Assembly (NCBI GenBank): GCA_016213825.1
Contig: JACQZP010000027.1
Span: 1 to 64,000 of the forward strand
Source: Acetobacterium woodii
Lineage (GTDB): Bacteria > Bacillota > Clostridia > Eubacteriales > Eubacteriaceae
Reading direction: 5' to 3'
Length of the DNA stretch: 64,000 nt
Shown here: positions 1-64,000 of the stretch, piece after piece
How positions within the stretch are numbered: position 1 is the first letter of the stretch
How the letters are laid out: every line of letters starts with the position of its first letter
Position numbers and translations under genes: made by a program
The notes under the pieces: generated by a model
The model's input: only the letters and a program-made list of their open reading frames with translations
Database searches by the model: none
What the model was told of the DNA's origin: nothing

Positions 1-81
1 AAGCTGTTTTTTGAAATTCTTTTAAGTTAATTTCTGTTATTCAGCTGTGTGTCCGCCGCCTCTGTTCGAGACAACTTCATT

Positions 82-176
82 AGTATACGCTCTTTCAGAC
101 ATCCTGTCAACCTGTTTTTCAAAGTTTTTCAATTCTTTTTTCATTTCATTTTATACTGAGTGTTTTTCATTGACAA
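82..176 (-). promoter_or_regulatory. Tandem rRNA-type promoters reading off the left edge
   Basis: On the minus strand there is TTGACA (105-110), a 17-nt spacer and TATACT (82-87). Upstream lies a second pair, TTGTCA (171-176), 17 nt, TAAAAT (148-153). The first pair closely matches the promoter in front of the 5S gene at 2553-2581. Downstream to position 1 no good coding frame is seen, which fits a stable-RNA leader, so an rRNA operon probably begins just outside the window. The rRNA itself is not visible. The rest of 177-420 shows nothing I can name. Confidence 0.6.
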
Positions 177-420
177 ACCTGTCAAATCCAATGGGGTTTG
201 ATGTTCTCGATCCGGTTCAACCGATCAAACAATATCCAGCACTGGATGAATCCTTTATTTACGATCGGAGCGTCTATAATTAAGAAGCATCTATAGTAAT
301 AAGTAATCGGATGACGTCGCTTTATTCATCCCCGAAAAAGTTAAAACTGCTTGTTTAAAACCCTTACTTGTTCCCGGCATGGATTTAGTAAATTAGCTTC
401 TATATAATATACAAAAGCTA

Positions 421-452
421 AAAGATGATCAGGGATGTCCTAATCATCTTTT
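421..452 (-). terminator. Intrinsic terminator of the TetR gene
   Basis: AAAGATGAT (421-429) pairs with ATCATCTTT (443-451) around a 13-nt loop, 11 bp after the stop of the TetR gene. On the minus strand the stem ends in the paired A/T run and continues into an AT-rich stretch, so the U-tract is only moderate. Confidence 0.6.
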
Positions 453-462
453 TTAGTTTCTA

Positions 463-1077
463 TTAAACACAATATTTATCAACCATATTGGCAACAGCAA
501 ACTCGGTTAATTCCCAGCCTTTATCGGTGAGGGAATAGGCCCCATTAAAGATACACCAGTCGGCAATCAGTCCGCTCAACAAGGTCATGATCATTTCAGT
601 GACAATACTTACCGGGGTTTTTTCTGCCAGTTCACCTTTTTCTACTGCCGTATCTAGCATTTCTTTTAATTTTAGCCGCGAGTAGTTTGAAAAGGTATCC
701 GACTCTTTTTCATTGATATAGTCGCCGCCCACCACATATTTTGTCCGCTGTCTTGTAAACTCTAATCCGGTTTTATCGACAATTGACAAAAGCGAGTTGG
801 TAAAGACAAGCACCCGGGTGCGAATCTTCACATCCTCACATTCTTCCATGGCCTCATTAATGGATGCATTCAACATCGTTTCAATACCGGATATAATATC
901 CAGTTTCGAATTAAAGTGATGATAAAAAGCGCCTTTGGAAAGGCCGCAGGCCTTGCAGATGTCATCCACCGTCACATTTTCAAACCCCCGTTCATTGATG
1001 AGGGTCACACTGGTATTAAATATTTTCTTTTTTGTTCGCATTGCCTGTAACGTTCGTTGGTTTACGTGTTCCTGCAT
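463..1077 (-). CDS. TetR family transcriptional regulator
   Basis: 204-residue one-component repressor. The N-terminal DNA-binding domain is clear: residues 36-55 form the TetR helix-turn-helix, ending in the typical G-x-F-Y-x-H-F segment that precedes a basic turn. The C-terminal ligand-binding half (about 65-200) is not assignable to a ligand. Its promoter is overlapped by an inverted repeat at 1098-1132, so it is probably autoregulated. The next gene upstream on the same strand encodes a pirin; whether it is a target is not shown. The ribosome site before the ATG is weak (AGG at 9 nt). Confidence 0.9.
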   Translation of the reverse strand: MQEHVNQRTLQAMRTKKKIFNTSVTLINERGFENVTVDDICKACGLSKGAFYHHFNSKLDIISGIETMLNASINEAMEECEDVKIRTRVLVFTNSLLSIVDKTGLEFTRQRTKYVVGGDYINEKESDTFSNYSRLKLKEMLDTAVEKGELAEKTPVSIVTEMIMTLLSGLIADWCIFNGAYSLTDKGWELTEFAVANMVDKYCV

Positions 1078-1097
1078 GGTTTCTGCCTATCTGTTTT

Positions 1098-1137
1098 CTT
1101 TTTAATCAAGTATAGCAAGGAAGATTAAAAAGGTCAA
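1098..1137 (-). promoter_or_regulatory. TetR-gene promoter with overlapping inverted-repeat operator
   Basis: Minus-strand promoter TTGACC (1132-1137), 17-nt spacer, TATACT (1109-1114), 32 bp before the TetR start codon. A perfect 10-bp inverted repeat, CTTTTTAATC (1098-1107) and GATTAAAAAG (1123-1132), straddles the -10 box and touches the -35 box. This placement is typical of a repressor operator and suggests autoregulation. Confidence 0.65.
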
Positions 1138-1165
1138 ACTTCCAATCGGGTTGTATAATTTATAC

Positions 1166-2008
1166 CTAAACTTGAGGGCGTTCTTTGATAAAACTGCCAT
1201 CTTCCAAATCTGCAAAAGCTTGTCTTAATTCTTCTTCGGTATTCATCACAATGGGGCCGCCCCAGGCCACTGGCTCATGTAGCGGCGGTGCTGAAAACAC
1301 GGCAAACCGAAGCGGCTTTTCATCAGCCTTTAATTCAATATATTCACCCTCATTAAACAGCAGCGCCGATTTTTCTCGATATAAGGTTCCCGCCACCGAA
1401 CCTTGGCCTTCAATTAAAAACGCAAATACGGTTTCACCTTTGGTGGTTGGAATCTTAACCGATTTTCCTGGTTCAACTATTACATCTAAAATCATCGCCT
1501 GAATGTGATGAGGCTCCGCACCTTTAACACCTTCATAGGATCCCGATATGACACCGACATTAAAACCGTCCCCTTTATATAGTGGAATATTATCTTTTCT
1601 GATTTCAAAATACTTGGGCTCTGTCATTTTTTCCGACTTGGGCAGATTCAGCCATAATTGAAATCCCAACATTCTTTTTTCGGCCTGGGGCATTTCCTGA
1701 TGGAGAATGCCACTGCCCCCTGTCATCCATTGAGAACAACCCGATTCGATAACGCCTTTATTTCCTAAACTGTCCTGATGTTCAATCCGACCCTGAACCA
1801 GATAGGTGACCGTTTCAATACCCCGATGAGGATGCATGGGAAAACCCTTGATGTAATCCTGGGGATTTTCAGAGTCAAAGGAATCCAGCATCAGGAAGGG
1901 GTCAAATGCTTTCACGGTTGAATGCGATAAGACTCTCGTCAGATGAACCCCAGCGCCATCGACAGCATTAACGCCCTGAATGACTTGCACGACTTTTCTT
2001 TCTTTCAT
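1166..2008 (-). CDS. Pirin family protein
   Basis: 280 residues, normal length for a bacterial pirin (bicupin). The N-terminal cupin carries the metal ligands expected of the family: H59 and H61 in the HPHRG motif, then H103 and E105. The C-terminal pirin domain spans about 170-275. Bacterial pirins bind a single metal ion, and some (YhhW) have quercetinase activity; the substrate here is unknown. The start has a good ribosome site (AAGG, 7 nt). It lies upstream of the TetR gene on the same strand, but that gene has its own promoter in the gap. Confidence 0.9.
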   Translation of the reverse strand: MKERKVVQVIQGVNAVDGAGVHLTRVLSHSTVKAFDPFLMLDSFDSENPQDYIKGFPMHPHRGIETVTYLVQGRIEHQDSLGNKGVIESGCSQWMTGGSGILHQEMPQAEKRMLGFQLWLNLPKSEKMTEPKYFEIRKDNIPLYKGDGFNVGVISGSYEGVKGAEPHHIQAMILDVIVEPGKSVKIPTTKGETVFAFLIEGQGSVAGTLYREKSALLFNEGEYIELKADEKPLRFAVFSAPPLHEPVAWGGPIVMNTEEELRQAFADLEDGSFIKERPQV

Positions 2009-2128
2009 TGGAATACCTTCTTTCTTGATCCTTATTAATCTTTTATTTAAAATTATACCGCATAAAGCTGCAAATAAACACTTTAATACCTTTGTATTTT
2101 GCAGCTTCTTTTCTAATGATCATAGTTT

Positions 2129-2285
2129 CTGCTGTTTTGCTGCGCTAACGCAAAATCACTGCCGATTACTCACTCATACGGCACTTCGCCTCCGCTTCGC
2201 TGCGCTTCAGTCACTGCCAGCTACTCGCTCATGCGGCACTTCGTCTCCGCTGCGCTACGACTCAGTCGCGTCAGTCGCCAGATGG
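2129..2285. repeat. GC-rich degenerate tandem repeat beside the 5S gene
   Basis: Two imperfect units (about 2164-2219 and 2219-2280) share TACTC-CTCAT-CGGCACTTCG-CTCCGC, in an otherwise AT-rich gap between pirin and 5S. Base composition differs sharply from the neighbourhood. Reading frames through it look like chance. Function unknown; it could be a remnant of a larger rRNA-linked spacer. Confidence 0.55.
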
Positions 2286-2294
2286 CTCCTTCCT

Positions 2295-2358
2295 AAAAAA
2301 ATAAAGAAGATATAAAAATCCAAGTAAACTTGATTTTTTATATCTTCTTTATTTTTTT
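2295..2358. terminator. Long bidirectional terminator after 5S rRNA
   Basis: An almost perfect inverted repeat: an A-rich arm at 2295-2320 pairs with 2333-2358, ending in seven T residues, with a loop centred on 2326. In the minus direction it lies 37 bp beyond the 3' end of the 5S gene, so it should end that transcript. The A/T symmetry lets it work both ways. Confidence 0.75.
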
Positions 2359-2395
2359 GCCGCATGGCTCGTTGTTTCGCGCAAAAAATATAAAA

Positions 2396-2513
2396 GTCCC
2401 GCAACGTCCTATCCTCCCAGGCAGTTACCCACCAAGTACTTTCGGCGCTGGAAGACTTTACTTCTGTGTTCGGTATGGGAACAGGTGTGGCCCTTCCGCC
2501 ATCGTCGCGAGAC
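2396..2513 (-). rRNA. rrf: 5S ribosomal RNA, solitary copy
   Basis: About 118 nt. The minus strand shows the hallmark 5S segments: the CCATACCGAACACAGAAG loop region, the AGCGCCGA-AGTACTTGG arm and CTGCCTGGGAG-TAGGACG near the 3' end. The ends were set by helix I, where 10 nt at 2504-2513 pair with 10 nt at 2396-2405. No 16S, 23S or tRNA adjoins it: a protein gene begins 95 bp upstream on the same strand. It has its own promoter and terminator, so it is an independent 5S transcription unit. Confidence 0.93.
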
Positions 2514-2552
2514 TAATTTAGCTATTCAGTTATTGTTTATTTCAACTTCTCT

Positions 2553-2581
2553 AGTATACTTCATCCAAACTACTTTGTCAA
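2553..2581 (-). promoter_or_regulatory. Promoter of the solitary 5S gene
   Basis: Minus strand TTGACA (2576-2581), exactly 17 nt, TATACT (2553-2558), then about 40 nt to the mature 5S 5' end. Same -35, -10 and spacing as the putative rRNA promoter at 82-110. Confidence 0.75.
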
Positions 2582-2607
2582 ACATTTTTAAAATATATAT
2601 TCTGTTT

Positions 2608-3408
2608 TTATTCTGTCATCAATTTTTCAATCAGTCCCTGAGCTTTCAACAGACTCTTTTCCACCTCAAAAGAGCTCTCAGCCCGGAAAATACAATGGGC
2701 TAATCCTAATTCGCTTTGGTATTCAACTACCAGTTTATTCATCTTTACTTTTTCCTGATCGGTTACGCTCTTATTGAGCTCGTTTTTAAAACATGCGGCC
2801 TGCCAAACTGGATTTCCCATGATATCACGATCTGAAGCAATGGTGATGGCTTGAATTTCCATAAAGGGAATGGTAAATTTAGGGCCTAACACTGCAAAAT
2901 CAATTCCGGCGGCATGAATTTCCAAAGTTCCTTTGATGGATTTCTCAAATTCTCTGTATCCACCCAGATAGCTGGCCATCATCGACATTTCGAGATCTGA
3001 TTTTATTTTAGCAAATGAGAAAAACTTCTTTTTTACTTTAGGTGAACATGAGTCAGCTTCCTTCGGTTGAACTTGGTTTTGAACCGCAGTTTTTTCGTCA
3101 CTCAGATAACCAAACATCACACTGATGTTCTTCTTATTCATACCCCGATCATTGATCTGGACGTTTGAAATCAGTTCAGACCGAACACTGACTTCGGTTT
3201 TGTTATCGTCTGCCTCTTTGAGTGAAATGGCAATCCGCTGACCATTGGCTGAGAAGACAATTTTTGAATGCAATACAATCAGACTTTCGTTAGCTTCGTT
3301 CCGTTTATTTTTTAGTTCATATTTGGTCTGATCAAAAGCCAGCACGCGTTCTTCGCACAAGCTTCTGGGTAGATCGATCGATCGGGTTTCTTCACTGTAT
3401 TTTCCCAT
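2608..3408 (-). CDS. Unknown two-part protein, PH-like C-terminus possible
   Basis: 266 residues, not recognised. No signal peptide or membrane segment. Residues about 10-95 alternate short beta-type stretches; a Lys-rich linker (about 115-130) follows; the C-terminal part (about 155-265) begins with a segment predicted to be beta-rich and ends in a helix, an order reminiscent of PH/GRAM-like domains. That resemblance is only by eye. The ribosome site GGGAG lies 9 nt before the ATG. The gene stands alone, convergent with nothing, and its stop lies 27 bp before the 5S promoter. Confidence 0.75.
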   Translation of the reverse strand: MGKYSEETRSIDLPRSLCEERVLAFDQTKYELKNKRNEANESLIVLHSKIVFSANGQRIAISLKEADDNKTEVSVRSELISNVQINDRGMNKKNISVMFGYLSDEKTAVQNQVQPKEADSCSPKVKKKFFSFAKIKSDLEMSMMASYLGGYREFEKSIKGTLEIHAAGIDFAVLGPKFTIPFMEIQAITIASDRDIMGNPVWQAACFKNELNKSVTDQEKVKMNKLVVEYQSELGLAHCIFRAESSFEVEKSLLKAQGLIEKLMTE

Positions 3409-3471
3409 TGAGACTTTCTCCCATCATCACTATGTCCTTACTTAATAAGCATTGGTCAGTTTTGTATTTTA

Positions 3472-4188
3472 TCAGCTTAATATTTTTGCTAAAAGCTTGA
3501 TCAGTTTTTCTTCACAGATTTCAATGGTAAACGGATCATTTTTTAAAAAATCAAAATAAGTTTTAGATCGAGCCACGGTAATCACCCGGGCCTGTTTAAC
3601 CAAATCTGAAAAAATCGTGTTCTGATTTAAATCCAGATCAATGTTTTCCCGTCTGAGAAAATAGTCCAAATCAATGTCCAGAATCAGCTCCTGAGAACTG
3701 ATCGTTGCTAGTGGTAGCCCGATATTTTTAAACATGGTATCCGCCAGGCTGCCAAACTGGTTTTTCGGAACCAGATAATGGTTACCGGTTAAGTATGCAT
3801 GTTTTTCCATGCAGTTAATCATGTGGTAGTCGCTTAAATAGCCCAGTTCCATGGCGGTATTGATGTGCTCATCATTACGCATCTGTCCCATCACCAGCTC
3901 GATACTGTCCAACTGATCGGAATTGATGGATGACAGCATTTTGTTTTGAAATTTTGCAACCAACTGGTCTTCCCGATCAGGATCGATGGCCATGGCTTTT
4001 TGATAGGCATACAGCCAGAATGGCGGATTGGTATCTGGATGATAATCAATACTCAACAGCACCATTGGTTTTTTGTGAAGCTGAAACAATTTCCCCCATA
4101 TTAAGAGCACATATTGATGGTCATCCACGACCCAGATGTCTTTCCCGTTAATATGCTCATGTCGGGGCGTCAAATTATTGTCACTCAT
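3472..4188 (-). CDS. UPF0489 family protein, arginase-fold (peptide-arginase-like)
   Basis: 238 residues. UPF0489 proteins have an arginase/deacetylase fold, and characterised members (OspR-type) hydrolyse arginine residues in ribosomal peptides to ornithine. Both arginase metal motifs are visible: D48-x-H50-x-D52 near the start and D171-x-D173-x-D175 in the second half. The gene follows the radical SAM gene by 26 bp on the same strand, so they are probably co-transcribed. No precursor peptide was found nearby, so the substrate is open; it could instead act on a free guanidino compound. The ribosome site is weak (GGGCTGG region). Confidence 0.82.
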   Translation of the reverse strand: MSDNNLTPRHEHINGKDIWVVDDHQYVLLIWGKLFQLHKKPMVLLSIDYHPDTNPPFWLYAYQKAMAIDPDREDQLVAKFQNKMLSSINSDQLDSIELVMGQMRNDEHINTAMELGYLSDYHMINCMEKHAYLTGNHYLVPKNQFGSLADTMFKNIGLPLATISSQELILDIDLDYFLRRENIDLDLNQNTIFSDLVKQARVITVARSKTYFDFLKNDPFTIEICEEKLIKLLAKILS

Positions 4189-4214
4189 GGCCAGCCCGTT
4201 CCCAGTGGTGCTTT

Positions 4215-4808
4215 TTAATCAATATACGAACGAATTCGTAATTCCGCGCCCACTGACTCACTGATTTTTCGGCAGGCTTCCTGATCTTCGATGGGCAGGA
4301 TATCGACAATCGTCAAGACAACCTTTGTGTATCTGCCGGCAAGTCGGGCGAATTCCAACAGTTGATCATAGGCATCTTCAAAAACCGGGCGACATAATTC
4401 GTTATATTCTTTTTCGTTTTTAGCATTTAAACTAATCGATACCACATCAATGGCATCTTTTAAAAGCGGGGTCATATCCCGCTTATAAATCAGGTTTCCA
4501 TGGCCGTTGGTATTAATCCGGGTCGGAATGGGATGGATTTTTTTCACTTCTTTGGCAATCGCACAGATTTCGTCCAAACGATAGGTTGGTTCACCATAGC
4601 CGCAAAAAACCAGCTCATCATATTGATCCAGATCCCGTTTTAAGATATCCTCCAGTATTTCTTCCTGGGTTGGCTCTTTTTCCAGCCACAGGTCGTCTAC
4701 TCCATTTATGGTCGGTTCATCTTTTCTTACGCAAAACGTACAGGCGTTGCTACATCGATTCGTTATGTTCACATATAAAGATTTCCCTAATTCATAGGTA
4801 ATCGTCAT
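4215..4808 (-). CDS. Radical SAM protein (TatD-linked type)
   Basis: 197 residues with the 4Fe-4S radical SAM motif C19-x3-C23-x2-C26, followed by the family's GGE-like motif (GYGEPT, about 65-70). It resembles the short radical SAM proteins often found next to TatD nucleases, here without TatD. The ATG at 4808 is preferred over an upstream one at 4907 because GGAGG lies 8 nt before it and the upstream extension has no family-like sequence. First gene of a pair with the UPF0489 gene. The reaction is unknown; a peptide-modifying role is inference from the partner. Confidence 0.85.
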   Translation of the reverse strand: MTITYELGKSLYVNITNRCSNACTFCVRKDEPTINGVDDLWLEKEPTQEEILEDILKRDLDQYDELVFCGYGEPTYRLDEICAIAKEVKKIHPIPTRINTNGHGNLIYKRDMTPLLKDAIDVVSISLNAKNEKEYNELCRPVFEDAYDQLLEFARLAGRYTKVVLTIVDILPIEDQEACRKISESVGAELRIRSYID

Positions 4809-5110
4809 TTTATTTTCCTCCAAGGATTGGTTTGTTATATTTTTTTTATCGATTGTTTTTTCAAAAATATTAATTTGTCCTCTGCTTGCCGAAGAAATTC
4901 CGGCCAATCGCTGACCAAACCAATCGTGAAATCAGTTTATTGCTTCCAAGCAAATCACATAAAAAGTTATCAACATTTTACCATATTTAATCATTATGTC
5001 ACGTAAATTCATGATTTTGTACAAACATCGCCAATTATTCCTCTTATCATTTGGAATTATTTAAGATTTCTGCTTAACACACCTGTCAAAATCTGCCATT
5101 CTTTGTGATA
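4809..5110. other. Intergenic region upstream of the radical SAM gene
   Basis: About 300 bp with no convincing gene. On the minus strand it holds TTGACA at 5084-5089, but no good -10 box at 16-18 nt. I looked for a small precursor-peptide gene with a ribosome site and saw none. Confidence 0.4.
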
Positions 5111-5111
5111 T

Positions 5112-5156
5112 AAAAAAGCACATCTTCCAATCGTCTTTATTGGCAAATGCGCTTTT
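5112..5156 (-). terminator. Terminator of the small zinc-ribbon gene
   Basis: Interrupted stem with paired segments AAAAGC, CAT and CCAAT against ATTGG, ATG and GCTTTT, followed on the minus strand by a T-run. It lies 27 bp after the stop at 5183. Confidence 0.6.
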
Positions 5157-5182
5157 CTATCTTTTTTATTCGCTTATTTTCT

Positions 5183-5383
5183 TTAAAATACCGGACCGAC
5201 AAGTTTCAAGTCACAGCCTTCACATTCCCAGGCAAGCCCGACCCCGTTCATTTTTCCACCACATTGGGGGCAAATTCCGATTCCGCCTTTGGGATACACA
5301 TATTCAGTCAGTTCCATTTCAAGTATTTCGACGACGTCTGCTTCGGGTTGTTTTTTAAATTTTTCAATGGTTTTTCGTGACAT
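5183..5383 (-). CDS. Small zinc-ribbon protein
   Basis: 66 residues. The C-terminal half has two CxxC knuckles, C38-P-Q-C41 and C53-x2-C56, typical of a rubredoxin-like or zinc-ribbon fold; the N-terminal half is charged and probably helical. AGGAG lies 9 nt before the ATG. It is monocistronic with a terminator behind it. No function can be assigned. Confidence 0.75.
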   Translation of the reverse strand: MSRKTIEKFKKQPEADVVEILEMELTEYVYPKGGIGICPQCGGKMNGVGLAWECEGCDLKLVGPVF

Positions 5384-5489
5384 TTGGCATTTCTCCTTTG
5401 TATTCGATTAATAATCCTCATTCCATTATAGACCATAGCTTATGAGCATACAAATCATTTATAGGAAAAAATAACGCCCACTTTGGGGA

Positions 5490-5861
5490 TTAATCCTGCT
5501 TATTTGTCAATAATGCCGCTTTCCATTGCTCTTCTTTGAAGCCGATGAGGACGGTATCTTCCAAAATAACCAGTGGTCGTTTCACCAGCATCCCATTGGT
5601 GGCCAAGATCTCTGCCATTTCCGCTGGGGACATTGTTTTAACCTTATCTTTTAATGCCATTTCCCGATAAACTAGGCCACTGGTATTAAAAAACTTTTTC
5701 GGATCGCCCTGGCTTTGCTCCATCCATTTGAGCAACTCGGTTTTTTGAGGATGATCCTCGACAATATGCCGTTCTTCCACAACGATCTGATTTTCTGCCA
5801 GAAACTTTTTCGCTTTCTGACAGGTTGAACATTTTGGGTAGCATAAAAACAATGGTTTCAT
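5490..5861 (-). CDS. ArsC/Spx family protein (YffB-like)
   Basis: 123 residues, thioredoxin-fold member of the arsenate reductase/Spx family. The active-site-like C10-S-T-C13 sits in the family position, and the downstream R-P (in KRPLVIL, about residues 94-100) matches the conserved cis-Pro/Arg segment. Two cysteines in a CxxC arrangement point to an Spx-like or thiol-reductase role rather than classical ArsC. It follows the propeller gene by 15 bp, so they may share a transcript. Confidence 0.85.
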   Translation of the reverse strand: MKPLFLCYPKCSTCQKAKKFLAENQIVVEERHIVEDHPQKTELLKWMEQSQGDPKKFFNTSGLVYREMALKDKVKTMSPAEMAEILATNGMLVKRPLVILEDTVLIGFKEEQWKAALLTNKQD

Positions 5862-5876
5862 GGTTCACCTCATTTT

Positions 5877-7361
5877 TTATTTAAATTTCTGAACCCGATC
5901 ATTGGCAACGCCCTGGGGAAGCGTAACTTCCAAAAGCTTTTTGCCCGTGTTAAAATCAATTTCCGAAATTGCCACCGTACCATCCTTGGTTAGACCCCAC
6001 CCAATGGTGTAAACTTCGATGTTATCACCAATTTTCTGAGCACTGCCATAGGCCAACGACGTTTTTCCGGGAACCTTGTATTCCTGATAACCCAGAATTT
6101 TCTTATTGACTTCATCGAGTTTTATTTTCAGAATTCGCGTTTGACCAGTACTGATGGCATTGTCAAAGACGGTTAATTCACCTTCGGCAGTAATAGCCAA
6201 GTCAGTTTGTCCCGATGTCTTCTGTTCCGGGGACATGCCAAATTCATCGCCATTTCCGGATAACTTCCAGATAACAGCCTTGGTTTCCCGATTGATTTTC
6301 ATGATGGTATTCATGTTTCCAAAGGAGACAATCAGATTATTATCAGTCGGATCAATGATCATGCGGTTAAATCCGGCATAATCCGGACTTTGGCTGGTGG
6401 TATTGCTGTAATCATGATCGGTGACGCTTAATCCATAAAATTCCGGATGTGTATCGGTGGTGAATTCAAAGACCACCTGGTCATCTTTTACTTCCTGGAT
6501 CAGGGTTCTGACTACCTTTGATCCCATGGTGTTTGGTCCTAAACCTTCGGGTACATTATGAACCAGGACCAGTTGGGAGGCTTCCACAATATAATGGTTA
6601 TCATCAATTAAAATAAAGTCTCGACCATCAACCGGATCGCCCTCGTTTGCCAGTTCACTATCAGCCAGCGTAATGGTTTTTAATTCTTTGTAATTTTCAT
6701 CGAGAATCACCCGTTCGCCAACAGCATAGCCAATGCCATTGCTGTCGCCGTTGACCCGTTGATAGCTATACCGTACATCGCCATTTTCAAGCACATGCTT
6801 TTTAAAATCCCGATAGGATTCACCATTGGCTTCTTCTGGGGATTTGGCAATATAGAAAACCACTTCACCCTTATTATTCAATTCATACAAAGCGGCTCCG
6901 CCGGTAGCAACCGCCATAAAATAATTGCCTTCGTAACTGCTTTCTCCGGCTGGAATGATTTCAGGAAGTTGGGAAGACAGGGTTCTCAAATAAATCACCC
7001 GCTCGTCTTTTTCGTTGCCCACCTGAATCTTAATCATTTCGTTTGAGGAAAGTTTTTCCAGTTTTAAATCCATGGTCGTGCCAGCGCCAATTCCTTTACC
7101 GTTTATTTTAACGGTGGCGCCTACCTCATTAATCAATTTGATTCTGTTTTCTTTCACACTACTTAAGCTTACCGCATCGTAAACCGCATCGTTTTCTGAA
7201 AGGGGTAACTCTACATTAAAACCGTTGATTTCCAGACTTAGCGTTTTATCTGACATCAACGTATTATCGCGTCCTGAGTAAGCCAGTGTACAACTGACTA
7301 AAATGATCAACAGCACTGCCGCACTGATTGATACAATAAGAAATTTTCTTGAACTATCCAT
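5877..7361 (-). CDS. Arylsulfotransferase-like (ASST family) membrane-anchored protein
   Basis: 494 residues. An N-terminal hydrophobic segment (about 7-27) ends in L-V-S-C, a possible lipobox, so it is likely secreted and anchored. A small N-terminal beta domain (about 40-130) precedes an ASST-type propeller (about 140-490). The stretch reading D-N-N-L-I-V-S-F-G-N-M-N, followed by a conserved-looking segment ending in I-W-K-L-S-G, is characteristic of the family. In true arylsulfate sulfotransferases a catalytic His precedes this by about a dozen residues (H-x-N-S); here the matching segment reads Y-A-G-F-N-R, so the His appears lost. It may be a binding or structural homologue. Confidence 0.75.
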   Translation of the reverse strand: MDSSRKFLIVSISAAVLLIILVSCTLAYSGRDNTLMSDKTLSLEINGFNVELPLSENDAVYDAVSLSSVKENRIKLINEVGATVKINGKGIGAGTTMDLKLEKLSSNEMIKIQVGNEKDERVIYLRTLSSQLPEIIPAGESSYEGNYFMAVATGGAALYELNNKGEVVFYIAKSPEEANGESYRDFKKHVLENGDVRYSYQRVNGDSNGIGYAVGERVILDENYKELKTITLADSELANEGDPVDGRDFILIDDNHYIVEASQLVLVHNVPEGLGPNTMGSKVVRTLIQEVKDDQVVFEFTTDTHPEFYGLSVTDHDYSNTTSQSPDYAGFNRMIIDPTDNNLIVSFGNMNTIMKINRETKAVIWKLSGNGDEFGMSPEQKTSGQTDLAITAEGELTVFDNAISTGQTRILKIKLDEVNKKILGYQEYKVPGKTSLAYGSAQKIGDNIEVYTIGWGLTKDGTVAISEIDFNTGKKLLEVTLPQGVANDRVQKFK

Positions 7362-7472
7362 TAATTAGTCTCCTTCTGCTCCACTATCATACAAGCTTCT
7401 TAAACATTTGGCAATGATTTTACCGACGTTTTAAGCAATACTAAATGATTTTAACCCAGCTTCTTTAAAATT

Positions 7473-8291
7473 TCATGTGATCTTAAAATCTTTTTTACTA
7501 TAGCTCACAAAGGTCATGATAACCACAATGATCACCATACCGCCCCATAGGCTGAGGTCCCTTAAATCAATTCCCCTTGCGATAATACGACTGGGATCAA
7601 AAAGATTTAACGGCGACAGCACCTTTAAAAATTCAACGGCATCTGCCAGCGATGAAATAACGCCCATCAAATAGGTTCCCAGCACCAGCGCAATGGCCAC
7701 TGTCCGAGCTTTCCAGAGGTTAGCTATAATCGCCGAGAAAAAAAATCCCAGGGCCATGAAAATAATCCCGATAACAAAGGTTCCTAAATAGATTTGGCTA
7801 ACCTGAAACAACATCTCCCAAACTGCCTGGCTTCCGGTACTGAAGATCAGCGCCAGAATTAGAGCCAAGGCCCATAGGATCATCACCAGCATTCCATAGG
7901 CCCAAAAATTAGCCGCCATTTTTTCTGCGACAATCCCAGACCGGGTAATCGGCTGGGCATAAAGATATGTGATGGTCCCATCACGTTCTTCTTTATTTAA
8001 TGATGCGGCTCCCCGCAATGACGCATAGATAACCACTGCTACATTGAAATATTGCATCACAAACGCAAAATAGATGGTGACATTAGAAAAAATCGGCACC
8101 CGGGCCAAACCAAATAATGCCAATAGCGGCATCGGAAATACACTCCGATTAACTTCAATCAGATCCGCAAGAACGCCCGCTTTCATAAATGGAAAAAAGG
8201 CCATTACTATAATCAGAATCAGTGCCAGTATTCCGGTCCACAACACCAATCCCCGAAAAAGCGATTTAAATTCCGATTTCAAGAGTGTCAC
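7473..8291 (-). CDS. ABC-2 type exporter permease
   Basis: 272 residues with about six membrane segments (near 15-37, 55-80, 98-125, 135-165, 175-200 and 240-262), the usual build of an ABC-2 permease subunit. I chose the GTG at 8291 because GGAGG lies 8 nt before it; ATGs at 8297 and 8309 have poor spacing. The start overlaps the end of the ATPase gene by 26 nt, so the two are translationally coupled. Export substrate unknown. Confidence 0.85.
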   Translation of the reverse strand: MTLLKSEFKSLFRGLVLWTGILALILIIVMAFFPFMKAGVLADLIEVNRSVFPMPLLALFGLARVPIFSNVTIYFAFVMQYFNVAVVIYASLRGAASLNKEERDGTITYLYAQPITRSGIVAEKMAANFWAYGMLVMILWALALILALIFSTGSQAVWEMLFQVSQIYLGTFVIGIIFMALGFFFSAIIANLWKARTVAIALVLGTYLMGVISSLADAVEFLKVLSPLNLFDPSRIIARGIDLRDLSLWGGMVIIVVIMTFVSYSKKDFKIT

Positions 8292-9171
8292 TGCCATGTC
8301 CTCCTTCATAGTAATCTAAAAACTCATCTTCCAGGGAGGCATTCTTGATCGTCACATCTTTCAGGGTCATCATACTCAATGTTTTTAGAAGCTTCTCCAC
8401 ATCACCTTCATATGAGAATTTCACACTTTTTTCCGTTACATTCAACATCCGCCCACCTAAAATCTCAAGATCTCTAAAATCAAAGGCTTCACCCCAGAGT
8501 TCCACAATCTTGACCTTTTTGCGTACTTTTGTCAGATCTTCAATCCGAATCACGCGTCCTTCTTTAAGCAGCGCCACCCGAGTGCAATAGTCCTGAATCT
8601 CAGTCAGGCTATTGCTGGCTAAAAAAATGGAGGTTCCCTTTTGATTGGCTTCTCTAAGCAGCTCAAAAACCTGTCGTTTTGCAGCAGGATCCAATCCCTT
8701 CCCCGGATCATCCAAAATCAACAACCGTGGTTCATGAACCATCGCACAGGCAATGCCAATCTTCTTTTGGTCGCTGATGGATAATTCAACCCAGGGCCTG
8801 GTCGATTCTATTTCCAATGCTTCATAAAGTGATAACATGGACGCTTCTGATTGAATACGATGAAAAGCCAGGGTCGTTTTTAATAACTCCCCGGCCGTTA
8901 CGTCTGGACTGTAATGAACATCTGATGGCACATAGCCGACTTTTTTTTTGATTTTTGCCGAATTTTTGGCGCAATTCAACTCAAATATAGTCGCATGCCC
9001 AATGTTCGGGAAAATAAAATTGAGTAACAGCTTGATCAATGTGGATTTGCCAGCGCCGATTGGCCCGACCAATCCATATATCTCGCCTTCTTCTACCAAT
9101 AAATTTACATTTTTTAGAGCCAGGGTTTGCCCATAGTTTTTGGTCAAATGAACGGTCTCGATAATTTTCAT
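8266..9171 (-). CDS. ABC exporter ATPase with degenerate catalytic motifs
   Basis: 301 residues. The Walker A loop (G36-x4-GKS, 36-43) is intact. The signature reads L-S-I-S-D (130-134) instead of LSGGQ; Walker B ends D154-D155, so the catalytic Glu is Asp; the H-loop position is Asn187. Related exporter ATPases with LSLGN-type signatures keep Glu and His, so this copy may bind ATP but hydrolyse it slowly. The C-terminal domain after residue 215 is typical of exporter ATPases. It forms an operon with the permease. Confidence 0.85.
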   Translation of the reverse strand: MKIIETVHLTKNYGQTLALKNVNLLVEEGEIYGLVGPIGAGKSTLIKLLLNFIFPNIGHATIFELNCAKNSAKIKKKVGYVPSDVHYSPDVTAGELLKTTLAFHRIQSEASMLSLYEALEIESTRPWVELSISDQKKIGIACAMVHEPRLLILDDPGKGLDPAAKRQVFELLREANQKGTSIFLASNSLTEIQDYCTRVALLKEGRVIRIEDLTKVRKKVKIVELWGEAFDFRDLEILGGRMLNVTEKSVKFSYEGDVEKLLKTLSMMTLKDVTIKNASLEDEFLDYYEGGHGSDTLEIGI

Positions 9172-9233
9172 AAGAATCTTTCCTCCATCTTATAAAGGAA
9201 TCAGTGTTCTTGCTCAATCTATCTCGTCAACCT

Positions 9234-9262
9234 ATTGTAACGTATTACTTAAAAAAGGTAAA
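9234..9262 (-). promoter_or_regulatory. Predicted promoter of the ABC exporter
   Basis: Minus strand TTTACC (9257-9262), 17 nt, TACAAT (9234-9239), about 60 bp before the ATPase start. Assigned by consensus and spacing only. Confidence 0.45.
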
Positions 9263-9292
9263 GTCCTGGCTATTTTTCATCTTTTTTGACAC

Positions 9293-9324
9293 AAAAAATC
9301 CCCATCTAAATTAATAAATGGGGT
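9293..9324 (-). terminator. Terminator of the lipoylation operon
   Basis: CCCCAT (9300-9305) and ATGGGG (9318-9323) form a short GC stem followed on the minus strand by six T residues (9293-9298), 9 bp after the lplA stop. Confidence 0.8.
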
Positions 9325-9332
9325 ACACTCAA

Positions 9333-10313
9333 TTAGCAAATAATATCTGCCAGTTCGTCCATGTTAATATTGTAAAAGCCGTGTTTGATATTACATTGTT
9401 CAATGGCTTTTTTGATGCTTTCTTTTTCGTAGTTGGTGCCAATTAATGCGTCACTCAGAACAGAAATGTCCATGGTTCCGAAGAAGTCGCCGTAGATGTG
9501 GCAATCCGTTATTTTACCCTTATTCACATCCAGTTTGAATTCCATTTTACCGCCATCAAACCGTCCGGTTCTGGTGATGTTGAATTTTGGAGAGGTTCCA
9601 TAATTCCATTCCCAGCTTTCAAATTTTTCTTTAGCAATGGTTTTGATCCGATCCTGATCCGCCAGTGTAAGATTATATTCTTTATGAGAACCTTGCATGA
9701 TACTGTCCACCATCAGTTTTCTGAAGGTATCTGTGTTCACTGGCCGGTTTAGGTGATCAGAAATATTTGTCACCCGTTCCTTAACGGATTTAATCCCCTT
9801 AGAAATAATTTTGTAGTCATCCACAGTGAGGCACTTCACCATCTGTTCAAAATCGGTGTTGAATAACAAGGAACCGTGATGGAGGGTATAGCCATTTAAC
9901 ATACATTGGGCATTACCAGAAAACTTTTTGCCATGAATGACCAGATCATTTCTGCTGTTGAATTCTGCCGGTACATCCAACTTTTTTAGCCCGTCAATAA
10001 CCGGACCGATGTATTTATTGAAATCAATGGATTCACCTACACCTTTGGTGATAAAGCTAAATTGCCAGCCGCCCATATCGGTATAAATAGTCCCACCGCC
10101 AGTGATGCGCCGGACTACGTTGATTCCATTTTCTTTAGCAACGTGTTCATTTATTTCTTCGATGGTATTCTGGTATTTACCAATCATCAATGTCGGTTCG
10201 GTTCGCCAGAAAATAAAGACCTGATCCTCGGGCAATTGCTTTTCGGTGATAAGATAGTATTCCAGGGCAAAATTATAAAAGGGATCTGTTGAGTTGTTCT
10301 CGACATAAATCAT
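9333..10313 (-). CDS. lplA: Lipoate-protein ligase A
   Basis: 326 residues. LplA activates lipoate (or octanoate) with ATP and transfers it to the lysine of a lipoyl domain. The lipoate-binding R-R-x-T-G-G-G motif is at 68-74, the G-K-K-F-S-G-N-A-Q segment with the catalytic Lys at about 127-135, and the C-terminal accessory domain at about 250-326. Its start overlaps the lipA stop (ATGA), with GGAGG 9 nt before the ATG. Fourth gene of the lipoylation operon and clearly paralogous to the first. Confidence 0.93.
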   Translation of the reverse strand: MIYVENNSTDPFYNFALEYYLITEKQLPEDQVFIFWRTEPTLMIGKYQNTIEEINEHVAKENGINVVRRITGGGTIYTDMGGWQFSFITKGVGESIDFNKYIGPVIDGLKKLDVPAEFNSRNDLVIHGKKFSGNAQCMLNGYTLHHGSLLFNTDFEQMVKCLTVDDYKIISKGIKSVKERVTNISDHLNRPVNTDTFRKLMVDSIMQGSHKEYNLTLADQDRIKTIAKEKFESWEWNYGTSPKFNITRTGRFDGGKMEFKLDVNKGKITDCHIYGDFFGTMDISVLSDALIGTNYEKESIKKAIEQCNIKHGFYNINMDELADIIC

Positions 10314-11167
10314 TTTATTTTGCCTCCTGCAAGTGCTTCTTCCGCCCGGTAGGAGCTGCGAACCAGGGGACTACTGGCAATATAATGAAACCCTTTTTCT
10401 TCACCGATCTTTTTATATTCTTCGAACTTTTCAGGGGTCACATAGCATTTGACACTGATATGTTTTGCTGATGGCCGCAGATACTGACCGATCGTAAAAA
10501 TATCACAGCCCGCTTTAAGACTATCATCCATGACCTGATAAACCTGTTCATCGGTTTCCCCAAGCCCAACCATAATACCGGTTTTGGTTTTGATATGAGG
10601 TGCTCTCTTCTTTACATACTGTATCACGTACATCGATCGATCATAATCTGCTTCCGGGCGAACCCCCAGGTATAATTCCCTGACAGTTTCAACATTATGA
10701 TTAATAACATCCGGCTTTGCTCCAATGACGATATCCAAATGTTTGTCCACGCCTCTGAGATCCGGGATCAGCACTTCTATGGAAACTCCAGGATTTAATT
10801 TCCGAACCGCATTGATGGTGTTTGCAAAGTGTTTGGCTCCGCCATCCTCCAAATCATCCCGGGTGACGCTGGTGATGACCACGTGCTTTAAATCCAGGGC
10901 ATTTACGGCCTCGGCCAGATGCTGGGGTTCATTGGGATCGACCGGCTCCACCACCCCACTGGACACATTGCAAAATCGGCAGTGTCGGGTACAGATATTT
11001 CCCAGAATCATAAATGTGGCGGTCCGTTTTTTATAGCACTCCCCTAAGCTGGGGCAATTGGCTTCTTTACAAACCGTGTTAAGTTTTAGTTTGGCCATGA
11101 GCCCACTGACTTCATCCACAGCCTCCTTATTGTAGCTGACCTTTAACCATGCTGGTTTCTTTTCCAT
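10310..11167 (-). CDS. lipA: Lipoyl synthase
   Basis: 285 residues. LipA inserts two sulfurs into a protein-bound octanoyl group, using one 4Fe-4S cluster for radical chemistry and sacrificing the other. Both clusters' ligands are present: auxiliary C33-x4-C38-x5-C44 and radical SAM C59-x3-C63-x2-C66. The C-terminal R-S-S-Y motif that ligates the auxiliary cluster is near residue 272. AGAGG precedes the ATG by 5 nt. It lies between the lipoyl carrier gene and lplA. Confidence 0.95.
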   Translation of the reverse strand: MEKKPAWLKVSYNKEAVDEVSGLMAKLKLNTVCKEANCPSLGECYKKRTATFMILGNICTRHCRFCNVSSGVVEPVDPNEPQHLAEAVNALDLKHVVITSVTRDDLEDGGAKHFANTINAVRKLNPGVSIEVLIPDLRGVDKHLDIVIGAKPDVINHNVETVRELYLGVRPEADYDRSMYVIQYVKKRAPHIKTKTGIMVGLGETDEQVYQVMDDSLKAGCDIFTIGQYLRPSAKHISVKCYVTPEKFEEYKKIGEEKGFHYIASSPLVRSSYRAEEALAGGKIK

Positions 11168-11180
11168 TTTGGCCTCTTAA

Positions 11181-11420
11181 TTAATCACAGTTGATGACAG
11201 CAATGATTTCATCAGCTTTAATTTCATCGCCAGCTTCAAAAAAGATCTCTTCCAAAACACCGGATTCCATACTTTCGACTTCGCTGACGACCTTTTCGGT
11301 TTCAATCTCGAAAAGCACATCACCCTTTTTCACCATATCCCCTGTTTCTTTATTCCAGGCCGCCAACACCGCAGTTTCCATTTGTTCACTTAATTTTGGC
11401 ATTTGAATATTTTTTTTCAT
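11181..11420 (-). CDS. Free-standing lipoyl carrier protein
   Basis: 79 residues, essentially one biotinyl/lipoyl domain. The modified lysine should be K43 in the E-T-E-K-V hairpin turn, the usual form in E2 lipoyl domains (D-K-A/E-K-V). There is no E2 catalytic domain or linker. Flanked by two lipoate ligases and lipoyl synthase with gaps of 22 and 13 bp, it is probably their substrate. GcvH-type function is less likely: GcvH is about 125 residues with a different turn. The enzyme it serves is not in the window. Confidence 0.88.
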   Translation of the reverse strand: MKKNIQMPKLSEQMETAVLAAWNKETGDMVKKGDVLFEIETEKVVSEVESMESGVLEEIFFEAGDEIKADEIIAVINCD

Positions 11421-11442
11421 CTGACTTCTCCTTTTTTGTATT

Positions 11443-12423
11443 CTAAAGAAAACAATTAATTAGATTGTCTATCTTTATTTGAGCTGATTCATTAAACTGG
11501 CTTTCTTCCAGTTTATGTAAGATTTCTTGATAACCATATCTGGTTCCGGTAAGACTCTCGATCAATTCAGTATTTTCCAAACCGTCTATAATTACTTCAC
11601 CTTTGGCAATTTTACCTTTAATAATTTCCAGTTTCACATCAATCTGTATTTTTATTCCCTTCGCATTTAAAACTGCACTATCCTTTTCGAATGAAAACTT
11701 CGGCGATTGACCATAGTTCCATTCCCACTGCGAATATTTTTCAACCATCAGGGTCTTTATAGCTTGAATATCTTCTTCAGTCAGACTTACCTTTTCAAAT
11801 CCATCCGGCAATAGTTTTTCAAGCAATATGTCCTTAAAGGCCGCCATTGTCATAGATTGATCAGTCATATGTTTTTTTATATTGGTAACATCGCTTCTAA
11901 CCGATTTAACCGACTTAGAGGTGATTTTTCCGGCGGTGGTTTTCAACAGATTTTTAAGTAAGCTAAGATCCGAATTATACAGCAGGGTACCGTGATGAAG
12001 AATGCGTCCCTTTTTGACCGTTTGGGCAGACCCGGATATCTTCTGCCCCCCAATGGCAATATCGCTGGTTCTTCTTTTTACTGCCGGTATTCCCATTTCA
12101 TTTAGCGCTTTAATGACCGGTATCAAAAATCGCTCATAATCGGCATACCCTTCTTTTTGATTCGTGATGAATGAATAATTGAGATTCTGCGCATCATGAA
12201 AAACGGTCCCTCCGCCGGTGTTTCGTCTGACCACCGGAATCCCTGATTCCTCTATTGCTCTTATATTTATTTCCTCGAAAACATTCTGGTGTTTTCCCAG
12301 AACAATGCTGTTGGAATTTCTCCAGAGCAACAGATATGCGGACTCTGTGAAATTTTTAAACAGATATTCTTCCAGTGCAAGGTTAAAATAAACGTCTTCG
12401 TTGGTGTTGTCAACAACTTTCAA
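11443..12423 (-). CDS. lplA: Lipoate-protein ligase A, second copy
   Basis: 326 residues, first gene of the lipoylation operon and a paralogue of the last. It has the R-R-N-T-G-G-G lipoate-binding motif (about 67-73) and a G-Q-K-I-S-G-S-A-Q lysine loop. I place the start at the TTG at 12423: AGGAG lies 7 nt upstream and the protein then begins M-K-V-V-D-N-T-N-E-D, a family-typical N-terminus. An in-frame TTG 21 nt upstream lies 5' of that ribosome site. Two ligases may divide lipoate and octanoate, or different acceptor domains. Confidence 0.9.
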   Translation of the reverse strand: MKVVDNTNEDVYFNLALEEYLFKNFTESAYLLLWRNSNSIVLGKHQNVFEEINIRAIEESGIPVVRRNTGGGTVFHDAQNLNYSFITNQKEGYADYERFLIPVIKALNEMGIPAVKRRTSDIAIGGQKISGSAQTVKKGRILHHGTLLYNSDLSLLKNLLKTTAGKITSKSVKSVRSDVTNIKKHMTDQSMTMAAFKDILLEKLLPDGFEKVSLTEEDIQAIKTLMVEKYSQWEWNYGQSPKFSFEKDSAVLNAKGIKIQIDVKLEIIKGKIAKGEVIIDGLENTELIESLTGTRYGYQEILHKLEESQFNESAQIKIDNLINCFL

Positions 12424-12638
12424 TAACAATCTCCTCACTTTCAAATCACATGAGCATGCTTATTTTTCGCACCTGAAATATGACTATTATTTTATCCGAG
12501 AATAGCTTTATCGTCTACTTTATTTTGGTCATCTTTCTGACCCTGAATGAAACCAGTCTTACTGCGTGTTCTGTCAGGACTTAAATAATAGGTAATTCAT
12601 CCTGTAATATGATAAAATAAGTGCTTGGAGGAATGAAA

Positions 12639-13772
12639 ATGAACCGAAAACTTTTACTTGTAACAGCACTTATTTTAAGCGTCGTTTTTATCTTTTCCGG
12701 TTGCCAATTACTAAGCGGCAACCATACCACGTTTACCCCTAAAGATTCGTTGGCCGTTCATTTTTTGGATGTCGGTCAGGGCGATGCCATCCTGCTGGTG
12801 GATCGTGATCAGACCATGTTGATTGATGGCGGTACGCCGGAAAACGGCGACGATATTGTCCGCTACCTTAATAATTTGGGGATTACGCAGCTAGACTACG
12901 TTATCGCCACCCATAACCACAATGACCATGCTGGCGGGCTGACCGATGTAGTTGCCCAGCTTGATGTGGCCAATTTATATGTAACCAACTCAAAAGAAAC
13001 GGAAGCTTCAAAAAACCTGATTGCTAAAGCTAAGTCCAAAAACATCCCTATTTCCACCCCCAGTCCGGGAACAACCCTGACTTTTGGCGGCTCGACCATC
13101 AACTTTTTAGGACCCCTCAGTGTTCACGAGGACGTTAATGACGACTCCATTGTTATGAAGGTCACTCATGGCAATCATCGCTTTCTTTTTACTGGTGATA
13201 TGGAAGCAACAGCTGAAAAAGAATTGCTGGCTCAAAATCTGGATCTGTCCGCCGATGTGCTCAAAGTTGGTCATCATGGCAGTTATTCATCCACCGGTTA
13301 TGTCTTTTTGCGGGCAGTGAACCCCCGGTATGCGGTGATTTCCTGCGGTGTTAACAACGACTACGGCCACCCCCATGAAGAAACCCTGAGCCGTCTCAAT
13401 GATGTGGGCTCCACCATTTTCCGGACCGATCTGGTCGGAACTATCGTAGCCACCAGTGAAGGCGATCAGCTGACCTTTAACAAAAATGGCGTTACCCCAA
13501 GCCAACCTTATCAGGCGGTGGATAACGGTCTTGGTTCGACAATGCCAACTCAAACGCCTCAGGAAAATACAACCACCGTGGATCAAACACCCCAGGAAAA
13601 CACAACGCCCCCGGTGGCGGCCACCTATATCGGCAACAAGAATTCCCGGGTTTATCATCTGCCCAGCTGTTCTGGTTTGCCGAAAGAATCCAATCGGATT
13701 TATTTAAACAGTCTGGAAGAGGTGCATGCCCTGGGGCTGACGCCTTGCCGAATTTGCAAGCCACCAAGCTAA
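12639..13772 (+). CDS. ComEC-like metallo-beta-lactamase lipoprotein
   Basis: 377 residues. Signal peptide with lipobox F-S-G-C22, so probably a lipoprotein on the outer membrane face. Residues 36-280 are a ComEC/Rec2-type metallo-beta-lactamase domain: F-L-D-V-G-Q-G-D-A, the zinc motif H92-x-H94-x-D96-H97, and later G-H-H-G-S-Y. A low-complexity linker with a repeated T-P-Q-E-N-T follows. The last 45 residues (Y-I-G-N-K-N-S-x-Y-H then C-S-G and C-R-I-C) resemble the small Ada-like metal domain often attached to such proteins. ATG at 12639 has GGAGG 7 nt before it. Probably a secreted nuclease or phosphodiesterase. Confidence 0.85.
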   Translation: MNRKLLLVTALILSVVFIFSGCQLLSGNHTTFTPKDSLAVHFLDVGQGDAILLVDRDQTMLIDGGTPENGDDIVRYLNNLGITQLDYVIATHNHNDHAGGLTDVVAQLDVANLYVTNSKETEASKNLIAKAKSKNIPISTPSPGTTLTFGGSTINFLGPLSVHEDVNDDSIVMKVTHGNHRFLFTGDMEATAEKELLAQNLDLSADVLKVGHHGSYSSTGYVFLRAVNPRYAVISCGVNNDYGHPHEETLSRLNDVGSTIFRTDLVGTIVATSEGDQLTFNKNGVTPSQPYQAVDNGLGSTMPTQTPQENTTTVDQTPQENTTPPVAATYIGNKNSRVYHLPSCSGLPKESNRIYLNSLEEVHALGLTPCRICKPPS

Positions 13773-13792
13773 AACAGCATGAATCTTATCAA

Positions 13793-13845
13793 GGCCAGTG
13801 TTTAGCGATAATCGTTTCCGCTAAACACTGGCCTAAATTTTTTGC
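13793..13845 (+). terminator. Strong terminator of the ComEC-like gene
   Basis: Perfect 15-bp stem, GGCCAGTGTTTAGCG (13793-13807) with its complement (13819-13833), followed by a T-rich tract on the plus strand. Confidence 0.88.
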
Positions 13846-13884
13846 TTTTTTCGTTCTTTTTACATTATGATTGAACTCAATTAA

Positions 13885-14619
13885 TTAACCGGTCACCACA
13901 TCCCGCCGTTTTAACCAGGTGATGGCAAATAGACAAAAACCAGCGATAAAAACAGCGCCAGCGATCAGAAATTGAATTTCTCCCACCGACATCGGTGCCG
14001 CCGGATCGTTGGCTCGCATACCCAGGGTTATTAAAGCGTAGGGAAAGTAGAGGCCATAGCCTTTCGACAACAACGCCAACCCGGCAATCCCACCCATCAG
14101 GGCAATCCCCACCGGTACCGCAAAACTGCGAATCACCAGCGATAGACACAGCTGCAAAGCGCATACCACCATACCACCCAAGGCTCCAAACAACAACCAG
14201 AGCGGTAATTCTGGCGGAATCGGTCCCGCCAGCCCGGCCAAGAATCCCGAAATGATAAACAACAGTCCGATCCAGATCTGAGTCAAAATCACCATTAACC
14301 AACCCATCATCAATTTCGCCATAAATACCTGTGTTATCGGAACCGGGGCGGTCATTACCGCATTCCAATTATGATTGGCATGTTCCAACCGAAACAGATA
14401 GGAAGCGTAGATCCCAATCAATACTGGCAGGAAAAAATAACAGGCAAACAGGGTATGCTGAGTCCACAAGCTGTACCACTCATTCTCCAGCATGTCCAAA
14501 TTATTCAGATAATTGAAGGTTCCCATAAAGGCCGGAATAATGGGAATCAGTAAAAAAGCCAACCACACCGGGCTGTGGCGCATCTTGATCATTTCTGCTT
14601 TTAAAACTCGTATTAACAT
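13885..14619 (-). CDS. ABC permease, bacteriocin-immunity type (LanG-like)
   Basis: 244 residues with about six membrane segments (near 17-38, 55-75, 100-130, 140-165, 170-195 and 210-232). Third gene of an ATPase-permease-permease set, 3 bp after the preceding stop. The arrangement and the near-equal size of the two permeases match LanFEG/BcrAB-like exporters that expel lantibiotics or peptide antibiotics from the membrane. No bacteriocin genes are nearby, so resistance rather than self-immunity is likely. Confidence 0.82.
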   Translation of the reverse strand: MLIRVLKAEMIKMRHSPVWLAFLLIPIIPAFMGTFNYLNNLDMLENEWYSLWTQHTLFACYFFLPVLIGIYASYLFRLEHANHNWNAVMTAPVPITQVFMAKLMMGWLMVILTQIWIGLLFIISGFLAGLAGPIPPELPLWLLFGALGGMVVCALQLCLSLVIRSFAVPVGIALMGGIAGLALLSKGYGLYFPYALITLGMRANDPAAPMSVGEIQFLIAGAVFIAGFCLFAITWLKRRDVVTG

Positions 14620-14622
14620 CGC

Positions 14623-15375
14623 TCAGACCTCCCTTCTGACAAATAAAGTCCGGCCGATTCCATAAATCAGCCCAAAGAAAATTAAAATCAGGCCGAGCCC
14701 AACCCAATCAATGCCCGTCCAGTAAAAATCAGTGGCTCGGGTGGCCTCATCCCAGTTCATCCCCACCTGCATCAGCACCCCGTAATAACTCCACAGAATC
14801 AGCTTTTGAAAGCCCTGGGGGAAAAACATACTGAACAAACCGATAAAACCGCCGACGAGACCCAGGGTCATTGGCACCATCTGATTAGCAACGAGCATCG
14901 AGACCACCTGCTGGAAGGCATAAATGGTCAGACTCACCACCAAGGTAAAAAACAGATAACTCGCCAGCGCCCCCCAGGGCACTGGTCCGCCAAAATGCAG
15001 AACGAAACCCATGCCGATCATAATGGCCAGCTGTCCCAACGCAGCGCTAAGCATATAGATACTGCCCCAGATAAACTTGGCAGCAAAGATCCGCGGAGCC
15101 GGAATAATGGTTTCCAGGAGCTTAAAGGTTTGACCCTTATGCTCCACATCACTGAGACGGGAAGCAACCACCGCGGCGATTACCGGCATGATGATGCAGT
15201 TGAGCATCGGAAACTGGTAGAGAAAAAACATCCAGCCCTGAACCAGGTCATTGGCATCCTTGTTGGAAATAGCCCAGCCCGCCCAGAGTAGCTGAACGGC
15301 CATCATCACCGCCACCACCAGCCAGATCTTGCGCCCCTTTGTTTTTAAGACCTCCATCCCGATTGCGGCGCTCAT
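14623..15375 (-). CDS. ABC permease, bacteriocin-immunity type (LanE-like)
   Basis: 250 residues with six predicted membrane segments starting at about residue 17. Its ATG overlaps the ATPase stop by 4 nt (ATGA), so it is translationally coupled. It presumably pairs with the next permease to form a heterodimeric channel. Substrate is inferred only from family architecture. Confidence 0.82.
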   Translation of the reverse strand: MSAAIGMEVLKTKGRKIWLVVAVMMAVQLLWAGWAISNKDANDLVQGWMFFLYQFPMLNCIIMPVIAAVVASRLSDVEHKGQTFKLLETIIPAPRIFAAKFIWGSIYMLSAALGQLAIMIGMGFVLHFGGPVPWGALASYLFFTLVVSLTIYAFQQVVSMLVANQMVPMTLGLVGGFIGLFSMFFPQGFQKLILWSYYGVLMQVGMNWDEATRATDFYWTGIDWVGLGLILIFFGLIYGIGRTLFVRREV

Positions 15376-16286
15376 AAGCTCACCGCCGTTCCAGTCAGCT
15401 CCAGGAAAATATCCTCCAAGCTCTTTTTACGTTCTTCAATCCGAACCAGACCAATATTATTCTGTCCCAGCACCTTACTGATTTCGGCTATCATCGAATC
15501 CTTCATCTGGGGGATAATCAGATAATCATCCTGTGCTTCCCAGGCCACGCCGTTTTGGCTGAGGAATGATTTGGTCACCTCATTATTCATGGTTCGCACC
15601 GCCAGATGCTGCTGGCTGTACTGGTGCAACTTGGTCAAACTGTCCTGATAAACCAGTTCCCCTTCCCGAATGATCCCCACCCGGGTGGCCAGCTGATCGA
15701 TTTCACTTAAGAGGTGGCTGGAGACGACTACTGTCATTCCAAATTTTCGGGGCAGAGATTGAATCAGTTCCCGCATTTCCTGAATGCCCGCCGGATCCAG
15801 CCCATTGGTGGGTTCATCCAAAATCAGCAGCTTGGGATAGCCCAACAACGCACTGGCTAGCCCCAACCGCTGTTTCATCCCCAACGAATACTGACTGACT
15901 TTTTTGTTCTGCTGATTCTCCAGCCGGACAATTTTTAGAACTTCGGTAATGTTTTGCTTGGGTACTCCCCGCAGGGTTTGAAATATCCGCAGATTTTCCG
16001 CTCCGGTTAGATGTCCGTAATAACTGGGTGACTCAATCAGAGAACCGACATTTTTAAGATTTTCCAAGCGGTTTTTGCTGTTAACTCTTTTTCCGAAAAC
16101 TGTAATCTCCCCTGCCGTCGGTTTGGCCAACCCCAGAATCATCTTAAGCGTCGTCGATTTCCCGGCGCCGTTGGGCCCCAAGAAACCATATATCGCCCCT
16201 TCCGGAACCGATAGATCCACATCCTTGACTCGATAAACACTTCCATATTGTTTGCTGAGACCCTCAGTCTCGATAATATTGCTCAT
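15372..16286 (-). CDS. ABC exporter ATPase (LanF/BcrA-like)
   Basis: 304 residues. Walker A G-P-N-G-A-G-K-S-T, signature Y-S-L-G-M (the form usual in BcrA/LanF ATPases), Walker B L-I-L-D-E-P and H-loop S-S-H are all intact, unlike the ATPase at 8266. The start is placed at 16286, where AAGGAG lies 9 nt upstream; a longer frame to 16328 lacks a ribosome site. It is divergent from the response regulator across 146 bp, an arrangement common for peptide-sensing two-component and exporter modules. Confidence 0.9.
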   Translation of the reverse strand: MSNIIETEGLSKQYGSVYRVKDVDLSVPEGAIYGFLGPNGAGKSTTLKMILGLAKPTAGEITVFGKRVNSKNRLENLKNVGSLIESPSYYGHLTGAENLRIFQTLRGVPKQNITEVLKIVRLENQQNKKVSQYSLGMKQRLGLASALLGYPKLLILDEPTNGLDPAGIQEMRELIQSLPRKFGMTVVVSSHLLSEIDQLATRVGIIREGELVYQDSLTKLHQYSQQHLAVRTMNNEVTKSFLSQNGVAWEAQDDYLIIPQMKDSMIAEISKVLGQNNIGLVRIEERKKSLEDIFLELTGTAVSL

Positions 16287-16408
16287 AACTATGCACTCCT
16301 TCTTTTTTCTACCTTTATGATAGCCCATGAACCTTACGGCGGGTTGTCCCCGGCCTTACTTTTACCTTAATTTTAAGTTCATCCACTAACAGCAACTATT
16401 TTTTCAGG

Positions 16409-16414
16409 TATAAT
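16409..16414 (+). promoter_or_regulatory. Possible -10 box of the two-component operon
   Basis: TATAAT 18 bp before the response-regulator ATG. The best -35 candidate, TAACAG with a 16-nt spacer, is weak, so activation by a regulator is possible. Confidence 0.35.
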
Positions 16415-16432
16415 AACGAAGAGGTGATTCGG

Positions 16433-17152
16433 ATGAAAACAATCTTTGACGCAAAACTTCTGGTTGTCGATGACGAACCAGAAATTATCAATCTATTAAA
16501 AACAATCCTCCATCAAGCGGGCTTTACTCAGGTGATCAGCGCCGAAAACTGTCGGCAGGCCCGGGAGCTTTTTGCTTTAGAAAAGCCCAATGGAGTAATT
16601 TTCGATGTGACGCTGCCGGATGGCGACGGGTTTTTGCTGATGCAGGAGCTGCGACAGCAGTCGCATGTGCCAATGCTGTTTTTATCGGCTCGGGATGAGG
16701 ATGAGAACCGACTGCTGGGGCTGGGGCTGGGTGCTGATGACTACATTACCAAACCCTTTCTGCCCCGGGAGCTGGTGCTGCGCTTAAGCGGAATCCTGCG
16801 GCGGGTTTACCAGCCACTACAGACTCAGCCGCTGGCGGAGGAATGTCTGGTGTTGGGGACGGTAACCGTCAATTTTAAAAGCGGCATCGTGAAGACCAGT
16901 GATGGTGACAAAACCCTGACCGCCAAGGAGCATGCCCTGCTGAAAAAGCTCTGGGAAAACCAGGGCCATATCGTTACTGCTGATAGCCTCTGTCGCAGCG
17001 CCTGGGATGATGATCTCTACGGTTATGAAAACACCCTGATGGTTCACATCCGGCGGCTCCGGGAGAAAATCGAGGTGGATCCCTCCCAACCCCAATACCT
17101 ACTGACCATTCGGGGCATGGGTTATAAACTGGCTAAGGAGAGTAATCGTTGA
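16433..17152 (+). CDS. OmpR/PhoB family response regulator
   Basis: 239 residues. The receiver domain (about 6-120) has the acidic D-D-E cluster at the start, the phospho-acceptor Asp in I-F-D-V-T-L-P-D-G-D-G and the K-P-F segment. A winged-helix output domain follows (about 135-235). The ATG at 16433 has GAGG 8 nt upstream. Its stop overlaps the kinase start. It probably controls the divergent exporter genes. Confidence 0.92.
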   Translation: MKTIFDAKLLVVDDEPEIINLLKTILHQAGFTQVISAENCRQARELFALEKPNGVIFDVTLPDGDGFLLMQELRQQSHVPMLFLSARDEDENRLLGLGLGADDYITKPFLPRELVLRLSGILRRVYQPLQTQPLAEECLVLGTVTVNFKSGIVKTSDGDKTLTAKEHALLKKLWENQGHIVTADSLCRSAWDDDLYGYENTLMVHIRRLREKIEVDPSQPQYLLTIRGMGYKLAKESNR

Positions 17153-18507
17153 AAAGTTTGCGAAAAATCATTACCCGTTCGATTCTGCTGACCGCTGCCA
17201 TTGCCCTGTTGCTAGTCGCCATCAATATGGCCTTCACCACCAACTGGATGTTTAAATATTCCGGCAGTCAGCCCCTTAAATATGCCATTGCCGATATTTC
17301 CGATGGCCTTACCCGCACCGAGGGGACTTATACCCTTAGTGCCGCTGCCACCGCGATGATCGATCAGCAATATGCCTGGGCGATGTTGATTAACCGGGAT
17401 GGCCAGGTGGTCTGGAACAAAAACCTGCCCGGAGACATGCCACTGCAGTACACCCTTACCGATGTGGCTTCCTTTAGCCGTTGGTATCTCAACGACTATC
17501 CGGTATCGGTTTGGGAGCATCCCGACGGTTTGCTGGTTTTGGGCGACCCTAAAAACAGCATCTGGAAATATAATATTACCTCCACCGAAGATACCATTTC
17601 CCACGTGCCTGGTTTGTTGACCGGTTTTTTGATCTTAAACGTGTTGTCGGCTCTGGCACTGGCCTTGTTTCTGGGACTATGGCTCTACCGTAAACTGAAA
17701 CCCCTGTATAACGGGATTACCGCCCTACCCAAAAAAGAACCCCTGACACTGCCCACCGGTGGTGTTACAGGGGAAGTGTCAAGAATTCTTAATGAAACAT
17801 CGGTTGTTCTCAGCCAGCAGGAACAACAACTGGCTCGCCGGGATCAGGCCCGGACGGAATGGATTGCCGGTGTTTCCCACGATATCCGTACCCCACTGTC
17901 GATGGTGATGGGTTACGCCAGCGAACTGGAAACTAACCCCGGCCTACCCGCCGCCGAACAAAATCAGGCTCGGATTATCCGTCAACAGAGTCAACGAATT
18001 AAGTCCCTGATCAGCGATTTAAACCTGGCTTCCAAACTGGAATATCATGCCCAGCCGATGGAACTGGCTCGGGTTTCGCCCGCCGCCTTAGTCCGGGGCG
18101 TGGCGGTGGATTTTATCAATGATGGTCTGACAGCCCCCTATTCCCTCGCTGTCGATGTGACCGAGGAAACCAATGGCCCTATTTTACTTTGCGACCAGGC
18201 GCTGATTCGTCGGGCGCTAACCAACCTGATTGACAACAGTATTCGGCACAATCCCCGGGGCTGCGATATTAAACTTTCCGTAACCAATTCTATGGTTGGC
18301 CTGATAATTAAAGTCAGTGACGATGGCAAAGGCTATCCCCCTGAACTTATCGAAAATTCAGGGGGACTGGATGAATCGCTGTTATTGGGAAACCATGGCT
18401 TGGGATTGATCATTGTTCGTCGGATCATGAAAATCCATGGCGGGAGCGTTGTCTTTGAAAATCTGCCTGATGGGGGCTGTGCGGCTTCACTTGTTTTTAG
18501 CTCTTAA
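17149..18507 (+). CDS. Sensor histidine kinase
   Basis: 452 residues. Two membrane segments (about 12-32 and 155-178) flank an extracytoplasmic sensor of about 120 residues. The HisKA box has the phospho-acceptor His in G-V-S-H-D-I-R-T-P, and the ATPase domain has the N box (N-L-I-D-N-S), G1 (D-D-G-K-G) and G2 (G-L-G-L). It starts at a TTG overlapping the regulator stop, with AAGGAG 8 nt upstream. A large outer sensor differs from BceS-type kinases, which lack one, and is closer to NisK/SpaK-like kinases. Confidence 0.92.
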   Translation: MKSLRKIITRSILLTAAIALLLVAINMAFTTNWMFKYSGSQPLKYAIADISDGLTRTEGTYTLSAAATAMIDQQYAWAMLINRDGQVVWNKNLPGDMPLQYTLTDVASFSRWYLNDYPVSVWEHPDGLLVLGDPKNSIWKYNITSTEDTISHVPGLLTGFLILNVLSALALALFLGLWLYRKLKPLYNGITALPKKEPLTLPTGGVTGEVSRILNETSVVLSQQEQQLARRDQARTEWIAGVSHDIRTPLSMVMGYASELETNPGLPAAEQNQARIIRQQSQRIKSLISDLNLASKLEYHAQPMELARVSPAALVRGVAVDFINDGLTAPYSLAVDVTEETNGPILLCDQALIRRALTNLIDNSIRHNPRGCDIKLSVTNSMVGLIIKVSDDGKGYPPELIENSGGLDESLLLGNHGLGLIIVRRIMKIHGGSVVFENLPDGGCAASLVFSS

Positions 18508-18560
18508 TACATATCTTATCTTTATAACTATGCAACTCAATTCTGTAGGTTTTTACACAA

Positions 18561-19130
18561 TTATTTTGTGAGCATGCCCTGTCGGATCACCGGTGCCAGG
18601 CGTTTGGCCAACAGCACGCTTAACGCAATCTTGATCAGATCTCCCGGCAGGGTCATCACAAACCCGGTCATCATCAGGGTGGCGGCACCGACTGGGGTGT
18701 TGAGGTAATAATTGGCAATGATATAATACCAGGTCAGCCCCAGCGCGTAGATCACGGCAGTTCCGGCCAAGGCAGCGATGGCCATCTGTAGAGTTGAATG
18801 ATTGGTATTCTTTTCAGCCAGCCAGCCGGTAACAAAGGCTCCTAGGGCAAAGCCGACAATGTAGCCAAAGCTTGGCTTTAAGACATACATCAAACCGCCG
18901 CCGCCGGAAAAAACCGGCAAACCGGCCAGGCCGAGAAAGATATAAACCAGCACCGCAATCAACCCGCCGCGGGACCCCAGCAGCAACCCGGCCAGAATCA
19001 CAAACAGCGTCTGCAGCGTAAACGGTATTCCCGGCAGCGGCACTTTAATCATCGCCCCTACCACGATCAAGGCGGAAAACAGTCCGCAAAACACCAGCAT
19101 TCTTATATTGAGGGTATTTTTTTCAATCAT
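18561..19130 (-). CDS. bioY: Biotin ECF transporter S component
   Basis: 189 residues, integral membrane, with the BioY pattern: P-L-P-G-I-P-F-T-L-Q-T near residue 30, then G-S-x-G-G and the F-S-G-G-G loop, and about six helices. It captures biotin and works with a shared ECF energising module not seen here. ATG at 19130 was chosen over 19139 because an AGGATGG ribosome site fits the former. It lies downstream of birA on the same strand, separated by repeat element A, and is probably under the BirA operator at 20339-20370. Confidence 0.92.
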   Translation of the reverse strand: MIEKNTLNIRMLVFCGLFSALIVVGAMIKVPLPGIPFTLQTLFVILAGLLLGSRGGLIAVLVYIFLGLAGLPVFSGGGGLMYVLKPSFGYIVGFALGAFVTGWLAEKNTNHSTLQMAIAALAGTAVIYALGLTWYYIIANYYLNTPVGAATLMMTGFVMTLPGDLIKIALSVLLAKRLAPVIRQGMLTK

Positions 19131-19179
19131 TTTTTCCATCCTATTCTAATTTTCTGTAAATAATTACTAAATCTTAAAG

Positions 19180-19312
19180 CATCGAACAATGGTTACTTTG
19201 ATGTTAGTTTCACAAACAATTTTGTAACGTGTAGGCGAACAGTCGATAGACTGTACGCCTACAGTGTAAAAATTGTTTCGTGCAAACTGGCAGCAAAGTT
19301 CACGACAGTCTA
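19180..19312. repeat. Intergenic inverted-repeat element, copy A
   Basis: First of six related elements (others near 21.8, 26.0, 35.3, 54.1 and 55.9 kb). Nested arms: CTTTG and CAAAG at the outside, AAACAATTTT against AAAAATTGTTT inside, and at the centre TGTAGGCG-A-ACAGTC-GATA-GACTGT-A-CGCCTACA (19230-19263), a 14-bp stem with one mismatch. It begins 9 nt after the birA stop and sits between birA and bioY. Confidence 0.88.
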
Positions 19313-19320
19313 TTAATTTC

Positions 19321-20298
19321 CTAGATCTTTCTGATACTAATTTCCCCGGTATTCAGGGTTTCTATCTGTCCAGATTGGTTTTTGATAATCAACCCGCCTT
19401 CATCACTGATGTCCAGTGCAGTGGCCACTTCCCATTCATTGTTTCGGAAAACCTTAATCTGTTTTCCTAATACCATGGAATGGGTTTTATATTCTTCCAG
19501 AAAATCCCGGTTGGTTAAATCGTCACAAATGCTCAGCACCTCATTGATGATTTCGGCGGCCAGCCGATTACGGGTCAGAGCATCCGGTTTTTCTTCAAAT
19601 AGCGTCCCGACAATATCTTCCAGTTCTTTAGGCAAGGCCGCTTCCGGCTGTTTAAAGTTTACACCGATGCCAATAATGACAAACTCGAACTGGCCGTTCT
19701 CAAAGTTGGTCACCGCCTCGGTGAGAATCCCCACAATTTTCCGGTCGCCCCGGTAAATATCATTGACCCACTTAATCTGGGTATCAATGCCGGTTACTTT
19801 TTTGATAGCCCGACACACACCCACCGATGCCCCGGTGGTTAACAATACTGCATCACTGGCCTGAACATCAGGTCGCAGCACTAGACTTAAATAAATCCCG
19901 CTTTTAGGCGGTGAATAAAAGGAACGGCCCATTCGGCCGCGCCCCTGGGTTTGCTCTTCGGCGATAATAACGGTTCCCGTCTTTGCCCCTTCCAGTGCCA
20001 ATTTCTTGGCTTCCTGATTGGTGGAACCAATGGTTTTATAGACAATCAGTTCAAGGTCCTGATTAGTTGGGGACAGCCAGGGGTGTATTCCTTCGGCTGA
20101 CATCAGATCCGATTCGCTTTTTAACCGATAGCCTTTGTTCGTCGTGGACTCAATCTCATAGCCCTCTTCTTTTAAGCTTTTAATGGCCTTCCAAATGGCT
20201 GACCGGGAGACATCCATGGTGCTGGCCAGCACTTCTCCGGAAAGATAAGTTTCTCTATTTTTTTCCAAGGTTTTTAATAATTTTAATTTTGTCGACAT
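19321..20298 (-). CDS. birA: Bifunctional biotin ligase / biotin repressor
   Basis: 325 residues. An N-terminal winged helix (about 1-65) gives DNA binding; the central ligase domain has G-R-G-R-x-G-R (E-Q-T-Q-G-R-G-R-M-G-R), which binds biotinyl-AMP, and K-W-V-N-D; a small SH3-like C-terminal domain ends the protein. It attaches biotin to carboxylases and, loaded with biotinyl-AMP, represses biotin genes. A matching operator overlaps its own promoter. AGAGGTG lies 5 nt before the ATG. Confidence 0.95.
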   Translation of the reverse strand: MSTKLKLLKTLEKNRETYLSGEVLASTMDVSRSAIWKAIKSLKEEGYEIESTTNKGYRLKSESDLMSAEGIHPWLSPTNQDLELIVYKTIGSTNQEAKKLALEGAKTGTVIIAEEQTQGRGRMGRSFYSPPKSGIYLSLVLRPDVQASDAVLLTTGASVGVCRAIKKVTGIDTQIKWVNDIYRGDRKIVGILTEAVTNFENGQFEFVIIGIGVNFKQPEAALPKELEDIVGTLFEEKPDALTRNRLAAEIINEVLSICDDLTNRDFLEEYKTHSMVLGKQIKVFRNNEWEVATALDISDEGGLIIKNQSGQIETLNTGEISIRKI

Positions 20299-20316
20299 TT
20301 CTTCACCTCTGTACGT

Positions 20317-20370
20317 ATTCTAACTAAAAAAAAAGTTATTGTCAACCATTATTAAGTATATGGTTGACAA
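20317..20370 (-). promoter_or_regulatory. birA promoter overlapped by a BirA operator
   Basis: TTGTCAACC (20339-20347), 14 nt, GGTTGACAA (20362-20370): this fits the Firmicutes BirA box TTGTnAACC-N14/15-GGTTnACAA with perfect dyad symmetry. The left half-site contains the minus-strand -35 box TTGACA (20340-20345), followed by 17 nt and TAGAAT (20317-20322), so bound BirA would block RNA polymerase. The same dyad is also the stem of the M20 peptidase terminator. Confidence 0.85.
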
Positions 20371-20378
20371 TAACTTTT
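20322..20378 (-). terminator. Terminator of the M20 peptidase gene, sharing the BirA operator
   Basis: AAAGTTATTGTCAACCAT and its complement form an 18-bp stem followed on the minus strand by nine T residues (20326-20334 on the plus strand as A), 21 bp after the stop at 20399. The DNA operator and RNA terminator are the same dyad. Confidence 0.75.
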
Positions 20379-20398
20379 ATGCTTCACCTATCACAAAT

Positions 20399-21664
20399 TT
20401 ACTGAGCCAGCACTGCCAGTGCTTTCACAATAATATCAAAATTCTTTGCCATGCTGTCAATGCTCCAGAATTCATCGGTCTGATGACAGGTGTTGGTCTC
20501 GCCGGGAAAGGCGCCCCCAAAGGCCACGGCGTTATCAAACGCTCGGGCATAGGTTCCACCCCCCGAGACAATCGGGCCGCTGGTATCCCCGGTGTAGTCG
20601 GCGTATACTTTTTGCAACGATGTAACCAGAAAACTTTCTTTATCCACATGCAGTGGCAGGGTTTCATGATCCATTTTCAGGGAAAAACCCAGATCACCGG
20701 TGGCTTTCTGAATCGCTGCACAGATCTCGCTGCCCTTCATAGTCACCGGGTAGCGGATATCACACCGGAGCACAGCGATATGATTATCCACGTACGCAAT
20801 GGCGGGATTGAGGGTCAGATCCCCGGATACCGCATCGGAAAAGTTAATCCCAAAACCCTCGGGGGTTGCCCGATCAAGTAGATCCAGCATCGGATGCTGA
20901 ATACCCGCCGCCCGTAATTCGTTTGCCAGTTTCATCAGGGCATTGTCACCCTTTTGCGGTTCCGAAGCATGGGCGGATTTACCCCTGGCTTCGTAGCTCT
21001 GGCCGTTGTAATCAGCCCGGGCAACATCCGGAACCGAATTAATCTGTTTCCCGCTGCTTAAGTTTAACACCGGTAGTGAATCATCCAATGCTTTTTCAAA
21101 AATCACATTCATGATGCCCTTTTCGGCAAAAATAACCGGGTAGCCGGAATCCGGCGAAAAGGAGTAATTGGGCGTTTCTTCGGTTTCTTTGTACCGTTTC
21201 ATACACGCCCAGTTGCCCCCTTCTTCATCGCCGCCGATAATCAGGCGAATCCGTTTGTTAATCGGGACCTTGGCATCTTTTAAGGCTTTTAAGGCAAACA
21301 GGGCGACGATGGTGGGTCCTTTATCGTCCAGCACTCCCCGGCCATAAATCCTGTCACCATCAATGGTTAAATCAAAAGGCGGTACCGTCCAGTCATCGCC
21401 CACTTCGACGGTATCCACATGGGTGATGGCAGCCACCATCTCTTCGCCTTCGCCAAATTCCAGGTAACCACAATACCCATCACAGTTTTTGGTCGTTAAA
21501 CCGAAGCCTTTGCCCAACTCCAAAACGTAATTAATGGCCTCATTGATGCCGGTTCCCAAAGGTGCTTCTGCAGTGATCGCTCCAGCGTTGGCGTTCACCG
21601 ACTTTATTTGTAACAGGCCTCGCAGGGCTTCTAAAACTGTTTCTTTATCAAAATGAATGGTCAT
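20399..21664 (-). CDS. M20 family dipeptidase (PepV/Sapep-like), copy 1
   Basis: 421 residues, metal-dependent M20 peptidase, likely acting on dipeptides in the cytoplasm. Metal and catalytic motifs: H-V-D-T-V, D-D-K-G, and G-G-D-E-E-G, with a lid domain in the middle (about 170-320). The start at 21664 aligns residue for residue with the paralogue downstream in coordinates and has GGGG 6 nt upstream; an ATG at 21676 is the alternative. Clearly a tandem duplicate of the gene at 21888, with repeat element B between them. Confidence 0.9.
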   Translation of the reverse strand: MTIHFDKETVLEALRGLLQIKSVNANAGAITAEAPLGTGINEAINYVLELGKGFGLTTKNCDGYCGYLEFGEGEEMVAAITHVDTVEVGDDWTVPPFDLTIDGDRIYGRGVLDDKGPTIVALFALKALKDAKVPINKRIRLIIGGDEEGGNWACMKRYKETEETPNYSFSPDSGYPVIFAEKGIMNVIFEKALDDSLPVLNLSSGKQINSVPDVARADYNGQSYEARGKSAHASEPQKGDNALMKLANELRAAGIQHPMLDLLDRATPEGFGINFSDAVSGDLTLNPAIAYVDNHIAVLRCDIRYPVTMKGSEICAAIQKATGDLGFSLKMDHETLPLHVDKESFLVTSLQKVYADYTGDTSGPIVSGGGTYARAFDNAVAFGGAFPGETNTCHQTDEFWSIDSMAKNFDIIVKALAVLAQ

Positions 21665-21736
21665 GTTTTTCCCCATTTCCTTGTCTTAATTGCAAAGCTA
21701 TCCCAAATTGTTAAATTCATTAATACCAAACAATTA

Positions 21737-21862
21737 TTGCTTAACGTTCAGTTTCCACAAACAATTGTGTAACGTGTAGGCGAACAGTACAAGAAAATGT
21801 TGTACGACCTAGTGTAACAATTGTTTCGTGCGAAACTGATCGGTAAGCTCACGGCACTTTCG
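21737..21862. repeat. Intergenic inverted-repeat element, copy B
   Basis: Same family as copy A. The central hairpin here is GTACAA-GAAAATG-TTGTAC, different in sequence from the others but still base-paired. Outer arms GCTTA and TAAGC also differ from CTTTG/CAAAG in a paired fashion. It lies between the two M20 genes, 25 nt after the stop of the first-transcribed one. Confidence 0.85.
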
Positions 21863-21887
21863 CTATGATTAAGGGCTAACCCTGGTA

Positions 21888-23153
21888 TTATTGTACCAGA
21901 CTTTCCAGGGCTTTGGTGATAATATCAAAATTCTTCTTCATACTTTTGATACTCCAGTATTCATCGGTCTGATGACAGGTGTTAGGTTCCTCGGGGAATC
22001 GTCCTCCAAAAGCCACGGCATTATCAAAGGCCCGGGCATAGGTTCCTCCGCCAATCGCCTTGGGGCCGGTCTTATCCCCTGTATAATCCTCATATATTTT
22101 CTGTAGCGCATCGATGAGATAACTTTCTTTCTCAATATGCAGCGGCGGCAGGTCATAATTGATGTTAACGCTAAAACCCAGGGGAGTAACGGCTCTTTCA
22201 ATGTGATCTCGGATATCCGTTCCTTTCATGGTGACCGGATAACGAATGTCACACTTGAGCACCGCCTTTTCCTGATTGACATTAGCTATTGATGGATTGA
22301 TGGTGAGTTTCCCGGAAATTTCATCTTCAAAATCGATATTCAATCCTTCCGAGGTGGCCATGTCAATGAGATCCAGAAATGGGTGTTCCAGCCCCAGCAT
22401 TCTCAGTTCACTGGCCAATAAAAACATCGCATTGATTCCCTCATGAGGCTGAGATGCATGGGCCGGCTTACCAGTGCTTTCATAAATGGTATCACTGACA
22501 ATGGCCTTGGCGTAATCGGGAACGGTGTTGATCTGATTACCACTGAAAAAGCCCAGCTTGTGAATTGCCGGGTCCAGATGCTTTTTGATGCAGACATTCA
22601 AAATGCCCTTTTCGGCAAAAATGGCTGGATACCCGGAATCCGGGGAAAAGGCATAGGTCGGCGCTTCTTCAGTGGCCTTATAACGGTTCATACAATGCCA
22701 TTGCTCACCTTCTTCATCACCGCCAATAATTAGACGCACCCGTTTATTGATCAGGGCACCGCTATCTGCCAGTGCCTTCATGGCATAAAGCGCTACCAAA
22801 GTGGGACCTTTATTATCAATGGTTCCCCGGCCATACGCCTTATCGCCGTCAATGGTCAGATCAAAGGGATTAACGGACCAGCCATCACCCACCGGAACCG
22901 TGTCCACATGAGTCAGAATTCCGATCATTTCTTCGCCCTGGCCCATTTCGATGTAACCGCAATAACCATCACAGTTTTTGGTTTTAAAGCCAAAGCTCTC
23001 ACCCAGATTCAAAACATAGTTGATCGCCTCGTTAATGCCAGTACCCAGAGGTGCTCCCGGCATAACAGGCCCGGCATCGGCATTGGTTGAATCGATTTGC
23101 AACAGCCCCTTCAGGTCATCTAACAGGTCTTTTTCTTCAAAATTAGTTTTCAT
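21888..23153 (-). CDS. M20 family dipeptidase (PepV/Sapep-like), copy 2
   Basis: 421 residues, the same length and domain order as the neighbour at 20399, with H-V-D-T-V, D-N-K-G and G-G-D-E-E-G. D-N-K-G replaces the D-D-K-G of copy 1. It begins inside the end of the DUF1653 gene (11-nt overlap), so the two are coupled. The pair probably arose by local duplication followed by clear divergence. Confidence 0.9.
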   Translation of the reverse strand: MKTNFEEKDLLDDLKGLLQIDSTNADAGPVMPGAPLGTGINEAINYVLNLGESFGFKTKNCDGYCGYIEMGQGEEMIGILTHVDTVPVGDGWSVNPFDLTIDGDKAYGRGTIDNKGPTLVALYAMKALADSGALINKRVRLIIGGDEEGEQWHCMNRYKATEEAPTYAFSPDSGYPAIFAEKGILNVCIKKHLDPAIHKLGFFSGNQINTVPDYAKAIVSDTIYESTGKPAHASQPHEGINAMFLLASELRMLGLEHPFLDLIDMATSEGLNIDFEDEISGKLTINPSIANVNQEKAVLKCDIRYPVTMKGTDIRDHIERAVTPLGFSVNINYDLPPLHIEKESYLIDALQKIYEDYTGDKTGPKAIGGGTYARAFDNAVAFGGRFPEEPNTCHQTDEYWSIKSMKKNFDIITKALESLVQ

Positions 23154-23391
23154 TTATTTTTTGTGATGCCTCTCCAATGTATTCAAAACGTTTGTTGTTC
23201 GTTCCATCTTTTTCGATGATTTCATTCCACATGCTTGCCGGCCGAACCCAAAGCCCGCCTTCGCCGTACAGCGGCCGGTAAATCACCATGGCCTCCATGG
23301 TTTCACTGTGGGTTCCAACCCCGATGACTTCATATTCATTTCCCTTATAATGCCGATAACGGCCGGGTTTGATAATTGCTTGTTTCTCCAC
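23143..23391 (-). CDS. DUF1653 family protein
   Basis: 82 residues. The core (about 8-60) carries the DUF1653 pattern: G-x-Y-R-H-Y-K-G-N-E-Y, then V-I-Y-R-P-L-Y-G and L-W-V-R-P. Function of the family is unknown. The start is a GTG at 23391 with a weak ribosome site. First gene of a probable operon with the two dipeptidases. Confidence 0.85.
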   Translation of the reverse strand: MEKQAIIKPGRYRHYKGNEYEVIGVGTHSETMEAMVIYRPLYGEGGLWVRPASMWNEIIEKDGTNNKRFEYIGEASQKINEN

Positions 23392-23600
23392 TGATCACTC
23401 AACTTTCGCTTTCTTCTTCCTGTAAATCGTGATATTATATACAAAGATTCTTAAGAAAATGGCAAAGTGTTTGAACTAAATCGCATTAAACCTTTTTAGG
23501 TTAACCTGACGTTTAAATTCCAATAAAAGAGCCATTTGAAGATTCGTTCTTCGGTTGTTTTTTTATTGTTTATTATAAAATTTATTATAAAGGAGATTTT

Positions 23601-24230
23601 ATGAAAACAAGACAGGAAATTAAAGCCATCGCCAAACAGAATTTTTTCGAAAATTATTGGATCTGTGTCGGCGCAACCATCCTGGCATTTGTTGTGATTG
23701 GTGCGGCTTCTGGTGTTACATCCTTTGTTGGCGGCTTGGGTGGCCTGATTGTCTGGGCACCAATGATGGTTGGCCTGCAATTTTTTTCACTCTGGATTTA
23801 CCGTGCTGAACTCCCTGCCCCCAGCATTGAAGATATGTTCAAAACGGGATTTTCGAATTTTGGACGAAAACTGGGTGGCATGCTGTGGATGGAATTATTT
23901 ATTTTTCTCTGGTCACTACTTTTTGTTATACCCGGCATTATTAAGTCCCTCGCCTATTGTTTTACTCCCTATATTTTGGCTGAATATCCAAATGTTCCGG
24001 CCACAGAAGCCGTCAAAATTTCGATGCGGATGACCCAGGGCCACAAGGGTGAAATTTTTATGATGTCCTTAAGCTTTCTGGGGTGGTTTATACTCAACGG
24101 TTTTACCTTTGGTATTCTTGGTATCTTTTATGTTAACCCCTACTTTTTTACCAGCATGGCTGGACAATATGAAGATCTCAAGGAATTAGCCCTTCAAAAT
24201 GGCGTTGTCAGCCGTGATGAGCTGTTTTAG
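23601..24230 (+). CDS. DUF975 family membrane protein
   Basis: 209 residues with about four to five membrane segments (near 20-45, 48-68, 95-130 and 150-185). It begins with the family-typical M-K-T-R-x-E-I-K and ends in a charged cytoplasmic tail; the P-G-I-I-K-S-L-A-Y segment in the middle is characteristic. AAAGGAG lies 5 nt before the ATG. Function unknown. Monocistronic, with a strong terminator. Confidence 0.85.
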   Translation: MKTRQEIKAIAKQNFFENYWICVGATILAFVVIGAASGVTSFVGGLGGLIVWAPMMVGLQFFSLWIYRAELPAPSIEDMFKTGFSNFGRKLGGMLWMELFIFLWSLLFVIPGIIKSLAYCFTPYILAEYPNVPATEAVKISMRMTQGHKGEIFMMSLSFLGWFILNGFTFGILGIFYVNPYFFTSMAGQYEDLKELALQNGVVSRDELF

Positions 24231-24243
24231 CCAAAATACCAAA

Positions 24244-24288
24244 TCCCATAAAAAGTTTAATCGCTTTTTATGGGATTTTTTTAGTTTT
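24244..24288 (+). terminator. Terminator of the DUF975 gene
   Basis: CCCATAAAAAG and CTTTTTATGGG form an 11-bp stem (24244-24274) followed by six or more T residues. Confidence 0.85.
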
Positions 24289-24311
24289 TTATGAAGTTTT
24301 GATGGTCTTTT

Positions 24312-24734
24312 CTATTCATTTTTGGTTTTCATCAGGTCATTTAATTCACCCGCTTTTTTCCTGGTATCCAGGCGAGCATAGACATAAAATGCCAGGGTAT
24401 GGAGGATGATGGTCAAAATCAACATCCCGGGTATCCACGGGGCAATCAAATAAAACATTTGTGAAGAAAACAGCATCACTGCCGTTAAACCGCCCAGCAT
24501 GTTTAAAACTGAAGAAATCAGAATATTCATGATTGGCTTCAATGTCAGGTAGTTCCATAATAGGCTGTAGAGCACCCCAAACATCAACCCGAAAATGGCG
24601 GCGATCCCGATCACATTCCAAAGATAAGTGATTTGAATGGTCTGATTATTGAAAAACACCGTAATTAATAGGGTAATCCAGATTAATGATAGCGTAAACA
24701 CCTGAAAAAACGACGATCTTAAATTTTTGGTCAT
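24312..24734 (-). CDS. DUF3021 family membrane protein
   Basis: 140 residues with four membrane segments (about 10-28, 36-58, 68-90 and 95-120), the DUF3021 layout. Members are commonly encoded directly after a LytTR regulator and are thought to modulate it. Its ATG overlaps the regulator stop by 4 nt. A role as membrane partner of the LytTR protein is inferred from this pairing. Confidence 0.82.
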   Translation of the reverse strand: MTKNLRSSFFQVFTLSLIWITLLITVFFNNQTIQITYLWNVIGIAAIFGLMFGVLYSLLWNYLTLKPIMNILISSVLNMLGGLTAVMLFSSQMFYLIAPWIPGMLILTIILHTLAFYVYARLDTRKKAGELNDLMKTKNE

Positions 24735-25177
24735 AATAAAGCCCTCCTAAAATGGTTGATGTAGTATCGGCTGATAAAATATCGGGTATCATCACTCAAG
24801 GTTACTTCAATTCTGGCATTGGTGGTACTGACAAATTCTTTTACCTCCCGAATATTCACCATCGTCTGATTATTGATACGGATAAACCCATCCTCACTAA
24901 AAGCTGCTTCGGCAACCTTCAACCGCTGCTTGTATAAATACAGCTCTCCTGTTTTTAGTCGCAAATTGCACATTCGATCCTCTGATTCAATCGCCAGAAT
25001 TGAACAAATCGGGATTTGGATATTCCGGTTGTTGAGTCCATTGATCACGGTGATCATTTTTTGGTTTTTTTCAATCAGCGATGCAATTTGATTTTTTATT
25101 TCATATTCGTTGGGATGGGTAAAAATCAATGCCATATTTTTATCCATATCGGGATCCGTTTTAAAAATAATTTTCAT
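24731..25177 (-). CDS. LytTR-domain transcriptional regulator
   Basis: 148 residues. No receiver domain: an N-terminal 45-residue segment is followed by a LytTR DNA-binding domain (about 50-147) with the I-L-A-I-E-S-E core, the F-I-R-I-N-x-x-x-M-V-N segment and the C-terminal S-R-x-Y. Such stand-alone LytTR proteins, paired with DUF3021, regulate small local operons. GGAGG lies before the ATG. Confidence 0.88.
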   Translation of the reverse strand: MKIIFKTDPDMDKNMALIFTHPNEYEIKNQIASLIEKNQKMITVINGLNNRNIQIPICSILAIESEDRMCNLRLKTGELYLYKQRLKVAEAAFSEDGFIRINNQTMVNIREVKEFVSTTNARIEVTLSDDTRYFISRYYINHFRRALL

Positions 25178-25371
25178 TCGTTTTCCTCCTATACTTGATA
25201 TGATATAGCATAACAGGAGCCAAAGCGATTATTTTTCGTTTTGATGCATTTTTTGTCGGTTTTGTTTCAGAAGATGTGTTTCACAAAATGAGCGGGCTTA
25301 ACTTATCATCTTGTGTTAATCATCATTTAGCATGCCGCTAGTTTGATCACTAGCACTTTAACCAAGATGTT

Positions 25372-25839
25372 TTAGTTTTCAATTTCATTAATCAGATTGA
25401 CCATTTCAATCGCTGTCAGGGCACAGTCATAGCCCTTATTGCCGGCTTTGGTGCCAGCCCGTTCAATCGCCTGTTCAATATTTTCGGTGGTCAGCACCCC
25501 AAAAATCACTGGGATTTCCGACTGCAGTGAAACATGAGCCACGCCTTTAGATACCTCGCTGCAGACATAATCATAATGCGTGGTCGAACCGCGGATCACC
25601 GCCCCTAAACAGATGACCGCATCGTATTTTCCCAGCTTGGCCATTTTGGCGGCAATCAACGGTATTTCAAAGGCCCCTGGTACCCAGGCCACATCAATGT
25701 CCGCTTCTTTGACATCGTGACGCTTCAAGCCATCAATGGCGCCACCCAGCAGCTTGGAGCCAATAAACTCATTAAACCGTGCCACCACAATCCCCACTTT
25801 AATTCCCTTTGATACTAATTGTCCTTCATATACATTCAT
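25372..25839 (-). CDS. ribH: 6,7-dimethyl-8-ribityllumazine synthase
   Basis: 155 residues, normal length. It condenses 5-amino-6-ribitylamino-uracil with dihydroxybutanone phosphate. Family motifs [14 protein letters not shown], and G-A-V-I-R-G-S-T-x-H-x-D (with the catalytic His) are visible. ATG at 25839 with GGGAG 7 nt upstream is preferred over 25872. Last gene of the riboflavin operon, separated from ribBA by repeat element C. Confidence 0.95.
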
Positions 25840-25901
25840 TTCAATTCTCCCACTTAATAATTTTAATTTCATTATTTCTAAATTTCAAACACCAAACGTC
25901 A

Positions 25902-26020
25902 ATTGCTTTGATGCCTGTTTTCACAAACAATTTTGTAACGTATAGGCGAACAGTCGATAGACTGTCCGACGTTCAGTGTAAAAATTGTTTCGTGTAAACA
26001 GACAGCGAAGCTCACAGTAG
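25902..26020. repeat. Intergenic inverted-repeat element, copy C
   Basis: Same family; central hairpin ACAGTC-GATA-GACTGT, inner arms AAACAATTTT and AAAATTGTTT. It starts 13 nt after the ribBA stop and separates ribBA from ribH inside the riboflavin operon. Confidence 0.87.
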
Positions 26021-26032
26021 TATATCCAAGTT

Positions 26033-27235
26033 TTAATTATAATTTAAAATATGGCCCATTTTTTCCTGTTTGGTTTTTAGATAAAACAGGTCATGAATCG
26101 ACGCTTCCATTTGGATGGGCACCCGCTCCACCATTTCCAGACCAAATTCGGCAAGACCGTCCATTTTTTGGGGGTTATTGGTTAGCAGCCGCAGCTGTTT
26201 GATGCCCAGGTCGCTTAAAATCTGAGCGCCGATATAGTATTCCCGCAGGTCTTCGGGGAAGCCCAGTTCAATATTGGCCTGAACCGTGTCCATCCCCATA
26301 TCCTGAAGGGCATAGGCTTTGAGTTTATTGATCAGACCGATGCCCCGGCCTTCCTGACGCATATAGAGCAGTACCCCCCGGCCTTCTTTTTCAATGGCGG
26401 TCATGGCCGCCCCAAACTGATCACCACAATCACAGCGGATCGAACCAAAGGCGTCGCCGGTTAAACATTCAGAATGAACCCGACACAGCACCGGGCGATC
26501 ACCGCTCACATCACCCTTAACCAGGGCCACATGATGTTCGCCGTTAAGCTTATTGACATAGCCATAGGCCATAAACTCACCGTATTTGGTGGGCATTTTA
26601 GTGATCGTCACACAATCCACCAGTTTTTCATTTTGTTTGCGATAGTCCTGCAGATCCTTGATGGTAACGAATTTTAGCTGATGGGTCTGGGCAAACTCAA
26701 TCAATTCCGGGGTTCGCATCATCGTGCCATCTTCCCGCATGATTTCGCAGCACAGGCCGCATTCTTTCAGCCCGGCCAGTTTGACCAGATCAACGGTGGC
26801 CTCGGTATGGCCGTTTCGTTCCAGAACTCCATGTTCCCGAGCCACCAGCGGAAACATATGCCCAGGACGCCGGAAGTCCTCCGGTCTGGCGTTGTCATCG
26901 ACGCACTTGATGGCGGTGATGGAACGTTCCTCGGCCGAAATGCCAGTGGTGGTATCAACATGATCAATCGAAACGGTAAAAGCAGTGCCATGATTATCGG
27001 TGTTGTCCGTCACCATTTGGGGAACGGCTAATTTTTTAACCAGTTTTTCGCTCATCGGCATACAAATCAGCCCTTTTCCATAGACGGCCATAAAGTTGAC
27101 ATTTTCGGTGGTGGCGAATTCAGCCGCACAGACAAAGTCGCCTTCGTTTTCCCGGTCATCATCATCGGTAACGATGATGATTTTGCCGGCTCTCAAATCT
27201 TCCAGTGCTTCTTCAATGGTATTAAATTTAAACAT
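26033..27235 (-). CDS. ribBA: Bifunctional DHBP synthase / GTP cyclohydrolase II
   Basis: 400 residues. The N-terminal half (1-200) is 3,4-dihydroxy-2-butanone 4-phosphate synthase, with [10 protein letters not shown] and R-x-G-H-x-x-P. The C-terminal half is GTP cyclohydrolase II with zinc ligands in H-S-E-C-L-T-G-D-x-F-x-x-x-R-C-D-C-G and the R-Q-E-G-R-G-I-G-L loop. It supplies both precursors of the riboflavin ring system. Third gene after ribD and ribE. Confidence 0.97.
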
Positions 27236-27264
27236 AGTACCCTCTCTTATTTTTAATTTTATTC

Positions 27265-27927
27265 TTAAAACCCGGCCTCAGCCAGAAAATCAATGGTCAA
27301 GCCACTGGATTTTTCCTGATTGCGGTCTGTTTTTGGGGCTGGGTTCAACAACAGCCTTTCGATATATTTTCCGACCAGGTCGTTTTCCAAATTTACCGGA
27401 TCTCCGGCTTTCTTGACTCCCAGGATTGTCTGCTTAACTGTATGGGGAATGACGGATACCTTAAAACTGTTGGCGGTCATGTCGACGACCGTTAAGCTGA
27501 TGCCGTCAATAGCAATGGAGCCTTTTTTGATGATGTAACGCAGTATCTGCTGCGATGCCTCAATCTCAAAGATCACCGCATTATCATCTTTGGTAATTTG
27601 AATAATGTGTCCGGTGCCGTCAATATGTCCGGCCACCATATGCCCTCCGAAACGGCCATTGGCGGGCATCGCCCGTTCCAGATTAACGGCCGAGCCGCCT
27701 TTTAGATCGCCCAGATTGCTGCGACGCAGGGTTTCACTCATGACATCAGCCATCCACTTATTGCCACTCAACTGGGACACTGTCAAACATACCCCATTCA
27801 CCGCCACGCTGTCGCCCAGTTTCAAATCATCCATGATGACCGCACCCTGAACCCATAACTGGGAAGATCGCTGCCCTCTGACGACAGCAGTGATTTTCCC
27901 CACTTCTTCGATAATTCCTGTAAACAT
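27265..27927 (-). CDS. ribE: Riboflavin synthase, alpha subunit
   Basis: 220 residues made of two homologous lumazine-binding domains, each with a V-N-G-V-C-L-T-V or D-G-I-S-L-T-V motif. It begins with the canonical M-F-T-G-I-I-E-E. It dismutates two lumazine molecules to riboflavin. It starts 4 bp after the ribD stop. Confidence 0.96.
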
Positions 27928-27931
27928 TACC

Positions 27932-29020
27932 TTACCTCTTTACATATTCGAGGCAGATATCTTCCCCGAAAATTTTTATTTTTCTGTCCGTAAATTGGAA
28001 GGCCTCCGCCGGATCATCCACGCCCAGGCCTTCCACCGGGGTTTTGGCAGCGCCGCCGCCAAATATTTTAGGGGCCAAATAAACCTGCAGCTGATTGACA
28101 ATGCCGCTTTTTAAGGCACTGAAATTCAGAGTGCCACCACCTTCCAATAGAATGCTGTCAATTCCCAATGCCCCCAACTGCTCCATCAGCTCCTGGAGAT
28201 TAAGATGATCCCCGTCTTTTGAAACCATTAAAATTTTACAGCCCATGATTTCAAGCCGTTTGATTTTGCGCTGATCCTGGGAGCAGGTGGCCAGATAGGT
28301 TGGTGTTTTCCGGGCTGATACCACGACCTGTGCTGACAGTGGGGTGCGCAAATGGCTATCGCAGATAATCCGGCTGGGGCTTCTCCCCCCCTCACTCCGG
28401 CAGGTTAACTGAGGATCGTCCTGCAAAATGGTGTTGACTCCCACCATAATTCCAGCAACTTCATTTCGGGTTTCATGGACAGCTGCCCTGGCCTGTTCCC
28501 CGGTAATCCATTTAGATTTTCCGGTGCGGGTGGCAATTTTGCCATCTAGAGTCATGGCATATTTCATTAACACATAGGGCGTTTTATTTTTGATGTAGTG
28601 AAAAAATACGGCATTCAGATCCTGACAAGCCGCTTCACGGACTCCGGTTATCACCGTGATCCCCTGCTGTCTCAAGATCTCGATCCCCTTGCCGCTGACC
28701 AGCGGATTGGGATCGGTGGCTCCGATAACCACCCGGCTGATTTTATTTTCAATGATCGCCTCGGTACATGGTGGGGTTTTGCCATGATGACAGCAGGGTT
28801 CCAACGTCACATACATGGTTCCCCCAGCCGCTGACTGGGTGCAGGCCGCCAAGGCATTACGCTCGGCATGAGGCCCACCATACTGTTCATGATAACCGCT
28901 GCCGATGATCACATCATCCTTGACAATCACCGCTCCCACCAACGGATTAGGATTCACCTGTCCCCGGCCTTTTTTTGCCAATTCAATAGCCAGATCCATA
29001 TATTTTTCATGATTTTCCAC
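27932..29020 (-). CDS. ribD: Bifunctional riboflavin deaminase/reductase
   Basis: 362 residues. The N-terminal cytidine-deaminase-like domain has zinc ligands in H-A-E-R-N-A and P-C-C-H-H-G-K-T-P-P-C. The C-terminal reductase domain (about 145-362) has the T-L-D-G-K-I-A and L-L-E-G-G-G-T-L-N motifs. The start is a GTG at 29020 with AAGGAGG nearby; longer frames would run through the leader hairpin. First gene after the FMN riboswitch. Confidence 0.96.
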   Translation of the reverse strand: MENHEKYMDLAIELAKKGRGQVNPNPLVGAVIVKDDVIIGSGYHEQYGGPHAERNALAACTQSAAGGTMYVTLEPCCHHGKTPPCTEAIIENKISRVVIGATDPNPLVSGKGIEILRQQGITVITGVREAACQDLNAVFFHYIKNKTPYVLMKYAMTLDGKIATRTGKSKWITGEQARAAVHETRNEVAGIMVGVNTILQDDPQLTCRSEGGRSPSRIICDSHLRTPLSAQVVVSARKTPTYLATCSQDQRKIKRLEIMGCKILMVSKDGDHLNLQELMEQLGALGIDSILLEGGGTLNFSALKSGIVNQLQVYLAPKIFGGGAAKTPVEGLGVDDPAEAFQFTDRKIKIFGEDICLEYVKR

Positions 29021-29047
29021 ACGTTCTCCTCCTTCAAAAAAGAAAAT

Positions 29048-29069
29048 AGCCCTGACGTCATTCAGGGCT
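29048..29069 (-). promoter_or_regulatory. Second leader hairpin before ribD
   Basis: AGCCCTGA and TCAGGGCT form an 8-bp stem with a 6-nt loop, followed on the minus strand by TTTTC and six T residues, 28 bp before the ribD GTG. It looks like a second intrinsic terminator behind the riboswitch terminator. Confidence 0.55.
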
Positions 29070-29117
29070 ATCGATTTGTTTGCAGGCTGCATCAATTTTT
29101 ATAAAATATCTTTGTAT

Positions 29118-29153
29118 TAAAAAAGCTCTGAAATGATTACCATTTCAGAGCTA
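29118..29153 (-). terminator. FMN riboswitch terminator
   Basis: AGCTCTGAAATG and CATTTCAGAGCT form a 12-bp stem with a 4-5-nt loop, followed on the minus strand by a six-T run. It lies between the FMN aptamer and ribD and should form when FMN is bound. Confidence 0.85.
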
Positions 29154-29192
29154 AATAAACAAAGATGCATCGACTATGCAAAACTTTATTAT

Positions 29193-29300
29193 CTTCTTTC
29201 ATCCAGACTTTAACTGTCGGCCTCGGAATTACACCGAATCATACCTTGCGGCTCGTGGGCTATACCACCGGTAGGGAAACTATCCCTGCCCTGAAGACTT
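29193..29300 (-). ncRNA. FMN (RFN) riboswitch
   Basis: The minus strand shows the conserved RFN segments in order: TTCAGGGCAGGG, the CCCTACCGGTGGTATAGCC block, CACGAGCCGC, TGATTCGGTGTAATTCCGAGGCCGACAGTTAAAGTCTGGATG and the closing GAAAGAAG. It is followed by a terminator and ribD, so it controls the riboflavin operon by transcription termination. Confidence 0.95.
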
Positions 29301-29472
29301 CATATTTAATTGACTAAACTTTAACATAATTGATATATTGCTGTCAATACATTAAATTTATTTTTCATTTAGGGTTCTTTTAGTTTATAATATGAGTATA
29401 AATATTCGACCTTCTCAATTTGACGGTTAACCGATTATTATGAAATCTTTTAAGCAAAGAGGAGACTTCCTG

Positions 29473-32310
29473 ATGCAGTGGTTTAAAAAAAGCCTGATCC
29501 GACGTATCGGCACAATTGTTATCTTTTTTATTATTGCTGCATTCTCACTTTATGGCATTATTTCCATTCAACTGATGAGCGATTTTTTTGAGACGAACAG
29601 CAAATCAGAATTATCTAAAGATGCCTTACAGATCGCCACCGAAATTGACAATTTTATCGAAAAAGACATTGTCATTGTTGAACAGATGAAAACCAACCAA
29701 GACTATCAAGCGATCACCGAAGCCCTCAACACCCGGGCAGATAAAAGGCAGCACCCCTTATTCAATGTGGTTACTCAGGAGCTTCAAGCCATTAAAGCCA
29801 CTGATGCAAATATTTCGCTGGCCTATATCGGCGTTCAAAAATCAAATGATCTGATTTCTTCTACCGCTGACTTTGATCCCAAACCCGATTATGACCTAAA
29901 TCAACGGATCTGGTATACGGAAACATTGAAATCTCGCGGGATTACGGTAACGAATCCTTATATTGATATTGTTACTGAAAAAATGGTGGTTTCGATTACC
30001 ACTCCGATCGTAAAAAACAACAATGTTATTGGTGCCATGGGCATTGATTTGCTGGTTTCGGATATTTCTGAACTGATGAAATCTTATCAGGTAGGCACCA
30101 ATGGCTATACCCTATTAATCAATAAGGACGGCAGTATTTTTTACCATCCAGATGATCCTGGTAATCCTCAGCCCGCTGGGTCAGATCCCTATGCCTATTT
30201 GGAAAACTATCAGGATGAACTCACCTCTGGGAACAGCGGTGTCATAGAAGATAACAATGGTAGCGATGCTAAATACATTGCCTATGTCCCCACCCAATCA
30301 GCCAACTGGATTGTGGCTACGGTCATTCCCAAGTCAGAAGTCCTGGCATCCCTGAATCGATTCATTTTTTTACTGTTTTTTATTTCACTGATCCTGCTTT
30401 TTTTAGTCGCCTTTTTTATAAAACGTCTGACCAGCATGATTTCTGGACCCATTGTGACTGTTTCAGAAGCGATTGAAACCTTCAGTCGTGGTAATCAGGA
30501 AATCAATTTGCCGGAATCCCTTTATTCCCGGGAGGATGAAATCGGCATTCTATCGAAGGGTCTCCATCAGATGAGTCACCGGATCACCCATTATATCGAA
30601 GAAGTTCAAATTAACAATGAGACCCTTAATAAAGAAATTGAAAAACGACGGGTTGTTCAATCCCGACTTGAGCTGATCCTGGAATTGCTTTCAGGCACCG
30701 ATGAAGGTATTTTTATACTAAATAGTGAATTTTTTTGCATCTATAATAATGCGGCCTTTGCTAAAATCATCGGGTTTGACCAATTCGATATTCACTCCGT
30801 AAATTTAATGGATAGCAATATACTAATCAACCAGACCCTTATCGACAATCTTGATGAGGATGCGGTCTGGTTTGGGGAAATTGAGTATTCCAAATCTGAT
30901 AATGAAACCTTGATTCTGTTTTTAAGAATCAGCAAGGTCAAAAATCAGGAAGATGATTATTATATCGGTAACATCACCAACCTAACGGCCCACAAACAAA
31001 TTGAAAAAGATATTTACTATTTAAAATATTTTGATCATCTGACCAAGCTCAATAATAAACTTTATTTGGATGAATCAGGATTGGAACTGATCAATTCGGA
31101 TGCCAATCATATCGGCAATCATGCATTAATACTGATTAATGTTGATAATTTCAGAATTATCAATGAAGCGAAAGGTTATGATTTCGGAAACAAAGTTCTG
31201 ATTGCTTTGGCAAAGCGTCTAAAAACGTTGGTTAGCGAACAAGACATTCTGGCGCGGTTGGGAAATGACGAGTTTGGTATCTTAAAGACCCATGTAACCT
31301 CTAACGAAAGTTTGTATGAGTATATGATTGATCTCAGCAAAGCGCTGGGAAAAATGATTTTGATTAATGATGAAGATCTCATTGTTGATGTGAGCATTGG
31401 GGTCAGTCTCTACCCCAGTGATGCCAACCATTATGCCAAGCTTTTAAAGACCGCAGCCTCGGCCTTGAATAATGTTAAGGCCAATAAAGGACGTCGCTTT
31501 GAATTTTATGATAAGGAAATCAACAATCTTTCCATTCAAAAATACGAAATACAAAATAAATTGAGAAATGCTCTGACGAATAATGAATTCATTCTTTATT
31601 ATCAACCTCAGGTGGATATGTCCACCAATCAGATCATCGGTCTGGAAGCCCTGATCCGCTGGAACAGTCCCACTGGTATGATTCCACCCAACAACTTTAT
31701 CGCCATCGCCGAAGAATCCGGGTTGATTATTCCAATTGGCGAATGGGTATTGCTGAATGCCTGTCAATTTGGCAAGAAACTGCAATCGCTGGGTTATGCT
31801 ATCCCCATTGCGGTCAATCTTTCGATGCTCCAGTTTAAGTCAGACTATATCTGTGAATTAACCCAGTCCTTATTGACCCGCACCAATCTTCCTCCGGAAC
31901 ACCTGGAACTGGAAATCACCGAAGGAATCTTAATGGATAATGAAGACGAATGTGAATCGATTTTGCGGCAATTCCATGATATGGGCATTCAGATTTCCAT
32001 TGACGATTTTGGTACCGGCTACTCATCCCTGAGTTATTTGAAGAAATTTGCGGTGGATAAGATAAAAATCGACCGATCTTTTATTAAAGGAATTCCCCAT
32101 TTCGATAATGGTACCATTGCCAAGGTTATTATTGAACTGGCTGGCAATTTCAATCTGCAGGTCATTGCCGAAGGGGTTGAAACGGAAGATCAGATTGAGT
32201 TCCTACTCAAAAACAATTGTCATATTGCACAGGGTTTTCACTATGCCAAACCGCTTAATGAAAACGAGCTGCTGACTTTTATGGAAAAATCAAAAAGGGA
32301 TAATGGCTGA
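29473..32310 (+). CDS. Cache-HAMP-PAS-GGDEF-EAL c-di-GMP signalling protein
   Basis: 945 residues. Membrane segments at about 12-35 and 300-322 flank a periplasmic-type dCache sensor. HAMP (about 323-375), PAS (about 405-510), GGDEF (about 520-680) and EAL (about 690-940) follow. The cyclase motif reads G-N-D-E-F instead of GGDEF, so synthesis is doubtful; the EAL domain keeps E-A-L-I-R-W, D-D-F-G-T-G-Y-S-S, K-I-D-x-S-F and E-G-V-E, so it should hydrolyse c-di-GMP. The ATG at 29473 has GGAG 8 nt upstream. Confidence 0.92.
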   Translation: MQWFKKSLIRRIGTIVIFFIIAAFSLYGIISIQLMSDFFETNSKSELSKDALQIATEIDNFIEKDIVIVEQMKTNQDYQAITEALNTRADKRQHPLFNVVTQELQAIKATDANISLAYIGVQKSNDLISSTADFDPKPDYDLNQRIWYTETLKSRGITVTNPYIDIVTEKMVVSITTPIVKNNNVIGAMGIDLLVSDISELMKSYQVGTNGYTLLINKDGSIFYHPDDPGNPQPAGSDPYAYLENYQDELTSGNSGVIEDNNGSDAKYIAYVPTQSANWIVATVIPKSEVLASLNRFIFLLFFISLILLFLVAFFIKRLTSMISGPIVTVSEAIETFSRGNQEINLPESLYSREDEIGILSKGLHQMSHRITHYIEEVQINNETLNKEIEKRRVVQSRLELILELLSGTDEGIFILNSEFFCIYNNAAFAKIIGFDQFDIHSVNLMDSNILINQTLIDNLDEDAVWFGEIEYSKSDNETLILFLRISKVKNQEDDYYIGNITNLTAHKQIEKDIYYLKYFDHLTKLNNKLYLDESGLELINSDANHIGNHALILINVDNFRIINEAKGYDFGNKVLIALAKRLKTLVSEQDILARLGNDEFGILKTHVTSNESLYEYMIDLSKALGKMILINDEDLIVDVSIGVSLYPSDANHYAKLLKTAASALNNVKANKGRRFEFYDKEINNLSIQKYEIQNKLRNALTNNEFILYYQPQVDMSTNQIIGLEALIRWNSPTGMIPPNNFIAIAEESGLIIPIGEWVLLNACQFGKKLQSLGYAIPIAVNLSMLQFKSDYICELTQSLLTRTNLPPEHLELEITEGILMDNEDECESILRQFHDMGIQISIDDFGTGYSSLSYLKKFAVDKIKIDRSFIKGIPHFDNGTIAKVIIELAGNFNLQVIAEGVETEDQIEFLLKNNCHIAQGFHYAKPLNENELLTFMEKSKRDNG

Positions 32311-32327
32311 GCCTTATCCCTTTTTTT
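32292..32327 (+). terminator. Terminator of the EAL-protein gene
   Basis: AAAAAGGGATAA and TTATCCCTTTTT form a stem that includes the stop codon region, followed by T residues. Confidence 0.8.
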
Positions 32328-32375
32328 ATTTAAAATTATTCGATTTAATTATTTTTGCATTAAAAAAGCAACTCC

Positions 32376-32960
32376 TTAAAAGACAAATCGCTGACCTAGG
32401 GTTTCCGGATGTGCTGTTGTCATGGCCTCACTCATGATGCAGACCCCTTTGGCACCAGCCATCAAGGTGATTTTATAATTTGCTTGGCTGATCCCGCCAA
32501 TGGCAAAAACCGGTATCTTGACCGAATCGCAAATTTCTTTGAGAAAACGCAAGCCCCTGGCCGGCATTCCCTTTTTACAATCGGTGGGAAAAACATGACC
32601 GGCAATCAAATAATCAGCTCCCAATTCTTCGGCTTCGGTGGCTTGTTCAACCGAGTGAACCGATACCCCAACCTGACTGAAGTTCTTGATTGCTTCGTGA
32701 TGTTTTCTAATGTCATTAATGGATAATTGAACGGCACCAATATTTAATCGCTCCGCGGTTTCAATATTCTGATTGATAATTAAGTTCACCTGGTATTTGC
32801 CACAAATTTCTTTTACTTTTGTAGCCATATTTTGATATTCTAGATCACCAAGATCTTTTTCTCTCAGCATAATTGCATGGGGTTTCCCGCTGGCAATTTT
32901 ATCAATGCGACTCAAAAAGTCATCTTTACACAATTCTTGATTGGTTATACAAATCAGCAT
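32376..32960 (-). CDS. thiE: Thiamine phosphate synthase (ThiE/TenI-like)
   Basis: 194 residues, a TIM barrel. ThiE joins the thiazole and pyrimidine halves of thiamine. The family loop G-H-V-F-P-T-D-C-K-K-G, the I-G-G-I segment and a phosphate-binding G-A-K-G-V are present. The N-terminal part is short for ThiE, so a TenI-like role cannot be excluded. Last gene of the thiS-G-H-E cluster; GGAGGG lies before the ATG, just below a hairpin at 32971-33019. Confidence 0.85.
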   Translation of the reverse strand: MLICITNQELCKDDFLSRIDKIASGKPHAIMLREKDLGDLEYQNMATKVKEICGKYQVNLIINQNIETAERLNIGAVQLSINDIRKHHEAIKNFSQVGVSVHSVEQATEAEELGADYLIAGHVFPTDCKKGMPARGLRFLKEICDSVKIPVFAIGGISQANYKITLMAGAKGVCIMSEAMTTAHPETLGQRFVF

Positions 32961-32970
32961 TTTACCCTCC

Positions 32971-33019
32971 TTCTGTTTCTTTATTTAAGTCTATCACTTT
33001 TTTCAAAAAAGAAACAGAA
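32971..33019 (-). promoter_or_regulatory. Hairpin between thiH and thiE
   Basis: TTCTGTTTCTTT (32971-32982) pairs with AAAGAAACAGAA (33008-33019), ending right at the thiE ribosome site. It may tune thiE expression or protect the mRNA end; no T-run follows, so it is not a standard terminator. Confidence 0.45.
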
Positions 33020-33044
33020 AATTATAACAGTTAATTAAATGATT

Positions 33045-34199
33045 TCAAACCCGGATATAGTCGCTGTAAACCGGCTGCAGCCCTCGGTCTAAAATCATCT
33101 GATGGACCTCCGGCACACTTCGGGGATCAGAGATCTCAAACTGTTCATCGCCTTTCTCGTCCTGCTCATGACCACCGACCCCCACACTGACCCCGGCGGA
33201 AATTTTTGTTGCTACCATGCCAATGACGTGATCCCGAAAGCCGGCCCGCTCCCGAGTTGAAATGGTAATACCAGCATAGGGCATAAATAATCGGTAGGCT
33301 AGCATCACCTGGAGTAGCTGTTTTTCATGAACATCGTTGGGGTTGTTGTCGGCATTATTAATAAACGGTCGCAGCCGGGGTGTTGAGAAACCAATTTCTG
33401 CATGAGGATATTTCTGCTGCATAAAATAAGCATGAAGACCAGTGGCATAGGCATCCTTTCTAAAGTCATCCAACCCCAACAGTGCCCCGAAGGATACGCC
33501 CCGCATGCCGCCGATTAGAGCCCGCTCCTGGGAATAAAATCGATAGGGAAAAACCCGCTTGGAACCGCTTAAATGAACCTGCTCATACTTGATGCTGTTA
33601 TAGGTCTCCTGATAAACCGAGACAAAATCGGCTCCGCATTTGCGCAGGTAGGCATACTCGTCCGAATTCAAGGGATAAATCTCAATGCCCACGGTTGAAA
33701 AATACTTGGTTGCCAGCTTAATCCCCTCTCCGATGTATTCCACCCCGGAATGATGCCGAGATTCTCCGGTTAAAATCAGAATCTCTTTTAACCCGGTTTT
33801 GGCGATGGCCTTTAGTTCCACTTCCATTTCGTCAATGGAAAGCTTCCCCCGGCGGATTTTATTTTTGCAATTAAATCCACAGTATACACAGTTATTTTCA
33901 CAATAATTGGCAATGTAAAGAGGGGTAAACAGACAAATGCTGTTGCCAAAGTGTTTTCTAGTTTCAACCACAGCTTTTTTTGCCATTTCTTCTAAATACG
34001 GTGTCGCCGCCGGAGATAATAAGGCTCCATAGTCTTCCAGAGATAAATGTTCTTTACTCAGCGCCTGTTTTACATCGCTTTGTGAATAGTTTAAATAGTC
34101 ATAGTTATCCACATGTTTTAAGACCTTATCCAGAATATCCGAAGCAATAATCTCCATTCCTTTTTGATAAACCATCGGATCCGTTCGTTTCATTGCCAT
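33045..34199 (-). CDS. thiH: 2-iminoacetate synthase (tyrosine lyase)
   Basis: 384 residues. A radical SAM enzyme cleaving tyrosine to dehydroglycine for thiazole synthesis in anaerobes. The cluster motif C-x3-C-x2-C lies in A-N-Y-C-E-N-N-C-V-Y-C-G, near residue 105. The biotin/thiamin-synthesis-associated C-terminal domain is complete. It begins 1 bp after the thiG stop. Its presence, instead of glycine oxidase ThiO, fits an anaerobe. Confidence 0.95.
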   Translation of the reverse strand: MAMKRTDPMVYQKGMEIIASDILDKVLKHVDNYDYLNYSQSDVKQALSKEHLSLEDYGALLSPAATPYLEEMAKKAVVETRKHFGNSICLFTPLYIANYCENNCVYCGFNCKNKIRRGKLSIDEMEVELKAIAKTGLKEILILTGESRHHSGVEYIGEGIKLATKYFSTVGIEIYPLNSDEYAYLRKCGADFVSVYQETYNSIKYEQVHLSGSKRVFPYRFYSQERALIGGMRGVSFGALLGLDDFRKDAYATGLHAYFMQQKYPHAEIGFSTPRLRPFINNADNNPNDVHEKQLLQVMLAYRLFMPYAGITISTRERAGFRDHVIGMVATKISAGVSVGVGGHEQDEKGDEQFEISDPRSVPEVHQMILDRGLQPVYSDYIRV

Positions 34200-34200
34200 C

Positions 34201-34968
34201 CTAATCCTCCAAAAATCCCGTTAACGGGCTGGAAGCTTCGGCCGCCTGATTTAACACCCGACCAAGTCCAGCCAGATAGGCATTCCGGCCCGATTCGATG
34301 GCCTGGCCAAAGGCCTTAGCCATCAGCGGAATATTTTTTGCCGTTGCCACCGCCGTATTGCACATCACCGCCGCGACCCCCATTTCCATGGCTTCACAGG
34401 CCTGGGACGGCCGTCCGATGCCGGCATCCACAATGATCGGCACTGCGATTTCATCCACCAGAATCTGAATAAAATCTTTGGTACTGAGTCCCTTATTGCT
34501 ACCAATTGGAGAAGCCAGCGGCATTACCGCCGCCGCACCGGCACTGACCAGATCCCGGGCGACATTTAAATCCGGGTACATATATGGCATGACTACAAAC
34601 CCATCTTTTGCGAGAATCTCGGTGGCTTTGACGGTTTCATAGTTATCGGGAAACAGATATTTGGAATCCTTGATGACTTCCACTTTAACAAAATTCCCGC
34701 AATTGATTTCCCTGGCTAACCGGGCAATTTTGACCGCTTCCTCGGCCGTTCTGGCCCCGGAAGTATTGGGCAGTAGGGTAATATTCTCGGGAATGTATTC
34801 CAGAATATTCTCTTCGCCCCCCTGATTGGCCCGCCGCAATGCCAGGGTCACAATTTCCGCCCCGCCATTTTCAACCACCGCCTGCACGATTTCCAATGAA
34901 AACTTACCTGACCCCAGGATGAACCGGGAATTAAACCGCTGTCCGCCAATTACTAATTGATCTGTCAT
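34201..34968 (-). CDS. thiG: Thiazole synthase
   Basis: 255 residues, TIM-barrel enzyme making the thiazole phosphate from DXP, dehydroglycine and ThiS thiocarboxylate. It opens with G[14 protein letters not shown]. The Schiff-base Lys is in V-K-V-E-V-I, and the D-A-G-I-G phosphate site is present. It lies 87 bp after thiS on the same strand. Confidence 0.95.
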
Positions 34969-35055
34969 TTTATCTCCTTTTTGACTTTGTTATGAGTATT
35001 TTTGAATTCTATCGTTCGAACTGTTATTACTTTGTGATCAATTTCGTAACTACGC

Positions 35056-35250
35056 TCAGCCCCCACCCACAAACCGAACCACTTCCAGGGTATCCTCTTC
35101 ACAGAGCATGACTGAATCATAAGTCGGTTTCGGGACGATTTCGCCATTTCTGGCCACCGCCAGGGTCACCACATCAAACTGATTGGCTGCTAAAAACTGC
35201 AACAGACTCTGGTTGTTCCCCAGGGTCATTTCTTTTCCATTAACTCTCAT
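35056..35250 (-). CDS. thiS: Sulfur carrier protein ThiS
   Basis: 64 residues, ubiquitin fold, ending in V-G-G-G so that the C-terminal Gly can be thiocarboxylated. It delivers sulfur to ThiG. GGAGG lies before the ATG. The adenylyltransferase ThiF that normally activates ThiS is not in the window. No TPP riboswitch was found upstream; that space holds repeat element D and a terminator. Confidence 0.92.
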   Translation of the reverse strand: MRVNGKEMTLGNNQSLLQFLAANQFDVVTLAVARNGEIVPKPTYDSVMLCEEDTLEVVRFVGGG

Positions 35251-35287
35251 GTTTCCTCCTTCTATGCAGATGAAAATCGAACAGAAC

Positions 35288-35410
35288 TTGCTTTGATGTC
35301 GGTTTTCGCAAACAATTTTGTAACGTGTAGGCGAACAGGCGGTAGCCTGTCCGACGTACAGTCTAAAAATTGTTTAGCGTAAACTGGCAGCGAAGCTCAC
35401 GGCACTTCCT
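35288..35410. repeat. Intergenic inverted-repeat element, copy D
   Basis: Same family; the central hairpin is ACAGGC-GGTA-GCCTGT, with two bases changed in a paired manner relative to ACAGTC/GACTGT in copies A and C. Outer arms CTTTG and CGAAG. It lies in the leader of the thiS operon, 38 bp before the thiS start. Confidence 0.87.
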
Positions 35411-35435
35411 CAATTAACAATATTTCAAACGCAAA

Positions 35436-35488
35436 AAAAGCACAAAACGCGATTACACCCTTTCGGTGGTGTACCCCATTTTGCGCTA
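35436..35488 (-). terminator. Terminator of the coiled-coil protein gene
   Basis: On the minus strand AGCGCAAAAT pairs with GTTTTGTGCT, with an inner TACACC/GGTGTA stem, followed by seven T residues. It lies about 80 bp after the stop at 35565 and separates that gene from the thi operon. Confidence 0.8.
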
Positions 35489-35564
35489 CTATTTATTTTT
35501 TACTTTTTTGATTTTATTACATTATCCGGCTAAAGTCAAGCCCTGGGTTTTGCAAAACTGATTG

Positions 35565-35849
35565 CTAGCGTCGGGTGTAGGCATTGTAGCAGGCCATTTT
35601 GCTCTTGTCTTCTTCAATTTCCTGGATTTCTTTTTTCAAGGCTTCCAGTCTGGCCGCCAGTGAGCCAACTTCTTCTTCATCAACCAGACGATTGGTTATT
35701 TCTTTTTTAATCCCCAATGCCAGAAGCTGATCATCTTTTTCCTCATATTCTTTTCTAAGTAGTTCCAATGTTGATTCACAATTAATCAACTGTTTTTTAA
35801 TCATTCGCATCACACGCATATCATCATAATTTTTTAAGATTGTCTCCAT
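35565..35849 (-). CDS. Small coiled-coil protein, unknown
   Basis: 94 residues, highly charged and almost wholly helical, with heptad-like spacing across about 15-85. No cysteine pair, membrane segment or known motif. Its stop is followed by a strong terminator, supporting a real single gene. Function unknown. Confidence 0.7.
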   Translation of the reverse strand: METILKNYDDMRVMRMIKKQLINCESTLELLRKEYEEKDDQLLALGIKKEITNRLVDEEEVGSLAARLEALKKEIQEIEEDKSKMACYNAYTRR

Positions 35850-35983
35850 CTGGGTTCCTTTGCCTTCCTGAAATAGTATTTTTCCTACTTTTTCAGTTTA
35901 TCACAGCTGCCCATGCAAATACTTATGCGAATACGAAAAATTTTTGTTTCTATCTTAGTAAATTATTGATTTGTATTTATTAT

Positions 35984-36526
35984 TTATAAATTAAAATACC
36001 ATACATCCTTTTGGATGAGTCTGGCGGGAATGCCAACCGCCGTCGATTCACTGGTGGTATCTTTTAGGACCACGGCATTGGCACCTACCTTGGTGCCCGG
36101 GGCAATGTAAATATTCCCCAGTATTTTAGCTCCAGAACCAACCACTACACAATTGCCCAGTGTCGGATGACGTTTGCCCTTGTCTTTCCCGGTTCCACCC
36201 AAAGTTACGCCCTGATAAAGGGTCACATTATCACCAATGATGGTGGTTTCACCAATAACCACCCCCATGCCGTGATCAATAAACAAATTTTTACCAATTT
36301 GGGCACCGGGGTGGATCTCAATCCCGGTTTTTTTTCTGGCCCGTTGGGATAACCATCTAGCCGCAAAAAAATGTCCTTTTTGATATAGCTTATGGGCTTT
36401 TCGATATGTTTTTAATGCTTTGATATGGGGATATAAAAAATAAACTTCAATGGCCGTTCTGGCCGCGGGATCCTTACGCATGGTCACTTCAATATCGTTC
36501 ATGACCGCTTTAAAACCTGAAAACAT
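35984..36526 (-). CDS. cysE: Serine O-acetyltransferase (short EpsC type)
   Basis: 180 residues. It acetylates serine from acetyl-CoA, the first step of cysteine synthesis. The left-handed beta-helix of hexapeptide repeats (about 65-165) includes the active-site I-D-H-G-M-G-V-V-I-G-E-T and the G-V-T-L-G-G-T-G-K segment. Short N-terminal helical domain, as in Gram-positive enzymes. cysK is not adjacent. Confidence 0.93.
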   Translation of the reverse strand: MFSGFKAVMNDIEVTMRKDPAARTAIEVYFLYPHIKALKTYRKAHKLYQKGHFFAARWLSQRARKKTGIEIHPGAQIGKNLFIDHGMGVVIGETTIIGDNVTLYQGVTLGGTGKDKGKRHPTLGNCVVVGSGAKILGNIYIAPGTKVGANAVVLKDTTSESTAVGIPARLIQKDVWYFNL

Positions 36527-36723
36527 AAATTCACCTCTTTAATATCCAAGTATTCCACTTGGAATTATTATATTATAATTTTCCTGTGAAATTTTGTCAA
36601 ATATTTTTCTGAAATCGTTCATTTACAATTATTTACATAAATTTCACTTGCTTTTAAGATGAATCACACATCAATGGGGTATAATATTTATGTAAATAAC
36701 TGTAACGAATTGGAGGTACAAAT

Positions 36724-37527
36724 ATGAATGAAGAATTATTAGCATTGATTAAAGCCAAAAAAGGCTTTATTTGCGATATGGATGGTGTTATCTATCACGG
36801 CAACAGACTATTACCAGGAGTAAAAGAATTTGTGGACTGGCTCTATGCCGAGGATAAAAACTTCCTCTTTTTAACTAATTCCAGTGAACGTTCTCCCATT
36901 GAACTAAAAGAAAAACTAGCGCGTCTGGGTCTGGATATCGACGAAAGTCATTTCTATACCAGCGCCCTGGCGACTGCCAAATTTTTAAAAGATCAATCAC
37001 CTGGTTGTTCTGCCTATGTCATCGGTGAACCGGGTCTGGTTAACGCCCTATATGATGTGGAGATTACCATGAACGATGTCGATCCAGACTATGTCGTTTT
37101 TGGCGAAACTCGTTCTTATAATTATGACTCAGTGCTCCGGGCTGTGAAGCTGATTCAAAAAGGCGCAAAACTAATTGCCACCAACCCGGATTTAACCGGC
37201 CCCACTGAAGAAGGGATTGTACCAGCCTGTCGAGCCCTGGTGGCCCCAATCGAATTATCAACTGGGAAATCTGCCTACTATGTCGGCAAACCAAATCCGT
37301 TGATGATGCGCACCGGCATTAAACGTCTGGGCGTGCATAGCGATGATGCCCTGATTATCGGTGATCGCATGGATACCGATATCATCGCCGGCATCGAATC
37401 CGGTCTGACCACCTTTTTAGTCCTCAGCGGTGTGTCCACCCGGGAAACAGTTAAAGATTTTCCCTATCGTCCCAACTATATTCTTACTGGCATTGATGAA
37501 ATTGTCGCCGGATTGGGATTACATTAA
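36724..37527 (+). CDS. HAD-IIA sugar phosphatase (NagD/AraL-like)
   Basis: 267 residues. Motif I D-M-D-G-V near residue 18 carries the nucleophile Asp, motif II is L-F-L-T-N-S-S, and motif IV is I-G-D-R-M-D-T-D-I; a C2-type cap lies between. Such enzymes dephosphorylate sugar phosphates or nucleotides in the cytoplasm. GGAGG lies 7 nt before the ATG. Monocistronic, convergent with the cation transporter gene across a shared terminator. Confidence 0.9.
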   Translation: MNEELLALIKAKKGFICDMDGVIYHGNRLLPGVKEFVDWLYAEDKNFLFLTNSSERSPIELKEKLARLGLDIDESHFYTSALATAKFLKDQSPGCSAYVIGEPGLVNALYDVEITMNDVDPDYVVFGETRSYNYDSVLRAVKLIQKGAKLIATNPDLTGPTEEGIVPACRALVAPIELSTGKSAYYVGKPNPLMMRTGIKRLGVHSDDALIIGDRMDTDIIAGIESGLTTFLVLSGVSTRETVKDFPYRPNYILTGIDEIVAGLGLH

Positions 37528-37545
37528 AAATTTCCGTTATCCAAT

Positions 37546-37592
37546 AAAAAAGCTGGAAGGTATTGATTTTTTCAACCTTCTCAGCTTTTTTT
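37546..37592. terminator. Bidirectional terminator
   Basis: AAAAAGCTGGAAGGT pairs with ACCTTCTCAGCTTTTT around a T-rich loop, with A- and T-runs at both ends. It serves the HAD gene (plus) and the GDT1-like gene (minus). Confidence 0.85.
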
Positions 37593-37601
37593 ATATGTTT
37601 T

Positions 37602-38348
37602 TTATTTCTTTTTTGTTTCGATCTCATCGACTTTACAATAACATGATGGATCACTTTCTTTTTTAGCATTCTCCTGGTCTTTTTTGATTAAATAATAGGA
37701 TGCGCCTGCGGTAACAATTAATAAGGCGATCATTAGCAGTATCACTGTTGTGTTTGCTAATTGCAACTGCTGGGTGGCTACCTGATAGGTGCCAATAAAT
37801 CCAAATACCATAAACGCACCGGCCGATACCAGTTTAACCGTTCGTTCTGGTATTTTTCGACATAGTACCACCCCAATAATAATCCCGATGGCATCAGCAA
37901 TCAGCATTCCAGTGGTGGTTCCGACAAGCACGCCAATGGCATTATCGGGAAACTTCGTCGCTAACGCAATGGTGGCCAGCTGGGTTTTATCCCCCATTTC
38001 GGCAATAAAAAAGGCAATTGTCACGGTGATAATCGGTCCGAATCTGGTGGCTCTATTTTCCTCACCATCCAGCTTATCGCCGCGGATGGTCCATAATCCA
38101 AAGAAAATAAACGACAACGAAGCGATTCCCTGAATCCACATCTGGGCGCCATCAAACCGGGTGATATAATTTCCCACGGCCACCGCCAGGGCATGGTTAA
38201 ATACCGTGGCAATAAAAACCCCGATCATAACCTTAGAGGCCTTATACTTAGTGGCAAAAGCCATCGCCAACAATTGGGTTTTATCCCCCATTTCGGCCAA
38301 TACCACGGCCCCAACAGCCACTAAAAAAGCAACAAAATTCAAATACAT
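37602..38348 (-). CDS. GDT1/TMEM165 (UPF0016) family cation transporter
   Basis: 248 residues, two repeats of three helices, each with the signature E-M-G-D-K-T-Q (near 19-25 and again near residue 150). The family exports or exchanges Mn2+ and Ca2+; here a Mn2+ riboswitch directly upstream argues for manganese export. The ATG at 38348 has GGAAGG upstream and starts the first helix; longer frames run into the riboswitch terminator. The C-terminal tail is Lys/Glu-rich with one Cys pair. Confidence 0.93.
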   Translation of the reverse strand: MYLNFVAFLVAVGAVVLAEMGDKTQLLAMAFATKYKASKVMIGVFIATVFNHALAVAVGNYITRFDGAQMWIQGIASLSFIFFGLWTIRGDKLDGEENRATRFGPIITVTIAFFIAEMGDKTQLATIALATKFPDNAIGVLVGTTTGMLIADAIGIIIGVVLCRKIPERTVKLVSAGAFMVFGFIGTYQVATQQLQLANTTVILLMIALLIVTAGASYYLIKKDQENAKKESDPSCYCKVDEIETKKK

Positions 38349-38395
38349 CTCTTTTTCCTTCCAACCATATTTTAGAAAGCTGTCCTTTTCCAAAA

Positions 38396-38525
38396 TAAAA
38401 AGACTCTTAGCATAATCCACCACAAATGGACTACGCTAAAAGTCTCGTTACCAGAATTGGCTACAAAGCCAGGTGACGGATCACCAGCATGTTGACTTTG
38501 TATAACAACTACTCCCTCTTAACTT
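38396..38525 (-). ncRNA. yybP-ykoY manganese riboswitch with terminator
   Basis: The minus strand reads GAGGGAGTAG, a paired middle region, then TAACGAGACTTTTAGCGTAGTCC, which forms a 17-bp terminator stem (38401-38446) with GGATTATGCTAAGAGTC followed by T residues. The layout, the conserved edge segments and the downstream UPF0016 gene match RF00080. Mn2+ binding would prevent termination. Confidence 0.8.
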
Positions 38526-38530
38526 TTTAT

Positions 38531-38560
38531 ATTATACAATAGTCTGATAAAGACTGTCAA
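38531..38560 (-). promoter_or_regulatory. Promoter of the Mn riboswitch transcript
   Basis: Minus strand TTGACA (38555-38560), 18 nt, TATAAT (38531-38536), a few bases before the riboswitch. Confidence 0.75.
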
Positions 38561-38561
38561 T

Positions 38562-38586
38562 GAAAAAATGAAAGGGTTTAACTTTC
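38562..38586 (-). terminator. Possible terminator of the first Nik/Opp operon
   Basis: GAAAG and CTTTC with a 7-nt loop followed on the minus strand by ATTTTTTC, 16 bp after the ATPase stop. Short stem, so only probable. Confidence 0.45.
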
Positions 38587-38601
38587 AAGCTTTTCTTATT
38601 T

Positions 38602-39357
38602 CTATAAAATTGATTCAATAAGCTTTTTAGTATACGCTTCCCGGGGGTTCATAATAATCTCATCTGGGGTCCCTGCTTCCACCACTCGGCCGTTATGTAT
38701 CACCAGAACCCGGTCACAGACTTCCTGAACCAGAGCCAGATCGTGACAGATCATCAACTGGGACATCCCGAACTCTTTTTTTAGTTGGGTTAACAGCCTG
38801 ATAATTTGGGCCTGAACCGTCACATCCAAAGCACTGGTTGCTTCATCACAAATCAGTAAATGCGGCTGGATGGCAATAGCTCGGGCAATGGAGGCCCGCT
38901 GGCACTCGCCGCCGCTGACCTGGTAGGGATAGCGGTCGGCAAAATCCGGGCTTAATCCGCAGATTTCCAGATACTCCCGGGCTCTTATTTGGGCTTCATT
39001 TCGCCGCATCCCCTGATTGATCATACTCTCCATGATTCCCTCGCCCAGTTTGATCCGGGGATTAAAGGAATCCACCGGCATCTGGAAGACCATTTGAATA
39101 TCCCGGTAAACCGCCCGCTGGGCTTTTCTCTTAAGACCCGTGATGGCTTTGCCATTAAGCAGAATCTCGCCCTGATCGACTGACTCCAAACAGGCAATCA
39201 TTTTTGCCACCGTACTTTTTCCACTGCCACTTTCGCCAACCAGACCCAGACACTCCCCTGTCTGGATCTGAAAACTGATGTCTTCAACCGCATTGATCAG
39301 ATCTTTTCCTTTTTGATAGGTTTTCTTCAGCCGCTTGACTTCTAAAACTGCTTCCAT
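38602..39357 (-). CDS. Nik/Opp-type ABC importer ATPase (NikE/DppF-like), system 1
   Basis: 251 residues. Walker A G-E-S-G-S-G-K-S-T, signature V-S-G-G-E, Walker B L-I-C-D-E-A (Ala in place of the usual Pro), H-loop Cys-His (I-C-H-D). The peptide/nickel ATPase C-terminal tail P-R-E-A-Y-T-K-K-L is present. Start at 39357 with GGAGG upstream; longer frames overlap the other ATPase gene. Last of five importer genes. Its position near the cobalamin-riboswitch cluster hints at a metal or corrinoid substrate, but family members also carry peptides. Confidence 0.9.
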   Translation of the reverse strand: MEAVLEVKRLKKTYQKGKDLINAVEDISFQIQTGECLGLVGESGSGKSTVAKMIACLESVDQGEILLNGKAITGLKRKAQRAVYRDIQMVFQMPVDSFNPRIKLGEGIMESMINQGMRRNEAQIRAREYLEICGLSPDFADRYPYQVSGGECQRASIARAIAIQPHLLICDEATSALDVTVQAQIIRLLTQLKKEFGMSQLMICHDLALVQEVCDRVLVIHNGRVVEAGTPDEIIMNPREAYTKKLIESIL

Positions 39358-39361
39358 CACT

Positions 39362-40144
39362 TCACCTCCTCCGAATTCGTGGAACGGCCTGAATGAGGGC
39401 TCTGGTATAGGCATCCTGAGGATTATCAATGACATCCCGGGTCTTGCCATACTCGACCAAGCGGCCTCGACACATCACGGCAACCTGATCCGCCATATGC
39501 GAAACCACCCCGATATTATGAGTAACAATGGCGATCCCGGTTCCAAATTCATCCCGCAGCGCCATCATTTCCCGCACCACCTGAGCCTGAACGGTGACAT
39601 CCAGGGCCGAGGTGGGTTCGTCAGCCAAGAGCAGATCCGGCTTTAAAATCATTGCCATTACGATCCCCACCCGCTGATTCATACCGCCGGATAATTCAAA
39701 CGGATAACTGCTTAAAATCCGCTCGCAATCGTTGAGATTAATCTTATTAAACAGGCTTTCAGCCCGGTTCTTTACTGCTTCACGGTCTTTGTAGCCATGC
39801 TGTTCCATGGTTTCATAAAGCTGATCGCCAATGGTTCGGATCGGGCACAGGGCACTGCCACAGTTCTGAAAAATCATCCCCATTTCCGGGCCCCGCATGG
39901 TTCGGAGTTGCTCATCACCAAGTTCCAGGACGTTCTGACCCTTGTAGAAAATGTTACCCCTATTAACCGAACCGGAAGCGTCCAGCAGACCCATGGCCGC
40001 TTTGATCAGGGTGCTTTTTCCGCTGCCAGATTCCCCCACAATGCCCAGAATCTCACCCGGTTTCATCGTCAGGCTGACATTGGTGATCTTTGGTTCTCCG
40101 TCATAGGCTATTTCGATATTTTGAAGTTCTAACAATGGTTGCAT
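39362..40144 (-). CDS. Nik/Opp-type ABC importer ATPase (NikD/DppD-like), system 1
   Basis: 260 residues with intact Walker A (G-E-S-G-S-G-K-S-T), signature L-S-G-G-M, Walker B L-L-A-D-E-P and H-loop. The C-terminus is shorter than in DppD proteins and lacks the Cys-rich iron-sulfur segment seen in the system 2 counterpart at 51095. That is typical of NikD. Confidence 0.9.
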   Translation of the reverse strand: MQPLLELQNIEIAYDGEPKITNVSLTMKPGEILGIVGESGSGKSTLIKAAMGLLDASGSVNRGNIFYKGQNVLELGDEQLRTMRGPEMGMIFQNCGSALCPIRTIGDQLYETMEQHGYKDREAVKNRAESLFNKINLNDCERILSSYPFELSGGMNQRVGIVMAMILKPDLLLADEPTSALDVTVQAQVVREMMALRDEFGTGIAIVTHNIGVVSHMADQVAVMCRGRLVEYGKTRDVIDNPQDAYTRALIQAVPRIRRR

Positions 40145-40171
40145 TTTTTCTTCCTTTTGATTCCAAATTAA

Positions 40172-41728
40172 TTATTGATTGATATCCAGATTGGCGGTGA
40201 TTTCATAATAATCCGATGGGTGAGCGGTAAATCCAGTCACGCCTTTTTTCATGACGAAGGACATTTTTAAATGGGACGCATAAATATAGGCGTTGTCATT
40301 TAAAACCTGTTGGGCAATTTGGATCGCCAGATCACTGCGTTTTTCGGTATCGAATTCATTTCGCAGTTGGGAAACGAGCGTTTCAACCTGATCATTATGA
40401 TAATGTCCACGATTATAATCGGAACCGTCAACCACATGGGTGGTGAAATAGTATTGCGGGTCGCCGGTAGGGGCGGTGACAAAAGCATTGGCAAAGACAT
40501 CATAGTCACCCGCTTGTAAGAAATCTTTATAACTATCGGTGGCATTAACCTGAACGTCGATCCCCACTTGTTTATACGATGCCTGAACCGACTCCGCCAG
40601 TAGTGGCAGCTCCTGTCGGGAGGTATAGGTCAGCCATTTAATTGACAGTTTCTGGCCATTTTTTTCCCGGATGCCATCGCCATCGGTATCAACCCAGCCA
40701 GCTGCTTCCAGGACTTTTTTGGCCCCTTCCAGATCGTAGCCGGCAGCCTTAACGGCATCGCCGCCAAAAGTAAATTTGGCTGGAAATGGGCCAATCGCCG
40801 GGGTTCCATTACCCTGTAATAAAACACGGGTAAAGCCGTCTTTATCCATACTCATAGCCATGGCTTTGCGAACGGCGTCATCTTTGATTACGGCTGAGTT
40901 ATAATTCAAGGCCGTCTGATAAACCCGGGAGGTATTGGTGGAACTGATGGTGTAGTCATCATTGTTCTGGAACAATTCCAAACTGGCATAGGGCAGTCCC
41001 TGAGCGGCATCAATTTCCCCGCTTTGCAGTGCCATGGTCAGGGTATCACCATCGGTAATACTCTTCACATTAACGGTACCAACCTTTGGTTTGCCACCCC
41101 AATAATCCATATTGGCTTCCAAATTAATTTCGGTGTCGTTCACCGTCTTGGCCACATAAGGACCGGTCCCCACTACATTTTTATCGGCCGATACGCCGGC
41201 TTCCATATCAATAATGGCACCGTAAGGGTCGCACAGATAGTTGACCAAGGCCGGGGACTTGATCTCAGTTACAATCGTAATGCTCTGACCATCGGCAATA
41301 ATGGATTTAATCTGTAAATCCTTCGGAGCCCGATCATGCACCGCGATCAAATCATCCAGACAGGCCTTGACTGCTTCGCCAGTCATTTTTTTGCCGTTAG
41401 AAAATTTAACGTCGTCTCTTAGATTAATCTTAACGGTATAGTCATCGATCTGTTCATAATCTTTGGCCAACCAGGGTTCTAGTTCCATCGCTTCGTTAAA
41501 TTTAAATAGGGTTTCACCGACCCCATAGCGCACCGCTGACCAACCGCTGTAAGCGTCATGGGGATTCAGTCCCACATTCGAATTGCCCACGCTGTAGGCC
41601 ACGGTTCCATAATTAAACACTTTTTCAGCCGCACTTTTGGTGCTGCCGGCGGCTCTACAACCGGACAACAGCCCGGCAACCAAGACACCCGTTAGCATTA
41701 AGGTTAAGACCTTGCTTTTCTTTTTCAT
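40172..41728 (-). CDS. Nik/Opp-type solute-binding lipoprotein, system 1
   Basis: 518 residues, family 5 extracellular binding protein. Lipobox L-L-S-G-C near residue 24. Family-5 hallmarks include the L-E-P-W-L-A-K-D-Y segment, the G-T-G-P-Y loop and D-T-D-G-D-G-I-R. The ATG at 41728 overlaps the permease stop and has GGAGG 5 nt upstream. Length fits NikA or DppA; the ligand cannot be told from sequence alone. Confidence 0.9.
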   Translation of the reverse strand: MKKKSKVLTLMLTGVLVAGLLSGCRAAGSTKSAAEKVFNYGTVAYSVGNSNVGLNPHDAYSGWSAVRYGVGETLFKFNEAMELEPWLAKDYEQIDDYTVKINLRDDVKFSNGKKMTGEAVKACLDDLIAVHDRAPKDLQIKSIIADGQSITIVTEIKSPALVNYLCDPYGAIIDMEAGVSADKNVVGTGPYVAKTVNDTEINLEANMDYWGGKPKVGTVNVKSITDGDTLTMALQSGEIDAAQGLPYASLELFQNNDDYTISSTNTSRVYQTALNYNSAVIKDDAVRKAMAMSMDKDGFTRVLLQGNGTPAIGPFPAKFTFGGDAVKAAGYDLEGAKKVLEAAGWVDTDGDGIREKNGQKLSIKWLTYTSRQELPLLAESVQASYKQVGIDVQVNATDSYKDFLQAGDYDVFANAFVTAPTGDPQYYFTTHVVDGSDYNRGHYHNDQVETLVSQLRNEFDTEKRSDLAIQIAQQVLNDNAYIYASHLKMSFVMKKGVTGFTAHPSDYYEITANLDINQ

Positions 41729-42618
41729 TTTCTCCTCCAAGTAAATTTCTCTTTTTTCATTTTGGGATCCAGCACATCTCTAACGGTATCCCCCAGTAAG
41801 TTAAATAACATCACTGCTATAAGAATAGCACAACCTGGTGCTAGAATTACCCAAGGCGATGTCTGTAGCATACTCCGTCCATCACTCATCATCGATCCCC
41901 ACTCGGCAATGGGAGGCATGGCTCCCAGCCCTAAGAAGGATAACCCGGCCAGTTCCATCATCATGGTACCAATATCCAGGGTGGCAGTTACCAGAATCGG
42001 CCCGGTTATATTAGGCAGAATATGCTTAAAAACAATTTTTGTGGGTCGAGAACCGCTGAGTTTGGCCGCCGAAATATAGGGCATATTTTTAATCACTAAA
42101 ACCTGCCCTCTAGCCAGTCTGGCAAACTTTGGCCAGGAAATACAGGCCAGCGCCACCACCGCATTGATGATGCCGCCGCCTAATACACCGGCTACGGCAA
42201 TGGCAAAAACCATCCCGGGAAAAGCCAGGAAAATATCGGATACCCGCATGATGAATGAATCGATTTTGCCACCCTTATAGCCGCAAAATAACCCCACCAG
42301 GGTGCCAAAAGTGGTGATCACCCCCACCAGCAGCAAGGCAGAGTAAATAGTGGTTTGGCCGCCCATCATCACCCGGGATAACATATCCCGGCCATAGCGG
42401 TCGGTTCCCAAAGGATGCTCCTGACTGGGCGGCTGCAAGGCAATGTTCAGATTCTGGGCGTAAGGATCATATGGTACCAACTGTGCTGCAAAAGCCGCTA
42501 TTAAAAGCAGCACTATCACCAGCGCCATAAAAATAACGAGCTTGATCATGATCCGATCTTGTTGCTTTTTATGGGCTTTGATCTTAATTGCCGCGGTTTT
42601 AACGGTTGTTAATTCCAT
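41725..42618 (-). CDS. Nik/Opp-type ABC permease (NikC-like), system 1
   Basis: 297 residues. An N-terminal membrane segment (about 26-48), the H-P-L-G-T-D-x-x-G-R-D segment characteristic of OppC/NikC proteins, then five helices with the EAA-type loop. It overlaps the NikB-like gene by 10 nt and the binding-protein start by 4 nt. Confidence 0.92.
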   Translation of the reverse strand: MELTTVKTAAIKIKAHKKQQDRIMIKLVIFMALVIVLLLIAAFAAQLVPYDPYAQNLNIALQPPSQEHPLGTDRYGRDMLSRVMMGGQTTIYSALLLVGVITTFGTLVGLFCGYKGGKIDSFIMRVSDIFLAFPGMVFAIAVAGVLGGGIINAVVALACISWPKFARLARGQVLVIKNMPYISAAKLSGSRPTKIVFKHILPNITGPILVTATLDIGTMMMELAGLSFLGLGAMPPIAEWGSMMSDGRSMLQTSPWVILAPGCAILIAVMLFNLLGDTVRDVLDPKMKKEKFTWRRK

Positions 42619-43559
42619 GGCGAAGCCTCCTGTTCTAAACGAATTCGGGGATCAAGATAATGGTATGTCAGATCGGTAATCAGGTTGACCAGCACATAAA
42701 TCAGCGCCATCCAGATCACATAGGCCTGAATCATCGGGTAGTCCCGCATCATGATCGAATCCACGGCCAGTTTGCCGACGCCATCCCACATGAAAATAGA
42801 TTCAACAATAGCCGTACCACCGAGCAGTGAACCAATCGATAAGGCCAACAGAGTAATGATGGTCAGCATTGATGACTTTAGCACACTGGCATAAAGCACC
42901 ACCGGTTCTCTGACGCCTCTGGCCCTGGCACCCATCACATAATCTTTATTCAATTCTTCTAACACCGTGGTGCGAACCTGTCTGGTATATTTGGAAGCCA
43001 TGGCGATCGCCAGGGTTAGGGTTGGTAAGACGATGCTCTTCCAGCCGCCATTCCCCATCACCGGAAACAGTTTGAGTTTTAAGGCAAAAAAATAAATCAG
43101 CAGCAGAGAAACAAAAAAACCGGGCAGAGAATTGCCAATGAAGCTGAAAAAACGAATCAGGTAATCGGTGAATCGATTGTGGCGGACCGCCGATAATATA
43201 CCAAAAGGAATGGAAATCAGAACGGTAAGCAGAATCGAAGTCAGCGTCAAGAAGATCGTGGCTGGTAGTTTTGAAACAAAGGTTTCAAAAACCGGTTCAT
43301 TCGAAATATAAGAAACCCCCATATCCCCGATGACCACACCACCCAGCCAGGTCATATACTGAATTAAAAAAGGCTTGTCCAAGCCCAGCTCTTGCCGTTT
43401 TTCTGCTTTGATGGTTTCAGATACGGCCCCGCCGGAATTGTCATAGAGCGCATCCACCGCATCTCCCGCAGCAGTCTGCATCAGGGTAAATGATAAAAGG
43501 GTGATTCCCAGAATGATTGGAATCAACTGAAATAATCGTTTCCCAATATATTTTTTCAT
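42609..43559 (-). CDS. Nik/Opp-type ABC permease (NikB-like), system 1
   Basis: 316 residues, six helices, with the N-terminal K-R-L-F-Q-L-I-P segment and G-x-x-D-x-L-P-G-F-F type core of OppB/NikB proteins. First gene of the importer operon, in the order permease-permease-binding protein-ATPase-ATPase. It follows the LysR gene after a terminator, so it should have its own promoter, not identified with confidence. Confidence 0.92.
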   Translation of the reverse strand: MKKYIGKRLFQLIPIILGITLLSFTLMQTAAGDAVDALYDNSGGAVSETIKAEKRQELGLDKPFLIQYMTWLGGVVIGDMGVSYISNEPVFETFVSKLPATIFLTLTSILLTVLISIPFGILSAVRHNRFTDYLIRFFSFIGNSLPGFFVSLLLIYFFALKLKLFPVMGNGGWKSIVLPTLTLAIAMASKYTRQVRTTVLEELNKDYVMGARARGVREPVVLYASVLKSSMLTIITLLALSIGSLLGGTAIVESIFMWDGVGKLAVDSIMMRDYPMIQAYVIWMALIYVLVNLITDLTYHYLDPRIRLEQEASPWN

Positions 43560-43618
43560 TTTTTGTTATACCTTTCTTGCATAGCTCATACGCTTATTAA
43601 TATTTTATCATCAAAAAA

Positions 43619-43656
43619 ATAGCCATACAACCTCTCCCCGGGGTTCTTTGGCTATT
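43619..43656 (-). terminator. Terminator of the LysR gene
   Basis: AATAGCCA (43619-43626) pairs with TGGCTATT (43649-43656) around a GC-rich inner region, followed on the minus strand by seven T residues. Confidence 0.75.
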
Positions 43657-43704
43657 CCAATTTGGCATACCATCGCATTCCAAGCCGTTTTTTTGATAAC
43701 GCCG

Positions 43705-44619
43705 TCACTTCTCCAGATTAGTAATAATAAAATCAATAAATTGATAACCCCAATCGCTGAGATCTTCCATTTTTCGCCTGATATACCCAAACATGACTAC
43801 ATTTTCCTGCTCATATAAGGGAATCCCATTGAGTTCTTTTTCATCAACCTGATCTGTGATATAACCACTGCTGATATTGGCAAGATCGGTGGTTTGCAAT
43901 AGCTGCTGCATCACACAGTCACTGTTGGTGACCACGACACTTTCCAGTGTGGGCATATCCTTTCCCTGGGGATTGGTTATTTTCCAGTAGTTATTGAGAT
44001 CAAACTCATCTTCGTAACACTGAACCAGTTTTAGTTTTTTTAATTCCGCTTCGCTAATTTCGTTGGCATGGTAAAGGGGATGTTTTTGTCCAAGATAAAG
44101 AACGACCTGAGTTTTTTTGAGTTCCACAAATTCCAGATGGTTTCGGGATAGTATGTATTGAAAGGCGGTATTCTGATTGCTCATCACATAGACAAAGCCA
44201 ATTTCGTCTTGGTAACTGGCCACCCGTTTAATAATATCCTCTACCGAAGCTGAATAGAGTTGAAAATGGAGCCGTTCCACATGGAACTGATTGTAAAAAT
44301 CAGCAAAAACATTGGCGATCCAGGCACTGGGATTACTGGAAATCTGCAATTGTTCAATGCGATCTGTTTGCGAAAAAGAAGACAGCATTTCAATGTTTTC
44401 AATGGCTTTGCAGGCATACTCATAGACATGGTTACCCCTGGTGGAAAGCAAAATTCCGCGGCTTTTCCGGTGAAACAGATTAAAACCCAAATGCTCTTCC
44501 AGCGCTTTGATCGCTTTACTCACATTGGGTTGAGTGGTATATAATATTTCTGCCGCTTTACTAAAAGAACCCACATCGGCACAAACAACAAAATATTTTA
44601 ATTGTTTTAATTCAATCAT
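43705..44619 (-). CDS. LysR family transcriptional regulator
   Basis: 304 residues. Start at 44619 gives the standard LysR N-terminus (M-I-E-L-K-Q-L-K-Y-F) and has AAGG 8 nt upstream. The winged helix with F-S-K-A-A-E-x-L-x-x-T-Q-P is at about 12-40; the effector-binding domain at about 90-290 is divergent. It lies between the M14 hydrolase and importer system 1, all on one strand, so it may regulate the importer. Confidence 0.9.
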   Translation of the reverse strand: MIELKQLKYFVVCADVGSFSKAAEILYTTQPNVSKAIKALEEHLGFNLFHRKSRGILLSTRGNHVYEYACKAIENIEMLSSFSQTDRIEQLQISSNPSAWIANVFADFYNQFHVERLHFQLYSASVEDIIKRVASYQDEIGFVYVMSNQNTAFQYILSRNHLEFVELKKTQVVLYLGQKHPLYHANEISEAELKKLKLVQCYEDEFDLNNYWKITNPQGKDMPTLESVVVTNSDCVMQQLLQTTDLANISSGYITDQVDEKELNGIPLYEQENVVMFGYIRRKMEDLSDWGYQFIDFIITNLEK

Positions 44620-44764
44620 GTCACAAACCTTCTTAAATCGATTGTCTTTCATAGCAAGGTAACTTCTCTTTCTGATCTTATACCAACCTGGTGTCATATT
44701 TATAGCCATTCAAACCAGTAAAAATTTTGTCGTGTTGTCAAAAAACGACGATCCGACCTTACCT

Positions 44765-45721
44765 CTAATTACTGATTTTTCCATAGGCGATCATCGGTCC
44801 GTCTTTTAAAATGGCTAATGAACTCACCTGATACAAAATCACACCGTCGTATTTGGCGATGCAGGTCTGTCGCTGCTTTCCAAAATAGTCTTTGATTACC
44901 CCTACTTCCTCGCCTTTTTTGAACATTTCGCCGGATTTTTTCCGGGGATACCAACACCCGGTAAACGCTGCATTTTCATAAACTACATCACTGATGTCAA
45001 CCGGCTTATTTTCATTCGCTTTTACCGTTCCCTCAAGCACCGTTAAATGTCGGAGGACATTTTTAACATCAGCTTTATACAACGATACTTCTGCTTCTGA
45101 CCATCGGGCTTCGCCGCCACGCTCAATCAGAATGCTGGGGATGCCACAGGAACCGGCATAATTATAAGCGCCTCCGGTTGCAATATCGGATTGAACCATA
45201 TAGGGAACATCTACTTTTTGAGCCATGGCTTTTGCCTGTTCCGCCACCTCCGGTGTCGCTGCCCCAAGATAATAGACATAGGGGGTCAAGGACTCATAGC
45301 CATCCCCGGCATGAAGGTCAATATAAAAATCAGCCTGGCTGAAAAATGCCGTGACCAGGAAGTGACAGATCTTATCGCCCTCAGTTCCATCTGGATTTCC
45401 GGGGAAAATACGGTTCAGGTTTTTGCCATCTTCCGGTACCACACTCATGGTTCTCTTTTCGAACCCGCTGACATTGACCAGATGAATGATCATCAGACCG
45501 CCGCTAATTTGATCTGGCTCAATTTCACCAGCTAGCTGGATGGCTGTTTCAATGCCGCTATATTCTGCATTGTGAATCCCTGCGGTAATTAACACTGTTT
45601 TCCCGTCATTCTTCCCGTTAATCAGCGTAACCGGCAGTTTGACGGATGTCCCAGGCACCGCAATGGTTCCGGTTACCTTTTCTCCTGGTTTCGCCACCAG
45701 GTTCGCTATTCTTAATTCCAA
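44765..45721 (-). CDS. Succinylglutamate desuccinylase/aspartoacylase family (M14) hydrolase
   Basis: 318 residues. Zinc ligands fit H50-x2-E53 (A-G-I-H-N-A-E) and H138 (I-D-L-H-A-G-D), with a probable catalytic Glu near 199. A C-terminal beta domain (about 225-318) is typical. Family members deacylate N-acyl amino acids. The start is a TTG at 45721 with GGAG 7 nt upstream. It follows a CsoR-type gene behind a cobalamin riboswitch, an unusual setting; removing an acyl group from an imported metal chelate is one speculative role. Confidence 0.85.
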   Translation of the reverse strand: MELRIANLVAKPGEKVTGTIAVPGTSVKLPVTLINGKNDGKTVLITAGIHNAEYSGIETAIQLAGEIEPDQISGGLMIIHLVNVSGFEKRTMSVVPEDGKNLNRIFPGNPDGTEGDKICHFLVTAFFSQADFYIDLHAGDGYESLTPYVYYLGAATPEVAEQAKAMAQKVDVPYMVQSDIATGGAYNYAGSCGIPSILIERGGEARWSEAEVSLYKADVKNVLRHLTVLEGTVKANENKPVDISDVVYENAAFTGCWYPRKKSGEMFKKGEEVGVIKDYFGKQRQTCIAKYDGVILYQVSSLAILKDGPMIAYGKISN

Positions 45722-45751
45722 TCTATTTCTCCTGTTCTACTTTGTTCACAC

Positions 45752-46093
45752 TTATTTTATAAAGCGATCAATGGCTTTATTAAGTTCTACGAGCGCTTGT
45801 TCGTCACCTTCTTTAACGGCGCTGACAATACAATTCTCAATATGATCCTGTAGAATTATTTTGCCAGTATTGTTAATGGCTGCCTTAACCGCCGATAACT
45901 GAATCAGCACTTCTGAACAATCCCGACCGGACTCCACCATTTTCTTTACCGATTCCAGATGGCCAATCGCTTTAGACAAGCGATTCAATACCGCTTTTGA
46001 ATGGCTATGGGAATGATCCTGATGCTCGTGGTCACCCCGATTTATTTCGATCGCATGCGCATCGGCGTGCGAGTGATTCTTAATTTGGCTCAT
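45752..46093 (-). CDS. CsoR/RcnR family metal-sensing repressor with His-rich N-terminus
   Basis: 113 residues. All-helical DUF156 fold from about residue 33. The metal-site residues are C59, H84 and C88, the Cys-His-Cys set of copper-sensing CsoR rather than the Cys-His-His of the nickel/cobalt sensor RcnR. The first 32 residues hold about nine His, which could bind Ni or Co. It stands directly behind a cobalamin riboswitch, which suits cobalt better than copper, so its metal is uncertain. AGGAG precedes the ATG. Confidence 0.9.
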   Translation of the reverse strand: MSQIKNHSHADAHAIEINRGDHEHQDHSHSHSKAVLNRLSKAIGHLESVKKMVESGRDCSEVLIQLSAVKAAINNTGKIILQDHIENCIVSAVKEGDEQALVELNKAIDRFIK

Positions 46094-46145
46094 GGTTGTC
46101 TCCTTAATTATGAATACTATCTGAATTTGTCATGAATCGATGCAA

Positions 46146-46183
46146 TAAAAAAACTCCCCATCTTAAAATAGATACGGAGTCGC
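46146..46183 (-). terminator. Terminator of the cobalamin riboswitch
   Basis: On the minus strand ACTCC-GT-ATCT pairs with AGAT-G-GGAGT, followed by seven T residues, 52 bp before the CsoR-type start codon. Confidence 0.75.
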
Positions 46184-46249
46184 AAGCACTAAAAGATAAC
46201 GATTATCTTAAAAAACTTCTATCCATCTACCCATCTTTCTCGTAGGTCA

Positions 46250-46445
46250 ACAACGAATTGTATTACAAGCAGGTCTTCTGGCTTGCGGATCATCATCTTG
46301 ACTTCGCCTTCCCGGTGTCATAGACACCAGTGACATCATGAAATCAGACTTCTCGCTTACAGCTGCGGGACAGCATGGGATTTCAACCCATTTTCCTATT
46401 CTCTGTTGAATTTCGATTCAACAGCACTCGTAACAATTTATTTAA
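46250..46445 (-). ncRNA. Cobalamin (AdoCbl) riboswitch
   Basis: The minus strand carries, in order, AATGGGTTGAAATCCCATGCTGTCCCGCAGCTGTAAGC, the CACTGGTGTCTATGACACCGGGAAGGCG block and the B12 box GCCAGAAGACCTGCTTGT. These are the conserved core and B12 box of the class. It precedes the CsoR-type repressor and the M14 hydrolase, giving control by corrinoid level. Confidence 0.93.
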
Positions 46446-46466
46446 TTAAGAATTACTATGCCACAG

Positions 46467-47852
46467 TTAGTTGGTTGTGTCAAGAATATTCATTGGCTGC
46501 GACCATTTAATCACATCGTTCAGTTTTTCACTGCTAAAAGCCGGTGTTATTTCAACAAAAGTAAAATACTGTTTTAAATTATAATCAATCAGTCGCAGGC
46601 ATTGATCACCAGTTTCCATTATTCCAACAATATAAAGATTTTTGGGAATAAAAAAGTTACGGTGATCATGACTGATGGTTTTTTTTGAATTTTTCTGGTA
46701 ATGATTTCTTTTAAATAAAAATAACAAATCCGCCATGACCCGATTTAAATTGATCCGATTGATTTTATCAATTATAAAATAATAGTCACGATGATTATCA
46801 CGCTCCGCTTTTTCACAAAACTCAAAAAAACCACATTCATCCAATATAAAATCACTTTTAAGTGTATTCCCATCGGCGATTGATTTTTCAGCGTCATCGT
46901 ACCCCTGTTGATAATGATTCAGCTCCAAGATCAGCAGTTTCGTTTCATCTTTTTCTTGCAATAGCGAATAAGCCAGCCGTTTGGCGATAAAACGGTCCCC
47001 AACACCTGACGCGCCTTTGATGATCATGCTTTTTTCTGCTTTCAGAACGGTGACCAACTCCTCATATTTTGCTGGTTCCATAAACGTTTCTGCTAAAAAT
47101 TTTTCCTTTGAGTACCTTTCCACCTTTTTTTTCGATATTTCTCTGAGACCCCAGACCTCTCCTGAAAATGACTTCCGAAAAAACAAGTCCTCGCCCCCGG
47201 CAAAAGATTTGGAATCGCTGCTTAATTTTTGCAAGGTAAATCTGACTTCAGCCCTCCAGTTTGGATTTTGATTAAGCCCCTTGATTTTATTCCTTTTACG
47301 TATTTCTTCCTGGATATAGGTTAAATGGGCTTCTCCATTGAGTTTTCTTAACACTGCGATGATCTCTTCTACATAGGAAAAGTCTTTTCGAAAGCGTTTT
47401 TTCCAATAGGGTTCGTTTTTAAAGCGGCTAATATCCTGCGCTTTGTGATTAAACGTAAATTCAAGCAGTTCTTTAGACATCCAATTTTTGGGGTTTGCTT
47501 CGATTTTCCAAACACTTCTGATAAAGGTAAAAAAATACCACTCTTTTAAATCATCAACTTTCTTCCATTTAACACCAATCTTTTTTCCATTATAATAGTT
47601 TTTCGTTACCATACCGATTGCCTTGATTTCCATAACGGATACAATTTTCCCGTTATTATTAAAGGGAATGTTCTCGGTTTTATTGTGAGTCGCTTTTAAG
47701 GCAATGCGATCGCCAACTTTAATGGTATTTATTAAATATTCGTAGTTATCTGAACAATAATTCTCCCAAAACCCGCCATTTATGAAGCGCGATGCGCGAT
47801 CATTTCCATTGTTGGAAAACGCACTTACGAACCAGCTTGGTCTGTTATCCAT
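46467..47852 (-). CDS. McrB-like AAA+ protein with lost catalytic residues
   Basis: 461 residues. An EVE-like N-terminal domain (about 5-118), a winged-helix domain of the kind found in restriction proteins (about 158-238) and a McrB-type AAA+ module (about 262-440). The P-loop reads G-A-S-G-V-G-D-R (280-287), so the Walker Lys is Asp286. Walker B is I-I-D-K (Glu to Lys363). The sensor motif G-T-M-N-T-A-D is G-I-M-E-T-G-D, and the arginine pair is Lys427-Gln428. GTP hydrolysis looks impossible. No McrC is adjacent. ATG at 47852 has AGAGGAG 8 nt upstream. Confidence 0.82.
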   Translation of the reverse strand: MDNRPSWFVSAFSNNGNDRASRFINGGFWENYCSDNYEYLINTIKVGDRIALKATHNKTENIPFNNNGKIVSVMEIKAIGMVTKNYYNGKKIGVKWKKVDDLKEWYFFTFIRSVWKIEANPKNWMSKELLEFTFNHKAQDISRFKNEPYWKKRFRKDFSYVEEIIAVLRKLNGEAHLTYIQEEIRKRNKIKGLNQNPNWRAEVRFTLQKLSSDSKSFAGGEDLFFRKSFSGEVWGLREISKKKVERYSKEKFLAETFMEPAKYEELVTVLKAEKSMIIKGASGVGDRFIAKRLAYSLLQEKDETKLLILELNHYQQGYDDAEKSIADGNTLKSDFILDECGFFEFCEKAERDNHRDYYFIIDKINRINLNRVMADLLFLFKRNHYQKNSKKTISHDHRNFFIPKNLYIVGIMETGDQCLRLIDYNLKQYFTFVEITPAFSSEKLNDVIKWSQPMNILDTTN

Positions 47853-47913
47853 AATGACTTCTCCTCTCATTTCAAACCCTTCCAGACATCAATTTCACGT
47901 TGAGATAAAAAAA

Positions 47914-47955
47914 ACAGTGAGTTCGAATTCTCTTCAGAGAATCGCTACCTCACTG
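47914..47955 (-). terminator. Terminator of methyltransferase 1
   Basis: CAGTGAG and CTCACTG enclose a second stem, GATTCTC against GAGAATT, followed on the minus strand by eight T residues. Confidence 0.78.
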
Positions 47956-48015
47956 GCTTATTGTATAATACTTCGATACATTAATGATTTGCATCAAAAC
48001 CAAATTTAAAATAGT

Positions 48016-48774
48016 TTACTTTTCCGCAAATATCATAAACATCGGTGTGGACCCATAATTGATTTGCTCTTCTTTATCCCACACTAATGAACCAATTTCC
48101 TGCTCAACCAACACTTTTTTAAACCCGGTATTGATCAGCACTGCTGCGTCCCATTGGGGTCTCATGGTGCGGCTTAGCGGCAGATTTTTGGCAATTTCTT
48201 CCATCGCTACGGTGTTTGTATGAACGTAATGATCATTGACCCCTTCTTTTTCGGAATTCACCCGATCCTGATGATATTCATTTCTTTTCTGTTCATCATA
48301 AAGATGCAGATACCAATTGGCATCAAAATTCAGAATTCGCCCACCGGGAGCCAACACCCGATGCCATTCCCGATAGGCGTCGTCTGGACGTTCCAGATTC
48401 CAAGTCAGGTTCCGGGTGATAATCAGATCAAAGCTATTGTCTTCAAAGCTAAGTTGATGGGCATCCATTTGCATGAACTTAATTTGGTTCTGATAATGAC
48501 CAGCATTTCGTTTAGCCTTATGGAGCATGGCATCCGTATAATCTACCGCCGTCACATCATAGCCGCAGGATGCCATGGTAATGGCAAAAAAGCCCGGGCC
48601 GGTGCCGATATCCAGCACCTTTAATTTTCTGCCAATTACTGCCGGTTTATGGCGATTGATCAGCTCTTTCCAAACATCCATTTTATAGCTGTTAAGCTCG
48701 GCCACATTTACCTCAGAGTATCCTTCTGATCGGGCATCCCAATAGTTTTCTACTTTTTCTAGAATATTTTCCAT
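48016..48774 (-). CDS. Class I SAM-dependent methyltransferase 1
   Basis: 252 residues. Motif I is V-L-D-I-G-T-G-P-G-F, and post-motif acidic residue, L-x-F and L-A-P-G-G segments follow. It shares with the two importer-linked methyltransferases an N-terminal Y-W-D-x-R-S-x-x-Y signature and a rare N-L-x-W-x-L-x-x-P-x-x-A-x-x-E-W stretch, so the three form one family. Substrate unknown. Start at 48774 with AAGGA 5 nt upstream. It stands alone behind leader L2. Confidence 0.9.
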   Translation of the reverse strand: MENILEKVENYWDARSEGYSEVNVAELNSYKMDVWKELINRHKPAVIGRKLKVLDIGTGPGFFAITMASCGYDVTAVDYTDAMLHKAKRNAGHYQNQIKFMQMDAHQLSFEDNSFDLIITRNLTWNLERPDDAYREWHRVLAPGGRILNFDANWYLHLYDEQKRNEYHQDRVNSEKEGVNDHYVHTNTVAMEEIAKNLPLSRTMRPQWDAAVLINTGFKKVLVEQEIGSLVWDKEEQINYGSTPMFMIFAEK

Positions 48775-48842
48775 GTTAATCCTTCTCCCCCTAAATAAAT
48801 TCTTAATTAATATCCTCATCAATGTCGTTCTTGTTACCGCTG

Positions 48843-48960
48843 TGCAAATAAAAAAAGCCACGCCGAAATAAACCGATCTTCTGATCAGATTAAGTCTTCA
48901 TGACTTTGTTGTTTACCTGTATTATTTTTTTATTTTCTCATAATGGCTTGTTAATGTCAA
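48843..48960 (-). promoter_or_regulatory. AUGAA-hairpin leader L2, before methyltransferase 1
   Basis: Minus-strand TTGACA (48955-48960), 17 nt, GAAAAT (48932-48937), then AAGUC-AUGAA-GACUU (48892-48906), a 5-bp hairpin with a 5-nt loop. Its 5' side, AAGUCAUG, can instead pair with CGUGGCUU to form a terminator followed by seven T residues, ending 70 bp before the methyltransferase start. Confidence 0.6.
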
Positions 48961-49197
48961 CCCCTGCGATGTGGTTTCAACTATTTGACATACCAGAGAA
49001 AAAATCAACCAGACAGGTAACAAACAAGGTGCTGGCACCAACTGCCGCAGCCGCTTCTTTGCCTACAAAATTACCCAGATAAATCAACGGTATGATACAA
49101 TTGCTGGATCAGGCTGGTTGCCCAGCAAAGGCAATGCGAAAAACAACAATTTTTTCCATATAACGCCTTTTGTTAAAGTTAAACTGCTATTCTTCAT
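48961..49197 (-). pseudogene. Decayed MATE efflux transporter, N-terminal fragment
   Basis: A ribosome site AAAGGGG and ATG (49195-49197) start a frame beginning M-K-N-S-S-L-T-L-T-K-G-V-I-W, then L-L-F-F-A-L-P-L-L-G-N. Q-Q-L-Y-H-T-V-D follows in a second frame and G-N-F-V-G-K-E-A-A-A-A-V-G-A-S-T in a third. These pieces, in order, are the MATE family N-terminus (usually I-V-G-N-F-V-G-K-E-A-L-A-A-V-G-A-S). Two frameshifts and loss of over 350 residues make it non-functional. It sits directly behind leader L1. Confidence 0.8.
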
Positions 49198-49216
49198 TTT
49201 ACCCCTTTCATTCATC

Positions 49217-49349
49217 AAAAAAAGCCATAAAAATTGCTTTCACAACCTTCATGGCTTTTTTTATTGGCTTCATGTCAATAAATTTGTTATCTTCTTCGTT
49301 TTTAGATCTAATCGATTGAATTATACTTTAAATCCATTTAATTTGTCAA
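49217..49349 (-). promoter_or_regulatory. AUGAA-hairpin leader L1, before the MATE remnant
   Basis: Promoter TTGACA (49344-49349), 18 nt, TATAAT (49320-49325) on the minus strand. The transcript has TTTATTG...CAATAAA (hairpin), then AGCC-AUGAA-GGUU (49244-49256). AAAAAAGCCAU can instead pair with AUGGCUUUUUU to form a terminator. The stretch from the -10 box to AAGGTT is strongly similar to leader L3. Confidence 0.7.
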
Positions 49350-49390
49350 ATAAAACAGCTAAATACAAATTTCACTAACATATATCTTTT

Positions 49391-49409
49391 AAAAATGATA
49401 ATCATTTTC
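49391..49409. promoter_or_regulatory. Fur-box-like palindrome
   Basis: AAAAATGATAATCATTTTC matches 16 of 19 positions of the classical Fur box, with the perfect core AATGAT-A-ATCATT. It lies 42 bp upstream of the L1 -35 box and 53 bp after the methyltransferase 2 stop. The AT-rich dyad could be chance, and no promoter is clearly overlapped. Confidence 0.5.
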
Positions 49410-49461
49410 AGCTCTGCAATCGATAAACTTAATCATTGGACTTCTAGGATAATTTACACGT

Positions 49462-50235
49462 TCAAATTTTTGTTCCGATAATAATGGTCCGCTTGTAAGG
49501 ATTTTTCAAACGATATCCCAGACTCATTATCTCCTTTTCAGCTTTTTCAACAGCTTTTGCATCCCGAACTTCAATGTCTAAGCCTGACTTTTTTGCCATG
49601 TCAACTAATTGCCGGGCGTTTTCATCATGCATCATGGGTAACTTTGAGATGAGCTCATCGTCATAATTCCCAACATTTTTAAAGGCATTTTTTCCTTCTT
49701 TTACACTAACTATACATGTTCCGATAAAAATTTTTGTTTTATTGCTAAAACTGTCATGAAACCAATCACCATCGATAATAATCAAATGCCCTCCGGGTTT
49801 TAAAACCCGAACCCATTCCGAAATTGCTTTCTTTGGGTGAGGCAGTGTCCAAACTAGATGGCGGTTAATAACCACATCGTAGCGATTATCTGGCTCATCC
49901 AGATTTTCGGCATCACCAATTTCGAAAATGATATCTTTAAAACCGTTCTCCTGAGCCTTTAATTTTGCCCGACTCAGCATTCCCTCGGACAAATCAATCC
50001 CCTTGCATTGATGACCCAGCTCGCTCAGAAGCAACGAAAGAAACCCGGTTCCAGCTCCAACATCAAGAATTTCACTGGGTTTAACAGGAATCATACTATC
50101 CAGTAGTTTTAGCCATTCCTGTTTTTCCTTTTCACTTTTTAAGCCATGGGCATAGTCATTATCATAACTGTTCCCGCATTTATCCCAAATCGTACTGATC
50201 TTATTTTTAACTTCTAAACTATTTTCTATACTCAT
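49462..50235 (-). CDS. Class I SAM-dependent methyltransferase 2, importer-linked
   Basis: 257 residues. Motif I (I-L-D-V-G-A-G-T-G-F, 56-65), then I-D-L-S-E-G-M-L, and the family stretch N-R-H-L-V-W-T-L-P-H-P-K-K-A-I-S-E-W-V-R followed by L-K-P-G-G. It is the last gene of importer system 2, 105 bp after the ATPase, with AGGAAA before the ATG. Co-transcription with an importer suggests it modifies the imported compound or its ligand. Substrate unknown. Confidence 0.9.
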   Translation of the reverse strand: MSIENSLEVKNKISTIWDKCGNSYDNDYAHGLKSEKEKQEWLKLLDSMIPVKPSEILDVGAGTGFLSLLLSELGHQCKGIDLSEGMLSRAKLKAQENGFKDIIFEIGDAENLDEPDNRYDVVINRHLVWTLPHPKKAISEWVRVLKPGGHLIIIDGDWFHDSFSNKTKIFIGTCIVSVKEGKNAFKNVGNYDDELISKLPMMHDENARQLVDMAKKSGLDIEVRDAKAVEKAEKEIMSLGYRLKNPYKRTIIIGTKI

Positions 50236-50340
50236 ATTTTCCTCACATCTATAAGATATTTTTTTCTCGATACTATTAGATAAACAGTAAAAAATTGTCT
50301 ATCGAACCCAGTAATTAGAGACTTCTAGCCCGTTTCTTTT

Positions 50341-51111
50341 TTAAATATAAAGCGCTGACTCCAACAATTGCTTTGTATAGTGATGTTGCGGATTTTTAAA
50401 TATTTCTTCGGTCTTTCCAATTTCGACAATTTTGCCATTTTTCATTACGGCCACCCGGTCACAAATCGATTGAATGACTTCCAGATCATGTGAAATGTAA
50501 AGCATGGTGATATTAAACTCATCATGAATTTCTTTTAGTAATTGTAAAATCTGGGCCTGAACCGACACATCCAACATCGATGTTGGTTCATCACAAATAA
50601 TAAATTTGGGCTGCAGGCATAATGCCCGGGTGATTGATAGCCGCTGTGCCTGACCACCGCTTAGTTCGTGTGGATATTTTTTTAACTGATCTTTTGTTAA
50701 TCCTACCCGTTCGATTAGATGTTCAACCATTGCCTTTTCTTCTGTTTTATTTTTTGCCAACTTATATAGCCTAATGGGTTCAGCACAGGCAAAGTAAATA
50801 TTTCGACGCGGGTTGAAAGTCATCTGGGGATGCTGAAAAACCATTTGTATTTCTTTTCTTAACAGATACCATTGACGATTGTTAATTTTTGTTAAATCAC
50901 GGTTATTATAAAATACCCCACCGGCAGATGGTTTGAGCAGTCCCATTACGATTTTCGAAACCGTCGTTTTTCCAGAACCACTACCACCTACCAGACCAAA
51001 AATCTCACCTTCTTTAATCTCGAAACTTACATCATCGACAGCATCCGTCACATTGTTTCCTAAAAACCCGGAATAGTATTTTTTACTTAATCCTTTAACT
51101 TGTAGCTGCAT
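50341..51111 (-). CDS. Nik/Opp-type ABC importer ATPase (DppF-like), system 2
   Basis: 256 residues with intact Walker A (G-G-S-G-S-G-K-T-T), signature L-S-G-G-Q, Walker B I-I-C-D-E-P and H-loop S-H-D. The start at 51111 lies inside the end of the preceding ATPase gene; an AGTGAG ribosome site fits it better than a GTG 15 nt upstream. Confidence 0.9.
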   Translation of the reverse strand: MQLQVKGLSKKYYSGFLGNNVTDAVDDVSFEIKEGEIFGLVGGSGSGKTTVSKIVMGLLKPSAGGVFYNNRDLTKINNRQWYLLRKEIQMVFQHPQMTFNPRRNIYFACAEPIRLYKLAKNKTEEKAMVEHLIERVGLTKDQLKKYPHELSGGQAQRLSITRALCLQPKFIICDEPTSMLDVSVQAQILQLLKEIHDEFNITMLYISHDLEVIQSICDRVAVMKNGKIVEIGKTEEIFKNPQHHYTKQLLESALYI

Positions 51112-52087
51112 GTTTAAATAACTCACTTACATTCAAATTTTTATAGATACTGCATTTTGCAAAATGACCTTCCGCTATTTCAACAATCTCTGGTTCGTTG
51201 TTGATACAAATGTCGCTGGTGCATTCGCAGCGATCACTGAAACGGCAACCTTTAGGCAGATCCTGAAAAGATGGCATAAAGCCATTCATCACCTTAAAAC
51301 CTTTTGAGGGCATGGATGCGATCAAACCTTTGGTATAGGGATGAAGGGGTTGATTAATGACTGAATCGGTAGGCCCAATTTCCACAACTTCCCCACAATA
51401 CATCACCGCAATGCGATCGGCCACATATTTAGCCGCGGCAATATCATGGGTAATAAACAGCATCGCACACTTCATTTCATTTTTCAATTCACAAAATACA
51501 TCCACAACGTCTTTACGCAATGCCCAATCCACTGCTTTTGTTGGTTCATCCACAATCAGCAATTCCGGATGGGTAATCACGCCCATAGCAATTAATACCC
51601 GTTGACACATCCCACCACTGAGTTCACATGGGTAGTTCTGATAAAAATCTTCACCCCGGGGAAGTCCCAAACTTGCAAAAATTTCATGAACTTTTGCTAC
51701 TGTTTTCTTTTTGTCATCTTCGCTACTATTGTTTTCAAGAACACATTCGGCAACCTGGTTCCCCACATGCATGAGTGGATTCAGCGAGGTACTGGGACTC
51801 TGGGGAACCGATGCGATCGCTTGACCTCTTAGTTGACGGAATTCTTGCTCGTTCATTTTTGTAATATCCTTTCCTTTAAAAAGAATATCACCGGTTACAA
51901 TGGCATTGTCTGGAAGCAAATGTAGAATGGCACTGCCTGTTACTGATTTACCACAGCCAGTTTCTCCGATCACTGCTAACACTTCATTTTTATTAATCTC
52001 CAAGGATACATTATTTAAAATATGGACTTGCTTATCGTCAACTGTAAAGCTCACATTTAAATCTTTTATTTCTAAAAGAACGCTCAT
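51095..52087 (-). CDS. Nik/Opp-type ABC importer ATPase (DppD-like), system 2
   Basis: 330 residues. Walker A G-E-T-G-C-G-K-S-V, signature L-S-G-G-M-C-Q-R, Walker B L-I-V-D-E-P, H-loop T-H-D. After residue 265 it has the C-x6-C-x3-C type cysteine set of the oligopeptide-transporter C-terminal domain (C-R-F-S-D-R-C-E-C), which binds an iron-sulfur cluster in characterised DppD/F proteins. GGAGG precedes the ATG. Confidence 0.9.
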   Translation of the reverse strand: MSVLLEIKDLNVSFTVDDKQVHILNNVSLEINKNEVLAVIGETGCGKSVTGSAILHLLPDNAIVTGDILFKGKDITKMNEQEFRQLRGQAIASVPQSPSTSLNPLMHVGNQVAECVLENNSSEDDKKKTVAKVHEIFASLGLPRGEDFYQNYPCELSGGMCQRVLIAMGVITHPELLIVDEPTKAVDWALRKDVVDVFCELKNEMKCAMLFITHDIAAAKYVADRIAVMYCGEVVEIGPTDSVINQPLHPYTKGLIASMPSKGFKVMNGFMPSFQDLPKGCRFSDRCECTSDICINNEPEIVEIAEGHFAKCSIYKNLNVSELFKHAATS

Positions 52088-52097
52088 TTAAAACCTC

Positions 52098-53021
52098 CTA
52101 TTCTGTTTTAACTGAATCACACATCCGCGGATCAAGTAAATCTCTGACCCCATCACCCAACATATTAAAGGTCAGCGCCGAAGCTGCAATTGCCAATCCT
52201 GGAAAAATTGCCATCCACGGAGCATAACGCATGTACTCTTTGCCATCGCTTATCATCGCACCCCAGTCCGGTGATGGCGGTTGAGCACCAAGCCCCAAAA
52301 AGCTGAGTGAAGCACAGTATAAAATAATACTGCCAATATTAAGCGATGCTAAAATTAGTATTTTTGAAACAATATTGGGTAAAAAATATTTGAACATAAT
52401 TTGCAAACTATTATTGCCAATGGCTTTCGCCGCTTCAATATATTCGGCATTTTTCAAAAGAATGGCTTCTCCCCGGGAAACCCGAGCATAACTGGTCCAT
52501 TGGATACAACAAATGGCAATTACCAGGTTGATCGCCCCGGTACCCAAAACAGTGGAAATGGCCAGCGCAAATATAATCGTCGGAAAAGCCAGCAGGACGT
52601 CGACAATGCGCATGAAAATCATATCAACCTTTCCACCCCAAAAACCCGAAATCATCCCAGCAAGCGTGCCAATGCAGGCACTGAAAATGACAACCATAAA
52701 GGCGGTGCTCAACGAAATTCGAGATCCTTCGATAATCCGGCTCAGAACATCTCGTCCCATGTTGTCGGTTCCAAAAATATGAGCTGCGGATGGTGGAATG
52801 AATTTAAGGGCCAGATCCATTTTCGTGGGATCATAAGGTTCCAGTACCGGAGCGAAGATTGCCACAAGTATGATAAAAGTTGCGAAAATAATACCCAGAG
52901 TAAGCATGCTGTTTTTTTGATTAAAACTTCGCCCAAGAACTTTTAAATACTTGGGAATTCCAGTCAGTTTTGGTCGCGGATAGTTTAAACTTTCTGTAAC
53001 AGAGACCGGCTTTTCCATCAT
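52098..53021 (-). CDS. Nik/Opp-type ABC permease (DppC-like), system 2
   Basis: 307 residues. First helix about 38-62, then the I-F-G-T-D-N-M-G-R-D segment and five further helices ending in L-G-D-G-V-R-D-L-L-D-P. The start overlaps the DppB-like stop (TAATG), with GGAGG 9 nt upstream. Confidence 0.92.
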   Translation of the reverse strand: MMEKPVSVTESLNYPRPKLTGIPKYLKVLGRSFNQKNSMLTLGIIFATFIILVAIFAPVLEPYDPTKMDLALKFIPPSAAHIFGTDNMGRDVLSRIIEGSRISLSTAFMVVIFSACIGTLAGMISGFWGGKVDMIFMRIVDVLLAFPTIIFALAISTVLGTGAINLVIAICCIQWTSYARVSRGEAILLKNAEYIEAAKAIGNNSLQIMFKYFLPNIVSKILILASLNIGSIILYCASLSFLGLGAQPPSPDWGAMISDGKEYMRYAPWMAIFPGLAIAASALTFNMLGDGVRDLLDPRMCDSVKTE

Positions 53022-53968
53022 TAGTTGTCACCTCCTGAATATTTAATTCGTGGATCAATACAAGAATACGTAATATCGACAATGAGATTAACAATAGCAT
53101 AGCCAAAGGCAATAATTAAAACACAACCTTCAATCATGGGAAGGTCTTTGGTATTGATGGAATCAATTAAGAGGCCGCCAATTCCTGGCCAGGCAAAGAT
53201 ATTTTCGATAATAACAGCACCTCCAATAATGTGACCAATCTGCAGACCAATGACTGTAATAATCGGCGGAATGGCATTTCTTAATGCATGCCCAAAAATA
53301 ACCTGATTGTCTTCCAACCCCTTTGCCCGGGCAACAGTGATATAGTCCTGTCCTAAAACATCAAGCATGCTGGACCGGAGCATTCTTGTTGTCACTGCGG
53401 TCATCCCAATGGACAAGGTAACAGCGGGCAAGATGATACTTGTAAAACCGGCCATACCACTGACTGGTAGCACTTTTAACTGAATCGAAAAGATAATGAT
53501 CAAGAGCAGTGCAATCCAAAAAGATGGAAATGATGAAAGTAGCAGTGTGGAAAACCGACTAAAATGATCAATGGGCCGATTGTGATTCAAGGCACTGAGA
53601 ATTCCAAACGGTATTGAAATAATAAGTGATATCAAAAATGCACTAAATCCTAGAATTAGCGTATTCGGTAATCTGATTTTCAGGATATCAATCACGGGTT
53701 TGTTATATTTATAGGATGTGCCCAGTTCGCCGGTTACGACATTTCCTAACCAGTCCGTATATTGGGTGAAAACCGGTCTTTTCAGGTCAAATTTTGCTCT
53801 CACGTTTTCAAGTGTCTCTGGTGAAACCGCATCTTCCCCATAAACAGATACAATTATGGCATTCGCCGTATCGCCTGGAGTAACATGGACTGTAAAAAAG
53901 GTTAAGGTCGCTACCATCCATAAAACAATAAACACGATGAGGATTCGTTTAATAATATATTTTATCAT
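53021..53968 (-). CDS. Nik/Opp-type ABC permease (DppB-like), system 2
   Basis: 315 residues, six helices, with the OppB-type N-terminus (I-I-K-R-I-L-I-V) and P-G-D-T-A-N. It follows the binding-protein gene across 263 bp that hold a terminator-like hairpin and repeat element E, so its expression relative to that gene is probably reduced. Confidence 0.92.
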   Translation of the reverse strand: MIKYIIKRILIVFIVLWMVATLTFFTVHVTPGDTANAIIVSVYGEDAVSPETLENVRAKFDLKRPVFTQYTDWLGNVVTGELGTSYKYNKPVIDILKIRLPNTLILGFSAFLISLIISIPFGILSALNHNRPIDHFSRFSTLLLSSFPSFWIALLLIIIFSIQLKVLPVSGMAGFTSIILPAVTLSIGMTAVTTRMLRSSMLDVLGQDYITVARAKGLEDNQVIFGHALRNAIPPIITVIGLQIGHIIGGAVIIENIFAWPGIGGLLIDSINTKDLPMIEGCVLIIAFGYAIVNLIVDITYSCIDPRIKYSGGDN

Positions 53969-54014
53969 TCTGTCTCCTATTCATTTAACTTTTAAGTAAT
54001 TGCGAAATAAAAAA

Positions 54015-54155
54015 ACATCGAACAATGGTTGCTTTGGGTGCAGTTTCCACAAACAATTTCGTAACGTGTAGGCGAACAGTTCACTGAACTGTCCGCCGTA
54101 CAGTGTAGAAATTGTTTCGTGCGAAACTGGACGCAAAGCTCACGGTACTTTCGCA
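54015..54155. repeat. Intergenic inverted-repeat element, copy E
   Basis: The most symmetric copy. Outer CTTTGgGTGCAGTTTC pairs with GAAACTGgACgCAAAG, inner AAACAATTTC with GAAATTGTTT, and the central hairpin is ACAGTTC-ACT-GAACTGT. Flanking GCGAAA (about 54002) and TTTCGC (about 54149) extend it further. It lies between the binding-protein and first permease genes of system 2. Confidence 0.9.
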
Positions 54156-54190
54156 ATCGCCTAATTTAACTTCAAAGAATAAATGAAACT

Positions 54191-54223
54191 AAATCCGTAC
54201 AGTCCTTAAGACTGCACGGATTT
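54191..54223 (-). terminator. Hairpin after the system 2 binding-protein gene
   Basis: AAATCCGT-a-CAGTC pairs with GACTG-c-ACGGATTT, 8 bp after the stop. On the minus strand only a broken T-run follows, so it may be a partial terminator or an mRNA-stabilising hairpin that raises binding-protein levels. Confidence 0.6.
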
Positions 54224-54231
54224 TAAAAATG

Positions 54232-55803
54232 TTATTTTAAACTTGTTTCATTCGGCACAATGAAGTCATGGACAGCAGCGCTGTAGGAAAAGTTTTCAAC
54301 ATCATCTGAGAGCACAAATACGGCCCCATAATTTGCAATTGTGTATACTGCCACATCATTTTGTGCCAATACTTGAGCCTGTTTACTTAATGTGTATTTT
54401 TCTTCCATATTACTGGTTGCTTTGCAAGCATCTACCAGTTTATCCAGCTCTGGGTTGCTGTAATTAATTTGTTTTGCATTACTACTTCCAGAATGATAGT
54501 AGGTACTTAAATAATAAGAAGCTGAAGGGACATAGCCTGTCGCGGCTGAACTAAGCACCATATCAAAATTTCCCGACTTCTGCGCTTCGGTAAAAGCATT
54601 GCCATCTAAGACTTGAACATTTGCTTCAATGCCCAGATTGGCAAAATATCCGGCAACTGCCTGGACAATCAGTGAATTACCCGGTCGTCTTGAGGACGTG
54701 ATAATATTCATCGAAATTTTTTGACCATTATAATCTCTAAAACCATCGCCATCCGTATCTTTAACGCCTGCCGCATCTAATAAAGAACCTGCTTTCTGGG
54801 CATCATATTCATAGGTATCGACATTTGTATTTGCCCATGGCATGGTTTCTAAGAATATCCCTTTCGGTACCGATCCAACCCCAAGCAGTAAATCATTAAC
54901 AATATCTTTTTTATTAACCGCATAGATTAACGCTTTTCTGACATTGACGTCTTTTAAATAGTCCTTATTTAAATTATAACTAAAGAAATAGGTTCGGGCG
55001 GTATTGAATTTTTCAACATTGACCCCATCCTTGTTTGAAAGCGTTTCAAGATCACTAAACGGTACATCGGTCGCAATATCAACTTCGCCATTCTGTGCCG
55101 AAAGAGAACGGGTACTGGAATCGGATAGACTTAAAACCACCCGTCTGGTTACATTCGAATCAACTTTTTGCCAATATTTATCATAGGGCACACATTCAAA
55201 TTTACCAGAAGAAACATCAAAGCTATCCTGTTTAAAATACCCGGTTCCCACAGCCGTCACAAATTCGCCTTTATCATTTACGGATGATTTGGCAACAATG
55301 GCAGTTCCAACGTTGGTCAATGCTTCTGGCAGATCCCCAGTATTAACAGAGGTATTAAATTGAACGGTATAATCATCAATAACATCAACTGAAGCAATCC
55401 CCGTTGTTTTTGCCAATGATGTATTCTCTACTAAACTACGTTCAATACACCATTTGACCGCCTCAGCATTGAACTTTGTACCATCGTGAAAAGTTACATC
55501 ATCACGTAATTTAAACACCCAGGTTGTCTCACCGGTCCGTTCCCATTCTTTAGCCAGGGAAGGGTGCAAAATAAAATCAGAGTCAACCGATACCAGTGTT
55601 TCAATGACCCCGGCAACCTCTTTTAACATCGTCGCACCATCGCCATTGCTGACATCCAGAGTCGTAACCGTGGATGGAAATGCAATGGTAAGAACCTTTT
55701 CGCCATCAGCTGTTTTAGCATTAGCTCCTGAACAACCGGCAAATAAGGTTAAACCTAACCCCATCACCATTAACAACAAAAATCCTTTAACTTTTAATTT
55801 CAA
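54232..55803 (-). CDS. Nik/Opp-type solute-binding lipoprotein, system 2
   Basis: 523 residues, family 5 binding protein with lipobox L-F-A-G-C near residue 24 and NikA-like landmarks (L-A-K-E-W, F-K-L-R-D-D-V-x-F-H-D-G-x-x-F, G-T-G-Y-F, D-T-D-G-D-G-F-R). The start is a TTG at 55803 with AGGAG 8 nt upstream; a longer frame to 55953 is coding only because it runs through repeat element F. Ligand unknown; peptide, nickel or metal-chelate are all possible. Confidence 0.9.
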   Translation of the reverse strand: MKLKVKGFLLLMVMGLGLTLFAGCSGANAKTADGEKVLTIAFPSTVTTLDVSNGDGATMLKEVAGVIETLVSVDSDFILHPSLAKEWERTGETTWVFKLRDDVTFHDGTKFNAEAVKWCIERSLVENTSLAKTTGIASVDVIDDYTVQFNTSVNTGDLPEALTNVGTAIVAKSSVNDKGEFVTAVGTGYFKQDSFDVSSGKFECVPYDKYWQKVDSNVTRRVVLSLSDSSTRSLSAQNGEVDIATDVPFSDLETLSNKDGVNVEKFNTARTYFFSYNLNKDYLKDVNVRKALIYAVNKKDIVNDLLLGVGSVPKGIFLETMPWANTNVDTYEYDAQKAGSLLDAAGVKDTDGDGFRDYNGQKISMNIITSSRRPGNSLIVQAVAGYFANLGIEANVQVLDGNAFTEAQKSGNFDMVLSSAATGYVPSASYYLSTYYHSGSSNAKQINYSNPELDKLVDACKATSNMEEKYTLSKQAQVLAQNDVAVYTIANYGAVFVLSDDVENFSYSAAVHDFIVPNETSLK

Positions 55804-55840
55804 ATCCTTTTCTCCTCTTATAAATAGTATTTTTAGGCGT

Positions 55841-55982
55841 TTGCGAAACGTATACACATCGAACAATGGTTGCTTTACGTTCAGTTTCCACAAACAATTT
55901 CGTAACGTGTAGGCGAACAGTGTAGAAATTGTTTCGTGTGAAGCGGGGCCCAAAGCTCACGGCACTTTCGCAATTACCTAAT
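55841..55982. repeat. Intergenic inverted-repeat element, copy F, lacking the central hairpin
   Basis: Same outer arms as copy E (identical over GAACAATGGTTGCTTT and TTTCCACAAACAATTTCGTAAC), but the jump from GGCGAACAG to TGTAGAAATT removes about 24 nt of central hairpin present in E. It lies just upstream of the system 2 binding-protein start. GCGAAA and TTTCGC again flank the unit. Confidence 0.85.
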
Positions 55983-56058
55983 AGTATTTTTTAATCCTTC
56001 AACATACCGAAATCTTTAGCAGCTTCTTGCATCAGGACTTACACGATTGATCATCTGT

Positions 56059-56163
56059 CTAAAAATATAAGCTGTCGCCTTGTGTGTAACAGTTGAGCAT
56101 AAAAAGTCCAAGCACTAAACCAAGTCCAATTCTAACGAAATTCTTTATTTTTAAGTGACTCAT
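56059..56163 (-). CDS. Possible 34-residue membrane peptide
   Basis: ATG at 56163 with AAAGG 6 nt upstream. The product is basic at the N-terminus (M-S-H-L-K-I-K-N), has one hydrophobic helix (about 10-25, R-I-G-L-G-L-V-L-G-L-F-M-L) and ends S-L-Y-F; a Cys at 25 gives an M-L-N-C context that is only lipobox-like. It lies between the operon 3 terminator and the system 2 binding-protein gene. It may be a small transporter accessory, or a chance frame; no homologue is known to me. Confidence 0.45.
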   Translation of the reverse strand: MSHLKIKNFVRIGLGLVLGLFMLNCYTQGDSLYF

Positions 56164-56189
56164 AATAATCCTTTCCCTAAAAAATTTGC

Positions 56190-56252
56190 AACAAAAAAAG
56201 CCAATAAAACACAACTCCTTTCAAGGAATAACTGCCTTATTGGCTTATTTAT
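56190..56252 (-). terminator. Terminator with overlapping small hairpin (L5)
   Basis: On the minus strand AGCCAATAA pairs with TTATTGGCT followed by seven T residues; it ends the system 3 operon. The 5' arm can alternatively fold as GCC-AAUAA-GGC (56234-56244), the same layout as the AUGAA leaders but with a different loop. Confidence 0.75.
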
Positions 56253-56298
56253 TAATGCTGATTGACCATCAAAGATTGGACGTATTTTTTCTAATCGA

Positions 56299-57219
56299 TT
56301 AATATGATTTCTGAAGTACAAAACTTTGGAAATTATTTAAAACACTATGTTTTGGTGATAATTCAACCATTTCAGCTTCCTCATTCGCGCTTTTTACATC
56401 ATAATCAATCAATACTTTACTCCGTTCATAAATCGGATCGGGAACTGGTACTGCCGATAACAGTGACTGGGTGTAGGGGTGAGCAGGGTGAGAAAATATT
56501 TCTTTGGTTGTTCCAATCTCCATAATCCGGCCATTAAGCATCACCGCAACTTTATCACAGATGAACTTAATAATTGACAGGTCATGGGCAATTAATAGAA
56601 ACGAAAAACCATGTTCGCGCTGAAGTTTCTGAAAAAGCGTGATGATTTGAGCCTGAATCGAAACATCCAGTGATGCAATTGGTTCATCAGCAATAATTAA
56701 ATCCGGGCTGGTACTTAAACACCTGGCAATGGCGACGCGCTGTCGCTGTCCACCAGATATTTCGACTGGGTATTTATTTTTATAAGTATGATCAAGTCCC
56801 ACTTCCAGTAGCAATGAATCCAGTTTTTGTTGAATTTTATTTTTATCCTTCATCAATTTATTCACAATAATCGGTTCCAAAATAATTTCTGCTACGGTCA
56901 TTCTTGGATTAAGCGCCGCTGCCGAGTCCTGAAAAATAATCTGCATATTATTATGAATATCTTCTTTATTTTGGTGATACACTTTTTTGTCCGTAATCTT
57001 GTTGCCTTTAAAATAAACCTCGCCCTGCGTTGCCGGATAAATTCCCATAATAGACCGGGCAACCGTTGATTTTCCGGAACCGGTTTCCCCCACCAAACCG
57101 ACCACTTCACCTTTTCTAATATTAAAACTGACCCCATTGACGGCTTTTATTGTCAAATCTTTATTGATCTGAAAATGCTGGTGCAATTGTGAAACACTTA
57201 GAATCATTTCTGCGTTCAT
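56299..57219 (-). CDS. Nik/Opp-type ABC importer ATPase (DppF-like), system 3
   Basis: 306 residues. Walker A G-E-T-G-S-G-K-S-T, signature I-S-G-G-Q-R-Q-R, Walker B I-I-A-D-E-P, H-loop A-H-D. The C-terminal P-Y-T-Q-S-L-L-S-A-V-P segment is that of oligopeptide importers. It starts 2 bp after the DppD-like stop. Confidence 0.9.
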   Translation of the reverse strand: MNAEMILSVSQLHQHFQINKDLTIKAVNGVSFNIRKGEVVGLVGETGSGKSTVARSIMGIYPATQGEVYFKGNKITDKKVYHQNKEDIHNNMQIIFQDSAAALNPRMTVAEIILEPIIVNKLMKDKNKIQQKLDSLLLEVGLDHTYKNKYPVEISGGQRQRVAIARCLSTSPDLIIADEPIASLDVSIQAQIITLFQKLQREHGFSFLLIAHDLSIIKFICDKVAVMLNGRIMEIGTTKEIFSHPAHPYTQSLLSAVPVPDPIYERSKVLIDYDVKSANEEAEMVELSPKHSVLNNFQSFVLQKSY

Positions 57220-57221
57220 CT

Positions 57222-58238
57222 TTATTGATCCATCCTTTTTAATAAGATTGGCCGTTTTATCTGTGGGGATTTTTCATCAAGCAACCAGGTTGCTGCATAA
57301 TGCGTGGGAGAAATTTCATACATCGGTGGCATTTCTGCGTAATCAATCGCTAAGGCAAATTTGTTTCGAACCGCAAAGGCGTCTCCTGGCGGTGGGTTTA
57401 GCATCACTGGTGGCATGCCTGGAATCGTAGCCAAACACGCTCCTGCTTTTGTCAGTGATGGCAGGGCCGCCATTAATCCCCATACATAGGGATGCCGGGG
57501 GTCATAAAAAACGTCCGCAGCGGTACCAATTTCGACAATTTTACCAGCATACATCACCGCTACACGATCAGCAATCTTGGCGACAACGCCCAGATCATGG
57601 GAAATAAAAACAATCGAAATCCCGGTCTTATCACGAATATCCAGCAGCAGATTAAGAATCTTTGCCTGAACGGTAACATCAAGAGCGGTTGTCGCTTCAT
57701 CCGCAAACAGAATTTTCGGATTAGAAGCTAAAGCAATGGCCAATACACAACGCTGTCGCATGCCACCGGAAAAAAAATGGGGCTGCAGGGCAAACATTTC
57801 CTCCGGTTGGTTAATCCCAACCAGATTCAGCATTTCCACGCCGCGCTTTTTTGCCTCTTCTTTGCTGATCTTGTTATGTTTCATAATTGATTCTGTGATT
57901 TGTTTTCCAATCGGAATCGTTGGGTTAAGCGTCGTCATGGGATCCTGAAAAACCATGGACAATACGCCGCCTCTTAATTTTCGCATTTCTTTTTCTTTAT
58001 AGTCGGTAATGTCTTCTCCATCAACAATGATTCGGCCTTGTTTGATTCGTGATGTTTTTGGAAGCAGTTTTAGAACCGATTGGCTCATCACCGTTTTGCC
58101 ACAGCCGGATTCTCCGACGATGGCTAATATTTCGCCTTTATTTAATGTCAGGCTAACATCTCTAACTGCTTCAACTTCGCCGTTTTTAGTATCAAAACTG
58201 ACTGATAAATTTTTTAATTGTAGCATCGGTTCGGCCAT
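57222..58238 (-). CDS. Nik/Opp-type ABC importer ATPase (DppD-like), system 3
   Basis: 338 residues with intact Walker A (G-E-S-G-C-G-K-T-V), signature F-S-G-G-M-R-Q-R, Walker B and H-loop. The C-terminal oligopeptide domain has P-G-M-P-P-x-x-L-N-P-P-P-G-D-A-F but then N-K-F-A-L-A in place of the usual Cys-containing segment, so the iron-sulfur cysteines seen in system 2 are missing. Start at 58238 with GGGAGG upstream. Confidence 0.9.
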   Translation of the reverse strand: MAEPMLQLKNLSVSFDTKNGEVEAVRDVSLTLNKGEILAIVGESGCGKTVMSQSVLKLLPKTSRIKQGRIIVDGEDITDYKEKEMRKLRGGVLSMVFQDPMTTLNPTIPIGKQITESIMKHNKISKEEAKKRGVEMLNLVGINQPEEMFALQPHFFSGGMRQRCVLAIALASNPKILFADEATTALDVTVQAKILNLLLDIRDKTGISIVFISHDLGVVAKIADRVAVMYAGKIVEIGTAADVFYDPRHPYVWGLMAALPSLTKAGACLATIPGMPPVMLNPPPGDAFAVRNKFALAIDYAEMPPMYEISPTHYAATWLLDEKSPQIKRPILLKRMDQ

Positions 58239-58261
58239 CAATCGCCCTCCCTTTGATATAG

Positions 58262-58299
58262 ATCGATGTCGGATGCTTCGATAAACATCCGACATCGAT
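58262..58299 (-). promoter_or_regulatory. Perfect intercistronic hairpin in system 3
   Basis: ATCGATGTCGGATG (58262-58275) and its exact complement (58286-58299) form a 14-bp stem with a 10-nt loop, between the binding-protein stop and the DppD-like start. No T-run follows. Such hairpins commonly protect the upstream binding-protein mRNA. Confidence 0.75.
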
Positions 58300-58331
58300 A
58301 GATTTTTACAGCATGTTAATTTTGACTTGAC

Positions 58332-59915
58332 TTATTTAGAAAGAGTCCAGTCTTCAATATTCCACATCACGCCAACGGCATGATGTCCAAGAACTCTTTC
58401 AGTACTAAGCCCCTTAAGACCACTGATGCCGACATAATTTCCATCCAGGTAAGCAATTAAAACAGACGCTGGCTGTTGCGAGAAAGCCATTTCAAATTGA
58501 CCATACAGGTCTTTTCTGACATTGGCATCTTTTTCATGTCTTGCCTGGGTTAATAAATCATCCACAACCGGGTTTGAATACTTCATGGTATTGGCACTGC
58601 CATCAGTTGTAAATTGTGAATACAATGCATCTGGATCAAATTCAACAGCATAGCCTGATAAGAAACCGTTGTATCCGGCTTTCCAATCAAATTTCGTTAC
58701 CAATACAATTTCCATATCAACGCCAGCTTCTTTGAGCTGTTTTGAAACGATATTGGCAATGTCAATTCGCTCTTCTTCATAATCACGCACCTGGATAGTG
58801 AAGTGGAATTTTTCCCCATTTCGTTCATAAATACCATCAGCACCCTTGGTCCAGCCTAACGCCTGCATTTCCTGAGCAAATTTATTCAGATCATATTTAT
58901 AAATATCTGCGGCTGTATTTCCACCAAACGCATTTAACTGAATAGGGCTGTAAGCGGTACTTCCCTCGTTATTCAGGACGCTTTTAACAACTGCATCTTT
59001 GTCAATCGCATAATTGAGTACCCCAACCGAATCTTTGTTTTTGATCCAGAAATCAGTTCTGAAATCCACTGACACGGCTCGATAGTCGGCGGTTGTGAAA
59101 TCAACGTTTTGATAACCGTCTTTGCCCCGGAATTTTTCGGCATAATTGGCATTCAACCAGGCCAGATCGGCTTCCCCGGATTCCAACATCAAAGCTTTTG
59201 TGTTTTCCACAGCCACGGTTTTGTAAACGACGCGGTCAATATTGGGAACCTTACCATAATAATCGCTATTCTTTTCCAGGGTAATGGTTCCCCCAGTTTT
59301 ATCCCATTCAACAAATTTATAGCGACCGGTTCCTACTGGCGCCTGATTAAATGAAGCGGTGGTCAGATCCTGGCCATCCAGCAAATGTTTAGGCACAATG
59401 CCAATTGTAAAGTTATCCAGCATAGCGGCATTAAATTGTGAAAGTGTAATCGCAACGGTATTATCATCGGCTGCCGTCACACTGGCGATATCTTTATAAT
59501 TACTTAAGACACTTGCTGACAAGGTCGTGTCTTTTGTCAGTTTATCATAAGTAAAAACCACATCCTGGGCGGTGAATGGCTTTCCATCATGCCATTTCAC
59601 CCCTTTTCTTAATTTAAAGTTATAGGTCATTGATCCTTCGTCATAGGTATAGCTTTCCGCCAAATCTAAAATCGGTTTACCTTTGGCATCGTATTTCATC
59701 AAACCCGAGAAGATAATACCCGACAATTCACTTTTACTAACGATTGGATTGATCGATTCATCGGCCTCACCGGCATAAACCAGCGTATTCGACAAATCTG
59801 ATCCGTCGGCCGATTTCTTATCAGCCGAGGCTGATGAACAACCGGTGAAACTCACCACGGTACCTAAACAAATCACCCCTACCAACAATTTGGCAATCTT
59901 TTTCTTGACACACAT
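58332..59915 (-). CDS. Nik/Opp-type solute-binding lipoprotein, system 3
   Basis: 527 residues, family 5, lipobox S-F-T-G-C near residue 26 followed by a Ser-rich segment. Landmarks: F-K-L-R-K-G-V-K-W-H-D-G-K-P-F and G-T-G-R-Y. Its sequence is more DppA/OppA-like than the system 1 and 2 proteins, lacking the D-T-D-G-D-G insertion. GGAG lies rather far (13 nt) from the ATG. Confidence 0.9.
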   Translation of the reverse strand: MCVKKKIAKLLVGVICLGTVVSFTGCSSASADKKSADGSDLSNTLVYAGEADESINPIVSKSELSGIIFSGLMKYDAKGKPILDLAESYTYDEGSMTYNFKLRKGVKWHDGKPFTAQDVVFTYDKLTKDTTLSASVLSNYKDIASVTAADDNTVAITLSQFNAAMLDNFTIGIVPKHLLDGQDLTTASFNQAPVGTGRYKFVEWDKTGGTITLEKNSDYYGKVPNIDRVVYKTVAVENTKALMLESGEADLAWLNANYAEKFRGKDGYQNVDFTTADYRAVSVDFRTDFWIKNKDSVGVLNYAIDKDAVVKSVLNNEGSTAYSPIQLNAFGGNTAADIYKYDLNKFAQEMQALGWTKGADGIYERNGEKFHFTIQVRDYEEERIDIANIVSKQLKEAGVDMEIVLVTKFDWKAGYNGFLSGYAVEFDPDALYSQFTTDGSANTMKYSNPVVDDLLTQARHEKDANVRKDLYGQFEMAFSQQPASVLIAYLDGNYVGISGLKGLSTERVLGHHAVGVMWNIEDWTLSK

Positions 59916-59963
59916 AAACTTTTCTTTTCTCCTTCAACATTTTATATAAACGGTGCTCTTTAA

Positions 59964-60869
59964 TTAGAGATAACTCTCCCGCTTATTTGTTTCTTTTCTG
60001 AAATAATAGGCAATATTGGTAATACATACCAGGGTTGTAATCAGAAATACCCCAGGAAAGATAATCACCCACCAGGTGTTTGATAAAAGTGCCTTGTTGG
60101 CCAGGGACAGCATACTCCCCCAGGAGACCACATCAACCGGCAAACCTAATCCTAAAAAACTGAGGGTAGATTCCATCGACATGCTCAAACCAATACTTGA
60201 AACGACCACAAACATAATCGTCGACACAAAATTAGGGATCAGATGCTTTCTCATGATATGGAAAAAGCCGCCCCCCATCGATTTTGCTGCTAGTACATAT
60301 TCACTGCTACGAATCTGCCGCACTTCACTTCTGACAATTCGCGCCAGACCACACCACCCGGTAACACCAATTACAAATGATATCTTTAGAATATTCTGTG
60401 ATCCCATTACTGAGGTCAATAATAAAATCAGCAGCAGCGTCGGAATGCTGTTGATCAACTCAGGAATCCGCATCATGATGGCATCTGTTTTTCCATTGGC
60501 GGTTCCGCTGATGCAACCATAAACTACACCAATCACAGTAATAATGGCCATCCCCAGTAAGCCGATTAAAATGGATACCCGACCGCCATACCAGATCATC
60601 GAATAAATATCTCTACCCAGCGAATCGGTTCCAAAATAGAATTCTGATCCCGGAGGTTCATTAAGATTTTGAAGATAAAAGCTGGTGGGATCATGATTGT
60701 ATACCTGTTCGGCAAAAACGCAACCCAGAACAATAATGCTGAGAATGATAATTGAGAGAATCGGTTTGCCTTTCAACCTTTCCAGAAAGGAAATCTTTTT
60801 TTCCTCTGTTTCATAGGTTTTATAATCAGAACCGACTACAACGAACTGGTCTGCGAAGTTTCTTTCCAT
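59964..60869 (-). CDS. Nik/Opp-type ABC permease (DppC-like), system 3
   Basis: 301 residues. Cytoplasmic N-terminus of about 32 residues, first helix about 35-53, then F-G-T-D-S-L-G-R-D and five helices. It overlaps the DppB-like gene by 34 nt; GGAGG precedes the ATG by 7 nt. Confidence 0.92.
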   Translation of the reverse strand: MERNFADQFVVVGSDYKTYETEEKKISFLERLKGKPILSIIILSIIVLGCVFAEQVYNHDPTSFYLQNLNEPPGSEFYFGTDSLGRDIYSMIWYGGRVSILIGLLGMAIITVIGVVYGCISGTANGKTDAIMMRIPELINSIPTLLLILLLTSVMGSQNILKISFVIGVTGWCGLARIVRSEVRQIRSSEYVLAAKSMGGGFFHIMRKHLIPNFVSTIMFVVVSSIGLSMSMESTLSFLGLGLPVDVVSWGSMLSLANKALLSNTWWVIIFPGVFLITTLVCITNIAYYFRKETNKRESYL

Positions 60870-61855
60870 GCCGACACCTCCGTTAATTTCATTCTTGGAT
60901 CAATCGCCTCATTGACAAACTGTGCGATAATACTGCTGGATACCACCATCACGCCGGTGATCATAACAATGAGCATAAGTAAGTTGTAATCATGGTACTT
61001 GGCACTGGTAACGGATAGGGCACCAATCCCCGGATAATTAAACACGGCTTCCGCAATAAAGGTACCGCTTAATACATGGGGAATGGAAATCGCCATGATA
61101 CTAACAATCGTCGGGGCCACATTTCGAAAACAATGTTTTAAAACGATTTCAGATTTTGTACACCCTTTTGATTTAGCCAGCAGTACATATTCTTTGCGAA
61201 TTTCATCCAGTAACTTGTTTCGTATCATATAGGCGTAATACCACAAATGGCTGAGGATCATTACCGTCAACGGTAAAATCATATGTTGAATTCGATTCAG
61301 TAGATCATTTGATTTACCGATATCATAAGCCCCACTGCTGGGAAGCCAACCCAGATTCACGCTGAAAACCAGTACCAGAACAACCCCCAGCCAGAAGGAC
61401 GGAATATAATAAGCCGCCGTTCCCACCTTACAGATAATCCGGTCAATCCAAGTGTCTTCATGCATTGCACAGAATAATGCCAAAATTATTGCCAGAGCAA
61501 AGACGAGAACATAAGCAACACCACCGAGAATTAGGGTATTCCCAATTAGTGGTGTAATCACATCCAATGCCGGCATTTTGTATTTTAATGACAATCCAAA
61601 ATCGCCTTGCGCTGCATTGGCGATCCATTTAACATATTGAAGCGCAATGGGACCATCCAATCCTAACCGCGCTCTTGCCGCATCCAATTCCGTCGAATTC
61701 ATCGACTCCACCGCGTCGCCATAATATGACTGGAGTGGGTCCCCAGGAGCTAAACGGGCAAAATAAAAAACTGCAACTGATAGAATCAACATCGAAATTA
61801 AAAACCACAAAATTCTTCTTAGTATTTTTTCAGCAAGCATTCCTTTTCTATTCAA
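60836..61855 (-). CDS. Nik/Opp-type ABC permease (DppB-like), system 3
   Basis: 339 residues, six helices, with A-R-L-A-P-G-D-P near residue 35 and the G-L-D-G-P-I-x-x-Q-Y family segment. I place the start at a TTG (61855) with GGAGG 7 nt upstream; a longer frame to 61960 would overlap the methyltransferase gene by 68 nt with no ribosome site. Confidence 0.88.
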   Translation of the reverse strand: MNRKGMLAEKILRRILWFLISMLILSVAVFYFARLAPGDPLQSYYGDAVESMNSTELDAARARLGLDGPIALQYVKWIANAAQGDFGLSLKYKMPALDVITPLIGNTLILGGVAYVLVFALAIILALFCAMHEDTWIDRIICKVGTAAYYIPSFWLGVVLVLVFSVNLGWLPSSGAYDIGKSNDLLNRIQHMILPLTVMILSHLWYYAYMIRNKLLDEIRKEYVLLAKSKGCTKSEIVLKHCFRNVAPTIVSIMAISIPHVLSGTFIAEAVFNYPGIGALSVTSAKYHDYNLLMLIVMITGVMVVSSSIIAQFVNEAIDPRMKLTEVSAWKETSQTSSL

Positions 61856-61892
61856 ATCTCGCCCTCCCCACTCTTTGAATTTAAAATGACTT

Positions 61893-62579
61893 TTATGAAA
61901 TGAATCGATTTTCTGCTTCATCCTTTGTTCCCATAAGCACAAACCAGGGATCATAATCATATCCTGGGCGAGTCAAACCAGAAAGTTTTTGAATCTGAAC
62001 ATCCACCAGCCCGTTTCTTTCCAATAAATCCCGAAGTTCTTCCATCCGCGCGCCTTTGATGGCTAATTGCTTATCCACTTCTTCATCTTCATAAATATTG
62101 ACCTTGCCAATATTTAACCCGACGCCTTCCTTCATGCGGTTAAAACACATCATTTTACCACCTGGCTTTAAAATGCGTAGCCATTCTTTTATTGCCATAT
62201 CCGGTTCAACCAGGGTCCAGATTAATCGTGAATTAATAATAAAATCAACCGTATTGTCCATAAATGGAAGTTCCAAAACACTACCCTCCATGAATATTGC
62301 ATCTGAACCGACGGTTTTGGCATGTTTGACTCCAAAATTCATCATTTCCTTTGATATATCAATCCCGATCGTTGAATGACCCAGTCTTGCCGTCATGTTT
62401 GCCAGAAACCCAGTTCCTGTTCCCAGATCCAGAACATTTCTGTTTTTATCAGATCCTAAAAGACATTCCAAAGCCTCCATCCAGGCTTGTAAATCTTCAG
62501 TATCATGATCTGCATCAAATGAATCGGACCGTTTGTCCCAATACGCTTCAATTTTTTTTACCACACTAATTTTTTCCAT
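61893..62579 (-). CDS. Class I SAM-dependent methyltransferase 3, importer-linked
   Basis: 228 residues. N-terminal A-Y-W-D-K-R-S-x-S-F, motif I V-L-D-L-G-T-G-T-G-F, I-D-I-S-K-E-M, and the shared N-S-R-L-I-W-T-L-V-E-P-D-M-A-I-K-E-W followed by L-K-P-G-G. It is the first gene of the system 3 importer operon, whereas methyltransferase 2 is last in its operon. Start at the second of two adjacent ATGs (GGGG, 6 nt). Its leader region holds L3 and L4. Confidence 0.9.
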   Translation of the reverse strand: MEKISVVKKIEAYWDKRSDSFDADHDTEDLQAWMEALECLLGSDKNRNVLDLGTGTGFLANMTARLGHSTIGIDISKEMMNFGVKHAKTVGSDAIFMEGSVLELPFMDNTVDFIINSRLIWTLVEPDMAIKEWLRILKPGGKMMCFNRMKEGVGLNIGKVNIYEDEEVDKQLAIKGARMEELRDLLERNGLVDVQIQKLSGLTRPGYDYDPWFVLMGTKDEAENRFIS

Positions 62580-62602
62580 CATTTACCCCTTTCAAAAAAA
62601 CA

Positions 62603-62766
62603 AAAAACCATAAAAATTGAGTTCTATCTACGATAGAATCGTCAACCTTCATGGCTAAATTGATCAATATTTAAGAATCTGTTGCTTTTTAATCATATTC
62701 TTGCGCGCTTTGTATATAGCAGTATATACCTGTGGCTATATTATGTTATAACTATCAAAATGTCAA
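62603..62766 (-). promoter_or_regulatory. AUGAA-hairpin leader L4, before methyltransferase 3
   Basis: TTGACA (62761-62766), 17 nt, TAATAT (62738-62743) on the minus strand; then AGCC-AUGAA-GGUU (62644-62656), whose 5' arm GCCAU can pair with AUGGU before a long T-run. The terminator ends about 25 bp before the methyltransferase ribosome site. Confidence 0.62.
62712..62729. promoter_or_regulatory. Palindromic operator candidate at the L4 start site
   Basis: GTATATA-GCAG-TATATAC, a perfect 7-bp inverted repeat with a 4-nt gap, centred about 17 bp downstream of the L4 -10 box, where a repressor would block initiation or early elongation. The regulator is unknown. Confidence 0.5.
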
Positions 62767-62867
62767 TCATTATTTCTAATCGATGAGCAAACTCAATCTA
62801 CTTATACTTAATAACTATTGAGCGATACTCTTTTGTCTGGAAAAAATTTTTTATCTTAATAACAAAT

Positions 62868-63003
62868 AAAAAAAAACACGAAAATTAATCATAATTAACC
62901 TTCATGGTTTTTCCTATTGATTTTCAATCAATAAATTTGTTATCCTCTTCGTTTTTAGATCCAACCGAGATAAATTATACTCTAAATCCTCTCAAGTTGT
63001 CAA
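62868..63003 (-). promoter_or_regulatory. AUGAA-hairpin leader L3
   Basis: TTGACA (62998-63003), 18 nt, TATAAT (62974-62979), the same spacing as L1. The transcript shares GATCTAAAAACGAAGA then GATAACAAATTTATTGA with L1, then ATTGATT...AATCAAT (hairpin) and AACC-AUGAA-GGUU (62897-62909), followed by a weaker terminator with a nine-T run. The -35 box lies 3 bp after the PTS IIB stop. Confidence 0.7.
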
Positions 63004-63005
63004 TT

Positions 63006-63290
63006 CTATTTTTTCAATATCTCAATCAACTGATCAATCGTACTTTGTAAATTAATTCCGGTTAAAAAAGCCCGGCCATTAATCACCGGAATATCAATTT
63101 CACCTTCTAATTGACAGGTACAGACAATCGCATCTGGATGTAATTCTTGATATTTTTTAAATGCATCAACCGCTTTGGCTTGAACTGTTCGACACTCAAT
63201 ACCATTTTCCTGAGCGATCTGTTCAATCTTTTTGGCAACCACTGTTGATGTTGCCAGGGCTGTTCCACACGCAACTAAAACAAGTTTCAT
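63006..63290 (-). CDS. PTS IIB component, galactitol type
   Basis: 94 residues. The phospho-Cys is C8 in V-A-C-G-T-A-L-A-T-S, at the P-loop of the lactose/galactitol IIB fold. It passes phosphate from IIA to the sugar bound by IIC, neither of which is in the window. It follows rpe by 28 bp, so it may belong to a pentitol or hexitol operon extending past the right edge. Confidence 0.88.
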   Translation of the reverse strand: MKLVLVACGTALATSTVVAKKIEQIAQENGIECRTVQAKAVDAFKKYQELHPDAIVCTCQLEGEIDIPVINGRAFLTGINLQSTIDQLIEILKK

Positions 63291-63318
63291 TTTTACTTCC
63301 CTCTTTCAATTTTAGAAT

Positions 63319-63969
63319 TTATCCCTGGATGATTTTTCTAAATTGTCCCATATTTTCTTTCATATCCCCTTTAAATAGACAGGAACCCGAGACAATGACA
63401 TTTGCCCCGGCGTCCACCACTTCTTTTAAGGTTTTAAAATTGATTCCCCCGTCAACCTGAAGATCGATGTCCCTCTTACCAATCATCTCACGACAGACTT
63501 TTATTTTTTCGGTACTGGCGGGAATATAACTTTGTCCGCCAAAACCCGGATAGACACACATAATCAGCACCATGCTGATTTGATCCAGATACGGTTCAAT
63601 CACACTTATTTCCGTATCAGGAGACACCACCAGTCCGGGCTTAACACCCTTCTTTACAATCGCATCAATACAAGCCTGAATCCCACCTTCTGATTCGACA
63701 TGAACAGTAATAATATCAGCTCCGGCATCAGCAAATTGATCAATATATTTAAGCGGTTCGGTGATCATCAAATGGACATCAAATGGAATCGATACAGTCT
63801 TTCTGATCTGAGCCACCTGGTCTGGCCCCATGGTAATGTTCGGGACAAAGTGACCGTCCATAATATCAACATGAAGGTAATCGGCGCCACTTTTCTCAAC
63901 TTCTTTAAGATCCCGTTCCAGATTGGCAAAATCTGCACTCAGCATCGATGGTGCTATTTTAATATTCAT
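63319..63969 (-). CDS. rpe: Ribulose-phosphate 3-epimerase
   Basis: 216 residues, TIM barrel interconverting ribulose 5-phosphate and xylulose 5-phosphate. Begins M-N-I-K-I-A-P-S-M-L-S-A-D-F-A-N-L; metal and catalytic motifs H-V-D-I-M-D-G-H-F-V-P-N, D-V-H-L-M-I, and V-D-G-G-I-N are all present. Complete. Its pairing with a galactitol-type PTS component suggests a catabolic, substrate-specific copy rather than the only housekeeping one. Confidence 0.95.
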   Translation of the reverse strand: MNIKIAPSMLSADFANLERDLKEVEKSGADYLHVDIMDGHFVPNITMGPDQVAQIRKTVSIPFDVHLMITEPLKYIDQFADAGADIITVHVESEGGIQACIDAIVKKGVKPGLVVSPDTEISVIEPYLDQISMVLIMCVYPGFGGQSYIPASTEKIKVCREMIGKRDIDLQVDGGINFKTLKEVVDAGANVIVSGSCLFKGDMKENMGQFRKIIQG

Positions 63970-64000
63970 TCATTTTCCTTTTCTTTATCTGGCTGTTTTT

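Follow-up and report, generated by a model that had tools for sequence, protein, structure and literature searches.

The NiCo (czcD) riboswitch is built on a multi-helix junction and precedes exporters. The hairpin loops of ANTAR antiterminator targets are six nucleotides long, the first an A and the fourth a G, according to the available portion of PMC3369931. The window analysed here, a 64,000-nucleotide stretch of Acetobacterium woodii DNA, contains four minus-strand leaders (L1 to L4) which a first-pass annotation described as sharing a small hairpin and did not recognise as a known class. Comparison with Rfam 15 agrees, as all matches at the elements examined fall below gathering score; the comparison covered the window, 20 of the 23 class-level loci L268-L290 and 15 further loci. 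Two stretches of the window followed to E≤10 gave only matches far under the gathering scores of their families. No description of the element was found in the available portions of open-licence literature, including PMC3369931, PMC6239172, PMC11477304 and PMC2667541. Of the original label, "undescribed riboswitch or attenuator", the undescribed attenuator family survives all three refuting conditions set for it in the annotation, and the riboswitch part is less likely.

Leaders of the A. woodii window

Direct reading of the sequence bears out the TTGACA promoters of all four leaders (Table 1), with the arrangement TTGACA-18-TATAAT in L1 and L3, TTGACA-17-TAATAT in L4 and TTGACA-17-GAAAAT in L2. 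The AUGAA loop of the shared hairpin (P2) is the same in all four, and the stems are those originally given, AACC/GGUU in L3, AGCC/GGUU in L1 and L4, and AAGUC/GACUU in L2. The annotation also claimed that the 5' arm of P2 doubles as the 5' arm of an intrinsic terminator, and sequence and folding concur for L1 to L4. Complete leaders fold at -21.0 to -24.5 kcal/mol; RNA ending before the terminator 3' arm folds at -5.7 to -10.9 kcal/mol, and P2 forms in all four. The two sequence blocks and second hairpin (P1) reported as common to L1 and L3 were found as well, and the P1 and P2 loops of L1 are 16 nt apart. The P3 hairpin of L2, L4 and a fifth site is an addition to the earlier description.

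The pattern CATGAAGRYTN{10,40}TTTTTT gives nine overlapping matches at four places in the window, where shuffles expect 0.03. In the 3.94-Mb genome it occurs only at the four leader places, with no match in the reversed control, and an exact-pattern scan of a genome contig collection returned at least 119 stretches, with titles from many phyla among the matches listed.

A weaker relative with an AAUAA loop had been proposed at 56190-56252. This fifth site is supported by covariance model R1, which was not trained on it and scores it at 34.5 bits (E 0.0013 in a search of 0.68 Mb and 0.0077 in the genome), and the AAUAA loop also occurs at three other loci (L250, L252 and L237). A weak match (E 0.007) immediately before a cbiM gene, at G000:C4:53898-53964 (L328:1399-1465, minus strand), is a probable sixth site.

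Table 1. Positions of leader features and downstream genes in the window, with the basis of each assignment.
Feature	Position	Strand	Basis or remark
L1 promoter	49320..49349	-	TTGACA 49349-49344, TATAAT 49325-49320; sequence
L1 P1, AUUGAC[AUGAA]GCCAAU, one A.C mismatch	49263..49279	-	sequence, fold
L1 P2, AGCC[AUGAA]GGUU	49244..49256	-	sequence; covariance model match (member of training set)
L1 terminator, P2 5' arm in common	49217..49260	-	fold
MATE remnant start behind L1	49084..49197	-	frame stops after 37 codons; read by eye
L2 promoter	48932..48960	-	TTGACA 48960-48955, GAAAAT 48937-48932; sequence
L2 P2, AAGUC[AUGAA]GACUU	48892..48906	-	sequence; R3 match (member of training set)
L2 P3, CUGAUC[AGAA]GAUCGG	48873..48888	-	hairpin search, R3, fold
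L2 terminator, P2 5' arm in common	48850..48907	-	fold
Methyltransferase gene behind L2, start MENILEKV	48016..48774	-	listed frame opens upstream at 48861
L3 promoter	62974..63003	-	TTGACA 63003-62998, TATAAT 62979-62974; sequence
L3 P1, AUUGAU[UGAAA]AUCAAU	62916..62932	-	sequence, fold
L3 P2, AACC[AUGAA]GGUU	62897..62909	-	sequence; covariance model match (member of training set)
L3 terminator, P2 5' arm in common	62868..62915	-	fold
L4 promoter	62738..62766	-	TTGACA 62766-62761, TAATAT 62743-62738; sequence
L4 P2, UUAGCC[AUGAA]GGUUGA	62642..62658	-	sequence, covariance model match
L4 P3, UUCUAUC[GUA]GAUAGAA	62622..62638	-	
L4 terminator, P2 5' arm in common	62602..62657	-	fold
Methyltransferase gene behind L4	61893..62582	-	nik/opp-type ABC importer genes follow, as far as 56299
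Fifth site P2, GCC[AAUAA]GGC	56234..56244	-	sequence, R1
Fifth site P3, AUUCCU[UGAA]AGGAGU	56214..56229	-	hairpin search, R3
Fifth site terminator, P2 5' arm in common	56193..56246	-	R1, fold
NikA/OppA-type substrate-binding protein behind fifth site	54232..55953	-	

Distribution, structure and gene context of the family

The covariance-model search suggested for homologous leaders before similar genes elsewhere found them in family, class and phylum genomes: in 30 of 40 family genomes (E≤0.1), in 27 of 391 class genomes, 22 of them outside the family (E≤0.001), and in 33 of 398 phylum genomes (E≤0.001). The element thus occurs in A. woodii and in close relatives of it, and among Clostridia-type bacteria further afield in a minority. 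Model R3, which describes P2 and P3 and leaves out the terminator, was run at E≤0.1 over 0.53 Mb of distant loci and marked 15 places, all of them also R2 places. Ordinary terminators probably account for several matches of the wide searches; 24 of 115 matches in one such search and 6 of 56 in another were discarded as terminators of antisense or two-way type.

P2 mostly has 3-8 bp, with at most 2 bp in 4 of the 50 kept distant members, and its loop is RYGAA in 128 of 138 members, a conservation that is partly by construction because AUGAA is favoured by the models and a pattern with CATGAAG was used to choose the first set. Among 88 members, loop column 19 is always A and column 20 is A in 87, and their terminator partners are T 81/G 7 and T 78/G 7/C 3, respectively; the P2 loop stays fixed while the partner columns drift. 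Many members have a partner hairpin, either P3 downstream or P1 upstream. P3 was found in 52 of 65 members and has an NGNA tetraloop in 38 of these, against a mean of 1.4 and a maximum of 5 in shuffles. In the distant set of 50 it was found in 32, of which 16 are NGNA (shuffle mean 0.8, maximum 3), and P1 loops end in GAA in 14 of the 28 hairpins found there (shuffle mean 0.2, maximum 2). Because the MAFFT alignment A5 misplaced P3, the linker was padded with N in alignment A6; there the best hairpin was picked as P3, which makes its pairing statistics partly circular and leaves the loop letters free of selection. Under the hairpin criteria used, P3 was absent from 18 and P1 from 22 of the 50 distant members. 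Some A-type P1 loops are unlike UGAA (UUAAG in L166), and no P1 was seen in the A-type leader L177.

The covariation claimed for the stem is upheld in part. Pairing is above that of shuffles both for P2 (98.8% of cells against 93.5% on alignment A2, with pair types CG/UA/UG and GC/GU/AU; 87.2% against 77.2% shuffled and ≤51.7% slid on the distant alignment A9) and for the terminator (94.8% against 86.5% on A2), but the counts of double changes and of further pair types are not. On A2 the observed number of pairs with double changes was reached by 214 of 500 shuffles and that of further pair types by 482 of 500; on A9 the number with double changes was reached by 450 of 500. A DNA operator in place of the P2 hairpin was rejected, since covariation of the arms includes G.U pairs and what is fixed is the loop, not the arms.

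Family search of representatives assigned the downstream genes to NikABC/Opp types, CbiM, a CobN operon, FmdE, ECF-S and methyltransferase, and one element cluster additionally has CooT, HypA, HypB and a NiFe hydrogenase. About 9 of the 50 kept distant members precede genes without an assignable metal link. Longer MATE frames stand at L164, L180 and L183, that of L164 checked by family search. At three places a cobalamin aptamer follows the element at 70-132 nt in the same orientation, which makes three of the 9 aptamers in 8 loci; the signal of the element is therefore probably something other than cobalamin itself.

Proposed mechanism and competing explanations

Sequence comparison establishes the family, its loops, the covariation of its stems, the arm common to P2 and terminator, and the gene context. 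With confidence a little better than even, we regard the leaders as default-off attenuators of a nickel/cobalt acquisition regulon, opened by a trans-acting factor that binds the hairpins. By default, the nascent RNA would fold into the strong intrinsic terminator and the genes would be off. On their emergence, the factor would bind two very small hairpins (at times perhaps three) and allow read-through. One of these would be P2, C-G closed, which would provide the 5' arm also used by the terminator, and the other, whose loop is related, either P3 with its NGNA tetraloop 13-16 nt downstream or P1 with its UGAA- or GAA-type loop upstream. Held closed, P2 would withhold its arm from the terminator. 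The default-off direction is inferred, as is the choice of a protein over a small molecule for the binder; the trigger for read-through would be nickel or cobalt scarcity, as judged from the neighbouring genes alone.

A known class of such factor is the ANTAR protein, and the leaders might be ANTAR targets with a changed loop preference. Their plan is alike as far as the available portion of PMC3369931 describes it, with two small tandem hairpins, one over the 5' side of the terminator, at similar spacing, and 38 of the 40 family genomes, that of A. woodii included, have an ANTAR gene. The loops here, however, are of five (RYGAA) and four (NGNA) nucleotides and not hexaloops with A1 and G4, and an ANTAR match is absent from 9 of 21 element-bearing class genomes. 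Two of these, G183 and G354, are single-contig genomes, and another, G206, has a strong element; in G183, G187, G206, G354 and G374 the element has E 3e-9 to 2.4e-4, and in G060, G134, G137 and G309 it is weak (E 4e-4 to 9e-4). ANTAR genes also occur in family genomes without the element, and of the two in A. woodii the one examined (G000:C26) stands after a glutamine-synthetase-like gene (read by eye). The loops and the ANTAR-less hosts largely refute ANTAR as the general mechanism, and we hold this reading to be very improbable. HutP was rejected as a general regulator, its match being absent from 12 of 22 genomes tested, A. woodii included.

Among uncharacterised proteins the best linked is DUF3842, a putative hairpin-binding antiterminator by its co-occurrence with the element. 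It is present in 33 of 33 element genomes against 12 of 27 others, and the CbiM control is weaker (24 of 33 against 13 of 27); both groups were selected by hand out of longer lists, and genomes in the group of 27 tend to be smaller. In 8 of the 33 genomes it lies no more than 5 kb from an element, where 0.33 are expected under uniform placement in genomes assumed to be of 3 Mb. A fold search of the DUF3842 model returned UbiX-like, FtsZ and dehydrogenase chains (TM about 0.4-0.5), read as a predicted generic Rossmann-like fold, which gives no hint of RNA binding. The association is a lead, not proof, and DUF3842 may merely be a member of the regulon.

A protein-free switch is unlikely, though it is the rival we take most seriously: the hairpin pair would itself bind Ni2+, Co2+ or a metal complex and block the terminator. 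The wide spread of the motif, the metal and corrinoid genes downstream and the failure of both regulator families tested, ANTAR and HutP, to be general are in its favour. Against it, conservation across subtypes is confined to the terminator arm and the loops of small hairpins, the partner hairpin may be upstream or downstream at variable distance, and B-type promoters lie only about 20 nt upstream of P2 (presumed start site), which leaves little space for an aptamer. A hairpin-binding protein fits better with these features. Ordinary constitutive terminators, spread by duplication and free of any switch, would account for the strong terminator folds of the folded leaders and for the matches that are two-way terminators. 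Such terminators could dispense with the P2 3' arm and the P3 loop, yet both are retained, P2 itself covaries, the loop does not drift with its partner columns and the downstream genes have one theme, so this explanation is improbable. The annotation had also offered a short leader peptide (M-K-V...), AUGAAG opening an MK(V/T/A) peptide whose translation would control the terminator. Loop positions 1-3 are AUG in 98 and GUG in 18 of 138 members, giving 116 with a start codon, but ACG, AAU, UCG or AAG in the other 22; a Shine-Dalgarno-like 4-mer precedes only 7 of the 116, lengths are scattered from 3 codons up, and loop and stems act as RNA structure. With ACGAA in 15 of the 50 distant members, leader-peptide attenuation is refuted for the family, and we give it next to no credence.

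Significance and comparison with known systems

That the twin or triple mini-hairpins, with their RYGAA and NGNA loops, constitute a phylum-wide and undescribed RNA control of nickel/cobalt acquisition, either read by a new kind of hairpin-binding antiterminator or sensing the metal themselves, is in our estimate an even chance. If so, nickel genes would be regulated independently of NikR, and a common RNA attenuator before these genes could be their missing regulation. The element could serve as a marker for finding unknown metal importers and chaperones (methyltransferase, FmdE, ECF-S and DUF3842), would point to an RNA-binding regulator or riboswitch yet to be found, and may represent an undescribed way of controlling trace-metal uptake.

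The element shares with the ANTAR systems (EutV/NasR/AmiR) conserved loops, adjacent hairpins, overlap with the 5' side of the terminator and several transcription units per genome, and differs from them in P2 stems of up to 8 bp, in its loops, in its genes and in hosts that lack ANTAR. It has the nickel/cobalt theme of the NiCo (czcD) riboswitch, but has no Rfam match and no multi-helix junction that we could see, and stands before importers, not exporters. With the cobalamin riboswitch (RF00174) it shares gene clusters and, at the three places above, a tandem arrangement; that aptamer is much larger and is separately detected by Rfam, whereas the elements have no match to RF00174. NikR would control the same class of genes (nik), but it is a repressor acting on DNA, whereas the element acts on RNA.

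Leader architecture in the window

The four minus-strand leaders of A. woodii (L1 to L4) had been described from sequence as sharing promoters, paired stems with an AUGAA loop, a 5' arm common to hairpin and terminator, and blocks held in common by L1 and L3; direct reading of the sequence found all of these in place. The pattern CATGAAGRYTN{10,40}TTTTTT gave nine overlapping matches at four places in the window, where shuffles would be expected to give 0.03, and genome-wide (3.94 Mb) it occurred at these four places only, with none in the reversed control. The motif is therefore no terminator type that this genome uses widely. Complete L1 to L4 folded at -21.0 to -24.5 kcal/mol, and when the RNA was ended before the terminator 3' arm it folded at -5.7 to -10.9 kcal/mol, with the core hairpin (P2) formed in four of four.

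A covariance model of P2 and the downstream hairpin P3 alone (R3) recovered the five sites in the window, with E between 1.3e-4 and 0.097 and two being its own training sequences, plus one weak partial match. It gave no match over two 10-kb stretches around the ANTAR genes of the A. woodii genome. Elements stand in tandem pairs twice in the window and also in locus L185. In B- and L4-type leaders a DNA palindrome, ATACNNGTATATAC / GTATATAC, lies between the -10 box and P2 and resembles an operator for a GntR-like repressor.

Distribution, loops and covariation

The exact pattern was found in 17 of 19 genus genomes. Model R1, built from alignment A2 (40 leaders including the window's four, chosen by eye among the pattern matches for a terminator-like 3' arm), hit 30 of 40 family genomes at E<=0.1. 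Over 62 loci it gave 115 matches; 24 were antisense or acted as terminators in both directions and were excluded, so that 91 were kept (88 unique). The broader model R2, from the 65 sequences of alignment A4, matched 30 of 67 order genomes (E<=0.01). At E<=0.001 it matched 27 of 391 class genomes, including five family members, and 33 of 398 phylum genomes, among which the A. woodii genome studied was the sole family member; E-values of all these models are rough. Training of R2 used the family only, so the distant matches are independent of it. Around such matches 30 distant loci were chosen, with 56 matches, or 50 after six opposite-strand overlaps were dropped; some matches of the wide search are likely plain terminators (L289, L324 and L325).

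P2 loops in the 88 unique members were AUGAA (64), GUGAA (18), AAUAA (4), UCGAA (1) and AUGAG (1), and in the 50 distant members AUGAA (31), ACGAA (15), AUGGA (2), ACGGA (1) and AAGAA (1), so that RYGAA accounts for 128 of 138, from models that favour AUGAA. All four inner P2 pairs were present in 74 of the 88, three in 10 and two in four. P2 is 3-8 bp long in 61 of 65 A4 members, with a closing pair that is nearly always C-G. In longer members P2 is followed by P3, with a linker of 3-5 nt in 39 of the 60 A4 members where a hairpin was found. NGNA makes up 38 of the 52 P3 tetraloops located in the 65 members (shuffled inner segments: mean 1.4, maximum 5, 300 trials), and in members with P2 and P3 the two loops lie 13-16 nt apart. 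Short members, those like L1 and L3, leave no space for P3 and carry an upstream hairpin P1, AUUGAY..RUCAAU or near it, which in L1 and L3 precedes the P2 loop by 16 nt; by reading, P1 loops were AUGAA, GUGAA, UGAAA, CUGAAC and one UUAAG, and L177 had no P1. For the 50 distant members 28 upstream hairpins were found, 14 of them with a loop ending in GAA (shuffles, maximum 2, n=200); under the criteria used, P1 was absent from a good part of that set, and so was P3. At E<=0.1, R3 gave 15 matches in the distant loci, all 15 coincident with R2 places. In four loci a D-type element is preceded by a second hairpin of the GCCATGAATGTT terminator type that lacks a good P2.

The first-pass annotation had proposed that the stem covaries. 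This held for the paired fraction of P2 and failed for some of the five measures. On A2, where the selecting pattern had fixed part of the P2 3' side, 98.8% of cells were paired versus 93.5% in shuffles (slid maximum 55.6%), and two measures were not above shuffles. On A9, the distant alignment of 56 rows including the six opposite-strand ones and not selected by pattern, the values were 87.2% versus 77.2% (51.7%), with one measure not above. P2 and P3 together on alignment A6 reached 94.7% against 68.0%, partly circular for P3. The terminator covaries too. Where the first loop base has become G, its terminator partner column is C in 17 of 88 rows, a matching change. Yet the loop side is kept, whereas the partner side varies by way of G.U pairs and mismatches, a pattern indicative of an additional constraint on the loop.

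Genes behind the element

Family searches of representatives identified class I methyltransferases, NikB/NikC/NikA-Opp types, CbiM, ECF S components, FmdE, MATE, DUF3842, a CsoR-type metal repressor and, behind the L164 elements, a CobN-type chelatase; a BtuF/IsdE-like binding protein scored below NCBIfam cut-offs, and a NiCoT-like gene (L319/L338) was assigned by visual inspection alone. Judging from N-termini, with individual family searches for a minority, metal or corrinoid genes of these kinds stand behind about 41 of the 50 distant members and other genes behind about nine. In L164 and L170 one operon behind the element combines the CobN-type chelatase with AAA subunits of Mg-chelatase-like type and an exporter of ABC-2-like type (families searched for L164 only). 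A CsoR-like gene has a hairpin element upstream in L166, L181 and L187. A 467-aa protein of the window, encoded behind a methyltransferase gene, has a weak nSTAND3 match that stays under the cut-off; several relatives show this pairing with the same methyltransferase. In A. bakii, an excerpt of PMC6239172 reports, autotrophic growth went with strong down-regulation of a cluster putatively for cobalt ABC transport and of the 'lipid A' ABC transporter beside it.

The most telling locus is L336, where the element is followed by a lipoprotein gene, a second small gene without a family match, CbiM/NikM, two genes recognised by eye as ECF partners, DUF3842, FmdE, CooT+DUF4198, and then HypA, HypB and a NiFe-hydrogenase small subunit. 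This content favours nickel, though the metal may be cobalt. A Moco/W riboswitch lies between CooT and HypA inside this run, so the last three genes may form a unit of their own. At three places a cobalamin aptamer follows the element at a distance of 70-132 nt, and in L187 the two stand in tandem; a cobalamin riboswitch also precedes the CsoR-like gene of the window.

Coordinates of features in the window and in other loci
Feature	Locus	Position
Palindrome, degenerate	window	48908-48922
Palindrome	window	62712-62730
Palindrome, upstream of P2	L164, L165, L166, L168, L169, L182, L185, L187	
GCCATGAATGTT-type terminator hairpin	L167	2679
GCCATGAATGTT-type terminator hairpin	L171	2696
GCCATGAATGTT-type terminator hairpin	L172	8093
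GCCATGAATGTT-type terminator hairpin	L184	2732
CsoR-like gene	window	45752-46093
Cobalamin riboswitch	window	46251-46446
467-aa protein	window	46467-47870
CobN-type chelatase operon	L164	386-7248
CobN-type chelatase operon	L170	1046-7850
Element	L336	10013-10078
CbiM/NikM	L336	8040-8681
Moco/W riboswitch	L336	4221-4341
DUF3842 gene directly behind element	L331	1746-2180

Candidate regulators and known systems

As the first-pass annotation had supposed, the elements examined matched no Rfam family at its gathering score. The open-access literature searched contained no description of the element, which is best read as an attenuator of transcription working through a dual-hairpin antiterminator, in a form that this literature does not describe. 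Judging from the folding energies, terminator formation would be the default, and read-through would need something that holds P2. A protein binding two loops is the simplest reading of this candidate binder, because family-wide conservation is limited to hairpin loops at fixed spacing and the shared terminator arm.

DUF3842 (PF12953), a small uncharacterised protein, occurred in 33 of 33 element genomes and 12 of 27 others (Fisher p 3e-7, both groups hand-chosen, not random), compared with 24 of 33 and 13 of 27 for CbiM as control. In eight of the 33 its gene lay no more than 5 kb from an element, and in one genome the element stands directly before it. AlphaFold predicts the protein confidently (pLDDT 89.8), but structure comparison of the model gave no informative match. 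DUF3842 may be the regulator, or it may simply belong to the regulon as a metal-handling protein.

HutP had no match in the A. woodii genome studied. ANTAR proteins were rejected as the general regulator, since nine of 21 element-bearing class genomes had no ANTAR match and the element lacks the hexaloops with A1/G4 that an excerpt of PMC3369931 describes for ANTAR targets. What the element has in common with ANTAR antitermination, as set out in that excerpt, is the reading in which a protein binds two loops.
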